Shown here piece after piece: positions 1 to 64,000 of a DNA stretch of 64,000 nt. Both the position numbers and the translations under genes were made by a program. The notes beneath the pieces are model-generated. The model ran no database searches and had not been told where the DNA came from. It worked only from the letters and a program-made list of their open reading frames with translations. The stretch is from Xenophilus sp. E41 (GTDB lineage Bacteria > Pseudomonadota > Gammaproteobacteria > Burkholderiales > Burkholderiaceae_C), in the NCBI RefSeq assembly GCF_003671765.1, contig NZ_QPIB01000008.1:248001-312000 (forward strand), written 5' to 3'. Each line of letters begins with the position of its first letter. Positions within the stretch are counted from its first letter, which is position 1.

Positions 1-83
1 GCGGCCGGATGCAGGCGGAGAACCTCTACAATGGTCCGGATGTGGTCGGATGCCGTTTTTCCTTCTGGATTCCGGTGTCCGGC

Positions 84-100
84 GCTATCGATTCCGTAGC
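84..100. repeat. imperfect copy of the GCTAT...ATAGC palindrome
   Basis: The sequence GCTATCGATTCCGTAGC is an imperfect inverted repeat, arms GCTAT/GTAGC. It resembles the perfect copy at 20043-20059 and sits in the leader just before the FixJ-type regulator gene. The rest of bases 1-124 shows no gene I can recognise. Confidence 0.4.
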
Positions 101-124
101 AAGCGACGAGGCAAAGGTACCTGC

Positions 125-769
125 ATGAGTTTGATCCCCAAGAAAGGCACGGTCTATGTGGTGGATGACGACGAAGCGGTGCGCGACTCGCTGCAATGGC
201 TGCTCGAAGGCAAGGACTACCGCGTCCGCTGCTTCGATTCCGCCGAGTCCTTCCTGTCCCGCTACGACCCGCGCGAAGTCGCCTGCCTGATCGTCGACAT
301 CCGCATGGGCGGCATGACCGGCCTGGAACTGCAGGACAAGCTCATCGAGCGCAAGTCCCCCCTGCCGATCGTGGTCATCACCGGCCACGGTGACGTGCCG
401 ATGGCGGTCGACTCGATGAAGAAGGGCGCCATGGACTTCATCCAGAAGCCCTTCAACGAGGAGGCCCTGGTCACGCTCGTCGAACGCATGCTCGACCATG
501 CCCGCAGCGCTTTCGCGCAGCACCAGCAGTCGGCCAGCCGCGATGCGCTGCTGTCCAAGCTCACCGGCCGCGAGGCGCAGGTGCTCGAGCGCATCGTCGC
601 CGGTCGCCTGAACAAGCAGATCGCCGACGACCTGGGCATCAGCATCAAGACGGTGGAGGCGCACCGCGCCAACATCATGGAAAAGCTCAACGCCAACACC
701 GTGGCCGACCTGCTGAAGATCGCGCTGGGCCAGACGCCCGCCCCTGCTGCCAAGGCCGCGACACCCTGA
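125..769 (+). CDS. FixJ/NarL-family two-component response regulator
   Basis: 214 aa. An N-terminal receiver domain (about residues 9-122) has the acidic pair D15/D16, the phosphoacceptor D58 in LIVDIRMGG, T86 and K108 in the FIQKPF motif. A C-terminal LuxR-type helix-turn-helix follows (about 145-205, LTGREAQVLERIVAG and IADDLGISIKTVEAHRANI). This layout is that of FixJ/TtrR/TodT transcriptional activators, which are phosphorylated by a partner histidine kinase. No kinase is in the window; it may lie just outside the left edge. The start at 125 is chosen because a purine-rich GAGGCAAAGG precedes it and because an in-frame ATG at 50 would add 25 Arg-rich residues unlike the family. The stimulus cannot be inferred. 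Confidence 0.9.
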   Translation: MSLIPKKGTVYVVDDDEAVRDSLQWLLEGKDYRVRCFDSAESFLSRYDPREVACLIVDIRMGGMTGLELQDKLIERKSPLPIVVITGHGDVPMAVDSMKKGAMDFIQKPFNEEALVTLVERMLDHARSAFAQHQQSASRDALLSKLTGREAQVLERIVAGRLNKQIADDLGISIKTVEAHRANIMEKLNANTVADLLKIALGQTPAPAAKAATP

Positions 770-793
770 CGCTACACATTTCATAGCTACGAG

Positions 794-824
794 CGCCCGC
801 CCCACCTGCGTGAGCGGGCGTTTT
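794..824 (+). terminator. Rho-independent terminator of the FixJ-type gene
   Basis: A 7-bp stem CGCCCGC (794-800) / GCGGGCG (814-820) is followed directly by TTTTC. It lies 25 bases after the regulator stop codon and ahead of folD, so the two genes are probably separate transcription units. Confidence 0.8.
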
Positions 825-853
825 CATTTGCAAGATTCAGAAAGCCCCTCGCC

Positions 854-1705
854 ATGACCGCCCAGCTCATCGACGGCAACGCCCTCGCCCGCCAGATCCG
901 CGCCGACGTCTCCGGCCGCACCGCCGCCCTCAAGGCGCGCGGCATCCAGCCCACGCTGGCCATCGTGCTCGTGGGTGACGACCCGGCCAGCCAGGTCTAC
1001 GTGAAGCACAAGGTCAACGACAGCAGCGAGACCGGCCTGGTCGCGAATCTCGAGCGCTACCCGGCCGACATGGCCGAGGCCGACCTGCTGGCCCGCATCC
1101 ACGCGCTGAACGACGACCCGGCCGTGCACGGCATCCTGGTGCAGCTGCCGCTGCCGAAGCACATGGACAGCCACCAGGTGATCGAGGCCATCTCGCCCGC
1201 CAAGGACGTCGACGGCTTCCACGTCGCCAGCGCCGGCGCACTGATGGTCGGCCAGCCGGGCTTCTGGCCCTGCACGCCGCACGGCTGCATGAAGATGCTC
1301 GAATCGATCGGCTACGACCTGCGCGGCAAGCACGCTGTGGTCATCGGCCGCAGCAACATCGTGGGCAAGCCCATGGCCATGATGCTGCTGGCGCAGAACG
1401 CCACCGTCACCATCTGCCACAGCGCCACGGCCGACCTGGGCGCCATGACGCGGCAGGCCGACGTCGTGGTCGCGGCCGTCGGCAAGGTGAATCTGCTCAC
1501 GGCCGACATGGTCAAGCCGGGCGCGGTGGTCATCGACGTGGGCATGAACCGCAACGCCGAAGGCAAGCTCTGCGGCGACGTGGACTTCGCCGGCGTGAAG
1601 GAGGTGGCGGGCTGGATCACGCCCGTGCCCGGCGGCGTCGGCCCGATGACGCGCGCCATGCTGCTGGCCAACACCCTCGAGGCCGCGGAACGCGCGGCCG
1701 GCTGA
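854..1705 (+). CDS. folD: bifunctional methylenetetrahydrofolate dehydrogenase / cyclohydrolase FolD
   Basis: 283 aa, the usual length. FolD interconverts 5,10-methylene-, methenyl- and 10-formyl-tetrahydrofolate in the cytosol using NADP, supplying one-carbon units for purines and formyl-Met. Visible hallmarks are the substrate-site motif SQVYVKHK, with Tyr and Lys four residues apart as in the family, the [11 protein letters not shown] block, the Rossmann segment [14 protein letters not shown] and the C-terminal [15 protein letters not shown] signature. A terminator (794-824) precedes the gene; prlC follows after a gap of about 90 bases with no obvious terminator. Confidence 0.97.
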
Positions 1706-1797
1706 CGCGCTCCAACGGGCCACCATAGCGCGCCTCGATCGGCGCCATGCAAACGCCGGCGACTTGAAGCCACCCGCCTCGCCACAAAATGCCATTC

Positions 1798-3861
1798 ATG
1801 ACCAATCCGCTGCTCGACTTCGACGACCTGCCCCTTTTCGACCAGATCCGCCCGGAGCATGTCGCGCCGGCGGTCGACGTGCTGCTCAAGCAGGCCGAGG
1901 TCGCGCTCGAGGAAGTCACCGCGCCCGAATTCCCGGCCCGGTGGGATGCCATCGCCAAGGTGCTCGACGTCGCCACAGAGCGCTTCTCGCGCGCCTGGGG
2001 CGCCGTCGGCCACCTGAACGCCGTGGCCGACACGCCGGAACTGCGCGCCGCCTACAACGAGGCGATGCCGCGCGTGACGGCCTTCTGGACGCAATTGGGT
2101 TCCGACGAGCGCCTGTACGCCAAGTACAAGGCCATCGACCCCTCCACGCTGAACCCCGAGCAGGCCCAGGCCCACAGGAACGCCGTGCGCAACTTCGTGC
2201 TGGGTGGTGCGGAACTCCAGGGCGAGGCCAAGAAGCGCTATGCCGAGATCCAGGAACGCCAGGCGGAACTGAGCCAGAAGTTCAGCGAGCACGCGCTGGA
2301 CGCGACCGATGCCTTCGCCTGGTATGCCGATCTGGCCGACCTGGACGGCCTGCCCGAGGACGTGATCGCGGCCGCCCGCGCCGCCGCCGAGGCCGAGGGC
2401 AAGGACGGCTACAAGCTCACGCTCAAGATGCCCTGCTACCTGCCGGTGATGCAGTTCGCCAGGAGCAGCGCCCTGCGCGAGCGCCTGTACCGCGCGTATG
2501 TCACGCGCGCCAGCGAGTTCGGCGACCCGGCCTTCGACAACACCGCGCTCATCACCGAGATCCTGGCGCTGCGCGAGGAAGAGGCGAAGCTGCTGGGCTA
2601 CGCCAACTTCGGTGAACTGTCCGTCGTTCCCAAGATGGCCGAGTCGCCCGAGCAGGTGGTGAAGTTCCTGCGCGACCTGGCGGCCAAGGCCCGCCCGTAC
2701 GGCGAGCGCGACGTGGCCGAACTGCGCGAGTTCGCGGCCAAGGAACTGGGCCTGGCCGACCCGCAGCCCTGGGACTGGAGCTACATCGGCGAAAAGCTCA
2801 AGGAAGCACGCTATGCCTTCAGCGAGCAGGAGGTGAAGCAGTACTTCCCGGCGCCCAAGGTGCTGGCGGGCCTGTTCAAGATCGTCGAGACCTTGTTCGA
2901 GGTGAACATCCGCCGCGACAGCGCGCCGGTGTGGCATCCCACGGTCGAGTTCTACCGCATCGAGCGCGACACGCCGCAGGGCCGCCAGAAGGTCGGCCAG
3001 TTCTACCTCGACCCGTCGGCCCGCGTCGGCAAGCGCGGCGGCGCCTGGATGGACGACGTGCGCGCGCGCTGGCTGCGCCCCGACACCGGCGCGCTGCAGA
3101 CGCCGGTCGCCCAGCTGGTGTGCAACTTCGCCGAAGGTGTGGATGGCAAGCCGCCGCTGCTCACGCACGACGACGTCATCACCCTCTTCCACGAGTTCGG
3201 CCACGGCCTGCACCACATGCTCACGCAGGTGAACGAGCGCGACGTCTCGGGCATCAGCGGCGTGGAGTGGGACGCGGTCGAACTGCCCAGCCAGTTCATG
3301 GAGAACTTCTGCTGGGAGTGGGACGTGCTCAAGCACATGACGGCGCATGCCGACACCGGCGAGCCGCTCCCGCGCGCGCTGTACGACAAGATGATCGCGG
3401 CGAAGAACTTCCAGAGCGGCATGCAGACCCTGCGCCAGATCGAGTTCTCGCTCTTCGACATGCTGCTGCACACCGAATTCCATGCCGCCACCGCTGCCCC
3501 CGGGGCGGTGATGGCGCTGCTGGGCCGTGTGCGCGACGAGGTCGCCGTGCTGCCCGCCCCGCCCTTCAGCCGCACACCGAACACCTTCACCCACATCTTC
3601 TCGGGCGGCTATGCGGCTGGCTACTACAGCTACAAGTGGGCCGAGGTGCTGTCGGCCGACGCGTATGCGGCCTTCGAGGAGAGCGCGGGCGCAAATGGCG
3701 AGCCGAGCGTGGACACCGGCCGGCGCTACCGGCAGGCCATCCTCGAGGCCGGCGGCAGCCGCACGGCGATGGAGTCGTTCAAGGCCTTCCGCGGCCGCGA
3801 GCCGCAGCTCGACGCCCTGCTGCGCCACCAGGGCATGGCCGAGGAAGCACAGCCGGCCTGA
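1798..3861 (+). CDS. prlC: oligopeptidase A, M3-family zinc metallopeptidase
   Basis: 687 aa from ATG 1798; E. coli OpdA/PrlC has 680. The enzyme is a cytosolic thimet-type oligopeptidase that degrades short peptides, including cleaved signal peptides. The zinc motif HEFGH lies at residues 465-469 (bases from 3190), and the likely third ligand is Glu495 in the AVELPSQFMENF block. The C-terminal substrate region FSRTPNTFTHIFSGGYAAGYYSYKW is typical of the family. ATG 1798 is preferred over ATG 1789 because MTNPLL is how enterobacterial PrlC begins; neither has a clear Shine-Dalgarno sequence. Confidence 0.95.
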   Translation: MTNPLLDFDDLPLFDQIRPEHVAPAVDVLLKQAEVALEEVTAPEFPARWDAIAKVLDVATERFSRAWGAVGHLNAVADTPELRAAYNEAMPRVTAFWTQLGSDERLYAKYKAIDPSTLNPEQAQAHRNAVRNFVLGGAELQGEAKKRYAEIQERQAELSQKFSEHALDATDAFAWYADLADLDGLPEDVIAAARAAAEAEGKDGYKLTLKMPCYLPVMQFARSSALRERLYRAYVTRASEFGDPAFDNTALITEILALREEEAKLLGYANFGELSVVPKMAESPEQVVKFLRDLAAKARPYGERDVAELREFAAKELGLADPQPWDWSYIGEKLKEARYAFSEQEVKQYFPAPKVLAGLFKIVETLFEVNIRRDSAPVWHPTVEFYRIERDTPQGRQKVGQFYLDPSARVGKRGGAWMDDVRARWLRPDTGALQTPVAQLVCNFAEGVDGKPPLLTHDDVITLFHEFGHGLHHMLTQVNERDVSGISGVEWDAVELPSQFMENFCWEWDVLKHMTAHADTGEPLPRALYDKMIAAKNFQSGMQTLRQIEFSLFDMLLHTEFHAATAAPGAVMALLGRVRDEVAVLPAPPFSRTPNTFTHIFSGGYAAGYYSYKWAEVLSADAYAAFEESAGANGEPSVDTGRRYRQAILEAGGSRTAMESFKAFRGREPQLDALLRHQGMAEEAQPA

Positions 3862-3875
3862 GCTGGCGTGAACGC

Positions 3876-3897
3876 GCCGGCCGCGGGCGCGGCCGGC
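3876..3897. other. perfect GC hairpin behind prlC
   Basis: GCCGGCCGCG (3876-3885) and CGCGGCCGGC (3888-3897) form a perfect 10-bp inverted repeat 15 bases after the prlC stop. No T-tract follows, so it may stabilise the mRNA 3' end or assist termination rather than act as a classical terminator. Confidence 0.4.
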
Positions 3898-3958
3898 TGC
3901 GGTACGCTCGGGCCTTCGCCTGCGGCCGCGCCGCCCGCCGTTCACCTGCTGCATCGCC

Positions 3959-4594
3959 ATGACGCCTGCCACCGCCCGCCTGTTCTGCTGCTCCTGCGCC
4001 CTGCTCCTCGCCGCCGGTGCGGCCTCGGCCCAGGGCCTGTACCGCAACGTCGACGCCAACGGCCGCGTGACCTACACCGACCGGCCGCCGGCGGCGAATG
4101 CGCAGCCCGCGCCCGTGGGCCGCAGCGGCGGCAGTGCCGGGACCAGCGCCCAGCTGCCCTTCGAGCTGCGCCAGATCGTGCAGCGCTACCCGGTCACGCT
4201 CTACACGGGCGACGACTGCGCGCCCTGCGCCACCGGTCGACAGCTGCTGCAGACACGTGGCATTCCCTTCGACGAACGCACCGTGAAGAGCAGCGAGGAC
4301 ATCGCCGCGCTCGAACGGCTGAGCGGCCGCAACGGGCTGCCGCTGCTGACCATCGGCAGCCAGCAGTTGAAGGGCTTCTCCGATGCGGAGTGGTCGCAGT
4401 ACCTGGACGCGGCCGGCTACCCCAAGAGCGTGCAGCTGCCCCCGGGCTACCGCAACCCGCCGGCGCAGCCGCTGGTGGCGCAGCAGGCCGCCCCCGCGGC
4501 GCCGGCGCCGGCGCCCGCTGCGGTGCAGGCCCCGCCCGCGACGCCGGCACCCGAGGCGCCGACGCCGTCGAACCCGGCCGGCATTCGCTTCTGA
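3959..4594 (+). CDS. exported DUF4124 / glutaredoxin-like thiol protein
   Basis: 211 aa. Residues 1-24 form a signal peptide ending in AASA. Next comes a short DUF4124 segment (about 25-45, LYRNVDANGRVTYTDRPP), then a thioredoxin-fold glutaredoxin-like domain (about 77-150) with the redox motif C87-A-P-C90. The tail from about 165 is low-complexity Pro/Ala and probably disordered. The domain order suggests a periplasmic thiol-disulfide protein. DUF4124 proteins are common exported proteins of proteobacteria with no agreed role. The cis-Pro loop seems to be GLPLLTIG. Its redox partner and substrate are unknown. Confidence 0.8.
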   Translation: MTPATARLFCCSCALLLAAGAASAQGLYRNVDANGRVTYTDRPPAANAQPAPVGRSGGSAGTSAQLPFELRQIVQRYPVTLYTGDDCAPCATGRQLLQTRGIPFDERTVKSSEDIAALERLSGRNGLPLLTIGSQQLKGFSDAEWSQYLDAAGYPKSVQLPPGYRNPPAQPLVAQQAAPAAPAPAPAAVQAPPATPAPEAPTPSNPAGIRF

Positions 4595-4620
4595 AGCCAG
4601 TGGCGGCGGCCCAGCCGGCT

Positions 4621-4639
4621 CGCTATTGAATCGATAGCG
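4621..4639. repeat. intergenic palindrome CGCTAT-N7-ATAGCG
   Basis: Arms CGCTAT (4621-4626) and ATAGCG (4634-4639) flank TGAATCG. It lies between the convergent DUF4124-glutaredoxin gene and rpiA, and resembles the copies at 84-100 and 20043-20059. No T-tract is attached. Confidence 0.5.
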
Positions 4640-4695
4640 GATCGCGCAGGCGGGACGGGCGCTGCGGCCTGTTTACCCTGAAGTTCGATCGCTGT

Positions 4696-5394
4696 TCAGT
4701 CGTAGCGAAGGGTCTGGACGCCCTCGGGCGTCGCGAGCAGGCAGACCTGCGCCTTCTGGTGCGCGAACACGCCCACCGTCACCACACCGGGCCACTGGTT
4801 CACCTCGCTCTCGAAGGCGAGCGGATCGGAGATCTTCAGGCCCGTGACGTCGAGGATGTGCTGGCCGTTGTCGGTCACCAGCGGCAGGCCGTCCTTCTCG
4901 CGGACCTGCGCCAGGCCGCCAAACGCCGCGAACTGGCGCATGAGGCGCCGCGCCGCCATCGGGATGATCTCTACCGGCAGCGGGAAGGCACCAAGCACCT
5001 CGACCCGCTTGGACGCATCGGCGATGCACACGAAGCGCCGCGACTGGGCCGCGACGATCTTCTCGCGCGTGAGGGCCGCACCGCCGCCCTTGATCATGTG
5101 GCCACGGCCGTCGATCTCGTCGGCGCCGTCGATGTAGACCGCAAGCTCGTCGACCGCATTGCTGTCGAAGACTTCGATGCCCAGCGCACGCAGCCGTTCG
5201 GTCGAGGCGATCGAGCTCGAGACGGCACCCTTGATCTCGTGCTTGATGGTGGCCAGCGCGTCGATGAACTTGTTCACCGTCGAGCCGGTGCCCACGCCGA
5301 CGATCTCGCCGCGTACCACGTACTCGAGCGCGGCGCGGCCCACGAGGGTCTTGAGTTCGTCCTGGGTGGGGGCGGCGGATGCGGGGGCGCTCAT
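4696..5394 (-). CDS. rpiA: ribose-5-phosphate isomerase A
   Basis: 232 aa. RpiA interconverts ribose 5-phosphate and ribulose 5-phosphate in the non-oxidative pentose phosphate pathway. Family motifs are present: [16 protein letters not shown] (phosphate-binding loop), [16 protein letters not shown] and the [14 protein letters not shown] block with its catalytic region. The ATG at 5394 ([14 protein letters not shown]) fits the family N terminus; an ATG 51 bases upstream would run into the divergent pyrD start. The two genes are divergent, with starts only 50 bases apart, so their promoters must overlap. Confidence 0.96.
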
Positions 5395-5444
5395 CGCGGA
5401 AAATCCTTGGTTCGTCTGAAGAATCACAAGCCGCAAATTATCCA

Positions 5445-6512
5445 ATGCTCGCCTCGCTCCCCGCGCTGTACGGCCTCGCCCGCCCTTTCCTCTTCGGCAT
5501 GGACCCGGAGGCGGCCCATGAACTGACGCTCGACAGCCTGGCCCGCACGCAGAACACGCCGCTGGCCTGCCTGTACGCCGCTCCGCGCGTGGACGACCCG
5601 CTGATCCTGGCCGGCCTGCCCTTCCCGAACCGCGTGGGCCTGGCGGCCGGGCTGGACAAGAACGCGCGCTGCATCGACGCCTTCTCGGCCATGGGCTTCG
5701 GTTTCGTCGAGGTCGGCACCGTCACGCCGAAGGCGCAGCCGGGCAATCCCAAGCCGCGCATGTTCCGCCTGCCCAAGGCAGACGCGCTCATCAACCGGCT
5801 GGGGTTCAACAACGAAGGGCTCGACGCCTTCATTGCCAACGTGCAGCGGGCGCGCTTCCGGCAGCAGGCGGCTGCGGCCGGCCGCAAGCCGATGCTGCTG
5901 GGCCTGAACATCGGCAAGAACGCCAGCACCCCGATCGAACGCGCCGTCGACGACTACCTGCTGGGCCTGGAAGGCGTGTACCCGCATGCCGACTACGTCA
6001 CGGTCAATATCTCCAGCCCCAACACCGCCAACCTGCGCAGCCTGCAGAGCGACGAGGCGCTGGATGCGCTCCTGGGCGCCATCGCCGAACGGCGCCAGCT
6101 GCTCGCGGCGACGCAGCAAAGGCGCGTGCCGGTGTTCCTCAAGATCGCGCCCGACCTGGACGAGGCGCAGGTGGCCGTCATCGCCGCGACGCTGCAGCGC
6201 CACGGCCTGGACGGCGTCATCGCCACCAACACCACGCTGGCGCGCGATGCAGTCGCCGGCCTGCCGCATGGCAGCGAAGCCGGGGGCCTGTCGGGCGCCC
6301 CGGTGCGCGAGGCCAGCAACCGCGTGATCGCGCAACTGCGTGCCGCCCTCGGGCCGGGCTTTCCGATCGTGGGCGTGGGTGGCGTGATGAGCGGCGACGA
6401 TGCGCGCGCCAAGCTGGCGGCCGGCGCCGATGTGGTGCAGGTCTACACGGGGCTGATCTACCGCGGGCCGTCGCTGGTGCGCGAGGTGGCGCAAGCGCTG
6501 CGCGAGCGCTGA
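5445..6512 (+). CDS. pyrD: dihydroorotate dehydrogenase (quinone), class 2
   Basis: 355 aa. PyrD oxidises dihydroorotate to orotate in pyrimidine synthesis, with FMN and the membrane quinone pool. The N-terminal helical segment (about 1-45, with [16 protein letters not shown]) marks the membrane-associated class 2. Other hallmarks are [22 protein letters not shown], the active-site [12 protein letters not shown] with the class-2 Ser, and the FMN-phosphate loops [12 protein letters not shown] and [15 protein letters not shown] 5445 aligns with the family N terminus. A bidirectional terminator (6531-6565) follows. Confidence 0.97.
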
Positions 6513-6530
6513 ACGTTCGACGCCGTCGAG

Positions 6531-6565
6531 AAAACGCCGCCGGAGCACGGGGCTGCGGCGGCGTT
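6531..6565. terminator. bidirectional terminator between pyrD and the YqjE-like gene
   Basis: A perfect 10-bp stem, AACGCCGCCG (6533-6542) and CGGCGGCGTT (6556-6565), has a 13-base loop. Read on the minus strand it is followed by a T-run (AAAA at 6531-6534 on plus), so it should stop the leftward YqjE/YqjD transcript and probably also rightward pyrD. Confidence 0.7.
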
Positions 6566-6587
6566 CAATGAGCGCTGGTGCGCAGGC

Positions 6588-7286
6588 TCAGCGCAGCTTC
6601 CAGAGGATCGGAAAGAGCCAGCCGGTGACACGCAGAAGCCGGCGCGGGCCGACCACGGCCATCACCACGGCCGCCGCGGCGCCCGTCGCGATCGGATGCT
6701 CGCGTGCCAGCCGCATCGCCTTGTCGGCGGGCGGCTCGTAGGCCGCAGCCTCCTGCGCAGCAGCGGCCTCGGCGGCCGCCTCCATGCGCTCTTCGAGCAT
6801 CAGCCGCTGGCGCTGGCGCTCGATGCGGTCCAGTAGCGCCTGGCGCGTCGCAGGGCGCGGCTCGCGTGGCTTGTCCTCGTCGTCGCCGCCGAAGCGGGTC
6901 TGGAGGTAAACCCAGTCGCGCTCGAATTCCCGGCGGGCAGGCTCCATAGCGGCCGAGGCGCCGCTCAGGCTGGACATCAGGCCCACCAGCGCAGCCACCC
7001 ACAGGACGACCCACAGCGCCGCGACCAGCCAGGCGGCGGTCGCGCGATGTGGCGTGTCCCAGAAGTGCACCACCACGGCGACCGACAGCAGCGATGCCAT
7101 CACGATCGTGAGGCCGATCAAAGCCACCAGGAGCACCATCAGCCGCTTGAGGTGGCCTTTCTCGTCTTCCCATGCCATGCCCAGCAACTGGGCCCGGTCT
7201 TCGGCGGCGGCGGCGCCTTCACTCAACGCGGCACGCACGCGACGAATGCGCGCGTCGATGCCGAGTAGGGACAGCAGCTGCTTCAT
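6588..7286 (-). CDS. YqjE-type (phage-holin-3-6) membrane protein with YqjK-like tail
   Basis: 232 aa. The N-terminal half matches the YqjE/DUF1469 'phage holin family' type: an amphipathic start, then two membrane segments at about 49-73 and 84-105. After a charged linker, residues about 145-232 hold a helical, possibly coiled stretch (LLDRIERQRQRLMLEERMEAA) and an end like YqjK (GAAAAVVMAVVGPRRLLRVTGW). In enterobacteria yqjD, yqjE and yqjK are separate neighbours, so this looks like a yqjE-yqjK fusion. It lies just downstream of the YqjD-like gene on the same strand, supporting one operon. The role is probably membrane or ribosome-associated stress physiology, not phage lysis. Confidence 0.75.
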   Translation of the reverse strand: MKQLLSLLGIDARIRRVRAALSEGAAAAEDRAQLLGMAWEDEKGHLKRLMVLLVALIGLTIVMASLLSVAVVVHFWDTPHRATAAWLVAALWVVLWVAALVGLMSSLSGASAAMEPARREFERDWVYLQTRFGGDDEDKPREPRPATRQALLDRIERQRQRLMLEERMEAAAEAAAAQEAAAYEPPADKAMRLAREHPIATGAAAAVVMAVVGPRRLLRVTGWLFPILWKLR

Positions 7287-7352
7287 GCGGCCTGCCTTCC
7301 CGCGCGCCGCAAGCGGGGTCGGTCCACGGGCATCAGCAATGCACGCACCCGA

Positions 7353-7664
7353 TCAGCGGCGGCTGCCGAGCAGCAGCCCCACGAGCACCCCCACCGCCAG
7401 CGCGGCACCGGCGATCTGCCAGGGCTCGTCGTGCGCATAGGCGTTGGCCGTCTGCGCCGCATCCTTGGCCTTCTTCGCCGCGATCTTGCTCTTCTCGGAG
7501 GCGAGCTCGCGCGCGATGGCCAGCTTGGCCTCCACCCGCTGCTTGAGCGCCTTGATCTGGGGCACGGATTCGAGGTCCTTGTTCGAAAGCACGCCCTTCA
7601 CGTCGTTGGCGAGGTCTTCGACCACCGCATTGGCGGCCGCTTCGAGATTGTTGGATACGGACAT
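7353..7664 (-). CDS. ElaB/YqjD/DUF883 family membrane-anchored protein
   Basis: 103 aa. A charged, Ala/Lys-rich helical body (ESVPQIKALKQRVEAKLAIA, then EKSKIAAKKAKDAAQTA) ends in one C-terminal membrane anchor (WQIAGAALAVGVLVGLLLGSRR). This is the layout of E. coli YqjD/ElaB, which tether ribosomes to the inner membrane in stationary phase. ATG 7664 is chosen because GAGGGAAGG precedes it and because the upstream in-frame extension is Cys/Pro-rich and unlike the family. The YqjE-like gene follows 66 bases downstream. Confidence 0.85.
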   Translation of the reverse strand: MSVSNNLEAAANAVVEDLANDVKGVLSNKDLESVPQIKALKQRVEAKLAIARELASEKSKIAAKKAKDAAQTANAYAHDEPWQIAGAALAVGVLVGLLLGSRR

Positions 7665-7716
7665 GGAGAAACCTTCCCTCAGTGGAGTCTGGACACCGGC
7701 AGGAACACCGGCAGTG

Positions 7717-7739
7717 GGCACGCCAGCAACTGGCGTGCC
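7717..7739. repeat. perfect 10-bp inverted repeat in the YqjD leader
   Basis: GGCACGCCAG (7717-7726) and CTGGCGTGCC (7730-7739) are separated by CAA. The hairpin lies between the stop of the upstream flavoprotein gene (7768, minus) and the YqjD start (7664, minus). It could be the flavoprotein's terminator lacking a clear T-tract, or a leader element. The flanking bases also carry the near-repeat GACACCGGCAGGAACACCGGCAG. Confidence 0.5.
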
Positions 7740-7767
7740 GGCCATATTACAGCGACATGAAGCGCAA

Positions 7768-8874
7768 TCACGCGGCAATTCCCGGCAATTCACACACATG
7801 TCGGCCAATGGCCAGACTGCTTGTCAGACCGGGCGACTCGATGCCGAAAAGATTGACCAGCCCGGGCACGCCGTGGACCTCCGGCCCCTGGATCACGAAG
7901 TCCCTCGCCGCCTCGCCGGGCCCTGAAATCTTGGGGCGGATGCCGGCGTAGCCCGGCTGCAGCGCATGGTCCGGGAGGCCCGGCCAGTACTTGCGGACCT
8001 CGGCATAGAAGCCGTCGCCGCGGCGTGGGTCGACCTGCAGGTCCGAGGGGCTGGCGACCCATTCCACGTCGGGGCCGAACTTGGCCTGTCCGCCCAGGTC
8101 GAGCGTCAGGTGCACGCCCAGGCCGCCCGCTTCAGGCACAGGGTAGATCAGCCGACTGAAGGGCGCACGGCCGCCAAGCACGAAGTAGCTGCCCTTGGCC
8201 CAATGCGCCTGCGGCACGTGCGATGGATCCAGCCCGTCGAAGCGGGACGCCAGCGCTGGCGCGTTCAGGCCCGCCGCGTTGACCACCGTGCGGCACCGCA
8301 ACGCCGTGCCGTCGACCATCTCCAGTTCGATGCCCGCGACCGTGCAGCGCGCGGCGCGCACTGCCGATTTGAGGGCGAGGACACCGCCTGCGTGCTCCAT
8401 GTCGCCTTGAAGGCTGAGCATCAGGGCGTGGCTGTCCACGATGCCCGTCGAAGGCGAGTGGATCGCGGCAACACAGGCCAACGCGGGCTCGAGCGTCCGG
8501 GCTCGCGCAGCATCGAGCAGCACGAGGTCGTCGACGCCGTTGGCCCGCCCCTTGGCCACGATGGCGTCGAGCTCGGCAGCTTCGGCCTGCGAAGCGGCGA
8601 CGATCAGCTTGCCGCAGCGACGATGCGGCACGCCCCGCTCCTGCGCATAGGCATAGAGCAACTGCTTGCCCTCCACGCACAGGCGAGCCTTCAGCGAGCC
8701 GGCGGGGTAGTAGATGCCGGCGTGGATGACCTCGCTGTTGCGCGAGCTGGTGCCCGAGCCGATGGCGCCTTCGGCCTCCAGCACGACGACCTCGCGCCCT
8801 GCCAACGCCATGGCCCGCGCGACTGCCAGGCCCACCACACCGGCGCCGATCACGGCGCAATCGAATTCGTCCAT
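7768..8874 (-). CDS. NAD(P)/FAD-dependent oxidoreductase, L-2-hydroxyglutarate oxidase-like
   Basis: 368 aa. The N-terminal dinucleotide fold [22 protein letters not shown] binds FAD, and the next block [19 protein letters not shown] is typical of the L-2-hydroxyglutarate dehydrogenase/LhgO group of the DAO superfamily. The C terminus [14 protein letters not shown] with [20 protein letters not shown] completes the FAD site. By family it should oxidise a 2-hydroxy acid, delivering electrons to quinone or oxygen. A glycerol-3-phosphate-oxidase-like activity is the alternative. The 73-aa protein gene upstream is 40 bases away on the same strand. Confidence 0.85.
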
Positions 8875-8914
8875 GCCGCGAGCTTAGCGGCACGTCGCTT
8901 GAAGAGCGGCGTCC

Positions 8915-9136
8915 TCAGAAGCCGCGCCAGCGGAACGCGGCAGCCCGCATGAAGTGGCGGTTGGCGCGAGCCTGCCACGAGAGCAGCGTCGGAGGATGGG
9001 GGGCCTTGCCCGGTGCAGGGATCGATGCGTCGGACGGCGGCAGGGTCGGCGCGGCCGGCCCGCGGTCCGGCTCAACGGGAAGGTCCGGGCCGGAAGGCGT
9101 GATCGGCGTAGGAAGCTCGGTGGACATCGGCTGCAT
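8915..9136 (-). CDS. small Pro-rich hypothetical protein
   Basis: 73 aa. The N-terminal two thirds is Pro-rich and probably disordered (PITPSGPDLPVEPDRGPAAP); the C terminus is basic and aromatic (RANRHFMRAAAFRWRGF). I recognise no domain. ATG 9136 is preferred over the in-frame ATG 9127 because AGGGG stands 8 bases upstream. It lies between the tRNA-Val terminator and the flavoprotein gene. It could be a non-coding leader, but the good ribosome-binding site and GC-biased third positions favour a real gene. Confidence 0.5.
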   Translation of the reverse strand: MQPMSTELPTPITPSGPDLPVEPDRGPAAPTLPPSDASIPAPGKAPHPPTLLSWQARANRHFMRAAAFRWRGF

Positions 9137-9265
9137 GGTCAACCCCTGGTTGAGTCTTGTTGAGCCGAGTTCTACGCCCCCTCGCAGCAGTGCGTACCGG
9201 CGCACAGGCGGCGCGTACGTCGGCAGCGGCCGACACACCGGAATCGGATCGTCCGGCTCACCAAC

Positions 9266-9288
9266 GAAAACGGCACCCGAAGGTGCCG
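9266..9288 (-). terminator. terminator of tRNA-Val
   Basis: On the minus strand a 7-bp stem CGGCACC/GGTGCCG closes a TTCG tetraloop and is followed by TTTTCG (AAAA at 9267-9270 on plus). It begins 15 bases after the tRNA 3' end. Confidence 0.85.
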
Positions 9289-9302
9289 CGATCGTGAGGT
9301 GT

Positions 9303-9378
9303 GTGGTGGGCGGTGAGGGCTTTGAACCCCCGACCCCAGCAGTGTGAATGCTGTGCTCTACCCCTGAGCTAACCGCCC
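9303..9378 (-). tRNA. tRNA-Val (anticodon CAC)
   Basis: 76 bases with encoded CCA. On the minus strand the acceptor stem is GGGCGGT/ACCGCCC, the D arm GCTC-AGGGGGTA-GAGC, the anticodon arm CAGCA-TTCACAC-TGCTG with anticodon CAC (reads GUG), and the T arm GGGGG-TTCAAAG-CCCTC. All four stems pair, and a terminator follows. Confidence 0.96.
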
Positions 9379-9430
9379 TGGTTGGATGTTCGCGATGCAC
9401 TGCAGATGCCGTGCGCTGCGAAGCCCACGA

Positions 9431-10150
9431 TTATGCCACAGCTTTTTCGGCCAGCAGCTTGAAAAGCGTCTTGCCGCCGCTCGCCTTGTCCAGATCGGCC
9501 AGCACCTTCTCATGAGCCGTCATTTCGTCGTCGGACGCCATGAGCACCGGCAGCGTGAAGCTGCGCAGGTCCGCCGCCACCACGATGCCCTGCTCGTCGC
9601 CGCTGCTTTCCACCTCGATGAGCAGCGCGTCCTGTCCGCGCGTGAGGTTGATGTAGACATCGGCCAGCAACTGCGCGTCGAGCTTGGCGCCGTGGAAGGT
9701 GCGGTTGGAACGGTCGACGCCGAAGCGGTCGCACAGCGCATCGAGCGAATTGCGCTTGCCCGGATAGACCTGCTTGGCCATGGCCAGGGTGTCGGTCACC
9801 TCGCCGACGAACTCACGCAGCGGCGCCAGGCCCGCCAGTTCGAGCTCCTTGTTGAGGAAGCCGACGTCGAAGGCCGCGTTGTGGATGATGAGCTCGGCCC
9901 CACGCAGGTACTCGACGATCTCCTGCGCCATGGTGGCGAACTTCGGCTTGTCGCTCAGGAACTCGGTCGTCAGCCCGTGCACGCGCAGCGCGTCTTCGTG
10001 GCTCTCGCGCTCGGGGTTGAAGTAGATGTGCAGGTCGTTGCCGGTGAGCTTGCGGTTGAACAGCTCCACGCAGCCCAGCTCGATGATGCGGTCACCGTTC
10101 TCGGCCGAGAGGCCGGTGGTTTCGGTGTCGAGGACGATCTGGCGGCTCAT
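9431..10150 (-). CDS. dnaQ: DNA polymerase III epsilon subunit (3'-5' proofreading exonuclease)
   Basis: 239 aa. DnaQ proofreads replication errors as part of the Pol III core. The DEDDh exonuclease residues are all present: D8 and E10 in VLDTETTG, D95 in HNAAFDVGFLN, H153 and D158 in HGAKLDAQLLADVY. The C-terminal tail that contacts the alpha subunit follows (about 185-239). It is the last gene of the isc-linked series: its start is one base from the fdx stop, so it is probably co-transcribed with hscBA-fdx. Confidence 0.97.
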   Translation of the reverse strand: MSRQIVLDTETTGLSAENGDRIIELGCVELFNRKLTGNDLHIYFNPERESHEDALRVHGLTTEFLSDKPKFATMAQEIVEYLRGAELIIHNAAFDVGFLNKELELAGLAPLREFVGEVTDTLAMAKQVYPGKRNSLDALCDRFGVDRSNRTFHGAKLDAQLLADVYINLTRGQDALLIEVESSGDEQGIVVAADLRSFTLPVLMASDDEMTAHEKVLADLDKASGGKTLFKLLAEKAVA

Positions 10151-10151
10151 C

Positions 10152-10490
10152 TCAATGATTTTCTTTGGCGTGGTTGATCGAGTACTTGGGGATCTCGACC
10201 GTCACATCCTGCTGCGCCAGGATCGCCTGGCAGGACAGGCGCGACTGCGGCTCCAGGCCCCAGGCGCGGTCGAGCAGGTCTTCCTCGGCCTCGTCGGCTT
10301 CGTTGAGCGAGTTGTAGCCCTCGCGCACGATGACGTGGCAGGTCGTGCAGGCACAGCTCATGTCGCAGGCGTGCTCGATGTTGATGTGGTTGTCGAGCAG
10401 CGCTTCGCAGATCGAGGTGCCGGCCGGCGCCGTGATCTCGGCGCCCTGCGGGCAGTACTCGGCGTGGGGAAGGATCTTGATGACGGGCAT
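10152..10490 (-). CDS. fdx: ISC-type [2Fe-2S] ferredoxin
   Basis: 112 aa. This adrenodoxin-type ferredoxin supplies electrons for Fe-S cluster assembly with IscS and IscU. The four cluster ligands C42, C48, C51 and C87 sit at the same positions as in E. coli Fdx (ACDMSCACTTCHV and SRLSCQAIL). The acidic helix NEADEAEEDLLD (63-74) is the usual partner-binding surface. The gene starts 12 bases after hscA ends. Confidence 0.96.
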   Translation of the reverse strand: MPVIKILPHAEYCPQGAEITAPAGTSICEALLDNHINIEHACDMSCACTTCHVIVREGYNSLNEADEAEEDLLDRAWGLEPQSRLSCQAILAQQDVTVEIPKYSINHAKENH

Positions 10491-10502
10491 CGTGGCGTGG
10501 TT

Positions 10503-12359
<1,857 letters not shown>

Positions 12360-12379
12360 GGAAACTGAGGAGCGAAGAC

Positions 12380-12898
12380 CTATTGTCCCAGCCGGTCGAA
12401 ACGCTGGTCGACCTCGGAGGCAAAGCGCTCGATGAACATGAGGGCTCTGACCTGCGCCGCCGCCGCCGGGAAGTCGCCCTTCTCGTCGATGAGCCAGTCC
12501 AGCGAAGACAGGGCCCGCGCACGTGCCGCATCCACCTCGGCTTGCAACACCTCGAGAGCGGGTTCGTCGGCCGCCTCGTCGAGTGCCTCGCGCGACTCCA
12601 TCTGCTGCATGAGGAACTCGGGCGGCATGGCGGTGTTGGTCTCGGCCTGCACCGGCGCGCCGTTCAGCTCGCAGAGGTAAGTGGCGCGCTGGAGCGGATC
12701 CTTCAGGCGCTGGTAGGCCTCGTTGATGCGCACCGACCACTGCATCGCCACGCGCTGGGCGGCTGCGCCCTGGGCCGCGAAGCGGTCCGGGTGTGCCTCG
12801 CGCTGCAGTTCCTTCCAGCGCGCGTCCAGCGCGGCGCGGTCCTGCGCGAAGGTCGCTGGCACGGCGAAGAGTTCGAAATCGGTGTCGTTGAGGTTCAT
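12380..12898 (-). CDS. hscB: Fe-S assembly co-chaperone HscB (J-domain)
   Basis: 172 aa. HscB brings IscU to HscA and stimulates its ATPase. The J domain covers about residues 4-75, with the catalytic H36-P37-D38 in EAHPDRF. The C-terminal helical domain that holds IscU (about 88-170) includes [19 protein letters not shown] strong terminator-like hairpin (12920-12943) separates this gene from iscA. Confidence 0.96.
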
Positions 12899-12919
12899 GT
12901 CGATCGCAGGACTGCCAAC

Positions 12920-12943
12920 AAAAAGCCGCCTCGGGCGGCGGCT
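12920..12943 (-). terminator. internal terminator/attenuator within the isc operon
   Basis: On the minus strand the stem AGCCGCC/GGCGGCT with a six-base loop is followed by TTTTTG. It lies after the iscA stop and before the hscB start. It should reduce the flow from iscRSUA into hscBA-fdx, or end the first unit entirely. Confidence 0.7.
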
Positions 12944-12972
12944 CTTGCAATCGCCCTCGCCGCAGCGAGTGG

Positions 12973-13296
12973 CTAGATCCGAAAACTCTCGCCGCAGCCG
13001 CAGCGGTCGCGTTCGTTCGGGTTGTTGAACTTGAAGCCTTCGTTGAGCCCCTCGCGCACGAAGTCGAGCTGCGTGCCGTCAATGTAGGCCAGGCTCTTGG
13101 GGTCCACGAGCACCTTCACGCCATGGTCTTCGAAGACAACGTCCTCGGGCGCCATCTCGTCCACGTACTCCAGCTTGTAGGCCAGGCCCGAGCAGCCCGT
13201 CGTCTTGACACCCAGCCGCACGCCCACCCCCTTGCCCCGCTTGGTCAGGTAGCGGTTCACGTGGCGGGCAGCGGCTTCGGTCAGGGTGACGGACAT
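12973..13296 (-). CDS. iscA: A-type Fe-S carrier protein IscA
   Basis: 107 aa. IscA carries and delivers Fe-S clusters, mainly [4Fe-4S]. The three conserved cysteines are C35 (TTGCSGLAY) and C99/C101 (CGCGESF). ATG 13296 gives the family N terminus ([13 protein letters not shown]). No clear Shine-Dalgarno sequence precedes it; instead a tetranucleotide repeat (13311-13334) fills the iscU-iscA spacer. Confidence 0.95.
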
Positions 13297-13310
13297 GGTG
13301 CGGGAGCGGA

Positions 13311-13334
13311 CGAACAAACGAACGAACGAACGAG
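13311..13334. repeat. CGAA tetranucleotide repeat between iscU and iscA
   Basis: Four CGAA units and two one-base variants (CAAA as the second unit, CGAG as the last) make six units in tandem. The tract lies wholly between the iscU stop and the iscA start, in the translation-initiation region of iscA. Confidence 0.8.
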
Positions 13335-13343
13335 AAGGAGGGA

Positions 13344-13760
13344 TCAGTGAACGGCTTCTTCGCCGGCCGGCGCCTTGGTGCCGTGCTTGGCCTTGTAGTC
13401 GTTCACGGCGGCCTTGATCGCGTCCTCGGCCAGGATCGAGCAGTGGATCTTCACCGGCGGCAGCGCCAGTTCCTCGGCGATCTGCGCGTTCTTGAGGGCC
13501 GCCGCTTCGTCGAGCGTCTTGCCCTTGACCCATTCGGTCACGAGCGACGACGAGGCGATCGCCGAGCCGCAGCCGTAGGTCTTGAAACGCGCATCCTCGA
13601 TCACGCCGGTCTCGGCATTGACCTTGATCTGCAGCTTCATCACGTCGCCGCAGGCCGGTGCCCCGACCATGCCGGTGCCGACGGAGTCGTCGCCCTTGTC
13701 GAAGGAGCCGACGTTGCGCGGGTTCTCGTAGTGGTCGATGACCTTCTCGGAATAAGCCAT
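13344..13760 (-). CDS. iscU: Fe-S cluster scaffold protein IscU
   Basis: 138 aa. IscU is the scaffold on which IscS-derived sulfur and iron form [2Fe-2S] clusters. The ligands C37, D39, C64 and C107 and the HscA-recognition motif LPPVK (100-104) are all present. The tail after about residue 127 ([10 protein letters not shown]) is slightly longer than in E. coli. It follows iscS by 42 bases and precedes iscA by 47. Confidence 0.97.
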
Positions 13761-13802
13761 GGTGTTACCTCTTCAATCGTGGTGTTCTACGGTGCGCGGC
13801 AC

Positions 13803-15023
13803 TCAGTGCGCCGCCCACTGGATGGTGCTCAGGTCGACGCCGTCCTGGTACATCTCCCACAGCGGGCTGAGCTCGCGCAGCTTGCTCACGTTGTGCTTGA
13901 TGGTGGCAATGGCGTAATCGATCTCTTCCTCGGTCGTGAACCGGCCGATCGTCATGCGCAGGCTGCTGTGGGCCAGCTCGTCGCTGCGGCCGAGGGCACG
14001 CAGCACGTAGCTCGGCTCCAGGCTGGCCGAGGTGCAGGCCGACCCCGACGACACCGCCAGGCCCTTGATGCCCATGATGAGCGACTCGCCTTCGACGAAG
14101 TTGAAGCTCATGTTCAGGTTGTGCGGCACGCGGTGCTCGAGGTCGCCGTTGATGAAGACCTGCTCGACGTCCTTCAGGCCATCCAGCAGACGCTTCTGCA
14201 GACGCTGGGCCTTGGCGATGTCGTCCTTCATCTCTGCCTTGGCGATGCGGAAGGCCTCGCCCATCCCGACGATCTGGTGCGTGGGGAGCGTGCCCGAACG
14301 CATGCCGCGCTCGTGGCCGCCGCCGTGCATCTGGGCTTCCAGCCGCACGCGCGGCTTGCGGCGCACGTAGAGCGCGCCGATGCCCTTCGGGCCGTAGGTC
14401 TTGTGGGAGGCCAGGCTCATCAGGTCGATGGGCAGCTTGGCGACATCGATCTCGAGCTTGCCCGTGGCCTGCGCAGCGTCGACGTGGAAGATCACGCCCT
14501 TCTCGCGGCACAGATTGCCCAGCGCAACCACGTCCTGGATGACGCCGATCTCGTTGTTCACATACATGACGCTCGCGAGGATGGTGTCCGGACGGATCGC
14601 CGCCTTGAACTTCTCCAGGTCGAGCAGGCCGTTCTCCTCGACGTCGAGGTAGGTCACCTCGAAGCCCTGGCGCTCCAGCTCGCGCATCACGTCCAGCACT
14701 GCCTTGTGCTCGGTCTTGACGGTGATCAGGTGCTTGCCCTTGCCCTTGTAGAAGTGCGCGGCGCCCTTGATGGCCAGGTTGTCGGACTCGGTGGCGCCGG
14801 AGGTCCACACGATCTCGCGCGGGTCGGCACCGATCAGGTCGGCCACCTGCGCGCGGGCCTTCTCGACGGCCTCCTCGGCCTCCCAGCCCCAGGCATGGCT
14901 GCGGGATGCCGGGTTGCCGAAGTGCTCGCGCAGCCAGGGAATCATCGCGTCGACCACGCGCGGGTCGACCGGCGTGGTGGCGCCGTAGTCCAGGTAGATC
15001 GGGAAATGGGGGGTCACATCCAT
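13803..15023 (-). CDS. iscS: cysteine desulfurase IscS
   Basis: 406 aa. IscS is a PLP enzyme that takes sulfur from cysteine for Fe-S clusters and tRNA thiolation. The PLP lysine K208 ([10 protein letters not shown]) and the mobile persulfide C330 ([10 protein letters not shown]) match E. coli K206 and C328 with an offset of two. ATG 15023 ([18 protein letters not shown]) is chosen because an in-frame ATG 111 bases upstream would add 37 Pro/Ala-rich residues. The gene follows iscR by 79 bases. Confidence 0.97.
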
Positions 15024-15102
15024 GGCTTGCTCGTGCTGGCGTGGGTCAAACAATGCGCGTGGGCCGGCCGGGGCCGCAGCCGCCGGCGACTGGCCGGTCG
15101 AA

Positions 15103-15639
15103 TCAGGATTTGGCGAAGGCGTTGCCGAGGGCAAAGACCGAATTCGGCGCGTTCACGCGAATCGGCTTGACCACCGGCTGGCTCGAGATGGCGCGCTTCA
15201 CGGCCGGCTTGTTCTCGATCTGGACGCCCTTGGCGATCTGGTCGTCGACCAGCTTCTGCAGCGTGACCGAATCGAGGAACTCGACCATCTTCTGGTTCAG
15301 CGAAGCCCAGAGCTCGTGCGTCATGCAGCGGCCGGCTTCGCCCAGGCAGTTTTCCTTGCCGCCGCACTGGGTGGCATCGATCGGCTCGTCGACCGAGACG
15401 ATGATGTCGGCGACGGTGATGTCCGAGGCCTTGCGCCCCAGCGAATAGCCGCCGCCGGGGCCGCGGGTGGATTCGACGAGCTCGTGACGACGCAGCTTGC
15501 CGAACAGCTGCTCGAGGTAGGACAGCGAGATCTGCTGCCGCTGGCTGATGGCCGCCAGCGTGACCGGGCCGGTGTTCTGGCGCAGTGCCAGATCGATCAT
15601 GGCGGTGACCGCAAAACGGCCCTTGGTTGTGAGACGCAT
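15103..15639 (-). CDS. iscR: Rrf2-family Fe-S-sensing regulator IscR
   Basis: 178 aa. IscR represses the isc operon when loaded with [2Fe-2S] and controls other genes as the apo form. The winged helix-turn-helix (about 1-70) holds [20 protein letters not shown], followed by the wing [10 protein letters not shown]. Cluster residues are C92, C98, C105 and H108, one residue longer in the last spacing than in E. coli. It heads the isc cluster, so autoregulation is expected; a candidate operator is at 15762-15799. Confidence 0.95.
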
Positions 15640-15761
15640 CGCAAGCTCCTTCGAAGTGCTTACCGTTGAAATGACACCTGGAACAGAGCCCGGGTGGCGT
15701 CGTCTCCGCCCCTGCCCGTCTCATGCCCATCGAGGATCAGAGACGGCCCTTCTTCGCGAAG

Positions 15762-15799
15762 TTCAGACTTTTCAGACTTTTGTTGAGTGTTTCGCTCAA
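15762..15799 (-). promoter_or_regulatory. candidate iscR upstream control region
   Basis: Two tandem copies of TTCAGACTT (15762-15770 and 15771-15779) adjoin an inverted repeat TTGAG-N7-CTCAA (15783-15799). They lie 120-160 bases upstream of iscR, in the 250-base gap behind uvrB. The palindrome loosely resembles an IscR type-1 box (TGACT-N5-AGTCA in consensus) but with G/C changes, so it is only a candidate. Confidence 0.35.
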
Positions 15800-15889
15800 G
15801 TTTATCAGAAAGCCCTGAGTTCTGCTCGGGTAAACCCGCTGAAACCGGTTCCATCCCGCGCGAAGGCGGCGGAACGCGGCACTCGACGG

Positions 15890-18001
15890 TCAGGAGCCGC
15901 CGGCCGGCAGGACCACGATGTTGTCGCCGCCCGCTGCGCCGAAGGCCTGCTCGCGCAGCAGCGCCAGCTGGTCGCGCACGCGCGCTGCCTTTTCGAACTC
16001 GAGGTTGCGGGCGTGCTCGAGCATCTGCTTCTCCAGCCGCTTGATCTCCCGGGCGATGTCCTTCTCGGACATGTCCTCGACCTTGGCGCGTTCCAGGTCG
16101 CGCTTGGCCGCCTCCTTGCCCGATTTCTCGCTGTAGACGCCGTCGATCAGCTCGCGCACCTGCTTGACGATGCTGCGCGGCACGATGCCGTTGGCCTCGT
16201 TGAAGGCGATCTGCTTGGCCCGCCGGCGCTCCGTCTCGTCGATGGCTTTCTTCATCGACGCCGTCATGTTGTCGGCGTACAGGATGGCCTTGCCGTGCAG
16301 GTTGCGCGCCGCCCGGCCGATGGTCTGGATCAGGCTGCGCTCGGCCCGCAGGAAGCCCTCCTTGTCGGCATCGAGGATGGCCACGAGCGACACCTCGGGT
16401 ATGTCCAGCCCCTCGCGCAGCAGGTTGATGCCCACCAGCACGTCGAAGGTGCCCAGGCGCAGGTCGCGTAGGATCTCGACCCGCTCCACCGTGTCCACGT
16501 CGCTGTGCAGGTAGCGCACCTTCACGCCGTTGTCGCCCAGGTAGTCGGTGAGCTGCTCGGCCATGCGCTTGGTCAGCGTGGTGATGAGCACGCGCTCGTT
16601 CTTCTCGACGCGGATGCGGATCTCCTGCAGCACGTCGTCGACCTGGTGCGTCGCCGGGCGCACCTCCACCTCGGGGTCGATGAGGCCCGTGGGCCGCACC
16701 AGCTGCTCGACCACCTGCCCGGTGTGCGTCTTCTCGTAGTCGGCCGGCGTGGCGGACACGAAGATGCATTGGCGCATGCGCGTCTCGAACTCCTCGAACT
16801 TCAGGGGCCGGTTGTCCAGCGCCGAAGGCAGCCGGAAGCCGTATTCCACCAGCGTCGTCTTGCGCGCCCGGTCGCCGTTGTACATGGCGCCCAGCTGGCC
16901 GATCATCTGGTGGCTCTCGTCCAGGAACATGATCGCGTCCTTGGGCATGTAGTCCGTCAGCGTGGCCGGCGGCTGCCCCGGCGCGGCACCCGAGAGGTGG
17001 CGCGTGTAGTTCTCGATGCCCTTGCAGTGGCCGATCTCGGCCAGCATCTCCAGGTCGAAGCGGGTGCGCTGCTCCAGGCGCTGGGCCTCGACCAGCTTGC
17101 CGGCACCGACCAGTTCCTTGAGCCGGTCGGCGAGCTCGGCCTTGATGGTGTCGACGGCGCGCAGCGTCTTGTCGCGCGGCGTGACGTAGTGGCTCGACGG
17201 GTAGATGGTGAAGCGCGGCACCTTCTGCCGGATGCGGCCCGTGAGGGGGTCGAACAGCGACAGCGTCTCGATCTCGTCGTCGAAGAGCTCGATGCGCACG
17301 GCCAGTTCGCTGTGCTCGGCCGGGAACACGTCGATGGTGTCGCCGCGCACCCGGAAGGTGCCGCGTGCGAAGTCCTGTTCGTTGCGGGTGTACTGCATGC
17401 GGATCAGCCGGCCGATCAGGTCGCGCTGGCCGACCTTGTCGCCCACACGCATGATCAGCCGCATCTCCATGTAGTCCTCGGGCGTGCCAATGCCGTAGAT
17501 CGCGCTCACCGTCGCCACGATCACCACGTCGCGCCGCTCCAGCACGCTCTTGGTGGCCGACAGGCGCATCTGCTCGATGTGCTCGTTGATCGAGGAGTCC
17601 TTCTCGATGAACAGGTCGCGCTGCGGCACGTAGGCCTCGGGCTGGTAGTAGTCGTAGTAGCTGACGAAGTACTCCACCGCGTTCTTCGGGAAGAACTCGC
17701 GGAACTCGCTGTACAGCTGCGCCGCCAGCGTCTTGTTGGGCGCGAAGACGATCGCCGGCCTGCCCAGCCGCGCGATCACGTTGGCCATGGTGTAGGTCTT
17801 GCCCGAGCCGGTCACGCCCAGCAGGGTCTGGAAGACCTCGCCGTCCTGCACGCCCTCGACCAGCTTGGCGATGGCGGTCGGCTGGTCGCCGGCCGGCGGG
17901 TAGGGCTGGAAGAGCTGGAACGGGGAATCGGGGAAGCTGACGAACTCGCCCTCGCGGGGGGAGTCCAGGACGGCTTCGGGGGTGTCGGGGGCGGATGGCA
18001 T
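15890..18001 (-). CDS. uvrB: excinuclease ABC subunit B
   Basis: 703 aa. UvrB is the damage-verifying helicase-like subunit of nucleotide excision repair. Walker A is GVTGSGKT (62-69); the beta-hairpin that probes DNA is [12 protein letters not shown]; later motifs are [36 protein letters not shown] and QTIGRAARN. The UvrC-interacting UVR domain is near the C terminus ([20 protein letters not shown]). The first 25 residues are longer than usual. It diverges from the aminotransferase gene. Confidence 0.97.
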
Positions 18002-18170
18002 CGTGCGCTACAGAACAGGAGGGGACGGTTGTCGGGAGACGGTGTTCCAGTACAGCTGCAGACCGGCCCGGTAAAATTCAAGCGAACCCGCAAGGCTAGC
18101 GCAGCCGCGGGCTCGCCGAAAGCCCCGCCTTGTGCGCCGGGCAGCCCACCATCCGAAGGACTTTTTCCAA

Positions 18171-19367
18171 ATGTCTCTGTTCACCGCCGTCGAAATGGCG
18201 CCGCGCGACCCGATCCTGGGTCTCAACGAACAATTTGCCGCCGACACCAACCCCAACAAGGTCAACCTGGGCGTGGGCGTGTACTACGACGACAACGGCA
18301 AGCTGCCCCTGCTCGAGTGCGTGAAGAAGGCCGAAGCCGACATGATGAAGGCGCCAAGCGCCCGCGGCTACCTGCCGATCGACGGCATCGCCGCCTATGA
18401 CGCGGCCGTCAAGTCGCTGGTCTTCGGCGCCGACAGCGAACCGGTCAAGTCCGGCCGAGTCGCCACCGTCCAGGGACTGGGCGGCACCGGCGGCCTGAAG
18501 ATCGGCGCCGACTTCCTCAAGAAGCTCAGCCCGAACGCCAAGGTGCTCATCAGCGACCCGAGCTGGGAGAACCACCGCGCCCTGTTCACCCAGGCCGGCT
18601 TCACCGTCGAGACGCATCCCTACTACGACGCCGAAAAGCGCGGCGTGAACTTCGAGGGCATGCTGGCCGCGCTCAATGCCGCGCCCGCCGGCACCATCGT
18701 CGTGCTGCACGCCTGCTGCCACAACCCGACGGGCTACGACATCACCCCGGCCCAGTGGGACCAGGTCGTCGCCGCCGTCAAGGCCAACAATCTGACGCCC
18801 TTCCTGGACATGGCCTACCAGGGCTTCGGCAACGGCATCCAGGAAGACGGTGCCGTGATCGGCAAGTTCGTTGCGGCCGGCCTCAGCTTCTTCGTGTCGA
18901 CCTCCTTCTCGAAGAGCTTCAGCCTCTACGGCGAGCGCGTGGGCGCCCTGTCGGTGCTGTGCGCCGACAAGGACGAGGCCGCACGGGTGCTCTCGCAGCT
19001 CAAGATCATGATCCGTACCAACTACAGCAACCCGCCGACGCACGGCGGTGCGGTCGTCGCGGCCGTGCTGGGCAACCCCGAGCTGCGCGCCCTGTGGGAA
19101 GAAGAACTGGCCGGCATGCGCACCCGCATCAAGGCCATGCGTCAGAAGCTGGTCGACGGCCTGAAGGCCGCCGGCGTGAAGCAGGACATGGGCTTCATCA
19201 CGAGCCAGATCGGCATGTTCAGCTACTCGGGCCTGTCCAAGGACCAGATGGTCCGCCTGCGCAACGAGTTCGGCGTGTACGGCACCGACACCGGCCGCAT
19301 GTGCGTGGCGGCGCTGAACAGCAAGAACATCGACTACGTCTGCCAGGCCATCGCCAAGGTGGTCTGA
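18171..19367 (+). CDS. tyrB: aromatic/aspartate aminotransferase (class I)
   Basis: 398 aa. A PLP enzyme of the AspC/TyrB subgroup that transfers amino groups between aspartate or aromatic amino acids and 2-oxoglutarate. The PLP lysine is K248 in SFSKSFSLYGERVG; HACCHNPTG and FLDMAYQGF carry the other PLP contacts. ATG 18171 has GAAGGA upstream and the family N terminus MSLFTAVEMAPRDPILGLN. AspC and TyrB cannot be separated by motifs alone; beta-proteobacterial homologues are usually called aromatic aminotransferases. A strong terminator begins 22 bases after the stop. Confidence 0.9.
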   Translation: MSLFTAVEMAPRDPILGLNEQFAADTNPNKVNLGVGVYYDDNGKLPLLECVKKAEADMMKAPSARGYLPIDGIAAYDAAVKSLVFGADSEPVKSGRVATVQGLGGTGGLKIGADFLKKLSPNAKVLISDPSWENHRALFTQAGFTVETHPYYDAEKRGVNFEGMLAALNAAPAGTIVVLHACCHNPTGYDITPAQWDQVVAAVKANNLTPFLDMAYQGFGNGIQEDGAVIGKFVAAGLSFFVSTSFSKSFSLYGERVGALSVLCADKDEAARVLSQLKIMIRTNYSNPPTHGGAVVAAVLGNPELRALWEEELAGMRTRIKAMRQKLVDGLKAAGVKQDMGFITSQIGMFSYSGLSKDQMVRLRNEFGVYGTDTGRMCVAALNSKNIDYVCQAIAKVV

Positions 19368-19368
19368 A

Positions 19369-20040
19369 CTGAGCTCGTCTCTTGAACTGCCGGGCGGCGC
19401 CGTCAAGGCGCCGGCCCGGCTTTTTGTCGACCAGGCGCTGGCCAACCCCGCCAACCGCGCCATTCTCGAGCGCTTGCCCGCGCTGGGCCTGCCCGACGCA
19501 TGGCTGGTCGCCGGCTGCCTGTTCCAGACCGTGTGGAATCTGCGCACCGGCCGTCCGGCCATGGACGGCATCCGTGACTACGACCTCTTCTATTTCGACG
19601 CCGGCGACCTCTCGGCCGAGGCCGAGAATGCCGTGGCGCGGCGCGTGGAAGCGGCGTGCGCCGACCTGCCGGTGACGCTGGAAGTCAAGAACCAGGCCCG
19701 CGTCCACACCTGGTACGAGGCGCATTTCGGCGCACCGTACGCCCCTTTGACCCACTCGATGGACGGCATCGACCGCTTCCTCGTCGAAGGCACCTGCGTC
19801 GGCCTGCAGGCGGGTGCCGACGGGCTGACGCTGTACGCACCCGACGGGCTCGCCGGCCTCATGGGCGGCGTGCTGCGCCCCAACCGGCGCAGCCCCGATC
19901 CCCGGCTGTACGCCGCCAAGGCGGCCGACTACCGACGCCGCTGGCCCTGGCTCACCGTGCTGGACACCGAAAGCCAGGCGCCCGCCCGCCCCTTGCTTGT
20001 GCATCGAATCGGCCTCCAGCCCCCGCCGGATGGGCGCTGA
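19369..20040 (+). CDS. nucleotidyltransferase-like DUF925 family protein with probable CTG start
   Basis: About 223 aa from CTG 19369. The body (VAGCLFQTVWNLRTGRP, then GIRDYDLFYFDAGDLS and EVKNQARVHTWYEAHFG) matches the DUF925/COG3575 nucleotidyltransferase-like family, whose substrate is unknown. In this frame no ATG, GTG or TTG occurs between the stop at 19315 and TTG 19474. Yet family-like, GC3-biased sequence (FVDQALANPANRAILERLPA) extends upstream of that TTG. CTG 19369 lies two bases after the tyrB stop and six bases behind AAGGTGG, an excellent ribosome-binding site. The conservative alternative is TTG 19474. The tyrB terminator falls inside this proposed N terminus. Confidence 0.65.
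   Translation: MSSSLELPGGAVKAPARLFVDQALANPANRAILERLPALGLPDAWLVAGCLFQTVWNLRTGRPAMDGIRDYDLFYFDAGDLSAEAENAVARRVEAACADLPVTLEVKNQARVHTWYEAHFGAPYAPLTHSMDGIDRFLVEGTCVGLQAGADGLTLYAPDGLAGLMGGVLRPNRRSPDPRLYAAKAADYRRRWPWLTVLDTESQAPARPLLVHRIGLQPPPDGR
19389..19425 (+). terminator. Rho-independent terminator of tyrB
   Basis: Left arm GCCGGGCGGCGCC (19389-19401), loop GTCAA, right arm GGCGCCGGCCCGGC (19407-19420) with a single bulged G, then TTTTT (19421-19425). It overlaps the 5' part of the downstream DUF925 frame. Confidence 0.88.
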
Positions 20041-20042
20041 CA

Positions 20043-20059
20043 GCTATCGATTCGATAGC
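20043..20059. repeat. perfect palindrome GCTATCGA-T-TCGATAGC
   Basis: Two perfect 8-bp arms flank a single T, three bases after the DUF925 stop codon. Related imperfect copies occur at 84-100, 4621-4639 and 22899-22915, which suggests a dispersed intergenic repeat. Confidence 0.65.
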
Positions 20060-20116
20060 GGTCGGCACGACAGCCGCGCCCCGCGCGTGGCGCGGCTCTT
20101 GCATCCATCCGCGTCG

Positions 20117-20740
20117 ATGGACACCCCCCACCCCGCCGTGCGCCCCACGCTGAGCCACAGCCGCTTCGAAGACGTGCAGGCCGTGCTCGCCGGCACGCTC
20201 TTCGTCGCCATGGCGATGGTGGTGTTCGGCCAGGCCGGCCTGCTGACGGGCGGCACGGCGGGGGCGGCCTTCCTGCTGCACTACGCCACCGGCATCGGCT
20301 TCGGCCCCCTCTTCTTCGTGGTCAACCTGCCCTTCTACTGGTTCGCCTGGCGCCAGATGGGGCGCGAGTTCACGCTCAAGACCTTCGCGGCCATCGCGCT
20401 GCTGTCGGTCATGACCGCTCTGGCGCCACGCTTCATCGCCATCCAGTCGCTGCACCCCGCCTTCGCGGCCGTCTTCGGCGGATTGATGCTGGGCACGGGC
20501 TGCCTGTTCCTGGCGCGGCACCGGGCGAGCCTGGGCGGCGCGACCATCCTGGCGTTGTACCTGCAGGAGCGCCGCGGCTGGCGGGCCGGCAAGGTGCAGC
20601 TGGCCATCGACTGCACGGTGGTGGTGCTGGCGCTCTTCGTGGTCGAGCCGGCGCGGGTGGGCTGGTCGGTCCTGGGCGCCGTGGTCATGGGCGGCTTTCT
20701 CGGGATCAACCACAAGCCGGGTCGCTACGCCGGCACCTGA
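20117..20740 (+). CDS. YitT-family membrane protein
   Basis: 207 aa. An inner-membrane protein with about five or six hydrophobic segments. The N-terminal part (VLAGTLFVAMAMVVFGQAGL, then LTGGTAGAAFLLHYATGIGFG) carries the Gly-rich GLLTGGTAG motif typical of the YitT/DUF161 group. The C terminus has no DUF2179 regulatory domain, which the longer Bacillus YitT proteins have. ATG 20117 puts the start just before the first conserved helix. Its function is unknown. Confidence 0.8.
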   Translation: MDTPHPAVRPTLSHSRFEDVQAVLAGTLFVAMAMVVFGQAGLLTGGTAGAAFLLHYATGIGFGPLFFVVNLPFYWFAWRQMGREFTLKTFAAIALLSVMTALAPRFIAIQSLHPAFAAVFGGLMLGTGCLFLARHRASLGGATILALYLQERRGWRAGKVQLAIDCTVVVLALFVVEPARVGWSVLGAVVMGGFLGINHKPGRYAGT

Positions 20741-20845
20741 GCGGCGACGGCGTCACCTGCGCGACTCCGGGCGCCACCTGGCCCCGCCGGATGTGCGCTT
20801 GTGCCGTCAGGACGGTAGTTTTGCGGATAGAAGCGCAGCGCGCCC

Positions 20846-20866
20846 GCTGCTATATTGCACCGCAGC
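20846..20866 (+). promoter_or_regulatory. inverted repeat and TATATT box upstream of phaZ
   Basis: GCTGC (20846-20850) and GCAGC (20862-20866) flank TATATTGCACC, 20-40 bases before the phaZ start. TATATT is a plausible -10 element, but I find no good -35 element. TGC/GCA-rich sites are typical of PhaR-regulated PHB genes, so a PhaR site is possible. Confidence 0.3.
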
Positions 20867-20884
20867 AAAACTCACGCGGTCCCC

Positions 20885-22366
20885 ATGCTGTACCAACTCT
20901 ACGAAGCGCAACGCTCCCTCATGGAGCCGTTCGCCGACTTCGCGCAGGCTGCCTCCAAGCTCTTCAGTTCCGGCGCGATGTTCAGCCAGATGCCGATGGC
21001 GCAGCGCGTGGCGGCCAGCTACGACCTGATCTACCGGCTGGGCAAGGACTACGAGAAGCCCGAGTTCGACATCAAGACCGTGAAGGTCAACGGCGCCGAC
21101 GTCGTCATCCACGAGATCGTGGAAATCGACAAGCCCTTCTGCCAGCTGCGCCGCTTCAAGCGTTTCACCGACGACGAGCAGGTGCTCGAGACGCTGAAGG
21201 CGCAACCCGTGGTGCTGATCGTGGCGCCGCTGTCGGGCCACTACGCCACGCTGCTGCGCGACACCGTGCGCACCATGCTCCAGGGCCACAAGGTCTACAT
21301 CACCGACTGGAAGAACGCCCGCCTGGTGCCCCTGTCGGACGGCGAGTTCCACCTCGACGACTACATCAACTACGTGCAGGACTTCATCCGCCACCTGCAG
21401 GCCGAGTACGGCAACTGCCACGTGATGAGCGTGTGCCAGCCCACCGTGCCGGTGCTGGCCGCCATCTCGCTCATGGCCAGCCGCGGCGAGACCACGCCGC
21501 TGTCGATGACCATGATGGGCGGCCCCATCGACGCCCGCAAGTCGCCCACCGCGGTGAACAACCTGGCGATGAACAAGAGCTTCGAATGGTTCGAGAACAA
21601 CGTCATCTACCGCGTGCCGCAGGGCTTCCCCGGTGAAGGGCGGCGCGTGTACCCGGGCTTCCTGCAGCACACCGGCTTCGTGGCCATGAACCCGGACCGC
21701 CACGCCAGCAGCCACTACGACTACTTCAAGGACCTCATCAAGGGCGACGACGCGAGCGCCGAGGCGCACCGCAAGTTCTACGACGAGTACAACGCCGTGC
21801 TCGACATGGACGCGGACTACTACCTCGAGACCATCAAGACCGTGTTCCAGGAGTTCGACCTCGTCAACGGCACCTGGGACGTGAAAAACCCCGAAGGCCA
21901 GGTCGAGCGCGTGCGGCCCCAGGACATCCGCACCACTGCCCTGCTCACCGTCGAGGGCGAGCTGGACGACATCTCGGGCTCGGGCCAGACGCGCGCCGCG
22001 CACGAGCTGTGCACGCAGATTCCCGAAGGCGAGCATTACGAGGTCAAGGGCGCCGGCCACTACGGCATCTTCAGCGGCCGCCGTTGGCGTGACCTGGTCT
22101 ACCCGCGCGTGCAGGCCTTCGTCGCCGCGCACGACGAGCCCCAGGTTCGCACGCGCCGCGTCGAGACGCCGCCGGCCCTGACGGCGGAAGACACGATCAA
22201 GGCTGCACCGGCCGCCGCCCGCCCGCGCGCCGCCGCCCGCAAGGCCACGGCGCAGGCCGCACCGGTCGCCAGCGCCACGCCCGCCCGCAAGGCCGCCGGT
22301 TCGCGCAAGCTGGCGCCCACGGCGGCGCGCAAGGCGTCGGCCACCTCGCGCAAGCCACGCGCCTGA
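20885..22366 (+). CDS. phaZ: intracellular poly(3-hydroxybutyrate) depolymerase with basic Ala-rich tail
   Basis: 493 aa. PhaZ mobilises stored PHB granules. The alpha/beta-hydrolase body (about 1-425) matches the Cupriavidus PhaZa1 type: the nucleophile is C184 in VMSVCQPTVPV, with LIVAPLSGHYATLLRDT before it and GAGHYGIFSGRRWR carrying the likely catalytic His. From about residue 429 the protein continues with roughly 65 residues of Ala/Lys/Arg/Pro repeats (RPRAAARKATAQ, ATPARKAAGSRKL). Such H1-like tails occur on granule proteins that bind DNA, such as PhaF and PhaM. ATG 20885 gives MLYQLYEAQRSLMEP, the usual family start. A terminator follows. Confidence 0.93.
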   Translation: MLYQLYEAQRSLMEPFADFAQAASKLFSSGAMFSQMPMAQRVAASYDLIYRLGKDYEKPEFDIKTVKVNGADVVIHEIVEIDKPFCQLRRFKRFTDDEQVLETLKAQPVVLIVAPLSGHYATLLRDTVRTMLQGHKVYITDWKNARLVPLSDGEFHLDDYINYVQDFIRHLQAEYGNCHVMSVCQPTVPVLAAISLMASRGETTPLSMTMMGGPIDARKSPTAVNNLAMNKSFEWFENNVIYRVPQGFPGEGRRVYPGFLQHTGFVAMNPDRHASSHYDYFKDLIKGDDASAEAHRKFYDEYNAVLDMDADYYLETIKTVFQEFDLVNGTWDVKNPEGQVERVRPQDIRTTALLTVEGELDDISGSGQTRAAHELCTQIPEGEHYEVKGAGHYGIFSGRRWRDLVYPRVQAFVAAHDEPQVRTRRVETPPALTAEDTIKAAPAAARPRAAARKATAQAAPVASATPARKAAGSRKLAPTAARKASATSRKPRA

Positions 22367-22389
22367 GCGACCGCCGGCCCCGAGAATCA

Positions 22390-22413
22390 CGCCGGCGCCC
22401 TGCCGGCGTTTTT
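22390..22413 (+). terminator. terminator of phaZ
   Basis: A perfect 7-bp stem CGCCGGC (22390-22396) / GCCGGCG (22402-22408) with a GCCCT loop is followed by TTTTT. It sits 24 bases behind the phaZ stop. Confidence 0.88.
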
Positions 22414-22435
22414 CATTCTTTCCGACCCCTTCGCC

Positions 22436-23068
22436 ATGCCTCCCCTCGCCACCCGACTGCTCGACGCCCTGCCGCAGACGCAGTGCACGCGCTGCGGCTA
22501 TCCCGACTGCGCCGGCTATGCCGAAGCCATCGCCGCGGGCGGCGCCGGCATCGACCAGTGCCCGCCGGGCGGCGATGAAGGCGTGCGCCGCCTCGCGGCG
22601 CTCACGGGGCGGCAAGCCGTCCCGCTGAACCCCGAATTCGGCACCGAGGGCCCGCGCATGCTGGCCGTGATCGACGAGGCCTGGTGCATCGGCTGCACGC
22701 TGTGCCTGGACGCCTGCCCGACCGACGCCATCGTCGGCATGAACAAGCGCATGCACACCGTCATCGCGCCCCATTGCACCGGATGCGAACTGTGCGTTCC
22801 CGTATGCCCCGTGGACTGCATCGCCCTGGAGAGCGCCACCCCCGGCCGCACGGGCTGGAACGCGTGGTCGGCCGAGCAGGCCGCCGACGCACGCAAACGC
22901 TACGAAATTCATAGCGCCCGGCGCCCGATGGATGGGCGAGAAGCGCCGATCTCGTCCGAAACCGCGGAGGCGGACGACGCCGACGCTTCGGAGCGCAAGC
23001 GCAGCGTGGTCGAGGCTGCCCTCGCCCGCGCCCGTCAGGCCGCGGCGGCGCGGGTCGGCAAGCCATAG
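22436..23068 (+). CDS. rsxB: RsxB/RnfB-type iron-sulfur protein
   Basis: 210 aa. An N-terminal Fe4S domain (about 1-60, [20 protein letters not shown] and a distal Cys in DQCPPGG) precedes two ferredoxin [4Fe-4S] motifs: [12 protein letters not shown] (about 84-95) and [12 protein letters not shown] (about 114-125). These are the soluble parts of the RnfB/RsxB subunit. The N-terminal membrane anchor is absent and no other rnf/rsx gene is nearby, as is common for stand-alone copies in beta-proteobacteria. It probably acts as an electron-transfer ferredoxin; the partner is unknown. The C-terminal 60 residues are charged and variable and contain a copy of the GCTA...TAGC palindrome. Confidence 0.88.
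22899..22915. repeat. degenerate copy of the GCTAT/ATAGC palindrome inside rsxB
   Basis: The sequence has GCTA and TAGC arms around CGAAATTCA. It falls in the variable C-terminal coding region of the RsxB-like gene and is AT-richer than its surroundings. Confidence 0.35.
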
Positions 23069-23101
23069 CCGGCCGAGCCGTTTCCGTCGTCGGCTACCCG
23101 C

Positions 23102-24022
23102 TCAACGCCGTGGCCGGCCGTGCTGCACCAGCAGCAGCAGAACGCCCGCCAGCACCACGCCCACCGCGTACCACTCGAAGCGCGTCACGGTCTCGTGGGC
23201 GATCCACACGCCCAGCAGCATCGCCATCACCGGGTTGACGAAGGTGTAGCTCGACGCCAGGGCCGCCGGCGCCCTCGCCAGCAGCAGCATGTAGGCGTTG
23301 AAGGCGACCAGCGAGCCGAACACCACGAGGTACGCCCATGCCGCCACGGCCACCGGCTGCGGCGGCCACAGCGCGCGCTCCCCGGACAGCGCCGCCAGGC
23401 CCATCAGCACCAGCCCGCCGCACACCATCTCGCTGGCGAAGCCCATCGCGCCCGGCGCCAGCGGCAGCGCGCGCTGGCTGAGCACGCTGCCCAGCGACCA
23501 GCAGACGCACGCGATCGCGATGGCCGCGAGTCCGGCCGGCGAGGCTTGGAACCCGCTGCCCTGCGTGAGCATGAGCACGCCCACAAGCCCGAGCGCGATG
23601 CCCAGCCACTCGAGCGGCGCGGGCCGGATGCCCCACAGCAGGTTGAGCAGCGCGATCAGCAGCGGCACCACGGCGATGAACGCCACCACCAGCCCCGAGC
23701 CGACCGACACCTCGGCATGGGCCGTGCCGCCCATGCCACCACCCAGCATCAACGCGCCCACCACCAGCGCGTGGCCCCACTGCCGGCGCGTGGGCCAGGC
23801 CGCCCCGCCCCAGCGCATCCACAGCGCCAGAACCACGCCGGCCAGGAGGAAGCGCGAGCCCATCTGCAGGAAGGGCGGAAAGCTGATCAGCGCGTACTTG
23901 ATGGCCAGGTAGGTCGAGCCCCAGACCAGCCAGGTGGCCGCCAGGCACAGCAGGATCAGCGGGGGCAGAGCGCGTCGCGCGTCGACGCGTGCCTGCGAGA
24001 CGGGTGAAACGAGGCTGGACAT
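23102..24022 (-). CDS. EamA-family (YedA/RhaT-type) inner-membrane exporter
   Basis: 306 aa with about ten hydrophobic segments in two EamA repeats (about 20-150 and 165-300), typical of drug/metabolite transporters. The start WLVWGSTYLAIKYALISFPP is characteristic of the YedA subgroup, and VAFIAVVPLLIALLNLLW begins the loop to helix 4. The substrate is likely an amino acid or small metabolite. The gene diverges from an Lrp/AsnC regulator across 122 bases, which suggests it is that regulator's target. ATG 24022 follows the family; an earlier ATG would add 24 polar residues. Confidence 0.88.
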   Translation of the reverse strand: MSSLVSPVSQARVDARRALPPLILLCLAATWLVWGSTYLAIKYALISFPPFLQMGSRFLLAGVVLALWMRWGGAAWPTRRQWGHALVVGALMLGGGMGGTAHAEVSVGSGLVVAFIAVVPLLIALLNLLWGIRPAPLEWLGIALGLVGVLMLTQGSGFQASPAGLAAIAIACVCWSLGSVLSQRALPLAPGAMGFASEMVCGGLVLMGLAALSGERALWPPQPVAVAAWAYLVVFGSLVAFNAYMLLLARAPAALASSYTFVNPVMAMLLGVWIAHETVTRFEWYAVGVVLAGVLLLLVQHGRPRR

Positions 24023-24144
24023 AGGCGCGGCTTTCGGGAGCGGGTTTCGGGAATCGTTCGCTCCATGGTATGAAGGCCCCTGGCGGCCAGCCATGGGTGT
24101 TTCATCGTCATGAGCCCGTTTCGCCGTCGAATCGAAGGACTTTC

Positions 24145-24642
24145 ATGAATGCCACCTTGAACCCGCCACTGGACGCCTACGACACCCGCATCCTGGCCGA
24201 ACTGCAGGCCGACGCACGCCTGTCGATGGCGGAGCTGGGCCGTCGCGTGCACCTGAGCCAGCCCGCCGTGACCGAGCGTGTGAAGAAGCTGGAAGCCGCC
24301 GGCGTCATCAGCGGCTACCGCGCCACCGTCGACCTGGGTCGCCTGGGCTACGGCATCCGGGCCATCATCCGCGTCGGCCGCGCGGATTACGCACGCGTCG
24401 TGAAGCTGATCCAGCAGACGCCGGAATGCGTGAACGCGTACAACGTGACCGGCGACGACAGCTGGATCCTCGAGATCGCCGTCATCGACGTGGCGCACCT
24501 CGACGCCGTGGTCACCAAGTTCTGCATCCTCACCGAGACGGCAACGTCCATCATCCTCAACCCCGCGCGCGAACACCAGCCGATGCTGCCGCCGCAGCGG
24601 GAAGACGTGAAGCCGCCGATCCGCAAGGTGCTCAACGCCTGA
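24145..24642 (+). CDS. Lrp/AsnC-family transcriptional regulator
   Basis: 165 aa. The N-terminal helix-turn-helix (about 10-65, LDAYDTRILAELQADARLSM, then LGRRVHLSQPAVTERVKKLE) is followed by the RAM ligand-binding domain (about 75-150, with NVTGDDSWILEIAV). Such proteins sense amino acids. GAAGGA precedes ATG 24145. The divergent EamA exporter is its probable target. Confidence 0.92.
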   Translation: MNATLNPPLDAYDTRILAELQADARLSMAELGRRVHLSQPAVTERVKKLEAAGVISGYRATVDLGRLGYGIRAIIRVGRADYARVVKLIQQTPECVNAYNVTGDDSWILEIAVIDVAHLDAVVTKFCILTETATSIILNPAREHQPMLPPQREDVKPPIRKVLNA

Positions 24643-24657
24643 AGCGCGCCGCCGGCC

Positions 24658-25086
24658 CTAGAGGCGGCTGCGCACGTCGGCCGGGATGTCGATGGCGCGA
24701 TGGGTCTGCAGGTCGGTGAACACCAGCACCTGGCGCGACGCCACGCGCAGCGCCTGCCCGCCCCTGCACTCGAGCGCCAGGGTGATCGACCGGGTGCCGG
24801 CCCGCTCCACCGCCAGCGACATGGCGACCTGCTCGCCCATGCGGCTGACGGCCTTGAAGTCGCATTCCAGGCGAACGATCGGCAGGCCGATGCGGCGTCG
24901 CTCGATCATGTCCGCGTAAGGCACCTGGAGCCCCTCGTTGAACCAGTCCTCCACCAGCTGGTTGAACAGCACCAGGTATTGCGGAAAGAAGACGATGCCC
25001 GCCGGGTCGCAATGCGAGAAGCGGATCGGCACCTGCCGCACGAAGGGCTGCTTCGTCGGCACGTCGCCACTCACCGGGGCGTTCAT
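24658..25086 (-). CDS. 4HBT-fold acyl-CoA thioesterase
   Basis: 142 aa. A hot-dog-fold thioesterase of the 4-hydroxybenzoyl-CoA thioesterase group. The motif FSHCDPAGIVFFPQYLVLFN includes the catalytic Asp27. It presumably releases a free acid from an aryl- or acyl-CoA. It is the last gene of the minus-strand catabolic island and its start overlaps the MarR stop by four bases (ATGA), so the two are translationally coupled. In this setting a CoA-thioester intermediate of aromatic breakdown is the likely substrate. Confidence 0.88.
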   Translation of the reverse strand: MNAPVSGDVPTKQPFVRQVPIRFSHCDPAGIVFFPQYLVLFNQLVEDWFNEGLQVPYADMIERRRIGLPIVRLECDFKAVSRMGEQVAMSLAVERAGTRSITLALECRGGQALRVASRQVLVFTDLQTHRAIDIPADVRSRL

Positions 25087-25646
25087 CGTGCGCGCCCCGC
25101 GGAATCGGCCGGCGCGAGACCGAGGGTCTCCGCACGCCGCACCAGGTGGACCCGCAGCTGCCCGAGCTGCTCGTAGAGCGCGTCCTTGCTGCCCTGGGGC
25201 AGCCCCTGGAACAGGGCGGCCAGCCAGCGCTCGTGCTCGCCGGCCATCTCCGAGAACTCCTTGCGCCCCTGCGCCGTCAGGCTCACCCGCCAGGAGCGCC
25301 GGTCCTCGGGGTCGTCGATGCGCTGCACCAGGCCCTCCTTCACCAGCTGGTCCGTCAGGCCGGTGACGTTGCCCCCGGTGACCATCAGGAAGCGCGACAG
25401 CACGCTCATGCGCAACCCGTCCGGGTGGCGGTCCAGCTGCGCCAGGTAGTCGAAGCGCGGCAGCGTGGTCGAGAAGCGCGCGCGCAGCATCTGCCGGATC
25501 TGGCGCTCGATCTGCGTGCTGCAGGCCAACAGGCGCAGCCAGATCTTGGTGTCGAGGTGGTCGTCGGCCTGCGCGCGCGCTTCGAGGCCGATGTGCGCGT
25601 CGCCCAGGGCCTGGACGAGCTTGAAGTTCTTGGCGTGCGTGGCCAT
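25083..25646 (-). CDS. MarR-family transcriptional regulator (second of the island)
   Basis: 187 aa. A winged helix-turn-helix core (about 45-150) with RFDYLAQLDRHPDGLRMSVL, the recognition segment VTGGNVTGLTDQLVKEGLV and the wing DDPEDRRSWRVSLTAQG. It is embedded in a run of catabolic genes between an SDR and the thioesterase. The Variovorax auxin-degradation locus is reported to carry two MarR genes, which fits this one and the gene at 50599. Ligand and target are not visible. Confidence 0.9.
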   Translation of the reverse strand: MATHAKNFKLVQALGDAHIGLEARAQADDHLDTKIWLRLLACSTQIERQIRQMLRARFSTTLPRFDYLAQLDRHPDGLRMSVLSRFLMVTGGNVTGLTDQLVKEGLVQRIDDPEDRRSWRVSLTAQGRKEFSEMAGEHERWLAALFQGLPQGSKDALYEQLGQLRVHLVRRAETLGLAPADSAGRAR

Positions 25647-25666
25647 GGTGGTGCGCGTGTCCGGCT

Positions 25667-26446
25667 TCAGGTGACTTCGCCGCCGCTCACCGACACGGAC
25701 TGGCCGGTGACGGCGCCCGCACGCTCGCCGCAGAGCCACGCCACCGCATCGGCCACTTCCAGCGGCTGCACCAGTCGGCGCTGCGGGTTGGCCTTGACGA
25801 ATTCGGCGCGCGCCTGCTCGGCGCTGCGATCGGTCTTGGCCACCACCCGCTCGATGCTCTCGCGCACGATGTCGGTCTCGGTGTAGCCGGGGCACACGGC
25901 GTTGACGGTCACGCCCTTGGTCGCGAGCTCGAGCGCCAGGGAGCGCGTGAGGCCGATCACGCCGTGCTTGGCGGCGCAGTAGGCCGAGACGTAGGCATAG
26001 CCCACCTGCCCCGCCGTGCTGGCGATGTTCACGACACGGCCCCAGCCGGATTCGAGCATGTCGGGCAACGCCGCCTGGGTACAGACCATCGTCCCGGTGA
26101 GGTTGACGTCGAGCATGCGCCGCCACAGCGCCGCGTCCATCTTCAGGAAGGGCGCGCTCTCGGCCGCCCCCGCGTTGTTGACCAGCACCTGCACGGTGCC
26201 GAAGCGTCGCGTGGCATCGGCGAGCGCCGCGGCCACCTGGTCGGCATCCGACACGTCGGCCGCCACCGCGTGAAAGCGCTCGGGGTCCGCCGCGACCAGC
26301 GCGGCCAGCTTCTCGCGCCGCCGCCCCAGCACGGTCACGTGCATGCCGTCGGCCGCGAGGCGTTGCGCCACCGCGGCGCCGATGCCGGTGCCGCCACCGG
26401 TCACGAGGGCGTGCCGCCGGGCGTTCGTCCTGTTTTCCATGTTCAT
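25667..26446 (-). CDS. SDR-family NAD(P)-dependent dehydrogenase
   Basis: 259 aa. A classical short-chain dehydrogenase: cofactor motif TGGGTGIG near residue 16, NNAG, an active-site Ser in NIASTAG, and the YCAAK motif (Tyr, Lys) about 13 residues on, with the PGYTETD loop after it. Overall it resembles 3-hydroxybutyrate or 3-hydroxyacyl-CoA dehydrogenases. It is 51 bases from the next SDR gene in the same orientation. Its substrate is probably an acyl-CoA or alcohol intermediate of the island's pathway. Confidence 0.88.
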   Translation of the reverse strand: MNMENRTNARRHALVTGGGTGIGAAVAQRLAADGMHVTVLGRRREKLAALVAADPERFHAVAADVSDADQVAAALADATRRFGTVQVLVNNAGAAESAPFLKMDAALWRRMLDVNLTGTMVCTQAALPDMLESGWGRVVNIASTAGQVGYAYVSAYCAAKHGVIGLTRSLALELATKGVTVNAVCPGYTETDIVRESIERVVAKTDRSAEQARAEFVKANPQRRLVQPLEVADAVAWLCGERAGAVTGQSVSVSGGEVT

Positions 26447-26497
26447 CGTCCAGCCTCTTGCATTTGGTTCTTGGCGGGATGTGGTCCTTGCGCCGTC

Positions 26498-27268
26498 TCA
26501 GCGCATCAACCGCCCGCCGTTGACGTCCAGCGTCGCCCCGGTGACGAAGCCCGCCGCGTCGGACGCCAGGAAAAGCACCGCGCCGCTCACCTCGTCGGGA
26601 TGCCCGAAGCGGCCGAGCGGGATGCGCGCGAGGAGTGCATCCCGGCGATCGGCAGCCAGTGCGTCGAGCATGGGCCCTTCGATCGCCGCGGGCGCCACCG
26701 CATTGACGGTGATCGCATCGGGCGCGAACTCCGCCGCGAAGCTGCGCGTCAACGCCAGGATTCCGGCCTTGGAGGCTGCATAGTGCACCCCCGTGGCCGG
26801 GCTCGCCTGCTGGCCCGCCAGCGACGAGAGATTGACAATGCGCCCGCCGCGTCCGCGTTCGCGCATGTGGCGGCCCACGGTCCTGCATCCCAGGAAGCAG
26901 CCGCGCAGGTTCACGGCCATCACCGCGTCCCATTCCTCCTGCGTGATGTCCCAGAGGGAAGTCGACGCGGTCCGCGCGGCATTGTTGACCAGCACATCCA
27001 CGCGTCCGAAAGCGTCCACGGCTTCGCGCAGCAGGCATTCCCAATGCGCCTCGACCGACACGTCCGCCACCACGCCGAGGCTGCCGGCCCCCTCGCCGGC
27101 GAGGCGCTGGGCCATCTGAAGGACTTCGGCATTCGCGTCGCCCAGGACCACCTGCGCACCCGCAGCCGCCAGGGCCCGGGCGATCGACGCGCCAAGGCCC
27201 TGGGCGGCGCCGGTCACGATGGCCACGCGCCCCTTCAATGCGCCCGGCGGCGCGGTGGGAACGGGCAT
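26498..27268 (-). CDS. SDR-family oxidoreductase
   Basis: 256 aa from ATG 27268 (MPVPTAPPGALKGRVAIVTG). Intact SDR motifs: TGAAQGLG, DVSVE, NNAA, Ser in NLSSLAG, YAASK, and PAAIEG in place of the usual PG loop. It is 17 bases downstream of the acyl-CoA ligase and so in the same transcription unit. It shares family but little detail with the neighbouring SDR at 25667-26446, so it is not a recent duplicate. Confidence 0.88.
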   Translation of the reverse strand: MPVPTAPPGALKGRVAIVTGAAQGLGASIARALAAAGAQVVLGDANAEVLQMAQRLAGEGAGSLGVVADVSVEAHWECLLREAVDAFGRVDVLVNNAARTASTSLWDITQEEWDAVMAVNLRGCFLGCRTVGRHMRERGRGGRIVNLSSLAGQQASPATGVHYAASKAGILALTRSFAAEFAPDAITVNAVAPAAIEGPMLDALAADRRDALLARIPLGRFGHPDEVSGAVLFLASDAAGFVTGATLDVNGGRLMR

Positions 27269-27285
27269 GCCGCCTGCGTCCAACG

Positions 27286-28876
27286 CTAGCCCCGCTGCGC
27301 GCGCGCAGGCGCCGTGCGCTCCCAGGCGGACGCCGTCACGCCACGCTCGCGCAGCTTGTACTTCTGGACCTTGCCGTTCTCGGTGCGCGGCAGGTCGTCC
27401 ACGATGTCGAACCAGCGCGGCACCGCGAAGTACGGCAGGCGGGCCTCGCACCAGGCGGCCAGCTCCTGCGGCGGCGGCGCCAGCCCTTCGCGCAGGATGA
27501 GCGCGGCCATCACCTCGTCCTCGGCCAGTTCGGAGCGCACCGGGTACACGGCCACCGTCGCCACGGCGGGGTGGCTCTGCAGCACCTGCTCCACCTCGAA
27601 GGAGGAGATGTTCTCGCCGCGGCGGCGGATCGCGTCCTTGATGCGGTCCACGAAGCGCAGGGCCCCATCGGGCTCGCGCACCACCCGGTCGCCGGTGTGG
27701 AACCACAGGTTGCGCCACGCCTCGACGGTCTTGTCGGGCATGTTGAAGTAGCCGCTCGCGAAGGCATGCGGCTCACGGGCGCGCAGCAGCAGTTCGCCGG
27801 CTTCGCCGTCGGGCAGTTCGGCGTCGTGCTCATCCGCCACCCGGGCCTCGAAGCCGGGCAGGACCCAGCCCATGACGCCAGCGCGCGGCGAGCCGGGCGC
27901 CGTGGCGATGACGAAGTTGGTCTCGGTCGAGCCGTAGCCTTCGAGCAGGCGCACGCCGGTGCGGGCCGTGAAGGCCTCGCCTGCCTGGCCGGGCACGCCC
28001 GGGCCCAGGCCGATGCGCACGCGGTGCCCGCGCTCGGTCTCGCCCGGAGGCTGCGCGAGCAGGATCGGCACCATGGCCCCCAGCAGGTAGACCACCGTGG
28101 CGCCGCAGGCGTGCATGGCGGGCCAGAAGCCCGATGCCGAGAAGCGGCCTTCGAACACCACCTCGGCGCCCGACAGGCAGGCCTGGGCGAAGGTGTTGAG
28201 CGCGTTGATGTGGAACAGCGGCAGCGTGGTGCACAACACGTCGTCGGCGCGCACGCCCAGCACGCGCAGGCTGTTCACGCCCCACCCGTAGTACTGCGCA
28301 TGCGGGCACAGCACGCCCTTCGACGGCCCGGTGGTGCCGGAGGTGTAGAGGATGCCCAGCGTGTCGGCGGGGCCGACGTCGGCAGGTGGCACGTCCTCGC
28401 CGGCCGCCGGCCAGGCCGTGGTCGTGAGGCCCTGCACCTGCGGGATCGGCGCCCGCCCTTCATCCGCCACCACCCAGATGCGTTGCAGCGCGGTGCGCGT
28501 GAGATCCGCGGTGGCCAGCCGCGCGAGGTACTGGCTTTCGATGACGAGCAGCCCGGCCTGGCTGTTGGCCAGGAAGTACTCGATCTGCGGCCCCATCGAG
28601 GCGGTGTTGATCGGCACGGCCACCGCGCCCATCCAGCCGCAGCCGAGGAAGGCCTCGAGGAACTCCGGCCGGTTGCCCGCCAGGATCGCCACGCGGTCGC
28701 CACGCTGCACGCCAGCCGCCTGCAGCGCGCCGGCGCGGCCTGCCGCGCGGGCGGGCAGATCGACATGGCGCCACCGTTGCCCGCCGATGCGAACGGCCGG
28801 CCGGTCGCCGAACTGCGCCGCTTGCCGCGCGAGCATCTGCGGCAGCGTGCGCTGCGGCGGCGCCAGCAGCGCCCCT

Positions 28877-28890
<14 letters not shown>
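27286..28890 (-). CDS. AMP-binding acyl-CoA ligase (CaiC-like)
   Basis: 534 aa. An ANL-superfamily ligase that activates a carboxylic acid as acyl-AMP and then acyl-CoA. The phosphate loop is [11 protein letters not shown], the adenylate motif is [11 protein letters not shown], and the hinge and C-terminal domain are [20 protein letters not shown], with the catalytic Lys near the end ([11 protein letters not shown]). Its start overlaps the livF stop by 14 bases, so it belongs with the transport genes. It resembles crotonobetaine/carnitine-CoA ligases, but in this setting it probably acts on an aromatic or side-chain acid. Confidence 0.88.
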
Positions 28891-29613
<723 letters not shown>

Positions 29614-29617
<4 letters not shown>

Positions 29618-31397
29618 ACCGTGCTCCCGAGGTAGGCGGCCTGGACCCGCTCGTCGGCGCGCACTGCGGCCGGGACACCTTCGACGAGCTTGGCGCCGAA
29701 GTTCATCACCACGAGCCGGTCCACCAGCTTCATCACGAAGTCCATGTCATGTTCCACGATGAGGATGGTCACGCCCTCATCGCGAAGCTTGCGCAGCAGC
29801 TCGCCCAAGGCCATCTTCTCCTTGCGCCGCAGGCCCGCGGCCGGCTCGTCCAGCACCAGCAGCACGGGGTCGGCCGCCAGCGCGCGGGCGATCTCCAGGA
29901 TGCGCTGGGTGCCCAGCGGCAGCGCCCCGGCCATCTCGTGGGCACGATCGCCCAGGCCGATGCGCTCCAGCTGGCGCTGGGCCTCCTGGAGGATCTGGCG
30001 CTCTTCCTGGCGGTCCAGGCGCAGGCCGGCACGCAGCACGCCGGCGGCCGCGCGCGCGTGGGCGCCCAGGGCCACGTTGTCCAGCAGGCTCATGTGCGGC
30101 CGCAGCTTCACGTGCTGGAAGGTCCGCGCCAAGCCGAGCCGCGCGACGTCGCGCTGGCGCATGCCGGTGATGTCCTGCCCCAGGAACTGCACCCGGCCGG
30201 CGGTCATCTGCGCGGTCCGCGTCAGCAGGTTGAACATGGTCGACTTACCGGCGCCGTTGGGCCCGATCAGTCCGACGATCTCGCCGGCCTGCACGTCGAA
30301 GCTCACGTCGTTGACGGCCACCAGCCCGCCGAAGCGCTTGACCGCCCCCTGCACCGACAGCAGCGGCGTGCCGCGGGCGGGCATGGCGCGCTGCGGGAGC
30401 GGCTCGACCGGCGTGAGCGGCGCCGCCACGGCGCCACGCACCGCCGCGCCGCCGCGCAGACGCCAGCGCCGCACGAAGCCCATCACCCCGCCGCGGGCGA
30501 AGTGCAGCAGCGCGATGAACAGGGCCGCGAAGGTCACCGCCTCGAGTTGGCCGGCCCACTGCGTGACCAGCGGCAGCACGTCCTGCAGCACGTTCTTGAG
30601 CACCAGCACCAGGGCGGCTCCCACCAGGGCACCGGCCAGGCTGCCCAGGCCGCCGGCCACGGCCATCAGCAGGTACTCGATGCTGGCGCGCACGTCGAAG
30701 GGCGAAGGGCTGACGAACCGGTTCATGTGCGCGTACAGCCAGCCCGCCAGCCCGGCGAACAGCGCCGCCGTCACGAACAGCGTGAGCTTCACGCGGTAGG
30801 CATCGGCGCCCACGCTGGCCAGCAGGGTGGCGCCCCCGCGCAGCCCGCGGATGGCACGCCCCGGGCGCGAGTTCAGCAGGTTGTGGCTGAACAGGCAGGC
30901 CAGGCCCACGATGGCCCAGATCAGGTAGTAGATGGAGCGCGGGTCCGACAGCGCCCAGCTGCCGATGCGCAAGGGCGGGATGTTGGACAGCCCCGTGTGC
31001 CGCCCCAGTCCATCCACGTTGCCGAAGAGCAGCGCGATCGACAGGCCCCAGGCGATGGTCGACAGGGGCAGGAAGTGGCCGCCCAGCCGCAGCGTCAGCG
31101 CGCCGATGGCCAGCGCCGACAGGCCCGTGAGCAGCAGCGCGAAGGGCAGCCCGATCCACGGCGACAGGCCCTGGGCGGTCGTGAGCCAGGCCGTCGAATA
31201 GGCCGCGATGCCGACGAAGGCCGCCTGCCCGAAGGACGTGGCACCGCCCACGCCGGTGAGCAGCACCAGGCCGAGCGCCACCAGCGCACCGATGCCGATG
31301 TCGTTGAGCAGCGAGACGGTGAAGCTGCCGGCCACCGCGGGCACCAGGGCCAGCACGACGACCACGGCGGCGATGAGGATGGCGGAAGTGCCGCGCT

Positions 31398-31401
<4 letters not shown>
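29614..31401 (-). CDS. fused LivM permease - LivG ATPase
   Basis: 595 aa. The N-terminal part (about 1-325) is a LivM-type permease with roughly eight to ten membrane segments ([34 protein letters not shown]). After a Pro/Ala linker comes a LivG-type ATPase (about 345-595): Walker [10 protein letters not shown], Walker [12 protein letters not shown] and switch His in [10 protein letters not shown]. The ABC signature is [15 protein letters not shown], with the usual SGGQ/SYGQ changed to PLGTQ. The fusion is one continuous frame with a linker, so not a frameshift error; such fusions are known in Burkholderiales. ATG 31401 overlaps livH (ATGA). Confidence 0.9.
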
Positions 31402-32453
<1,052 letters not shown>

Positions 32454-32517
32454 GGTCGTGGGGTCCTTCGTTCGGTGGCGTCGTTGTTCAACATGCGTTG
32501 CGCTCCCTTCGCGCCGC

Positions 32518-33687
32518 TCAGGGCGCCAGCTTCCACTGGCCCTTGTCGAGCGTGACGATCACGCGGGCGCGCTCGTCGACGCCGTACAGGTCGCCGGGCT
32601 TGAAGTTGTAGACGCCGTGCGTGCCCACCACCTCCCGCGTGCTGAAGATGGCGTCGCGAAGGGCCAGCCTGAACTCGGGCGTGCCCGGCTCGGCCTTGCC
32701 GGCCGACAGCACGCGCTGGGCGGCATCGGCGAACACCAGCCAGCCATCGAAGGAATAGGCCGAGAAGGCATCGCTCGTCGCTGCGTTGTTGACCTTCTGG
32801 AACACCTCCCGGAAGGCCAGGCCCATCTTGCGGGTGGGATGGTCGGCAGGCAGCTGCTCGGCCACGATGACCGGGCCGGTGGGCATGAGTGCGCCCTGCC
32901 CGGCCGCGCCCACGACGCGCACGAAGTCGGGGTTGATCAGGCCGTGCTGCCCGTAGACCTTGCCCTTGAAGCCGCGGTCGGCCAGGGCCAGGAAGGGCAA
33001 GGCGCCCGGCGTGCCGGCGCCGCCGGTCATCACCGCGTCCGGGCGCATGGCCAGCAGCTTGAGCACCTGGCCGGTCACCGACTGGTCCGAACGCGCGTAG
33101 CGCTCGTTGCCCAGCACCTGGATGCCGGCGTCGGCCGCGGCCTTGTTGAGTGCGGTGTAGACCAGGTCGCCCCAGGCATCGGAGAAGCCGATGTAGCCCA
33201 CGGTGCGCACGCCGTCCTTCTTCATGCGCTGCACCACGGCGTCGATCATCAGCTGCGTGGGCTGCGCCACCGTCATCACCCAGGCGTTGTCGGCCGGGTT
33301 CAGGAGGATGGGCGTGAGGCCGATCATCGGCACGTTGGCATCGCGGCCCACCTGCGCCATGGCGATGGCGGCGGGGACGCCCGAAGTGCCCATCAGCACA
33401 TCGACCTTGTCTTCCTCCACCAGCTTGCGGGCATTGCGGCCCGCGGTCGTCGGATCGGAGCCGTCGTCCAGCACGATGAGCTGCACCTTGCGGCCCGCGA
33501 TCTCGCCCTTGTAGGCCAGCGCGGCCTGCATGCCCTTGGCGTAGGGCACGCCCAACGAGGAGTTCGGGCCGGACAGCGACACGCTCAGGCCGACCTTGAG
33601 GTCGGCGGCCTGGGCGGCCACGGCGGCCGCGGCTAGCGCGCCGGCGGCCAGCACACCACGGCCGAGGGACATCAGCATCTTCTTCAT
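32518..33687 (-). CDS. periplasmic substrate-binding protein of LivFGHM-type importer (copy 1)
   Basis: 389 aa. Signal peptide about 1-26 (GALAAAAVAAQAA), then a Peripla_BP_6 type-1 binding fold: DLKVGLSVSLSGPNSSLGVP, DDGSDPTTAGRNARKLV and VGYIGFSDAWGDLVYTALN. It is the copy nearest to the permease genes and a paralogue of the proteins at 35550 and 36814; all three end in KGQWKL(A/V)P. A good GGAG precedes ATG 33687. It should capture the aromatic substrate of the island or a related compound. Confidence 0.92.
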   Translation of the reverse strand: MKKMLMSLGRGVLAAGALAAAAVAAQAADLKVGLSVSLSGPNSSLGVPYAKGMQAALAYKGEIAGRKVQLIVLDDGSDPTTAGRNARKLVEEDKVDVLMGTSGVPAAIAMAQVGRDANVPMIGLTPILLNPADNAWVMTVAQPTQLMIDAVVQRMKKDGVRTVGYIGFSDAWGDLVYTALNKAAADAGIQVLGNERYARSDQSVTGQVLKLLAMRPDAVMTGGAGTPGALPFLALADRGFKGKVYGQHGLINPDFVRVVGAAGQGALMPTGPVIVAEQLPADHPTRKMGLAFREVFQKVNNAATSDAFSAYSFDGWLVFADAAQRVLSAGKAEPGTPEFRLALRDAIFSTREVVGTHGVYNFKPGDLYGVDERARVIVTLDKGQWKLAP

Positions 33688-33719
33688 GGGAGCACTCCTG
33701 GTTGGAGGAAGGGAATGGA

Positions 33720-34199
33720 CTAGACGAACAACTGGATGGCTGGCAAGGGCTGGTCCGCATCGAGCAGGTTGACGCGCTTCTCGCGGATCAGCCATCCGAG
33801 CGGCCCGCCCGGCACCAGCGTGTGCACGCAATGGCCGGCAAGCAGCACCTGCTGCGGGCCGCGGACCTCGATGTAGACGAAGGCGGTGCGCAGGCGGACG
33901 ATCCCGCCGTCGCCCGGCAACGCCGCCAGACGGCGCGCGGTCTGCAACACATGCTGGCAGCGGCTGGCCGGATGCTGCGAATGGGCGCGCGGGCTGTGCA
34001 GGCGCTTGACGCGCAGCTCGAGCAGCATGCGGTCTTCCAGTGCGAGCGCGTTGTGGCTGTCGGCATCGGCCTGCGCCGCGCCCTGGAGCGGGATCCAGTA
34101 GCGACCGTCCGGGGCGAACAGGGCAAGCCAGTCGTCCCAGCGGCGGTCGTCGATCAGCTCGGCCTCGTGGAGGACGAAGTCTTCGGCGGAAAGCGTCAT
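33720..34199 (-). CDS. aromatic-ring-hydroxylating dioxygenase beta subunit (second pair)
   Basis: 159 aa. A small subunit with the cystatin/NTF2-like fold of Rieske dioxygenases: the start VLHEAELIDDRRWDDWLALF, then DGRYWIPLQ and SRCQHVLQTARRL. It is a structural partner of the alpha subunit encoded just upstream (ATGA overlap at 34196-34199). It is paralogous to the beta subunit at 43855-44352, with the same length and motif order. Confidence 0.92.
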   Translation of the reverse strand: MTLSAEDFVLHEAELIDDRRWDDWLALFAPDGRYWIPLQGAAQADADSHNALALEDRMLLELRVKRLHSPRAHSQHPASRCQHVLQTARRLAALPGDGGIVRLRTAFVYIEVRGPQQVLLAGHCVHTLVPGGPLGWLIREKRVNLLDADQPLPAIQLFV

Positions 34200-35512
34200 G
34201 CGCCCTCTCCCATCCACTTCGCCCAGGCCCGGAACTGGTTGCGCATCAGGCGCTCGTCGGTGCCGCTGGTCTCTTCCACCGCGTCGTCGCGCTCGCCGGG
34301 CACGAAGCCGCGGTGCAGGCTGACCCATTCGTTGCCCTCGCCGCGCAGCCCCTGCTGCATGCTCTCGAACAGGTGCACGTCGTCATGGGCCACCACGGAC
34401 ATGGGCGAGAAGACCAGGCGGTTGTAGCCCATCGAACGCTGCAGCAGCAGCTCGGGCGCGCCCTCGGCACGAAAGCTCCAGGCTTCCACCAACGTGCGGT
34501 CGGCGGCCAGCGGCCGGATCACGCGGATGGCCTGCGGCGAGCCCTTCACCGACAGGCTGGGGAAGAGCACCGCGTTCTGCGGCGAACGTTGCAGCACCTC
34601 GTTGGCACGCTCTTCGCCCAGGGCGCTGCGCAGCCCGTCCTCGTAGTCCTGCAACTGCGCGTAGCTCGAATGGATGCTGAAGCGCGTGCCCAGCACGCTG
34701 TGGCCGTTGGGGTACACGCGACCGCCCATGCGGTCGAAGAAGTCGTAGCCCGAGCCGAAGGGCAGGATCTGCTCCATCGCCATGGGCTTCGGGGCATCGG
34801 CGGGCTGGCCCTTCCACAGTGCATCGGCCGCCTGCGTGGCCGACTCGTGGGTGGACATGGGATGCACCGTGTCGTTGATGTTCTCCAGGTACATCTTCCA
34901 GTTGCAGTGGATGACGTTGCGCAGCACGCCGCCCGCCACGGTGAGCCGGCCCTCGGGGGAGCGATCCACCATGTTGTCGATCACGTGCAGGACGTCGCCG
35001 AAGTACTCGTCGAAGCCCGGGCCGTCTTTCGCCAGCCGCACGAACACGAAGTCGCGATACACGGCCACGCCGGCCACCGGTTGCAGCCCCTGGCCCGACT
35101 CGCATTGCGCCAGGCCCGTGCCTTCGTAGCCGGCCTTCAGCGGCAGGGCGAGCGGCGCGCCGTCCAGTTTGTAGGTCCAGGCGTGGTAGGGGCAGCGGAA
35201 GAAGCGGCCGGTGTTGCCATGCGCCTCGGTCACCAGTTGCGCGCCCTTGTGCGCGCAGCGGTTGTAGAAGACGCCCACGCCGCCGTCGGCCTGCCGCACC
35301 ATCAGCAGCGGGCGGCCGGCAATCTCCCGCGTGCAGTAATCGCCCGCGGCGGGCACCTCGCTCGCATGGCCGGCGAACTGCCAGGTGCGGGCGAAGAAGC
35401 GGTCCTCTTCCAGCTCGAAGAGTTCCTGGCTCAGGTACAGGTCGCGGTGCACCCGCTGTTCCTGCACCAGCGCCTGGAGGGCGGCCGGGTCGTTGCGAAA
35501 GCGCGTGGTCAT
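34196..35512 (-). CDS. Rieske non-heme-iron dioxygenase alpha subunit (second pair)
   Basis: 438 aa. The Rieske [2Fe-2S] ligands are C86, H88, C107 and H110 (RCAHKG and RCPYHAW). The mononuclear-iron motif E210-x3-D214-x2-H217-x4-H222 fits the classic oxygenase pattern. It resembles anthranilate/benzoate-type and IadD-type oxygenases, and by eye is about 60% identical to the alpha subunit at 44367-45680. It is lodged between two substrate-binding-protein genes, away from the reductase gene, so it must share that reductase or use another. Candidate substrates are a downstream product such as anthranilate, or a different auxin. Confidence 0.92.
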   Translation of the reverse strand: MTTRFRNDPAALQALVQEQRVHRDLYLSQELFELEEDRFFARTWQFAGHASEVPAAGDYCTREIAGRPLLMVRQADGGVGVFYNRCAHKGAQLVTEAHGNTGRFFRCPYHAWTYKLDGAPLALPLKAGYEGTGLAQCESGQGLQPVAGVAVYRDFVFVRLAKDGPGFDEYFGDVLHVIDNMVDRSPEGRLTVAGGVLRNVIHCNWKMYLENINDTVHPMSTHESATQAADALWKGQPADAPKPMAMEQILPFGSGYDFFDRMGGRVYPNGHSVLGTRFSIHSSYAQLQDYEDGLRSALGEERANEVLQRSPQNAVLFPSLSVKGSPQAIRVIRPLAADRTLVEAWSFRAEGAPELLLQRSMGYNRLVFSPMSVVAHDDVHLFESMQQGLRGEGNEWVSLHRGFVPGERDDAVEETSGTDERLMRNQFRAWAKWMGEGA

Positions 35513-35549
35513 GGCGTGGGGCCGTGCAGCGGGTCGGGCGCGTGGGCGT

Positions 35550-36695
35550 TCAGGGCACCAGCTTCCACTGACCCTTGTCCATGCGCACGATCACCACCGC
35601 GCGCTTGTCCGAGCCGTAGCGGCTGTCGGGCGTGAAGTTGTAGATTCCATGCGTGCCCACCAGCTCGCGCGTCGCGACGATGGCATCCTTGAGCGACTGG
35701 CGGTAGGCCTGGGTGCCAGGCTCGCCCTTGGCGCGCGCTGCGGCATTGGCGAGCAGCAGGTAGGCGTCGTAGGTGTACGACGAGAAGGCATCGACCGGCG
35801 CTGCGCCGTTGGCCTTCTGGTAGGCGGCCCGGAAGTCCATCGACACCTTGCGGATCGGGTTGTCGGCCGGCAGTTGCTCGGCCACCAGCACCGGACCGCT
35901 GGGCACTTCCAGGCCCTCGATGGCCTTGCCGCCCACGCGCACGAAATCGGCGTTGATCAAGCCGTGCGTGCCGTAGATGCGGCCCTTGTAGTTGCGCTCG
36001 GCCAGCGCCAGGTAGGGCAGCGCGCCCGGCGTGCCGGAGTTGCCGGCGAACACCGCATCGGGACGCTGGGCCACGATCTTGAGCACCTGCCCAGCCACCG
36101 AGCTGTCGGTGCGCGCATAGCGCTCGTTGGCCACCACCTTGATGCCGGCCGCGTCGGCGCTCTTGACCAGCGAGTCGTAGGCCAGGTCGCCCAGCGCATC
36201 GGAAAAGCCGATGAAGGCCACCGTCTTCACGCCCGCGGCCTTCATCTTGTCCACCACGGCCGCGACCATCAGCTCGAAGGGTTGCGACACCGACACCGTC
36301 CAGCCGTTCTCGGCGCCGGGCAAGGAGACCGGCGTGGGCGAGATCAGCGGCACGTTCATTTCGCGCGCCACCGCGGCGATGGCCATGGCGCCCGGGACAC
36401 CCGAGGTGCCGATGAGCACGTCCACCTTGTCTTCCGTCACAAGCTTGCGGGCATTGCGGCCGGCCGTCGTCGGGTCCGACGCATCGTCCAGCACGATCAG
36501 CTCGACCTTGCGACCGGCAACGGTGGGCATCTGCGCGTGGGCGGCGCGGATGCCTTTCTCGTAGGGGATGCCCAGCGCCGACACCGGGCCGGAGAGCGAG
36601 CTGATGACGCCCACCTTGAGGTCGGCGGCCAAGGCACCGACCGCAAAGGCCGAGGCGGCCAGCAGGGCGAGGGGACGAAGCAGCAGAGAGGCCAT
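35550..36695 (-). CDS. periplasmic substrate-binding protein (copy 2)
   Basis: 381 aa. Signal peptide about 1-22 (LLLRPLALLAASAFAVGALA), then a Peripla_BP_6 domain (DLKVGVISSLSGPVSALGIP, DDASDPTTAGRNARKLV, VAFIGFSDALGDLAYDSLVK). It shares with copy 3 a run of more than 20 identical residues including NPIRKVSMDFRAAYQKANG, so the two are recent duplicates or have undergone gene conversion. It precedes the second dioxygenase pair by 37 bases. Confidence 0.92.
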   Translation of the reverse strand: MASLLLRPLALLAASAFAVGALAADLKVGVISSLSGPVSALGIPYEKGIRAAHAQMPTVAGRKVELIVLDDASDPTTAGRNARKLVTEDKVDVLIGTSGVPGAMAIAAVAREMNVPLISPTPVSLPGAENGWTVSVSQPFELMVAAVVDKMKAAGVKTVAFIGFSDALGDLAYDSLVKSADAAGIKVVANERYARTDSSVAGQVLKIVAQRPDAVFAGNSGTPGALPYLALAERNYKGRIYGTHGLINADFVRVGGKAIEGLEVPSGPVLVAEQLPADNPIRKVSMDFRAAYQKANGAAPVDAFSSYTYDAYLLLANAAARAKGEPGTQAYRQSLKDAIVATRELVGTHGIYNFTPDSRYGSDKRAVVIVRMDKGQWKLVP

Positions 36696-36813
36696 CGGCA
36701 AAAACTCCGGAAGAAGGAAATGAAAAGGAAGACCGGGACCTGGGAGCGCGGCACTCAGGCCATCACGGCGAGGTACGCGCGCTGCCGGCATGCAGTGCAG
36801 TGCGCTGTGTGCC

Positions 36814-37983
36814 TCAGGGCACGAGCTTCCACTGGCCCTTCTCGAGCCTGACCACCACGCGCGAGCGTTCGTCCGAGCCGTAGCGGTCGTTGGGCTTGAA
36901 GTTGTAGACGCTGTGCGTGCCCGCCAGCTCCTTCGTGCTGGTGATGGCGTCGCGCAGGACGACGCGGAACTGCGGCGTGCCCGGCTCGGCCTTCGCCGAG
37001 GCGCGCTTGGCCGCATCCAGGAAGATCAGCCAGGCATCGAAGCTGTAGGCGGAGAAGGCATCGGTGGGCGCGGCGCCGTTGGCCTTCTGGTAGGCGGCGC
37101 GGAAGTCCATCGAGACCTTGCGGATCGGGTTGTCGGCCGGCAGCTGCTCGGCCACGATCACGGGGCCGGTGGGTGCCAGCAGGCCCTCGACCGCCGCGCC
37201 GCCCACGCGCACGAAGTCGGGGTTGATCAGCGCATGCATGCCGTAGATCTGGCCCTTGTAGCCGCGCTCGGCCAGCGCCAGGTAGGGCAGCGCGCCGGGC
37301 GTGCCCGAGGTTCCGGTGAGCACCGCGTCCGGCTTCAGCGCCACGATCTTCAGCACCTGGCCCGTCACCGACGCGTCGGCGCGCGCATAGCGCTCGTTGG
37401 ATACCACCTTGATCCCGGCCGGCTCGGCGCTCTTCTGCAGAGCGTCGTACACCAGGTCACCCCAGGCATCGGAAAAGCCGATGTAGCCCACCGTCTTCAC
37501 GCCGGATTTCTTCATCCGGTCGACCACCGCGCTGACCATCAGCGGCGCCGGCTGGGGCAGCGTGACCATCCATGCGCCCTCCTCGCCCGGCAGGTTGGCG
37601 TTGGCGATGGAGATCAGCGGCGTCCTGGTCTCGCGTGCCACGGCGGCGATGGCCAGCGCCCCGGGCGATCCGGCCGTGCCGATGATGACGTCGACCTTGT
37701 CCTCGTCGATCAGCTTGCGCGCGTTGCGTGCGGCCGTGCTCGGGTCCGACGCATCGTCGAGCTGGATCACCTGCACCTTCTTGCCGTCGATGTCGCCCTT
37801 GAAGGCCTGCGCTGCCGCCATGCCCTTCTGATAGGGAATGCCCAGCGACGAGACGGGCCCGGACAGGGAGGTGATGAAGCCGACTTTGTAGTCGGCCGCG
37901 AATGCGGCCGGCGCCGCAGCGCCCAGCAGCGTGGCACAGGCCAGGGCAGCGAGGCTGCGCAGGGGACGTCGAGATTTCATCAT
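36814..37983 (-). CDS. periplasmic substrate-binding protein (copy 3)
   Basis: 389 aa. Signal peptide about 1-29 (SLAALACATLLGAAAPAAFA) and the same fold as copies 1 and 2 (DYKVGFITSLSGPVSSLGIP, DDASDPSTAARNARKLI). ATG 37983 is preferred over the adjacent ATG 37980 because GGAG stands six bases upstream. The 194 bases before it are AT-rich and hold the palindrome TTTAGTCCTAAA, so a regulated promoter for the transport segment probably starts here. Confidence 0.92.
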   Translation of the reverse strand: MMKSRRPLRSLAALACATLLGAAAPAAFAADYKVGFITSLSGPVSSLGIPYQKGMAAAQAFKGDIDGKKVQVIQLDDASDPSTAARNARKLIDEDKVDVIIGTAGSPGALAIAAVARETRTPLISIANANLPGEEGAWMVTLPQPAPLMVSAVVDRMKKSGVKTVGYIGFSDAWGDLVYDALQKSAEPAGIKVVSNERYARADASVTGQVLKIVALKPDAVLTGTSGTPGALPYLALAERGYKGQIYGMHALINPDFVRVGGAAVEGLLAPTGPVIVAEQLPADNPIRKVSMDFRAAYQKANGAAPTDAFSAYSFDAWLIFLDAAKRASAKAEPGTPQFRVVLRDAITSTKELAGTHSVYNFKPNDRYGSDERSRVVVRLEKGQWKLVP

Positions 37984-38082
37984 GGCGAACTCCATCTGAT
38001 GGGTGAAAACGCACGGAACAGCGCCGACGCCGATGTGCCGCGGTCCGCGGCCCCCTCGCCTCAGCACATGACTTATCAATTA

Positions 38083-38094
38083 TTTAGTCCTAAA
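38083..38094. promoter_or_regulatory. candidate MarR operator upstream of the transport segment
   Basis: The 12-base palindrome TTTAGTCCTAAA lies in a markedly AT-rich pocket about 100 bases upstream of substrate-binding-protein copy 3. It differs at one position from the palindrome at 50521-50532 next to the island's divergent MarR gene. Confidence 0.65.
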
Positions 38095-38177
38095 CAATCC
38101 TAGCGACCGGAAACACGGGTGACAAGGGGACTGTCCTCAAGCGGGTGGTGGGTGCGATCTGGTGCGTCGGCGCACGT

Positions 38178-38915
38178 TCACAGCGCGAGACTGCCCACGC
38201 TGGTGCCTCCGCACACGTACAGCACCTGCCCCGTCACGAAACTGTTGGCCGGCTCGACGAAGAAACGCACGGCCCGTGCCACATCGGCGGACTCGCCGAG
38301 GCGCTTGACCGGCACGCTGGCCGCGAGCGCCTTCTCCTTGTCGCTGCCGGCCTCGACCACGTCGTAGAACATGTCGGTGCGGATGGGGCCGGGCGCGACG
38401 ACATTGACGGTGATGCCCTCGCCGCCGAGCTCCAGCGCCCAGGTGCGGGCCATGCCCAGCATGCCGGCCTTGGTCGCCGAATAGCTGGTGCGCGTGGCCA
38501 GGCCGAGCGCGGCGCGCGACGACAGCAGCACCACGCGCCCGAAGCCCGCGGCACGCATCGCCGGCAACGCGGCCTGCACCAGCTGCACGGCACAGCCCAG
38601 GTGCAGTTCCACCAGTGCATCCAGGTCCGTCAGCTGTACCTGCGGCAGCAGCGCGGCGCGGATCACGCCCGCGTTGTGCACGACCGTGGTGACCTGCCAG
38701 CGCGACGCCACGTACGCCGCGGCCTGCGCCGTGGCGGCGCGGTCGCTCAGGTCCACCTCGACGCTGTGCAGACGCGCATGCGCGATGTCGGCGGTCCGTC
38801 GGGCCAGGCTGACCACCTCCCAGCCACCGTCCAGCAGGTCCTGGCAGATCGCCTTGCCGATGCCGGCGCTGCCGCCGGTGACGACGGCAACGCCGCGGTC
38901 GTGCACTGCATTCAT
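38178..38915 (-). CDS. SDR-family dehydrogenase
   Basis: 245 aa. An intact short-chain dehydrogenase: TGGSAGIG, DLSDR, HNAG, LLSSRAALG with the catalytic Ser, YSATK with Tyr and Lys, and PGPIRTDMF. It overlaps the cyclase-family gene by 4 bases (ATGA), so it is co-translated with the catabolic enzymes. Its role may be an oxidation or reduction at the dioxindole or side-chain level; the exact step cannot be read from sequence. Confidence 0.9.
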   Translation of the reverse strand: MNAVHDRGVAVVTGGSAGIGKAICQDLLDGGWEVVSLARRTADIAHARLHSVEVDLSDRAATAQAAAYVASRWQVTTVVHNAGVIRAALLPQVQLTDLDALVELHLGCAVQLVQAALPAMRAAGFGRVVLLSSRAALGLATRTSYSATKAGMLGMARTWALELGGEGITVNVVAPGPIRTDMFYDVVEAGSDKEKALAASVPVKRLGESADVARAVRFFVEPANSFVTGQVLYVCGGTSVGSLAL

Positions 38916-39733
38916 GCCGAACCCACCAGCGCGAGCACGCGCAACGGGCTGCCGCTGCCCTTCTCGATCTTCAGCGGCGGGCAGATCAGCACCGCACCCG
39001 CGGGCGGCAACAGGTCCAGGTTGCACAGGCACTGCAGGCCGTAGCGTCCTGCTCCGTGCATGTAGTAGTGGCAGGGGTACGGCGGGCGCAGGTGGTAGCC
39101 CTGGCCGGCGTCGGTGCCGATGGCTTCGGAGCCGAAGCCCAGCACGCCGCGTTCTTCCACCAGGAAGCGCACCGCGGCGGTGCTGGGGCCGGGCGTGTGC
39201 TGGCCGGTCTCGTCGAAGTTCTGGTACTCGGCGGGGTCGGTGCGCTTGGACCAGTCGGTGCGCATCAGCACCCACGCGCCGGCGGGGATGCGGCCGTGCG
39301 CGGCCTCCCACTCGGCGATGTCCTCCAGCGTCAGCAGGTAGTCCGGGTCGTCCTTGACCTGGGGCGAGCAGTCGATCACGCAGGCCGGTGCCACGAAGTT
39401 CTGCACGGGGATGGTGTCCACCGCGTTGTTGGGCAGGTCGCGGCCGGAGATCCAGTGGATGGGCGCATCGAAGTGCGTGCCCGTGTGCTCGCCGCAGGAG
39501 AAGTTGTTCCAGTACCAGCCCGGGCCGCGCTCGTCGTAGCGCGACACCTCCTCGATGCGGAAGGGCCAGCACTGGCCCATCTCGGGCGGCAGCGCGATCT
39601 GCGGGAACTCGGGCGTCAGCGTCTGCGTGAGGTCGACCACGCGGATCTGGCCACTGGCCAGGGCGCCCACCAGGCCGGCCAGGGCGTCGAGGCCGGTAGA
39701 TGCGGCAGCGGGGGTCAGGGTTGCGTTGCTCAT
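38912..39733 (-). CDS. cyclase-family metal hydrolase, isatin-hydrolase-like
   Basis: 273 aa. A member of the cyclase/kynurenine-formamidase superfamily (PF04199 type). The metal site reads H83-TGT-H87-F-D89-AP-I-H93, matching the HxGTHxDxPxH motif of Mn-dependent isatin hydrolases. These open isatin to isatinate. In an indole-3-acetate pathway that runs through isatin, this is the expected ring-opening enzyme. AAGGAG precedes ATG 39733. Alternatives are kynurenine formamidase or another amide-ring hydrolase, but no kynurenine genes are nearby. Confidence 0.85.
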   Translation of the reverse strand: MSNATLTPAAASTGLDALAGLVGALASGQIRVVDLTQTLTPEFPQIALPPEMGQCWPFRIEEVSRYDERGPGWYWNNFSCGEHTGTHFDAPIHWISGRDLPNNAVDTIPVQNFVAPACVIDCSPQVKDDPDYLLTLEDIAEWEAAHGRIPAGAWVLMRTDWSKRTDPAEYQNFDETGQHTPGPSTAAVRFLVEERGVLGFGSEAIGTDAGQGYHLRPPYPCHYYMHGAGRYGLQCLCNLDLLPPAGAVLICPPLKIEKGSGSPLRVLALVGSA

Positions 39734-39755
39734 GGGTGTCTCCTTGCCAGTGGCC

Positions 39756-41009
39756 TCATCCACCATTCGTCGCCAGCTCGCGCTCGAGCACCTTGGGGTT
39801 GTCGCGCCAGCGCTGCAGCCATTCCTGCGCCACGTCGCCGGGGTAGACGTCCTCCACGCCATCGCGCAGCGCCTTGACGATGGCATTGGCCAGCGCGTCG
39901 GGGCCCAGCTTCGGCGGCGGCATGTGCTGGTTCCATTCGTCGTCGATCGGGCCGGGGAACACATTGATGACGCGGATGCCGGCCGGCCGCATCTCGGCGC
40001 GCAGGCACTGGGCCAGCGAATAGGCCGCGGCCTTGCTGGCGCTGAAGGTGCCGTGCGGCGGAAAGTTGGACAGCGCGTAGATCGACAGCAGGTTGACCCA
40101 GGCCGTGGCCCCGGTCGCGCCGTCGGCCGAGCGGCCCTTGAGCGCGGGGCCGAACTCCTGCGCCAGGCGCAGCAGGCCGAAGTAGTTGATGTCCATCTCC
40201 AGCTTGGCCACGTCGGTGCCGCGGCGCGCGCCGATGCCGAAGGTGCGGTGCACCTCGGCGTTGTTGATCACGATGTCCACCTTGCCGCCGATCTCGCCGG
40301 CCAGTTCGGTGACGGCGCGGCCGTTCGTCAGGTCCAGCGGCACCAGCGTCACCTGCGGCAGCGCGCTGATGTCCTCCAGGCCGCCGAGATGCTTCCAGGG
40401 CTCGGCATGGCCCACCCACACGATGTCGGCGCCAGCCTTGACGAGGGCGCGCACCAGGGCCTGGCCGGCGGGCGTCTTGCCGTCCGTCACCAGTACCTTG
40501 CGGAACTTGGGGTCGCTGGTCATCTCGCGCAGCATCGGGTCGTCGGCCATGTGTGCACTTCCTTCAAAGGGGAATCCGATCAGTACCGCCTGTCCGGCGC
40601 GGTCGAGCCGGGCACCCACGCGCACGCGCTGCGGTGCCTCGCCCACCTCGCCGTGCAGGTGGACCATGAGGGAGGGGCCGCTGTCCAGCCGGACCATGCC
40701 CAGGCGCCAGGGCAGGCGCTCGCGGAAGAACAGGTCGTTGCTGTGGTGCAGCGTGGTGGCGCTGAGCAACTCGCCCTCGCCGGTCTGGGGGCGCCAGCGC
40801 AGCTCGGTCGACAGGCACTTCCTGCAGGCGCCGCGCGGCGGGTATTGCACGGTGCCGCATTCCTCGCACACCTGGAGCTCGAAGCGGCCCTCGGCCGCGG
40901 CGGCGGTGATGCCCAGGGCCTCCCGCCCGCGCGCCCAGGGCGGCAGATTCATCTGGCGCGTGCGCAGGACGGGGTTCTTGCGCTTGGGGCGCATGAGGGG
41001 CATGGTCAT
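39756..41009 (-). CDS. DUF35 zinc-ribbon/OB-fold protein fused to a degenerate SDR domain
   Basis: 417 aa. Residues about 20-150 form a DUF35 module: a zinc ribbon with C48, C51, C62 and C65 (CEECG...CRKC) and an OB-fold. Residues about 168-417 have the SDR fold but lack its catalytic marks: the TGxxxGxG cofactor loop reads TDGKTPAG, and the Tyr of YxxxK is Phe322 (FSASK, Lys326), with Ser309 retained. DUF35 proteins partner thiolase-like enzymes, and the next gene upstream encodes such a partner. I infer that the DUF35 half forms a retro-aldolase with it and that the SDR half is a scaffold or has lost redox function. Confidence 0.85.
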   Translation of the reverse strand: MTMPLMRPKRKNPVLRTRQMNLPPWARGREALGITAAAAEGRFELQVCEECGTVQYPPRGACRKCLSTELRWRPQTGEGELLSATTLHHSNDLFFRERLPWRLGMVRLDSGPSLMVHLHGEVGEAPQRVRVGARLDRAGQAVLIGFPFEGSAHMADDPMLREMTSDPKFRKVLVTDGKTPAGQALVRALVKAGADIVWVGHAEPWKHLGGLEDISALPQVTLVPLDLTNGRAVTELAGEIGGKVDIVINNAEVHRTFGIGARRGTDVAKLEMDINYFGLLRLAQEFGPALKGRSADGATGATAWVNLLSIYALSNFPPHGTFSASKAAAYSLAQCLRAEMRPAGIRVINVFPGPIDDEWNQHMPPPKLGPDALANAIVKALRDGVEDVYPGDVAQEWLQRWRDNPKVLERELATNGG

Positions 41010-41040
41010 CCTGCGGCCCTCCTGCGGAAAACGAAACGCA

Positions 41041-42213
41041 TCATTCCTGCCTCCCGAGGATCACGGCGCCGGTGCACAGGCAGCGGTCGTAGGTGACCAT
41101 GCCGAAGCCGGCCACCAGTCCGAGCTTCGCGTCGGGCACCGTCCGCGGCCCGGCCTGGCCGGTGAGCTGGCGCAGCGTCTCGGTCATGCCCAGGAAGCCG
41201 CCGGCGGCGCCCGCCTGGCCGGCCGAGAGCTGGCCGCCACTGGTGTTGTTGGGAAAGCTGCCGTCGTGCGTCAACGTATGCGACTGCACGAAGGCCGCGC
41301 CCTCGCCCTTCTCGCAGAAGCCCAGGTCCTCGAAATGCATCATCACGATGACCGGGTAGTCGTCGTAGGTCTGGATGAAGTCGATGTCCTTGGGCTGCAC
41401 GCCGGCCTGCGCATACAGGTCGTCGCGGTCGCGGGCCCAGCCGCCGCGCACCATGATCGGATCGTCGGCAAAGGCGTTGTGGCGCTCGATGCCGCCGCGC
41501 AGCGTGGCATAGGGCAGGCCGAGGTCGCGGGCCCGCTCGGACGTCATCACCAGGAAGGCTTCGGCGCCGGCGCAGGGCATGACGCAGTCGAACAGGTGCA
41601 GCGGGTCGGAGATGGGCCGCGCCGCCATGTATTCATCGAGCGTCAGCGCCTTCTTGAACATGGCGTTGGGATTGCCCAGCGCGTTCTGCCGCTGCGCCAC
41701 GCAGATGCGGCCGAAGTCCTCGCGGCGGGCGCCGAACTGGCGCATGTAGTGCGCCGTGATCATCGCGAAGATGGAATTCGGCCCGCCCGAGCCGTAGGGA
41801 TAGGTCGCATCGCGGGCGAAATTGCTGAAGGCGCCCAGCGTCTGCCGGAAGGAGTCGACATGGTTGGTGTCGGCTGCCACGCAGGCCACCACCTCGGCAT
41901 CGCCGCACTGCACCGCGCGCGCGGCGCGGCGCAGGCACATCACGCCGGAGGCGCCGCCGGTGGGAACATGGTCCAGCCAGCGCGGCGACAGGCCCAGGTG
42001 CTGGGTCACGCCCACGGCCGTGTCGGGCGCCAGCGAGAAGCTCGACAGGCACAGGCCGTCGATGTCGTCCTTGGCGATGCCGCTGGCCTCGACCAGCGCG
42101 CGCACCGCTCTGCCGAGGAACCAGTGCGCCCCCTCGGTGGAGTAGCGCTGGTAGGGCACGGTGACGGGCACGGCCACGGCCGCGCCCTCGTAGTTGCTGC
42201 GGCGCCGTGCCAT
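41041..42213 (-). CDS. thiolase-fold protein lacking the thiolase Cys and His; probable aldolase
   Basis: 390 aa. The fold is that of SCP2-thiolase/lipid-transfer (Ltp) proteins, as seen in GVTQHLGLSPRWLDHVPTGG and PNNTSGGQLSAGQAGAAGG. The nucleophilic Cys of thiolases (CxSG) is Gly87 here (GASG), and the His of GHPxG is Gln (GQAG). A classical thiolase reaction is therefore unlikely. Ltp2-type relatives with DUF35 partners cleave tertiary beta-hydroxyacyl-CoAs by retro-aldol reaction in steroid breakdown. The matching reaction here would be 3-hydroxy-2-oxindole-3-acetyl-CoA to isatin plus acetyl-CoA. It overlaps the ligase stop by one base. Confidence 0.85.
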   Translation of the reverse strand: MARRRSNYEGAAVAVPVTVPYQRYSTEGAHWFLGRAVRALVEASGIAKDDIDGLCLSSFSLAPDTAVGVTQHLGLSPRWLDHVPTGGASGVMCLRRAARAVQCGDAEVVACVAADTNHVDSFRQTLGAFSNFARDATYPYGSGGPNSIFAMITAHYMRQFGARREDFGRICVAQRQNALGNPNAMFKKALTLDEYMAARPISDPLHLFDCVMPCAGAEAFLVMTSERARDLGLPYATLRGGIERHNAFADDPIMVRGGWARDRDDLYAQAGVQPKDIDFIQTYDDYPVIVMMHFEDLGFCEKGEGAAFVQSHTLTHDGSFPNNTSGGQLSAGQAGAAGGFLGMTETLRQLTGQAGPRTVPDAKLGLVAGFGMVTYDRCLCTGAVILGRQE

Positions 42214-43841
42214 CAGTCCTGCCTCTTCTTCATCGCGCGGGTGTCGAAGCAAGCGCCGGTGCCGGGCAGCGCCTGCGCCATCTGCCGCAGCTCGCCGCGC
42301 TGGATCTTCTGCGAGGCCGTGAGCGGCAGCGCCTCGACAAAAGCCACGTGACCGGGCGCCTTGTAGTAGGCCAGCTGGGCGAGCGCGTGGCGCACGATGT
42401 CCGCGGCCAGCGCCTCGTCGGGCATGGCCGCCGCGTCGGGCTCGAGGACAATGCAGGCCAGCACCTCGTCGCCGCGTACCGCGTCGGGCGTGGCGGCCAC
42501 GGCCGACACCTTCACGGCGGCGTGCTGATTGAGCACGCTTTCCACCTCCACCGCCGAGATGTTCTCGCCGCTGCGGCGGATGACGTTCTTCTTGCGGTCC
42601 ACGAAGAAGAGGCTGCCCGCCTCGTCGCGCCGCACCATGTCGCCGGTGTGGAACCAGCCGCCCTGCCAGGCTTCGCCGGTGGCGGCCGGGTCCTTCAGGT
42701 AGCCGCCGAAGAAGTGGCGCCGCGGGTCGTCGCCGCTGGACCGCACCAGCAGCTCGCCGGGCGTGCCGGCGGGCACGTCCTGGCCCCCGTCGTCGACCAG
42801 CCGCACCTCGACGAAGTCCTCGGGTCGGCCGAAGCAGCTGGTGCCCACGTGCCGCGGCTCGTGGTTGGCCATGATGCAGGCGGCGGCGCCGGTCTCGGTC
42901 ATGGCCCACGCCTCCACCAGCGGGAAGCCGAAGCGGGCCTCGAAGGGCGCGTGGTTCTTGCGGTCCACGCCGGCGCCGAAGGCCCAGCGGATCGCATGGT
43001 CGCGGTCGGCCGGCGTCTCGGCCGCGGCCAGCAGCATGGCGGGCATCACGCCCAGGTAATGGACGATGGTGGCGCCGCTGTCGCGCGCACTCTGCAGCCA
43101 GCTGCGGGGGTGGAATCGATCCAGCTGCACCAGGCAGCCGCCGGCCACCAGCACCACCATGGTCGAGAAGGCCATCGCATTGACGTGGTTCAGCGGCAGC
43201 GGCGTCATCAGCCGCTCCTGGTCGCGGCGGAAGGCGCACACGCCGTCGAGGCCCGCATACCACTCGCCCGCGCGCAGGAAGTAGGCATTGCTCAGCATAC
43301 AGCCCTTGGGCCGGCCGGTGGTGCCCGAGGTGTAGAGCAGCGCGCATTCCGTGCCCAGGCCGACGACCTCGTGGGCGCGGGGTGCCGGCTCGGTGGGCGC
43401 CGGCACGTCGGCGGCGTCGGCGGCCATGGTGTGCAGGCGCCGGCCGGCCTGGGCCGCAGCGGCCTCCAGGTCGCGGGCGCGCTGCGGCAGCGTGACGGCC
43501 AGGCCGATCTCGCTGTGGCCGATCAGGTAGGCCAGCTCGGCCGAGCGCATCTCGGCGTTGATGGGCACCACGCTCACGCCCAGCGCATTGAGCGCGAACC
43601 AGTGATACAGAAAGGCGGGCCGGTTCTCCAGCAGCAGGCCGACGCGGTGGCCATGGCCCCAGCCGGCCTGCGCATAGGCCAGGCGCAGGCGTTCGACCTC
43701 GGCCGCGGCCGCGGCCCAGGGCGTGGCGCCGGCCGGAATGCCATAGACCTCCGCCGTGGCCGGCTCGGTGTAGAGGAAGTCCGCCTGCGGCGTGCGCCCG
43801 GCGCTGGCCGTGAAGGCGTCGTGGATCGTGCGGTACGTCAT
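42213..43841 (-). CDS. AMP-binding acyl-CoA ligase of the indole-acetate pathway
   Basis: 542 aa. An ANL ligase with phosphate loop [13 protein letters not shown], adenylate motif VEAWAMTETGAA, hinge DRKKNVIRRSGENISAVEVE and the C-terminal catalytic Lys region TASQKIQRGEL. ATG 43841 (MTYRTIHDAF) begins 14 bases upstream of the beta-subunit stop, so the two genes overlap slightly. By position between the oxygenase and the thiolase-like aldolase it most likely makes the CoA thioester of an oxidised indole-acetate. Confidence 0.9.
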   Translation of the reverse strand: MTYRTIHDAFTASAGRTPQADFLYTEPATAEVYGIPAGATPWAAAAAEVERLRLAYAQAGWGHGHRVGLLLENRPAFLYHWFALNALGVSVVPINAEMRSAELAYLIGHSEIGLAVTLPQRARDLEAAAAQAGRRLHTMAADAADVPAPTEPAPRAHEVVGLGTECALLYTSGTTGRPKGCMLSNAYFLRAGEWYAGLDGVCAFRRDQERLMTPLPLNHVNAMAFSTMVVLVAGGCLVQLDRFHPRSWLQSARDSGATIVHYLGVMPAMLLAAAETPADRDHAIRWAFGAGVDRKNHAPFEARFGFPLVEAWAMTETGAAACIMANHEPRHVGTSCFGRPEDFVEVRLVDDGGQDVPAGTPGELLVRSSGDDPRRHFFGGYLKDPAATGEAWQGGWFHTGDMVRRDEAGSLFFVDRKKNVIRRSGENISAVEVESVLNQHAAVKVSAVAATPDAVRGDEVLACIVLEPDAAAMPDEALAADIVRHALAQLAYYKAPGHVAFVEALPLTASQKIQRGELRQMAQALPGTGACFDTRAMKKRQD

Positions 43842-43854
43842 GCCGATGCCTGCC

Positions 43855-44352
43855 TCACAGAAAGAGCTGCACCGCCGGCAGCGCGGCATCGCTGTTGATC
43901 AGGTCCACGCGCTTGAGCACCATGCGCAGGGCGCCATCCTGCACGCACAGGTGGTGCCAGGCCACGCCGGTGAGGAAGAGCATCTCGTCCGCCTGCGCCT
44001 CGCTGTAGTGGAAGGGCGTGCGCAGCACGAAGCGGTTGGCCGCCTCGTCGCGCGACTCCAGCCCGGGCAGCTGCAGCACGTGCTGGCAGCGGCTGGGTGG
44101 CTGCTGCGAGAAGGCGCGCGGGCTCTTGAAGCGCTCGATGCGCAGGTCGCGCAGCAGCTTGTCCTCGTACAGGTGCGAGGTGTGGTTCAGGCCGTCGGGC
44201 TGGCCGGGTGTGAGCGGCACCCAGTAGATGGCGTCGTCCGTGAAGAGCGCATTCCATTCGTCGAAGCGCTTCTCGTCGAGCAGCCGGGCCTCGTGCAGGA
44301 CGAAGTCGAGCAGTTGCTCGCGGGTGACGGTGGCGGGGGTGAGTTCGGCCAT
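43855..44352 (-). CDS. iadE: Rieske dioxygenase beta subunit (IadE-like)
   Basis: 165 aa. The small oxygenase subunit, with LLDFVLHEARLLDEKRFDEW, DDAIYWVPL and SRCQHVLQLPGLESR. It pairs with the alpha subunit just upstream. ATG 44352 is used; GTG 44370 would overlap the alpha stop (GTGA) and add six residues. In Variovorax, iadD and iadE are reported as necessary and sufficient for indole-3-acetate degradation. This pair is assigned to them because it directly follows the reductase gene near the MarR end. That naming is an inference. Confidence 0.88.
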   Translation of the reverse strand: MAELTPATVTREQLLDFVLHEARLLDEKRFDEWNALFTDDAIYWVPLTPGQPDGLNHTSHLYEDKLLRDLRIERFKSPRAFSQQPPSRCQHVLQLPGLESRDEAANRFVLRTPFHYSEAQADEMLFLTGVAWHHLCVQDGALRMVLKRVDLINSDAALPAVQLFL

Positions 44353-44366
44353 GGTCGTGCGCTCGC

Positions 44367-45680
44367 TCACATCGTCAGGGTCATGTGCTTGAGCCACGAC
44401 CGGTACTGGTTGCGCATGGGCAGCTCGTTGGTGCCGTTGCTGGTCTGCTCGCGCTCGCGGCCCTCGTGCGCGTCGTAATTGCGGTGCAGGCTGACCCAGT
44501 CGTTGCCGCTGGCATGCAGGCCGGCCTGGATGCCGCGGTAGGCCTGCAGGTCGTCGTGGCCCACCACCGAGAAGGGCGAGTTGATGAGCCGGCTGTAGGT
44601 GGTGGTGCGCTGCAGCAGCTCCTCGGGTGCGCCCTTCAGGCGAAAGGTCCAGCTCTCGACCAGGGTGCGGTCCACCGCGATGGGGCGTGCCACGCGGATG
44701 GCCTGGATGGCGCCCTTGATCGTGAGGTTGGGGTAGTACACGGTGTTGTGCCGCGCCATGCCCAGGATCTGCGCCGTGCGCTCCTCGCCGTAGCGGGCCT
44801 TCATGGCCTCCTCGTAGCCGGGGATGCCCGAGTACTTGCTGTGGATGCTGAAGTGCACGCCCGAAAAGCTGTGGCCGTTGTCGTACACGCGCACGCCCAT
44901 GCCGTCGAAGAACTGGTAGTCGGACATGAAGGGCACGAACTGCTCGATGGCCATGGGCTTGGGCGCATCGTCCGGCTGCCCGGCCCACATCGACTTGGCG
45001 GTGCCCGCAGAGGACTCGTGCGCCACCATGGGATGCATGGTGTCGTTGAGGTTCTCGACGAACATCTTCCAGTTGCACTGGTGCATGAAGCGCAGGCACC
45101 CGCCCGCCACCTCCAGCTCACCCTCGGGCGAGCGGTCGGCCATGTTGTCGATGGAAGAGAGCGAGTCGCCGAAGTACTCCTCGAAGTCCTGCCCCACGTC
45201 GTTGAGCTTGACGAAGATGAAGCCGCGGTAGAGCCGCACATGCCGCACCGGCACCAGCCCCCTGGCCGCGTCGCAGTCCTTCAGGCCGGTGCCCTCGTAG
45301 CCGTTCTTGAGCGGGATCGCGAGCGGCGCGCCGTCGGTCCTGAAGGTCCAGGCGTGGTAGGGGCAGCGGAAGAACTTGCCCGTGTTGCCGCAGGCGCCGT
45401 TGACCACCCGCGAGCCCTTGTGGGCGCAGCGGTTCATCAGCACCTTGACCGCGCCGTCGGTGTGGCGCACCACGATCAGCGGCCGGCCCGCGATGTCCAC
45501 GGTGATGTAGTCGCCCGGCTTGGGCACCTGGCTGTCGTGGCCGACGTAGTTCCAGGTGTTGGCGAAGAAATGCTCCTGCTCCAGCGCGAACAGCTCCGGG
45601 TCGATGTAGAGGTCGCGGTGCACCTGCTGCGCTTGCACCAGGGCGCGGATGGCGTCGGGGTTGTCTCGGTAGCGTGTCAT
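44367..45680 (-). CDS. iadD: Rieske non-heme-iron dioxygenase alpha subunit (IadD-like)
   Basis: 437 aa. Rieske ligands C85, H87, C106 and H109 (RCAHKG, RCPYHAW) and catalytic iron motif E209-x3-D213-x2-H216-x4-H221 are all intact. The enzyme inserts oxygen into an aromatic ring with electrons from a reductase; the reductase gene lies 30 bases upstream. Gene order (two IOR-type subunits, reductase, alpha, beta, CoA ligase) agrees with the iad-like auxin-degradation operon as I recall it. Anthranilate- or benzoate-type dioxygenases are the nearest alternatives. Confidence 0.88.
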   Translation of the reverse strand: MTRYRDNPDAIRALVQAQQVHRDLYIDPELFALEQEHFFANTWNYVGHDSQVPKPGDYITVDIAGRPLIVVRHTDGAVKVLMNRCAHKGSRVVNGACGNTGKFFRCPYHAWTFRTDGAPLAIPLKNGYEGTGLKDCDAARGLVPVRHVRLYRGFIFVKLNDVGQDFEEYFGDSLSSIDNMADRSPEGELEVAGGCLRFMHQCNWKMFVENLNDTMHPMVAHESSAGTAKSMWAGQPDDAPKPMAIEQFVPFMSDYQFFDGMGVRVYDNGHSFSGVHFSIHSKYSGIPGYEEAMKARYGEERTAQILGMARHNTVYYPNLTIKGAIQAIRVARPIAVDRTLVESWTFRLKGAPEELLQRTTTYSRLINSPFSVVGHDDLQAYRGIQAGLHASGNDWVSLHRNYDAHEGREREQTSNGTNELPMRNQYRSWLKHMTLTM

Positions 45681-45710
45681 GGCATGCCTTCTCTTTCGGG
45701 GTCCCGGTCT

Positions 45711-46715
45711 CTACAGGTCGAGCACCAGGCGCGGGCCCTTGGCGCGGGAGATGCAGATTTGCATCACCTGGCCGCCGTCCTTCTCGGCCTGCGACAGCAC
45801 ATAGTCGCGGTGGTCCACCTGGCCCTCGATCACCGGCACGGCGCACACGCCGCATTCGCCGCGCTTGCAGTCGTAGAGCGGGTCGCAGCCGTGTTCGATC
45901 AGGCAGTCCAGCACCGTCTGGTCGGCCGGCACGGTGAAGCGCTGGCCCGATTGCGCGAGCTCGACCTCGAAGGCTTGGTCACCCGCTTCCACGGCCGCGG
46001 CGCTGAACAGTTCGAAGTGCACGCGGCCCGGCGCCCAGCCGCGCGCCTGCGTGGCGGCCAGCACGGCGTCGAGCAGCGGCTTGGGTCCGCAGACGTAGAG
46101 CGGCTCGCCCTGCGCCATGCCGTCCAGCAGCGTGCCGATGTCGAAGCCCGCGCCCCCGGCCTCGTCGTCCGCATGCAGGCGCAAACCGGTGCCCAGCAGC
46201 GCCTGCAGCTCGTCGGCGAAGGCCAGCAGCGCGCGGCTGCGGCCCGCGTAATGCAGGTCCACCGGCCGGCCCTGGGCCCGGCAGCGCGCGGCCATGCTCG
46301 CCAGCGGCGTGATGCCGATGCCACCGGCCAGAAACACGGCGCGGGCCGCGCCGTCGTCCAGCGGAAAGTCGTTGCGCGGCGGCTGCACGGTGACGCGGTC
46401 GCCAGGCTTCAGGCCCTGGTGCATGAAGCGCGAGCCGCCGCGGCCGCCCTCCTCCAGTCGGACGGCGATGGTGTAGGCCCCGGGCGCGAAGCCGGGTGTG
46501 CCGGCCACGCCTTCCAGGTCGATCAGCGAATAGTGGCGCCAGTCGGCCTGGCCGTCCGGCAACTGCACCTGCACTTGGATGTGCGCACCGGGCGCCCAGC
46601 CGGGCAGCGCGATGCCCTCGGCATGCTCCAGGCGCAACAGGCGGATCAGCGGGTTGAGCGCGCGGGTCTCGGCCACACGCATTGGGAGGGTGGCGATGGC
46701 GGGCGGTGCGGTCAT
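45711..46715 (-). CDS. Rieske oxygenase reductase, PDR/VanB type
   Basis: 334 aa. A single-chain electron carrier: flavin domain with RHYSLID (R60), NAD domain with AGGIGITPLAS (130-140) and YVCGPKPLLDAV, and a C-terminal plant-type [2Fe-2S] ferredoxin with C283, C288, C291 and C321. This is the phthalate-dioxygenase-reductase layout. It is the only reductase in the island and so probably serves both oxygenase pairs. It lies 13 bases after the IOR beta-type gene. Confidence 0.92.
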   Translation of the reverse strand: MTAPPAIATLPMRVAETRALNPLIRLLRLEHAEGIALPGWAPGAHIQVQVQLPDGQADWRHYSLIDLEGVAGTPGFAPGAYTIAVRLEEGGRGGSRFMHQGLKPGDRVTVQPPRNDFPLDDGAARAVFLAGGIGITPLASMAARCRAQGRPVDLHYAGRSRALLAFADELQALLGTGLRLHADDEAGGAGFDIGTLLDGMAQGEPLYVCGPKPLLDAVLAATQARGWAPGRVHFELFSAAAVEAGDQAFEVELAQSGQRFTVPADQTVLDCLIEHGCDPLYDCKRGECGVCAVPVIEGQVDHRDYVLSQAEKDGGQVMQICISRAKGPRLVLDL

Positions 46716-46728
46716 GGTTCGCCTTCCG

Positions 46729-48264
46729 TCAGGCGGGCACGGCCAGGGCGCCGGCCGTGGGGGTGGCCGAATGCTTCGCCAGCGCAGCCTTGAGTGCATG
46801 GCCGTGCTCGTCGGCCAGCGCCGCCTCGCGCCAGGCGCGCAGGGTGGCCGGCGCCAGCGTGGGGCTGGCCTGCCGCCATGCGGCGATCACGGCGTCGTAG
46901 TTGCGCACGCCGCGCTCGTGGGTGTCGCTGTAGCCCTTCACCAGCTTCTGGCAGCGTGCGAGCTCCACCGCCAGCTCGGGCGAGGCCGATGCGGCGTCGC
47001 CCAGGCCCTGCAGCCATTGCTCGATGCGGCCGTTTTCTTCCGCGTAGCGGAGGGTGCTGCGGCGCCAGCGGCGGGCGAAGGCCACGGCCGAGAGCAGCAG
47101 GAAGCCGTGCACCGAGCTGGTCTGCACCACGCGGCCCTTCTTCGTCATGCCCTCCACCAGCCGGCGCGGCGCGCCCGAGCCCATGAGCCACCGGCCCAGG
47201 CCGCCAGGCAGCGTCTCGCAGATCTCGCGCAGTCCCGGGTGCATGTACTCGTTGATGGCGATGACCTGGTCGGCGTTGACGCCGGTTTCCTGCTTCACGC
47301 GGGCGAAGCGGCTGGAGCGGGTCTTGAGCTGCGCGACGCGCGCCGTGTCCTCGTAGCTCATCCACAGCGCCAGGTGTCGCGCGGTTTCGCAGGCCAGCGT
47401 GCGGGCCGCGTCGTCGGGCAGCTTGCAGACTTGGGCCATGCGGTCCAGATAGAGCGTGGCATAGGCCACGTCCTGGTAGTCGACCAGGCGGCGCAGGCCT
47501 TCGAGCATCAGGGTCTGTGCCTGAGCCGGGAACTCGCCGTAGAGGCGCGTGAGCAGCGCCTGGATGGCCGGGTCGGCCGACGTGGCGCGCGGCGCGGCAG
47601 TTGCGACCGGCTGGGCCTGCGCCGGCGCCTCGCCGGACTGCGCCCGCACGAATGCCGCGCCGAAGGCCTTCAGGCTGGGCTTGACGCCCACGCCGCCGCG
47701 CTCGATGGTGGCCTCGAACTGTTCGCGGCCGAAAGGCAGCACGCCGGTGCCGGCCAGCGCGCCGAAGAGCACGGCGCTGATCACGCTGCCGTTCTGCGCC
47801 GCGGCCTCGGCCATGTCGAAGCGCACGAAGCGCCGCGCCGCTTGGTCGGCATGGGCCAGCAGCTGCGCGCTGTCGACGCGGCCGTCGCCCATGGCGCTCT
47901 TCTCGGCGATGGAATAGACGCGATGCGTGGAGGCCACCAGCGTGGTGCGGTCGGGCGTGACCAGCCCGCGCTGGACGGCGCGGCCGGCTTCCATCAGCTC
48001 GGAGCACAGCACCACGTCGACGTCGCCCGGCAGCGGCATCAGTGCCAGAACAGGCTGACCGCCGTCGGCATGCGCCTGCGCCTCGGGGTACATCTCGACG
48101 TAGTAGATGGTGGCGCCGGTGCGTTGCGCCACGCCGGGCACCGACGTGGTCTGCGCGATCCAGCCATTGGCCTCGCCCAGGTCCACCAGCCAGTCGGCCA
48201 GCACGCCGCCGCCCTCGCCGCCCATGGCGAGGATGGCGATCTTGATGGGTTGCTGTTGCGTCAT
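46729..48264 (-). CDS. indolepyruvate-ferredoxin-oxidoreductase beta-type subunit with long C-terminal domain
   Basis: 511 aa. The N-terminal third (about 1-200) is the gamma-type 2-oxoacid-oxidoreductase domain: IAILAMGGEGGGVLADWLVD, then SVPGVAQRTGATIYYVEM. The C-terminal half (about 225-490) is a mostly helical domain of the DUF6537 type. It forms one enzyme with the gene just upstream. Expected reaction: CoA- and ferredoxin-dependent oxidative decarboxylation of an aryl 2-oxo acid. In an isatin route the natural candidate is isatinate (2-aminophenylglyoxylate). It should act in the cytosol. Confidence 0.88.
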   Translation of the reverse strand: MTQQQPIKIAILAMGGEGGGVLADWLVDLGEANGWIAQTTSVPGVAQRTGATIYYVEMYPEAQAHADGGQPVLALMPLPGDVDVVLCSELMEAGRAVQRGLVTPDRTTLVASTHRVYSIAEKSAMGDGRVDSAQLLAHADQAARRFVRFDMAEAAAQNGSVISAVLFGALAGTGVLPFGREQFEATIERGGVGVKPSLKAFGAAFVRAQSGEAPAQAQPVATAAPRATSADPAIQALLTRLYGEFPAQAQTLMLEGLRRLVDYQDVAYATLYLDRMAQVCKLPDDAARTLACETARHLALWMSYEDTARVAQLKTRSSRFARVKQETGVNADQVIAINEYMHPGLREICETLPGGLGRWLMGSGAPRRLVEGMTKKGRVVQTSSVHGFLLLSAVAFARRWRRSTLRYAEENGRIEQWLQGLGDAASASPELAVELARCQKLVKGYSDTHERGVRNYDAVIAAWRQASPTLAPATLRAWREAALADEHGHALKAALAKHSATPTAGALAVPA

Positions 48265-48283
48265 CTCGGGATCCCGTGTCGGC

Positions 48284-50455
48284 TCAGAAGGCCAGGCGCG
48301 CACGGCGCTCGGCATCTCGGCGCTGCAACCAGCCGATGACGGCGCCGCGCACACGCTCGCGCAGCCGGTCCCAGCCCGTGGGGTTGCTCACCACCTGCGC
48401 CTTGTAGAAGGAAGGGCACAGCACCGCCGCGTGCGACACCTCGCCGCACACGCCGCAGCCCACGCAGCTGTCCATCACGGCGGCGACCGGCTCCTGCCGC
48501 AGCGGATCGGGGTTCGGCTTGATCGACAGCGACGGGCAGCCCGACAGGCGGATGCAGGAATGGTCGCCGGTGCAGGTGTCGGGGTCGACGCCGAATTTCT
48601 CGCGCACCATGCGCTTGCCGTCGGCGATGGCCTTGCGCACCAGCGGCTTCTCGCGGCGCTGGCGGTTGAGCATGCATTCGGACTGGGCAATGATGACCTT
48701 CGGACCTTTGTCCTTCGTCGTCAGCGCCTCCTTGAGCGTGTCGCGCATGCCGGCCACGTCGTAGGTGCGGCGCAGGGTCTTGACCCACTTGACGCCCACG
48801 CCGCGCACCGCCTGCTCGATCTCGTGGCCGGTGCTGCGCGTCGCGTTCACGGCCTTCGACGACAGGATGTCTTGCCCGCCGGTGGCCGAGGTGTAGTTGT
48901 TGTCGACCACCACCGTGAGGTTGTCGCTCTGGTTGAACACCGCGTTGGCGATGCCGCTGGTCAGCCCGTTGTGCCAGAAGCCGCCGTCACCCATCACGGC
49001 GATGGCGCGCTTGTCGGCCTGCGTGTTCAACGCCGCGGCCCCGGCCGCCCCGAGGCCGTAGCCCATGGTGGTGTTGCCGATGTTGAAGGGCGGCAGGATC
49101 GAGAACAGGTGGCAGCCGATGTCGGCCGACACATGGTGTTCGCCCAGGTCGCGCTGCACCAGCTTCATGGCGCTGAAGATCGGGCGCTCGGGGCAGCCGG
49201 TGCAAAAGCCCGGCGGCCGGGCATGCACGCTGCGCTCCAGCGGCATGAGCTGCGCCTCGCTGACGAGCGGGATGATCTTGCGCGGCGCGGCGGGCACCTG
49301 CCGGGCCGGGGCGGCCTGGGGCGCGAGGCGGCCGTAGCGTTCGCAGAAGGCACGCGTGCCCGCCATCACCGCCTGGGCGGTGTATTCGCCGGCCAGCGGC
49401 AGAACGTCCTTGCCGTGCAGCGCCGTGGTGCTGCCCGCCTGTCGCAGGACCGTGGCGATGTTCTGCTCGACGAAGTTGGGTTGGCCCTCTTCCACCACCA
49501 GCACCGCGCGCTTGCCCTCGCAGAAGCGCAGCACCTCGTTGTCGATGACCGGATAGGCCACGTTCATCACGTACAGCGGCACGCTGGAGCGGCCGTACAC
49601 GTCGGCCAGTCCCAGGCGCTCCAGGGCGCGGACCTGCGTGTTGTAGCAGCCGCCCTGCACGATGATGCCGATGTCGTCGGCGCCCTCGGCGAAGAACTCG
49701 TTGAGACCGCGCTCCTCGATGAAGCGCACGGCCGCCGGCCAGCGCTCCTTGATCTTCTCCTGCTCGTGCACGAAGCTCGCCGGGGGCAGCACGATGCGGC
49801 TGACGTCGCGCTGTGGATGCTCAAGCGCCTCCTTCAGCGTGAAGCTCGCGCGGCGGTTGTCCGAGGCGGTGAACTGGCCGTGCACGTGGCAGGCGCGGAT
49901 GCGCAGTTGCAGCATCACCGGCGTGTTGCTGGCTTCCGAAAGCTCGAAGCCCGTCTTCACCGCCTGCACGATGCTCGGCAGGTTCGGGCGCGGGTCGAGC
50001 AGCCAGATCTGCGACTTCATGGCGAACGCGTGGCTGCGTTCCTGCATGATCGAGGAGCCCTCGCCATAGTCCTCGCCGACGATGACCAGCGCCCCGCCCG
50101 TGACGCCGCCCGAGGCCAGGTTGGCCAGCGCGTCCGACGCGACGTTGGTGCCCACCGTGGCCTTGAAGGTCACGGCGCCGCGCAGCGGGTAGTTGACCGA
50201 AGCGGCCAGCGTGGCCGCGGCCGTCGCCTCGCTCGCGCTGTTCTCGAAGCGGATGCCGTGGTCTGCCAGGATGTCCTGCGCATCGGCCAGCACGTCCATC
50301 AGGTGCGAGATCGGCGCGCCCTGGTAGCCGGCCACGTAGGACACGCCCGATTCCAGCAGCGCCTTGGTCACGGCCAGGATGCCCTCGCCGCGGAAGGTCT
50401 CGCCCTCCGCAAGACGCAGCTTCTTCACTTCTTCGACGAAAGATCGCTCGGCCAT
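48284..50455 (-). CDS. indolepyruvate-ferredoxin-oxidoreductase alpha-type subunit
   Basis: 723 aa. Domain order: pyruvate-oxidoreductase-like domain (about 30-210, GYQGAPISHLMD), a middle domain, a thiamine-diphosphate domain with MGDGGFWHNGLTSGIANAVF and VVVDNNYTSATGG, and C-terminal iron-sulfur motifs (DTCTGDHSCIRLSGCPSL and DSCVGCGVCGEVSHAAVLCP). It is the first gene of the long leftward operon. ATG 50455 has GGAG 11 bases upstream; ATG 50497 has no ribosome-binding site. Its promoter holds the palindromic MarR-type operator. Confidence 0.9.
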   Translation of the reverse strand: MAERSFVEEVKKLRLAEGETFRGEGILAVTKALLESGVSYVAGYQGAPISHLMDVLADAQDILADHGIRFENSASEATAAATLAASVNYPLRGAVTFKATVGTNVASDALANLASGGVTGGALVIVGEDYGEGSSIMQERSHAFAMKSQIWLLDPRPNLPSIVQAVKTGFELSEASNTPVMLQLRIRACHVHGQFTASDNRRASFTLKEALEHPQRDVSRIVLPPASFVHEQEKIKERWPAAVRFIEERGLNEFFAEGADDIGIIVQGGCYNTQVRALERLGLADVYGRSSVPLYVMNVAYPVIDNEVLRFCEGKRAVLVVEEGQPNFVEQNIATVLRQAGSTTALHGKDVLPLAGEYTAQAVMAGTRAFCERYGRLAPQAAPARQVPAAPRKIIPLVSEAQLMPLERSVHARPPGFCTGCPERPIFSAMKLVQRDLGEHHVSADIGCHLFSILPPFNIGNTTMGYGLGAAGAAALNTQADKRAIAVMGDGGFWHNGLTSGIANAVFNQSDNLTVVVDNNYTSATGGQDILSSKAVNATRSTGHEIEQAVRGVGVKWVKTLRRTYDVAGMRDTLKEALTTKDKGPKVIIAQSECMLNRQRREKPLVRKAIADGKRMVREKFGVDPDTCTGDHSCIRLSGCPSLSIKPNPDPLRQEPVAAVMDSCVGCGVCGEVSHAAVLCPSFYKAQVVSNPTGWDRLRERVRGAVIGWLQRRDAERRARLAF

Positions 50456-50514
50456 CGGTCTACGTGCTCCAGAGCCGCCGTGGGGGGCAGCGTCCATTGG
50501 GGATCGGCTGGATG

Positions 50515-50543
50515 ATTCTGTTTAGACCTAAATCTATTCACAA
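50515..50543 (-). promoter_or_regulatory. promoter of the leftward catabolic operon
   Basis: On the minus strand TTGTGA (50543-50538) and CAGAAT (50520-50515) are separated by exactly 17 bases and match sigma-70 elements at four of six positions each. The palindrome TTTAGGTCTAAA lies within the spacer, which is where a repressor would block RNA polymerase. The operon's first start codon is 60 bases downstream. Confidence 0.55.
50521..50532. promoter_or_regulatory. candidate MarR operator in the divergent control region
   Basis: The 12-base palindrome TTTAGACCTAAA lies between the divergent MarR gene and the operon's first gene. A copy differing at one base is at 38083-38094. The surrounding 50 bases are distinctly AT-rich. 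Confidence 0.7.
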
Positions 50544-50598
50544 TCATGTATTACCCTACCGAAGCAATCGCTGTGCCATCTGTACGATGGATCCCGCT

Positions 50599-51084
50599 AT
50601 GACCCTTCACGAGCCGAATTCGCGTCACTTCGTCGACGACTACCTGCCTGCCCTGCTCGCCCAGGCGAGCCAGCTCATCTCGGGCGAGTTCCACAAGGTG
50701 GCGCGCCAGCACGGCTTTTCCGTGTCCGAATGGCGCGTCATGGCCTCGCTGGCCGATGGCGAGCCGATCAGCATCACCGACCTCGCGCAGGTCACCGTCA
50801 CCAAGCAACCCACGGTGACGCGCTTGCTCGACCGCATGGAGGCCAAGGGGCAGGTCCAGCGGCTGCCCCATGACAGCGATCGACGCATCACGCTGGTGCG
50901 CATCACCCGCAAAGGTGCGAAGGCCGTCGAGCACCTGATCGCCCTGGCGCGCGAGCACGAACGCCGCGTGCTCGAACCCTTCGGCCTCGCCCGCGCCGAG
51001 GAGCTCAAGAGAACACTGAGACGATTGGTCGAACTGCATGCCGGGAGCGAAGGCCCCGGCGAGGATTCCGACGACGAAGACTAG
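50599..51084 (+). CDS. iadR: MarR-family regulator of the indole-acetate operon (IadR-like)
   Basis: 161 aa. Winged helix-turn-helix core (about 30-140): FSVSEWRVMASLADGEPISI, recognition helix VTVTKQPTVTRLLDRME, wing LPHDSDRRITLVRITRKG. The tail is acidic (EGPGEDSDDED). It diverges from the catabolic operon across a 140-base region that holds a palindromic operator, the standard layout for an autoregulated repressor released by the pathway substrate. ATG 50599 has a weak GGA upstream; ATG 50587 (four residues longer) is possible. The symbol is an inference from context and may not match published usage. Confidence 0.85.
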   Translation: MTLHEPNSRHFVDDYLPALLAQASQLISGEFHKVARQHGFSVSEWRVMASLADGEPISITDLAQVTVTKQPTVTRLLDRMEAKGQVQRLPHDSDRRITLVRITRKGAKAVEHLIALAREHERRVLEPFGLARAEELKRTLRRLVELHAGSEGPGEDSDDED

Positions 51085-51965
51085 GGGCGCCGGGTCTCGG
51101 TGTCGGCCACCAGCACGGCGCGCCCACGGTGACCACGCTCTGCGATCCAGCTCAGGGCCTGCGGCGCCTCCGCGAATGCGAAGCACTGGGTGGCCAGCTG
51201 CAGCCGCCCATCGGCGAGTTGCTCGAGCAGTCCCGGCGCGGCCGCTCGGCCCTGCGCCTCGCGGCGGTACATGTTCAGCGGCAACAGCTGAACGTCGCGC
51301 TGGAGCAGCTCCGGCAGGAACAGGCTGACCTGCTCGCCTGCCGTGTAGCCCACGAGCACCACGCGCCCGCCCGGCGCCACCGCCCGGATGCCTTGCTCCA
51401 GGACCGCGCCGCCCACGGTGTCGACCAGAAGATCGACCGGTGACGACGCGTCGGGCCTGTCCACGAGCGTGGCGCCGGCCTGGCGCGCGAGCTGCACGGC
51501 CATCGAGCCCACGGCACCGCTGGCGCCCGTGACCGCCACCCGCTCGCCGGGGCGCAGGACGCCGACCTCGTGCAATGCCACCCACGCCGAGGTGGACGGC
51601 GAGAAGAACGCCGAGCCCCAGGCCATCGACACGCCATCGGGCAAGAAGCCCAGGGCCTCGTCCGGCGCATCGATCAGTTCGCACCAGGTGCCGTCGGTGC
51701 GCGTGCCCAGGCCCCCACCGCGCAGCCACACGCGCGTGCCGGCCACAAACCGGTCCGAATGGACCACCGTGCCGGCCGCCTCCACGCCCGGCGTGTAGGG
51801 CAGCGGCGGCGGTCCCATGAACTTGCCGGCCATCACGGTGCGGTCGATGTGGCCCACCGTGGCCGCGGCCATGCGCACGATGCTGCGGCCGGGCCGATGG
51901 GCCGGCACAGGAAGCTCGTGCAGCTTCGGCATCGCACCCCAGGCGGAGACACGCCACGCCTTCAT
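51081..51965 (-). CDS. MDR-family zinc-less alcohol dehydrogenase / quinone oxidoreductase-like protein
   Basis: 294 aa. A medium-chain dehydrogenase/reductase: GroES-like N-terminal domain (about 1-115) and Rossmann domain with VAVTGASGAVGSMAVQLARQ. The Cys and His ligands of the catalytic zinc are not evident, so it belongs with NADPH:quinone-oxidoreductase-like members. It is short for the family (usually about 320-340). The stop overlaps the convergent MarR stop by 4 bases and the start overlaps the hydrolase gene (ATGA). It is the last gene of the opine-dehydrogenase cluster. Confidence 0.82.
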   Translation of the reverse strand: MKAWRVSAWGAMPKLHELPVPAHRPGRSIVRMAAATVGHIDRTVMAGKFMGPPPLPYTPGVEAAGTVVHSDRFVAGTRVWLRGGGLGTRTDGTWCELIDAPDEALGFLPDGVSMAWGSAFFSPSTSAWVALHEVGVLRPGERVAVTGASGAVGSMAVQLARQAGATLVDRPDASSPVDLLVDTVGGAVLEQGIRAVAPGGRVVLVGYTAGEQVSLFLPELLQRDVQLLPLNMYRREAQGRAAAPGLLEQLADGRLQLATQCFAFAEAPQALSWIAERGHRGRAVLVADTETRRP

Positions 51966-52762
51966 CGAAGAAGCCCCGACAGGAAACGGTCGACGGCCTC
52001 GGCGAACTGCGCCGGCATCTGGTCCGGCAGCGGGACCATCCCGCCCTCGATCTCGACGAGCCGGGCCTGTGGCAGGCGCTCGATCCAATCCGCCGCGTGC
52101 GGCGCGGCAAAGGGATCGTGCGTCGTCCGCAGCACGCACACGGGCTGGCGAATGTGTTCGACGCGTTCCTCCATGCGATAGCTCGCGACCGCACGATGCC
52201 CCGCCTCCGGGTCGTCGACCGCGAGCGCGTCGCGCACGAAGGCCTGCAGCAGCTCCGGCATGCCTTCGGGATAGAAGCCCTGACGTCGCTGCCACAGCGC
52301 CGCCAGATGGCTGCCGTCGGCGCTGGCCGGCACCTCGTCGATGGGCGGACGGGTCGCACGCTCGGCGCGGAACGCCGCGTCGGTGAACGGCGTGGACGAC
52401 AGGGTCAGCGACGCCACCCGCTGCGGCGCGGTGGCCGCAAGTTCCACCGCGATCACGCCGCCCGTGTGGTGGCCCACCACGTGCACCTGCGCCAGGCCCA
52501 GGTGATCCACGAGTTCGAGCGCGACCTGCGCGTAGTGGGCGATCGATGCGGGTCCGCCGCCTTCGGAATCGCCGAAGCCGGCCGTGTCCATGGCAATCGC
52601 ATGCCAGCGCGCGCCCAGCAGCGGCAGCACGGCCTGGTACTCGCGCCAGCTCCGCGGCGACTGGTGCAGCAGCAGCACCGGCTGCGCCCGCGGGTCGCCG
52701 CAGGCGGCGTAGTGCACCTGTCCGACGCTCAGGTCGGCGAAGGCACGCCGGATGTGTGTCAT
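51962..52762 (-). CDS. alpha/beta hydrolase with His at the nucleophile position
   Basis: 266 aa. The overall fold is clear: LLLHQSPRSWREYQAVLP (oxyanion region), AIAMDTAGFGDSEG, and C-terminal acid and His segments (TTHDPFAAPH). The nucleophile elbow, normally GxSxG, reads G97-H98-H99-T100-G101, so His99 takes the Ser place, with Thr100 beside it. This may be a non-standard hydrolase or lyase, or a protein without esterase activity. Four-base overlaps with both neighbours (ATGA) show it is co-translated with the 3-hydroxyacyl-CoA dehydrogenase and the MDR protein. Confidence 0.82.
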   Translation of the reverse strand: MTHIRRAFADLSVGQVHYAACGDPRAQPVLLLHQSPRSWREYQAVLPLLGARWHAIAMDTAGFGDSEGGGPASIAHYAQVALELVDHLGLAQVHVVGHHTGGVIAVELAATAPQRVASLTLSSTPFTDAAFRAERATRPPIDEVPASADGSHLAALWQRRQGFYPEGMPELLQAFVRDALAVDDPEAGHRAVASYRMEERVEHIRQPVCVLRTTHDPFAAPHAADWIERLPQARLVEIEGGMVPLPDQMPAQFAEAVDRFLSGLLR

Positions 52763-53781
52763 GACAGCGTGGTGTCGCTGGGCGGGCGCAGCAGCTGCGC
52801 ATGCCGGAGCATGCCGAGCGTGCGGGCCAGCACGTCCCCGCGGTAGGCCTGCAGGTCACGGCCCTCGTAAGCATAGAAGCCGCTGCCGGTCTTCAGGCCC
52901 AGCCGGCCCTGCGCCACCATCTCGCCGACGATCGCCGGCGCGGCGTAGCGGGCCGCGTCGATCGAGCGCGACATTTCGCGGCTCGCGTGGTGCAGGATGT
53001 CGCAGCCGCCGAAGTCGATGAACTCCACCACGCCGAGCGCCGCGAAGCGCAGCCCCAGTCCGTAGCGCGTGGCCTTGTCGATCTCCTCGGCCGTGGCCGC
53101 GCCCTCCTCGATCATGCGCGCCGCCTCGTTCATGACGAGCGCCTGCAGCCGCGGCACGATGTAACCCGGCGCAGCGCCGCACACCACCGGCAGCTTGCCG
53201 ATCGACTCCATCAGCGACTTCGCCCTGGACACCACCTCGGCGGAGGTGCCTTCGTGGCAGCTCAGCTCCACCACGGGAATGACGTACGCCGGGTTGAGCC
53301 AGTGGATGTTGAGGAAGCGCTCGGGCCGCTCGACCAGTGCGGCCAGTTCGGTCACCAGCATGCTGCTTGTGGTGGAGGTGAGGATCGCGTCCGGCGTGCA
53401 ATGGGCGTTGAGCCATGCGAAGGCGTCCCGCTTGGCCTCCAGCGTTTCGGGAACCCCTTCGAACACCAGTTCGGCCGCCGCGAGCGCGGACGGGGCACCT
53501 TCTGCATCGACCAGCTCCACGCGTGCGGCGATCGTCGCCACCTGGTCCTCGCGCACCACGCCCTGCTGCACGAGACCGCGCAATGCGCCCTCGACCTCGT
53601 TGCGCACCTCGGCCGCGAGCGCGTCCCTCGCCGCGTGCGAACGCTGTCGCAGGTCGATCAGGGAGATGCGGTGGCCGGCATAGGCGAAGGCGATCGCAAT
53701 GCCGCGCCCCATGCGGCCGGCGCCGGCGGCGGCAAAGCGCGGCGGAGCATCCGCCGCGCGGGCGCGCTGCTCAGCGGCCAT
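52759..53781 (-). CDS. 3-hydroxyacyl-CoA dehydrogenase family protein
   Basis: 340 aa. N-terminal NAD domain with G20-A-G-x-M-G25 (AGAGRMGRGIAIAFAYAGH) and SLIDLRQRS, the catalytic-His segment RFLNIHWLNPAYVIPVVEL, and a C-terminal dimerisation domain (GLKTGSGFYAYEG). It lacks the enoyl-CoA hydratase domain of FadB. The HWLNPA version of the HFFNP motif is common in members that act on non-fatty-acid substrates such as L-carnitine or lambda-crystallin-like alcohols. The start overlaps the opine-dehydrogenase gene by 11 bases. Confidence 0.88.
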   Translation of the reverse strand: MAAEQRARAADAPPRFAAAGAGRMGRGIAIAFAYAGHRISLIDLRQRSHAARDALAAEVRNEVEGALRGLVQQGVVREDQVATIAARVELVDAEGAPSALAAAELVFEGVPETLEAKRDAFAWLNAHCTPDAILTSTTSSMLVTELAALVERPERFLNIHWLNPAYVIPVVELSCHEGTSAEVVSRAKSLMESIGKLPVVCGAAPGYIVPRLQALVMNEAARMIEEGAATAEEIDKATRYGLGLRFAALGVVEFIDFGGCDILHHASREMSRSIDAARYAAPAIVGEMVAQGRLGLKTGSGFYAYEGRDLQAYRGDVLARTLGMLRHAQLLRPPSDTTLS

Positions 53782-54844
53782 CGTGCAGCCTCTGCGCCAG
53801 CGCGTCGCGCCCGAGGCCGGCGAGCCCCAAGGCCTCGAAGCTCCGGGGCCCCGTGCGCAGGTCGCGCCCCAGAACGCCGCCGACGATTGCCAGCAGCCCG
53901 TGCGCGACGGGTGCATCGACCCCGACCTGCCGCGCGGCCGAGGCGAGCAGGGCCAGGCCGAGCTCGGTGTCCTCGGTGATGTAGCGGTGGCCGTACAGGT
54001 CGATGTGCTCGCGCCAGTCGCCCGATTTCACCAGTTGCTTGTGCGCGTCGCCGTACATCCACCGGTCGTTGTCGTAGTGGTCGGCCAGCGGGTAGTGCGG
54101 GCCGCCATAGCCGAAGGCCTCGCGCACCGCGATCCGCTCCCGGTCGAGCCGGTCGGTGACATCGCGCACGGCGCGCTGCGTGCCCTCGTTATGGATGTCC
54201 CAGCGTTCGAAGTGCTGCAGGGGCGCGGCGTTCATCACCATGAGCGGCGGGTGGATCACCGGCCCGGCATTCATCAGCGCGCCGGAGAGCGCGTCGCCGC
54301 AATCGTGCACGGCCGGATACGCCTGGCGGATCACGGCGAGCGCGTGCGCCGAGGCGCGCTGCGGGTAGACGCCGGTCGGCAGCCGGATGGCACGCACCGT
54401 CAGGTTCACTTCGCGCGGCCCGTGCTTGCGCGCCAGATAGGGCAAGGTGCCCGTTTCCGCCCACGCCACGTCGGCGTGCTGACCCGCCTCGCGCACCGCC
54501 TGCGCCATCACGTAGCTGCCGAAAGTGCCCGGCGGCAGGAACACCACCTGCCCGTCCACCAGGTGCGGCCCCATGGCCCGCGCAATGTCCAGCTGCGCCG
54601 TGGCGGGCACGGGTGCGACGATCAGTTCGGCGTCCAGCATCGCAAGCCGGATGTCGGGCGTGGCCAGCGCGATCGGGACTTCCCGCGTCCCCGCGGCGTC
54701 CTTCAGCGTGATGGCGCCGGCGTCGACGACCGGCTGCAGCGCCTGTGCATCGCGGCGCCAGAGCCTGACCTCATGTCCGGCCTCCGACAGGTCCGCTGCG
54801 GCCGCATAGCAACCGTGACCACCACCCAACACCGCAATACGCAT
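53771..54844 (-). CDS. opine/octopine dehydrogenase-family protein
   Basis: 357 aa. NAD(P)-binding N terminus RIAVLGGGHGCYAAAADLSE and an all-helical octopine-dehydrogenase C-terminal domain (about 185-357), with the conserved MNAGPVIHPPLMVMNA containing the likely catalytic His. Family members reduce the imine of an amino acid and a 2-oxo acid, or oxidise the opine. In a catabolic cluster oxidation of an opine-like compound is plausible. ATG 54844 has GGAG-like purines upstream and a consensus promoter at 54895-54923. Confidence 0.85.
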   Translation of the reverse strand: MRIAVLGGGHGCYAAAADLSEAGHEVRLWRRDAQALQPVVDAGAITLKDAAGTREVPIALATPDIRLAMLDAELIVAPVPATAQLDIARAMGPHLVDGQVVFLPPGTFGSYVMAQAVREAGQHADVAWAETGTLPYLARKHGPREVNLTVRAIRLPTGVYPQRASAHALAVIRQAYPAVHDCGDALSGALMNAGPVIHPPLMVMNAAPLQHFERWDIHNEGTQRAVRDVTDRLDRERIAVREAFGYGGPHYPLADHYDNDRWMYGDAHKQLVKSGDWREHIDLYGHRYITEDTELGLALLASAARQVGVDAPVAHGLLAIVGGVLGRDLRTGPRSFEALGLAGLGRDALAQRLHDGR

Positions 54845-54894
54845 GTCTGCTCCTGGCAAGGTCGGCCGGACGGACGCGCCCGGACCTGCCATAA

Positions 54895-54923
54895 ACATTA
54901 CTTTGCATTAGTTTAGATGTCAA
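54895..54923 (-). promoter_or_regulatory. sigma-70 promoter of the opine-dehydrogenase operon
   Basis: On the minus strand a perfect -35 TTGACA (54923-54918), a 17-base spacer and TAATGT (54900-54895) as -10. It lies 51 bases upstream of the opine-dehydrogenase start, in an AT-rich pocket. Confidence 0.6.
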
Positions 54924-55001
54924 CATAATGGCGGGACCGCCTCGCAGCAGGCGTCGCGCCACTTCGCGATGCGGCGCTCGTACCGGCGTCCCGAGCTCGT
55001 T

Positions 55002-55973
55002 CTATGCGGACCCGGCCTGCGGGCTCGCCAGGCTGCGGACCACGTCCATGAAAGCCAGCACCGCCGTGCCGGGCGGCTCACCCTGCAGGGTGATCAGGCC
55101 GAAGTCGGGCATGCGGTGCGGGAGCTCGGCCGGGATGCGCGTGAGCAGCCCGCGCCGTACGTACTTGTCCACCAGCGCGGCGGGCTGCAAGGACAGCATG
55201 GTCGTGCTCTGCATCAGCTCCAGCGCGAACAGGAAGGACGGCGTCTCGACGATGCCCGAGGCGAGCGACAGGCCCGTGCTGTTGAAGATGTCATCGGACA
55301 CCTTGCGCAGCGCGGTCGAGGCCGGGTAGACGATCCACGGCCAGTTCGACAGTTCGCGCAGCCCGGGCGCCCGGGACCCACGCAGCGGGTGGTGCACGCC
55401 CGCGGTAATCGCCAGGCTTTCACCGCTGAGGTTCTCGTAGTGGAACTGGTCGCGCTGCGAGTCCTCGGTGAAGCGGCCGATCATCACGTCGATCTTGCGC
55501 TCGGCCAGCCACACGATCAGCTGGTCGCTGCTCTGCTCCAGCACCTTCACCACCAGCAGGGGCCGCAGCCGCTGCAGCTCGGCGACCGCGGCAATGAGCA
55601 GGTGTGCGGCCGCGCCGGTGATCGCGCCGATGGTCAGGTGGCCGTGCCCGCCCTGCTTCAGGGTGCTGAACTCGTCCACGAACCTGCGGTGGCCATCCAG
55701 GGCCGCGTGCGCATAGCGCAGGGTGAAGAGGCCCAGCTCGTTCGGCTGCATGCCGCGCGGCAGGCGGTCGAAGAGGCGCGCCTCGAGCATCTCCTCGATG
55801 TCCATCAACACCTTGGTGGCGGCCGGCTGGGTGATGTACATCTGCTCGGCCGCGAGCCGCAGATTGCGCGTCTTTCCCAGGATGTCGAGGAACTGCAAAT
55901 GCCGGAAACGCAGGCGCGACACCTGCGCAAGCGCCAGCGGTTTGCCTGGGGTGCCGTCCGGACTCATCACCAT
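55002..55973 (-). CDS. LysR-family transcriptional regulator
   Basis: 323 aa. N-terminal winged helix-turn-helix (about 18-80, FRHLQFLDILGKTRNLRLAA, then MYITQPAATKVLMDIEEML) and a periplasmic-binding-like effector domain (about 108-310, HLTIGAITGAAAHLLIAAV). It lies between the opine-dehydrogenase operon (same strand, downstream) and the divergent fumarylacetoacetase-like gene, so both are candidate targets. Of the two near starts ATG 55973 is used; ATG 55967 would remove two residues. Confidence 0.92.
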   Translation of the reverse strand: MVMSPDGTPGKPLALAQVSRLRFRHLQFLDILGKTRNLRLAAEQMYITQPAATKVLMDIEEMLEARLFDRLPRGMQPNELGLFTLRYAHAALDGHRRFVDEFSTLKQGGHGHLTIGAITGAAAHLLIAAVAELQRLRPLLVVKVLEQSSDQLIVWLAERKIDVMIGRFTEDSQRDQFHYENLSGESLAITAGVHHPLRGSRAPGLRELSNWPWIVYPASTALRKVSDDIFNSTGLSLASGIVETPSFLFALELMQSTTMLSLQPAALVDKYVRRGLLTRIPAELPHRMPDFGLITLQGEPPGTAVLAFMDVVRSLASPQAGSA

Positions 55974-56002
55974 TTGGAATGGATGCTAGCGAAAAAGTCA
56001 GT

Positions 56003-56038
56003 GGACCCGCAGGGGGTCGTCCCCTAGCCTGCGGGTCC
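56003..56038. repeat. perfect 11-bp inverted repeat between lysR and the FAH-family gene
   Basis: GGACCCGCAGG (56003-56013) and CCTGCGGGTCC (56028-56038) flank 14 bases that can pair further (GGGG-TCGT-CCCC type). It lies 75-110 bases before the FAH-family start. No T-tract follows, so an operator or leader structure is more likely than a terminator. Confidence 0.55.
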
Positions 56039-56112
56039 ATCGGGTAGGGCTCCGCAGAGGGCCAGCGCGTCGCGGCAAGTTCGCCCCGGCGTTCGCCCAT
56101 TCCGGAGACATC

Positions 56113-57363
56113 ATGAAAAGCACATCACAGGACGTGGGAACGACCGCGACCATGGCCATCGCAGCGCGCGCCGATGGCCTGCATCCCACGCTTCCGCAGG
56201 ACGGTCTCGCCGGCACGCTCGTGGGTCGCGTCTGGCGCCCGGGCGCGCCTGCCGGCCCGGCCGTGGTGGTGCTGCGCCCCGATGGCGTTTTCGACCTGAG
56301 CAGGCGCTTCCCCACCATGAGCACGCTGCTGGAGACCGGGCAGACCGGGCAGGCCGCGCACGCCGTGCATTCGGTCGCCGGCGAGTTCCTCTGCAGCGTC
56401 GATGCGTTGCTGGACAACAGCAGCCAGGCGGACGAGCGCGACCCCGCCCTGCCCTGGCTGCTGGCGCCCTGCGACCTGCAGGTCGTCAAGGCCGCCGGCG
56501 TGACCTTCGCCGCCAGCATGATCGAACGCGTGATCGAGGAACAGGCCGGTGGCGACCCCAGCCGCGCACAGGGGCTGCGCAGCCAGGTCACGGCCTTGAT
56601 CGGTGCCGACCTGTCCGGGATCCGGCCCGGCTCGGCCGAAGCGCAGGCGCTGAAGAAGCTCCTGCAGGACAAGAAGCTGTGGTCGCAGTACCTGGAGGTC
56701 GGCATCGGCCCCGACGCCGAGGTCTTCACCAAGGCGCCGGTGCTGGCGTCTGTGGGGCACGGCCAGGACATCGGCATCCGCGCCGACTCGGCGTGGAACA
56801 ACCCGGAGCCCGAAGTGGTGCTGGCCGTCAACAGCCGCGGCGATGTCGTGGGCGCGGCGCTGGGCAACGACGTCAACCTGCGCGACATCGAAGGCCGCAG
56901 CGCGCTGCTGCTGGGCAAGGCCAAGGACAACAACGCGTCCTGCGCCATCGGCCCCTTCATCCGCCTCTTCGACGGCACCTTCGGCCTGGACCAGGTGCGC
57001 CGCGAGACCGTGCATCTGCACGTGGCCGGCCAGGACGGCTACACGCTGCAGGGCATCAACACCATGGCCAGCATCAGCCGCGACCCGCTCGACCTGGTGG
57101 CACAGACGCTGGCCTGCCACCAGTATCCCGACGGATTCATGCTGTTTCTCGGCACCCTGTTCGCCCCCACCGACGACCGGGACGAGCCCGGCGGCGGCTT
57201 CACCCACAAGCTGGGCGACGTGGTCACCATCCACAGCCACTGGCTCGGAACGCTGAGGAACCGGGTCACCCATTGCGAGACCGCGCCGCCCTGGCGCTTC
57301 GGCCTGCGCGAGTTCATCCGCAACCTGGCCGAGCGCGGGCTGCTCGAGCGCGCGCGCCTGTGA
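56113..57363 (+). CDS. fumarylacetoacetate hydrolase-family protein
   Basis: 416 aa. The C-terminal two thirds is an FAH domain: the metal-site segment NNPEPEVVLAVNSRGDVVGA, ALGNDVNLRDIEGRSALLLG and the C-terminal GDVVTIHSHWLGTLRNRV. It is longer than single-domain FAH hydrolases because of an N-terminal region of about 110 residues. Relatives hydrolyse or decarboxylate 2-oxo-acid intermediates, or act as dioxo-acid dehydratases (2-keto-3-deoxy-sugar-acid type). It diverges from LysR, its likely regulator. The substrate is unknown. Confidence 0.85.
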   Translation: MKSTSQDVGTTATMAIAARADGLHPTLPQDGLAGTLVGRVWRPGAPAGPAVVVLRPDGVFDLSRRFPTMSTLLETGQTGQAAHAVHSVAGEFLCSVDALLDNSSQADERDPALPWLLAPCDLQVVKAAGVTFAASMIERVIEEQAGGDPSRAQGLRSQVTALIGADLSGIRPGSAEAQALKKLLQDKKLWSQYLEVGIGPDAEVFTKAPVLASVGHGQDIGIRADSAWNNPEPEVVLAVNSRGDVVGAALGNDVNLRDIEGRSALLLGKAKDNNASCAIGPFIRLFDGTFGLDQVRRETVHLHVAGQDGYTLQGINTMASISRDPLDLVAQTLACHQYPDGFMLFLGTLFAPTDDRDEPGGGFTHKLGDVVTIHSHWLGTLRNRVTHCETAPPWRFGLREFIRNLAERGLLERARL

Positions 57364-57460
57364 CGGCGAGCGCGCACGCCGACAGACCTGCACCTGCACC
57401 CTCGAAGTCCTGGGCGCATGCCGACCCGGGAGTGATTCCGTCCAACCCAAGGAGACAAGC

Positions 57461-60364
57461 ATGCAACTGACCATCGACTGTCGATCAACGGCAGCGCGCC
57501 AAGACGTCTGCCGCAGCGCGCCGCCACGACCAGCTTCCACGCCTCGGCGTCCACAAACCATGCCTAGCGGGCCCCAGCTCAGGCGCATCCTGGTCGCGCT
57601 GCCCGCCGGACTGGTCATGGCGGGCGCAGCCCTGGCCGCCGAGCGGCCGACGGACCCGGCCCAGTGGCCGGCACTGAAGGACGTCTACAAGAACCACTTC
57701 TTCATCGGCAGCACCAACCTGGCCGCGAGCAACTTCGGGCCCGACGTGGTGCCGGGCGAGAACTCGACCGCCGCCATGACCGTGAAGCACTTCAATGCGG
57801 TCACGCCCAGCAACGCGCTCAAGCCCGACTTCTGGAACGGCGGCAGCAGCAACCCGAACCCGAGCTTCCTCACCAACCTCAGCTCGGGCATCAATGCCGA
57901 CATCAGCGCGGCCAACGCGCGTGGCGTCAAGGTCACCGGCCACGTGCTGGTGTGGCACAACCAGTCGGGGCAGTGGCCCGCCGCCAATGTGCTGACGGCC
58001 AACGGCGGATGGGAGACCCCCTGGGACTACACCACCGCGAAGACGAACCTGGAGTACTACGTCCGGACCGTGGCCGGGCACTTCGACAAGGAACCCTTCA
58101 AGGTCTACGCGTGGGACGTCGTCAACGAGGCCTTCAAGGACAACCCCGACAACCCCGCCGACTGGCGCAATGCCCTGCGGACCGGCTACAGCCCGGAAGA
58201 GCGGCCCTCCCGCTGGGCCCAGGCCTACGCGAAGGGCGGTAAGAGCTGGGACTACATGTACGACGCGTTCTTCTACGCGCGCCAGAACACGACGGCGATC
58301 CTGAACTACAACGACTTCAACGACAACGAGCGCGCCTCGAAGGCCACCGCGATCGCGTCGATGGTCAAGGAATTCAACGAACGCTACGCCGCCGAGTCGG
58401 CCGCGGGCAAGGGCCGGATTCTCCTGGATGACAAGGGCAAGCCGCGGCCACTGGTCGACGTCATCGGCACGCAGGGCCACTGGGACATGCGGCTCAACCT
58501 GGACGCCTTCGAACGGACCATCCGTACCTACCTCGAGACCGGCGTGAACGTCGACCTGACGGAGCTCGACCTGGCGCCGACCCTGGGCCTCGACAAGGGC
58601 CAGCGGATCCAGAACGGCCCCGAGATGGACGCGCTCTTCATGGAGCAGGGCATCCAGTACGCGAAGCTGTTCAGCCTGCTCAAGGAATACGCGGCCGGCC
58701 CGGCCGGCCGCCACCCCGAGTACAAGGGCGGCGTGCACCGCGTCACCTGGTGGGGAATGACGGACCCGGGCTATCACACCAACGGGTATCCGTGGTCCGC
58801 AGTCGGCAAGCCGAAGGAGGCGTACTGGGCGACGACCGACCCGGAGCAGTACCTGATCGATGCGGGCCTGCCGCCCAACGGGGTCACCGCGACCTTCAGC
58901 TATGGCGGTGAGAGCTTCAAGGCCAGGACCTGGGGCGGCAAGAACGCCCAGGCGATGCTCGACATCCACGTGCCGGCCGCGACCAAGAACGTCGTCTTCA
59001 CCGCCGACAACGTGTCGCTGCCCCCGGGCTTTGCCGTCGAGAGCATGAAGTTCAACCCGCCCGACTGTGCCGTGATTCCCGGCAAGCCCTGCCATGTGAC
59101 GGTGACGGCCCGAGGCCCCGCACCGAAGACAAGCTATGCGGAGAACACGGCCACCTTCGTACTGTCCTTCGGCAAGATGACCGTCGGCTGGATGGACGCC
59201 GCGAACGCGCTGGAAACGCCCCTGTCCTATGCCGACGTGCGCTTCAGCGATGGCGTGACGCAGTTCAAGCAGTACCAGACCACCTACGCCAGCGACGGCA
59301 TGGCCAGGGCGACCGGCGTCACCGAGATGAAGGCCGTGCCCAAGCATGGGCGCAGCACGCTCGTCCTGTCGGGCCGCGACCCGATGGACAGCCCGTTCGG
59401 CCTGCGGCTGCAGAAGCAGGCGGCGACCGAGAAGGCGTGGCGACCCGTCACCCGGATCGAACCCGGGCGGACCTACATGGTGGTGTCCGACGGCCTGGGC
59501 TTCGAGGGACAGGCGCAGGCTGTGGCCCTGACCAACAGAAGCAAGCCGGCGACGACGAGCTCGCCGGAATCGCTGTCGCGCACGCCCGTCACGCTGCGTG
59601 GCGGCATCCTCTGGCCGTCGCGCAACGCCAATGCGCCCGAGAGCGAGCCCGCCCTGGCCCAGGACAACCTCAAGTTCATGTTCGAGGACGCGAAGAGCCC
59701 GACGCCGGGACCGTACGCGGGCCAGGAAGGGCACACCATGATCAGCTACATCCACGGCACCAACGTCTACCCGCACGTGGTGTTCAGGGGCAACGGCGCC
59801 ACCGGCACGGTCGTGGGGGGCCAGAACTCACTGATCACGCGACAGACCAATGGCCAGGAAGGTTCGCAGATCGCCGAGCGCGCGCTGGACCAGGCGGTGT
59901 GGTTCAACACGCCCATCGACCCGAAGACCGGCGAGATGAAGATGTTCCTGTACAGCGAGAAGGACGGCGTCAAGCAGCACCATGTCCTGAAGGAAGTGGC
60001 CGACGGCGAGACGCCCAACCGGGATGCCGGGAACGCCATCAGCCAGCGCCAGGGGTCCGTCGGCGGCTTTGTCGCCCGCCAGGCCGAAAGCCCCAAGGAG
60101 GGCACCAGCGTGAAGCTGTATGCCTATGACGTCGAGCCGTATGCGGCCGAGAACGAGCCGAACACGCCGACGGACCCGACGAACCCGACGAACCCGACGA
60201 CCCCCACGACCCCGACCAACCCGACGACGCCGCCCCCGACCGAGCCGGCGATGCCGATCGCCTTCCCGTTCACGCGAAGCGGTGGATCGCTGGGCACGGG
60301 CGACCTGGTGCTGGTGCTGGCCGGCCTCGCGGCGCTCGCCCTCGCCCGCCGCCGCCGGCACTGA
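57461..60364 (+). CDS. secreted GH10 endo-1,4-beta-xylanase with GlyGly-CTERM-like sorting tail
   Basis: 967 aa. The start at 57461 has a strong AAGGAG; ATG 57560 has none. A long signal peptide ends near residue 60 (LVMAGAALAAE). The GH10 barrel (about 70-465) has the acid/base E223 in WDVVNEAF and nucleophile E368 in VDLTELDLAP, plus WWGMTD. About 400 residues follow that I cannot assign. Then come a TP/NP-rich linker (bases 60163-60246) and a tail with SGGSLGTGDL, a hydrophobic helix and RRRRH. The tail matches the GlyGly-CTERM layout processed by rhombosortases. Such proteins leave by the type II secretion system. The convergent neighbour is rhombosortase-like. Confidence 0.88.
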   Translation: MQLTIDCRSTAARQDVCRSAPPRPASTPRRPQTMPSGPQLRRILVALPAGLVMAGAALAAERPTDPAQWPALKDVYKNHFFIGSTNLAASNFGPDVVPGENSTAAMTVKHFNAVTPSNALKPDFWNGGSSNPNPSFLTNLSSGINADISAANARGVKVTGHVLVWHNQSGQWPAANVLTANGGWETPWDYTTAKTNLEYYVRTVAGHFDKEPFKVYAWDVVNEAFKDNPDNPADWRNALRTGYSPEERPSRWAQAYAKGGKSWDYMYDAFFYARQNTTAILNYNDFNDNERASKATAIASMVKEFNERYAAESAAGKGRILLDDKGKPRPLVDVIGTQGHWDMRLNLDAFERTIRTYLETGVNVDLTELDLAPTLGLDKGQRIQNGPEMDALFMEQGIQYAKLFSLLKEYAAGPAGRHPEYKGGVHRVTWWGMTDPGYHTNGYPWSAVGKPKEAYWATTDPEQYLIDAGLPPNGVTATFSYGGESFKARTWGGKNAQAMLDIHVPAATKNVVFTADNVSLPPGFAVESMKFNPPDCAVIPGKPCHVTVTARGPAPKTSYAENTATFVLSFGKMTVGWMDAANALETPLSYADVRFSDGVTQFKQYQTTYASDGMARATGVTEMKAVPKHGRSTLVLSGRDPMDSPFGLRLQKQAATEKAWRPVTRIEPGRTYMVVSDGLGFEGQAQAVALTNRSKPATTSSPESLSRTPVTLRGGILWPSRNANAPESEPALAQDNLKFMFEDAKSPTPGPYAGQEGHTMISYIHGTNVYPHVVFRGNGATGTVVGGQNSLITRQTNGQEGSQIAERALDQAVWFNTPIDPKTGEMKMFLYSEKDGVKQHHVLKEVADGETPNRDAGNAISQRQGSVGGFVARQAESPKEGTSVKLYAYDVEPYAAENEPNTPTDPTNPTNPTTPTTPTNPTTPPPTEPAMPIAFPFTRSGGSLGTGDLVLVLAGLAALALARRRRH

Positions 60365-60373
60365 AGCGAAGAA

Positions 60374-60403
60374 GCCGCCGCCGGGGCAAGACCCGGCGGC
60401 GGC
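60374..60403. terminator. bidirectional hairpin between xylanase and rhombosortase genes
   Basis: A perfect 12-bp stem GCCGCCGCCGGG (60374-60385) / CCCGGCGGCGGC (60392-60403) has a six-base loop. It occupies most of the gap between two convergent stops. The minus-strand side is followed by TTCTTC, the plus side has no T-run. Confidence 0.6.
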
Positions 60404-61018
60404 TCATCCTCGCCGCCATCGCGGCCAGATGCCCTGCCAAAGGCAAAGCACCCCGGCGCACAGCGCGCCGTACAGGTGGGCTTCGACCAGCACCTCGCCA
60501 CCGATCAGCGCACGTTGCGCGTCCGAGGGCGGGTGGACCATCTGCCAGCCGATGCGTGCGACGACCGCAGCCAGGACCACCCAGGCCACGCGATCGCCGC
60601 GCCAGGCACGTGGCGCCAGCACCCAGACGAACAGCCCGTAGAGCACGCCCGAGAGGCCCGCGTAGTTCGTGGCCTGCGGCGATGCCACCAGCAGCGCAAG
60701 CCCCACGCCGAGCGCCAGCACGATGAGCGCGGCAGCCCAGGCGCGCCAGCTGCGGGTGCCTGCGGCGAGCGCGGCGCACAGCGCGAGACCGGCGACGTTC
60801 AGCAGGCAGTGCGCCCAGCCCAGATGCACCACGTGCGCGGTCAGCAGACGCCACGGCTGTCCGCCGAGCACGGCCGCGCGTTCGTAGCGCAGCGCGTCGT
60901 ACACCGTCTCGCCGCCCGCCTGCAGGGCCAGCATCAGCCCGGCGAGCGCGATGGGAACGAGCCAGTTGGCGAAGGCGCGCGGTGAATGCCTGGTCCCGGC
61001 CCGAAGGCCGCGGATCAA
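60404..61018 (-). CDS. rhombosortase-like intramembrane serine protease
   Basis: 204 aa from TTG 61018, which overlaps the VOC gene's stop (TTGA); no ATG fits the N terminus. About six membrane segments. Rhomboid catalytic marks: H70 and N74 in [10 protein letters not shown], Ser123 in the GLSGVLYG motif, His181 in [11 protein letters not shown]. The small size and single rhomboid core fit the rhombosortase (RrtA) subgroup, which cleaves GlyGly-CTERM tails of exported proteins. The convergent xylanase carries just such a tail, so it is the obvious substrate. Confidence 0.85.
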
Positions 61019-61503
61019 CGCGACCCCGCCAGGGCCCCGAAGGCCTTCACCACCTCCGGCGGCGCCTGCACCAGCTCGACGAGCACGCCCTCCCCCGCGA
61101 TCGGGAACTCGTCGCTGGCCTTGGGGTGCAGGAAGCAGATGTCGAAGCCTGCCGCACCCTGGCGGATGCCGCCCGGCGCGAAGCGCACCCCTTGTGCGGT
61201 GAGCCATTCCACCGCCTTCGGCAGGTCGTCGATCCACAGCCCGATGTGGTTGAGCGGCGTAGCGTGCACGGCGGGTTTCTTCTCGGGGTCGAGCGGCTGC
61301 ATCAGGTCGACCTCGACCTTGAAGGGCCCCTCGCCGATGGCGCAGATGTCCTCGTCGACGTTCTCGCGTTCGCTGCGGAAGGTGCCGGTCACCGAGAGGC
61401 CCAGCATGTCGACCCACAGCTTCTGCAGGCGCAGCTTGTCGGGGCCGCCGATGGCGATCTGCTGGACGCCCAGGACTTTGAAGGGCCGGTTCGGTACGCT
61501 CAT
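61015..61503 (-). CDS. VOC-family protein, methylmalonyl-CoA epimerase-like
   Basis: 162 aa. A vicinal-oxygen-chelate fold with two repeats: [20 protein letters not shown] near the start, and [18 protein letters not shown] with [33 protein letters not shown] towards the end. The second half resembles methylmalonyl-CoA epimerase. It lies downstream of bioB (ATGA overlap) in an operon with a propionyl-CoA-carboxylase-type subunit, which supports the epimerase step of propionate use. A generic glyoxalase-like function remains possible. Confidence 0.78.
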
Positions 61504-62522
61504 GGGTGCTCTCCTGCCTGGACCTGGACCGCACGCGTCGCGTAGCCCAGCTTGTGCAGCAGCGCGCGGTCGGCCTCCACGTCGGGGTTGCCGGTGACGA
61601 GCAGCTTGTCGCCGTAGAAGATGGAATTGGCGCCGGCCAGGAAGCACAGCGCCTGCACCGCCTCGCCGAGCTGCTGGCGTCCCGCCGACAGGCGCACGCG
61701 CGCCGTCGGCATGGTGATGCGCGCCACGGCAATGACGCGCACGAAATCCAGCGGATCGATGGGCGGCGCGTCGGCCAGCGGCGTGCCGGGCACGCGCACC
61801 AGGCTGTTGATGGGCACCGACTCCGGGTACGGGTCGAGGTTGGCGATCTGCGCGATCAGGCCCGCGCGGTGCACCGGTGCCTCGCCCATGCCGACGATGC
61901 CGCCGCAGCACACGCTGATGCCCGCGGCACGCACGTGGGCGAGCGTGTCGAGGCGGTCCTGGTAGCTGCGGGTGTCGACGATGTCGCCGTAGTACTCGGG
62001 CGCGGTGTCGAGGTTGTGGTTGTAGTAGTCCAGGCCGGCGGCACGCAAGGCCTGCGCCTGGTGCGCCTCGAGCATGCCCAGCGTGGCGCAGGACTGCAGG
62101 CCCAGCCCCTTCACCGCGCCGATCAGCTCGGCCACCTTCTCGATGTCCCGGTCCTTGGGCGCGCGCCAGGCGGCGCCCATGCAGAAGCGCGTGGCACCGG
62201 CGTCCTTGGCAGCCTGCGCGGCGCGCGTGACCTCCTCCACGCTCATCAGCTTCTGCGCCTGCACGCCGGTGTCGAACTCGGCCGACTGCGGACAGTAGCC
62301 GCAATTCTCCGGGCAGCCGCCGGTCTTGACCGACAGCAGCGTGGCCAGCTCGATATCGCGCGCCGGCCAGTGGGCCCGGTGCACCGTCTGCGCCTGGAAC
62401 AGCAGTTCGTCGAACGGCAGGTCGAGCAGCGCCTGCACCGCCTCGACCGACCAGCGCACAGGCTCGGCCGACGGCGCGGCTCTCCGGTGCAGCGTGACGG
62501 TGGCCAGATCGTTCGCACCCAT
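61500..62522 (-). CDS. bioB: biotin synthase
   Basis: 340 aa. A radical-SAM enzyme that inserts sulfur into dethiobiotin. The SAM-cluster cysteines are C70, C74 and C77 ([13 protein letters not shown]). Further marks are [42 protein letters not shown] and FYGDKLL. ATG 62522 overlaps the stop of the biotin carboxylase gene by one base (TGATG), so biotin synthesis is coupled to its consumer. It is separate from any bioFDA genes in the window. Confidence 0.96.
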
Positions 62523-64000
62523 CACACGAACTCCAGGATCACCTGGTCCACGGCCAGCGATTCGCCCTTGGCGGCCGAGATCTTGCCCACCACGCCATCT
62601 TGCGCCGCGAAGAGCACGTTCTCCATCTTCATCGCCTCGATCACGGCCAGCTTCTCGCCGGCCTGCACCTGCTGGCCTTCCTTGACCGCCACATCGACCA
62701 GCAGGCCGGGCATGGGCGACATGAGGAACTTGCTCAGGTCCGGCGGTGCCTTGTAGGGCATGAGGCCCAGCAGCCGCGCGCCGAGGGGCGAGAGCACCAT
62801 CGCCTCGATCTGCGTGCCGTTGTGCTGCACGCGCAGCGCGAGCGGGTTCTTGCCGGCGCCGCGCTCCACCTGGGCGGTGAAGGGCACACTGCCCTGCCCC
62901 TTGTCCACGCGGCCCTCGAACCGGATGCTGCCGAGCGGCGACATGCTGTCGATTCGATAGCTGTTCGCGCCCACAGTGACGGCGCTGGAGCCTGTTTTCC
63001 CCTGGAAATCGGTGACCGAGACCGGCGTGTGCACATGCTGGCCATTGGCCGCCAGCGTGACGACGACGAATTGCTCGCGCACCTTCACGCCATGCCCCTC
63101 GAGCTGCCCGCTGATGCCCGAGGCCCGCGCGCGGTAGCGGCGATGCACGTACGCCGCCAGCGCGACGAGGAAGTCCGGGTCGCCGTGCGGCACGTCTTCC
63201 GCGCGGAAGCCGTGGCCGTAGTGCTCGGCGATGAAGCCGGTGTTGAAGTCGCCCGAGACGAACTTCGGGTGCGCCAGCAGTGCCGCCTGGAAGGGGATGT
63301 TGCTGTGGATGCCGCGAATGACGAAGCCGTTGAGCGCCTCGCGCATCAGCGCGATGGCGTGCGGCCGGTCGCGCCCGTGCACGATCAGCTTGGCGATCAT
63401 CGAGTCGTAGTACATCGGGATCTCGCCGCCCTCGTAGACGCCGGTGTCCACGCGCACGCCGTAGTCGTCGGCAGCGTTGGGCTGCGAGGCGCTGAGCGAC
63501 TCGACCGGCGGCTGGAACTTCACCAGCCGGCCGGTGGACGGCAGGAAGTTGCGGAACGGGTCCTCGGCGTTGATGCGGCACTCGATGGCCCAGCCGTCGC
63601 GCTTCACGTCGGCCTGCGTGAGCGGCAGCTTCTCGCCCGCCGCCACGCGGATCATCAGCTCGACCAGATCGAGCCCCGTGATGCACTCGGTGACCGGGTG
63701 CTCGACCTGCAGCCGCGTGTTCATCTCCAGGAAGTAGAAGTCCTGGTCCTTGCCGACCACGAACTCCACCGTGCCGGCCGACTGGTACTTCACCGCCTTG
63801 GCCAGCGCCACGGCCTGCTCGCCCATGGCCTTGCGCGTGGCCTCGCTGATGAAGGGCGATGGCGCTTCCTCGATCACCTTCTGGTGGCGGCGCTGGATGG
63901 AGCATTCGCGCTCGTTGAGGTAGATCACGTTGCCGTGCGCGTCGCCCAGCACCTGGATCTCGATGTGGCGCGGCTCCTGCACGAACTTCTCGATGAAGAT
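62522..64000 (-). CDS. pccA: biotin-dependent acyl-CoA carboxylase alpha subunit (biotin carboxylase + BCCP), 5' end outside the window
   Basis: About 493 C-terminal residues are in the window; the family has 660-690, so the ATP-grasp start is missing beyond 64000. Visible: the ATP-grasp part ([20 protein letters not shown] and [30 protein letters not shown]), the biotin carboxylase C-terminal domain, a linker, and the BCCP domain with the biotinyl-Lys motif EAMKMEN near the end ([19 protein letters not shown] before it). With bioB and an epimerase-like gene downstream, propionyl-CoA carboxylase is the best guess; acetyl- or methylcrotonyl-CoA carboxylase cannot be excluded. Confidence 0.9.

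Follow-up and report, generated by a model that had tools for sequence, protein, structure and literature searches.

What reaction removes the acetyl side chain from oxidized auxin in bacteria that carry the iad locus is a question raised by a single thiolase-fold gene of the soil bacterium Xenophilus sp. E41. The window analyzed here, i.e. the whole stretch of 64,000 nt (assembly GCF_003671765.1, contig NZ_QPIB01000008.1, positions 248,001-312,000 of the forward strand), contains this gene at 41041-42213, and its product is IadG, from a complete iad (auxin degradation) operon matching the Variovorax gene order. Root growth in plant microbiomes is influenced by bacterial auxin removal through iad loci, which are already being engineered into root bacteria (PMC12633357). 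According to the same 2025 preprint, IadG is needed for anthranilate to form and removes the acetyl side chain after IadF, a role inferred from annotation, with IadG assigned as a ketothiolase and IadH as a dehydrogenase in a reductive removal to dioxindole (PMC12633357). The analysis below suggests that this central step was assigned to a reaction for which IadG is not equipped, and that a retro-aldol cleavage to isatin fits better than the ketothiolase/dioxindole scheme. The genes concerned, numbered as in the window, are the following.

36814-38079, minus strand: iadK2-like solute-binding protein (start uncertain)
38178-38915, minus strand: iadJ, SDR dehydrogenase with intact TGxxxGxG and YxxxK motifs
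38912-39733, minus strand: iadI, isatin hydrolase by sequence, with the metal motif HTGTHFDAPIH
39756-41009, minus strand: iadH, DUF35 fused to an SDR-like domain, predicted partner of IadG
41041-42213, minus strand: iadG, thiolase-fold protein of 390 aa, predicted dioxindole-3-acetyl-CoA retro-aldolase
42213-43889, minus strand: iadF, AMP-forming acyl-CoA ligase, predicted to make dioxindole-3-acetyl-CoA (start perhaps the ATG near 43841)
43855-44352, minus strand: iadE, Rieske oxygenase beta subunit (start from the reading frame)
44367-45680, minus strand: iadD, Rieske oxygenase alpha subunit
45711-46799, minus strand: iadC, Rieske-system reductase (start uncertain)
46729-50497, minus strand: iadA/B, indolepyruvate-oxidoreductase-like pair
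50464-51084, plus strand: MarR regulator (iadR-like), divergent from the operon (start uncertain; role from PMC9613470)

The order C-D-E-F-G-H-I-J-K2, accompanied by iadA/B and the MarR regulator, marks the region as an iad locus, this order being known from Variovorax (PMC12633357; PMC10374108; PMC9613470). A preliminary description of this DNA had placed a ligase just upstream of iadG, a DUF35 protein just downstream and an isatin-hydrolase-like enzyme next, and all three neighbors lie where it put them: the iadF stop and the iadG start overlap by one base, PF01796 and PF12172 were found in IadH, and IadI follows. The frame across 41041-42213 is also open on the plus strand, yet that reading is spurious, the true gene being on the minus strand. 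Within or adjoining the operon there are also three paralogous solute-binding proteins (61-70% identical; 32518-38079, minus strand) and a second Rieske alpha/beta pair (33720-35512, minus strand) that is 57% and 46% identical to IadD and IadE.

Conservation was followed in 81 IadG sequences, i.e. the window plus the best 80 of 566 relatives, with Pseudacidovorax intermedius (98%) as the closest named locus among them. Within these best 80, IadH directly follows IadG in all 78 loci with room for it (L020 and L077 end before iadH, and IadH counts therefore have n=79, the window included), IadI lies downstream in 73/75 and IadJ in 69/73, and 64/76 loci have an upstream IadF match with 45% identity or more. 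The sequence sets for IadI (n=76), IadJ (n=71) and IadF (n=67) passed an 85% length filter, with IadF also required to exceed 45% identity. The G-H-I trio occurs together in L115, L116 and L117 as well, which belong to the same phylum but lie outside the window's class. In 11 loci (L016, L026, L035, L044, L051, L055, L057, L068, L069, L071 and L072) the best upstream IadF match is 35-37%, which suggests that these loci exchanged their CoA ligase and retained iadG and iadH; in L060 and L067, which have iadG-iadH, no IadI or IadJ match was found in the next 8 kb or so downstream. Across 398 surveyed genomes of the phylum, with at most four candidates scored per genome and a match in 104, identity to IadG dropped from 63% to 41% with nothing between, and IadG therefore looks like a well-bounded family in this sample.

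Profile alignment with the solved thiolase 7yvy sets Gly87 (within PTGGASG, residues 84-90; GGASG, 86-90) against the Cys of CASG, Gln333 (within GGQLSAGQ, 326-333) against the His of GHP, and Tyr283 (within YDDY, 283-286) against the His of HDxF. Each of these residues is present in 81/81 sequences (window plus best 80 of 566), as are Asp284, Asp285, Tyr286 and Gln328, and the survey added seven further orthologs that keep Gly87, Tyr283, Asp285, Gln328 and Gln333. Conservation of Gly87, Tyr283 and Gln333 across orthologs is therefore due neither to chance nor to a sequencing error. Degradative and biosynthetic thiolases (EC 2.3.1.16/2.3.1.9) have the fold of IadG, but neither their nucleophilic Cys (CxSG) nor their GHP His is found in any of the 81 sequences. 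The preliminary description had reported the Gly for Cys and the Gln for the GHPxG His, and had considered a normal thiolase reaction unlikely; both substitutions hold, and the Tyr283 change, absent from that description, means that the Cys and both His positions are altered, in support of its judgment. A substitute Cys/His pair was also sought. Cys378 (79/81) and Cys380 (80/81) are nearly universal among the window and best 80 of 566, but in orthologs L085-L090 they are replaced by Gly (6/6) and Ala (4/6), and because of this they were rejected as replacement nucleophiles; C111, C210, C214, H72, H245 and C300 are kept in L085-L090, and by sequence none of them falls within a thiolase catalytic motif. 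Loss of the Cys alone does not single out IadG, since 23/24 non-IadG relatives also have Gly there, and Gly87 by itself was rejected as a discriminator. At the sequence level, it is the combination of Tyr283, Asp285 and Gln328/Gln333 that sets IadG apart: both Gln are found in only 5 of the 24 other relatives, whose residue at the 285 position is Ala (10), Ser (6), Cys (6) or Asp (2).

The partner assigned as a dehydrogenase is no better fitted to the published reaction. IadH combines a DUF35 part (about residues 36-136; C4 zinc ribbon and OB fold) with an SDR-like domain (about 171-364), and its ribbon, Cys48-x2-Cys51-x10-Cys62-x2-Cys65, is intact in 79/79 sequences. The SDR-like domain has TGxxxGxG in 0/79, YxxxK in 9/79 and both in 0/79, in contrast to the true dehydrogenase IadJ, with both motifs in 71/71 (counts again from the best 80 of 566) and a reported role in making dioxindole-3-acetate (PMC12633357). 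In the orthologs L085-L090, each IadH is without the Tyr or the Lys, in differing ways. The nearest solved SDR, 5u4s, was solved with NADP and also lacks the Tyr (Leu), so that a missing Tyr would not by itself settle the matter, and it is the loss of the glycine motif that carries the argument against a reductase. As the two SDR motifs are never both present, a reductase role, rejected here as a candidate function, appears unlikely, and by analogy IadH more likely supports IadG structurally or by binding substrate. The DUF35 half has a Pfam match and weak phmmer matches to 6ok1_B (E 2e-6) and 9myr_B (E 6e-6), while a Foldseek search with the IadH model gave only SDR-type chains among the best 50 of 1980 matches, because the SDR-like domain dominates that list.

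The published reading, in which the ketothiolase IadG acts with IadF and the dehydrogenase IadH to remove the acetyl group reductively, agrees with the deletion phenotypes, i.e. C10H9NO4 accumulates whenever iadF, iadG, iadH or iadI is deleted, and C8H7NO2 accumulates without iadI (PMC12633357), and it agrees with the thiolase fold. However, it must contend with 81/81 sequences that have none of the three thiolase residues, and with the missing motif pair in IadH. A tertiary beta-hydroxyl prevents the substrate from forming a beta-keto ester at the carbon that bears it, and with a tertiary alcohol as its beta carbon a thiolase cannot act. We consider this reading very unlikely.

Isatin, on the other hand, is the product that the next enzyme would require. 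IadI matches isatin hydrolase at E 2e-112, versus 1e-4 for kynurenine formamidase, and the isatin hydrolase motif HxG[T/A]HxDxPxH is present in 76/76 IadI sequences (best 80 of 566); by sequence match and metal motif it is a clear member alongside isatin hydrolases A and B (5nnb, 4j0n; PMC6117287). The mass balance is exact, with dioxindole-3-acetate (C10H9NO4) minus acetic acid giving isatin (C8H5NO2), whereas the route through dioxindole (C8H7NO2) has two H added and later removed again. Isatin has been reported in iad strains (PMC9613470; PMC8383072), and isatin that awaits its hydrolase and is presumably reduced by the cell accounts equally well for the C8H7NO2 seen without iadI. Dioxindole is thus probably a side product of isatin reduction and not the direct product, and isatin, as had been proposed from the sequence alone, is supported as the predicted product by the mass balance and the identity of IadI. 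An aryl glyoxylate such as isatinate could, speculatively, be oxidized to anthraniloyl-CoA by iadA/B.

Alternatively, IadI or another amidase could open the oxindole ring before IadG cleaves the ring-opened 3-hydroxy acyl-CoA to isatinate. Cleavage would remain a retro-aldol reaction, and isatinic acid has been found in Variovorax cultures (PMC9613470), but the C8H7NO2 of the iadI deletion has already lost its side chain (PMC12633357), and IadI should therefore act after cleavage; IadI also matches isatin hydrolase far better than formamidase. The chance of this order of events seems slim.

If IadG is a retro-aldolase, its active site should be recognizable. By sequence and fold, its nearest solved relative is the aldolase Sal-Shy(DUF35), with Ltp2-ChsH2(DUF35) also close; IadG scores closer to the Sal profile than to that of Ltp2, and it stands beside the Sal group in a tree of the window, nine of the first 80 loci, L084-L090 and 24 relatives. 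Sal also leads the fold comparison, but the thiolases 7yvy, 6esq and 7pxp trail by only 1.8 to 2.6 Z, and therefore fold does not decide the chemistry (structure alignments comprised 41/81 IadG and 37/79 IadH sequences). For CtSal, a mechanism has been proposed with Tyr302 as base and Cys304 as acid, assisted by Gln347 and Gln352; Tyr302Phe and Cys304Ala/Ser/His variants lose all or nearly all activity, Arg216Ala gives a weaker enzyme, and Asn162 is located near the pantetheine (PMC12329534). Profile alignment equates these residues with Tyr283, Asp285, Gln328 and Gln333 of IadG, respectively, and Arg216 and Asn162 with Arg199 (Arg in 75 and Lys in 6 of 81) and Asn146 (81/81), while the oxyanion-hole Gln161 is Pro145. 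Hence the window and best 80 of 566 share with Sal the Gly at the thiolase Cys position, the catalytic Tyr and both Gln, with an IadH homolog next door in every locus with room, but not the essential Cys304 (YDCY), which is Asp285 in all 81 and in the seven further orthologs. The general acid Tyr344 of Ltp2 likewise has no counterpart, no Tyr being listed at residues 330-339 in the 81 sequences (SAGQAGAAGG in the window). Judged from these alignments, IadG is Sal-like with a new catalytic pair, since the essential Cys304 of Sal corresponds to an invariant Asp. The report on CtSal has no Asp among its Cys304 variants (PMC12329534), and the role of Asp285 is for this reason a predicted one. The preliminary description had called IadG an Ltp2-type aldolase with a DUF35 partner; the class stands, but IadG has Sal, not Ltp2, as its closest kin, and its second catalytic residue resembles that of neither.

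The absence of thiolase residues could also mean that IadG is a non-catalytic scaffold and that another enzyme cleaves the acyl-CoA, which we find scarcely credible, as the invariant YDDY, the pair of Gln and two residues contacting CoA point to active-site selection, iadG deletion lowers anthranilate, and the preprint does not ascribe C-C cleavage as a separate role to any of the eight remaining genes in its nine-gene region (PMC12633357). Least probable of all is an older Bradyrhizobium japonicum proposal from auxin through 2-formaminobenzoylacetate and 2-aminobenzoylacetate, one of two in PMC8383072, to which we added a true thiolase step to anthraniloyl-CoA: IadG has no thiolase residues, IadI belongs to the isatin hydrolases, both isatin and isatinic acid have been detected (PMC9613470; PMC8383072), and N-formylanthranilic acid was excluded for C8H7NO3 (PMC12633357).

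From the observed sequence, conservation, fold, tree position, synteny and mass balance we infer the following course for the retro-aldol reaction. IadF would make the CoA thioester of dioxindole-3-acetate, and IadG would act on this ester while physically associated with the DUF35 part of IadH, by analogy with Sal, to which DUF35 binds (PMC11321319). Tyr283 would deprotonate the tertiary 3-OH and cleavage of the C3-CH2 bond would free isatin, after which the acetyl-CoA enolate would be re-protonated, most likely by Asp285 from the position of Sal Cys304; Gln328 and Gln333 may assist as proposed for Gln347 and Gln352. IadI would then hydrolyze isatin to isatinate, with dioxindole arising on the side by isatin reduction. 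We hold this scheme as a whole, from the IadF ester through a Sal/Ltp2-type retro-aldolase IadG-IadH to isatin, IadI and a dioxindole by-product, to be highly probable. It makes the step redox-neutral, explains the isatin hydrolase downstream and takes thiolase-fold aldolases beyond steroids to a plant hormone, with a catalytic pair that is new.

We lean slightly toward a broader reading, in which IadG represents a third retro-aldolase type with a Tyr-Asp pair (YDD[YF]), a DUF35 protein fused to a dead dehydrogenase, direct release of isatin, and YDDF sister proteins as members. Such sisters occur at L113:7872-9838 and L114:8637-11070, each adjoining an enoyl-CoA hydratase and, in L114, also a DUF35 gene; they perhaps form hydratase-aldolase pairs for other acyl-CoAs. 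If the broader reading is true, dioxindole forms on the side by reduction, the published iad scheme has to be corrected, and the YDDF sisters beside hydratases are further members acting on other beta-hydroxyacyl-CoAs. The step had been thought undescribed, but the pathway and the gene's place in it are already in the preprint, while the retro-aldol mechanism is missing from its accessible sections (PMC12633357). As far as we searched, this mechanism is not in print among the open-licence literature matches listed; neither an aldolase name for IadG nor an enzyme assay of it was found among those matches.

Compared with known systems, IadG of Variovorax paradoxus CL014 has the same operon position and gene order as that of the window, and is the protein named acetyl-CoA acetyltransferase/ketothiolase with IadH as alcohol dehydrogenase (PMC12633357), the sequences compared being those of Variovorax relatives. 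Sal (CtSal)-Shy, the bile-acid side-chain aldolase (9myr; PMC12329534), has in common with IadG the thiolase fold and GGAS, the catalytic Tyr of YDxY, the two Gln, an adjoining gene in which DUF35 is fused to a second domain, and, as predicted for IadG, release of acetyl-CoA from a beta-hydroxyacyl-CoA. It differs in Cys304 and Gln161 (Asp285 and Pro145 in IadG), in a C3H1 rather than C4 zinc ribbon, in a MaoC hydratase rather than an SDR-like domain fused to DUF35, and in an aldehyde product, whereas IadG is predicted to turn a tertiary alcohol into a ketone. Ltp2-ChsH2, the cholesterol C3 side-chain aldolase (6ok1), resembles IadG in fold, in the Tyr of YDxx, in a DUF35 partner with C4 zinc and in a tertiary beta-hydroxyacyl-CoA substrate (predicted for IadG), but the Tyr344 position (AGQAG region) holds no Tyr in IadG, which also has Asp for the His of YDHF. 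Ltp2 releases propionyl-CoA. The proposed Tyr-Asp pair of IadG would thus stand beside Tyr-Cys in Sal and Tyr-Tyr in Ltp2.
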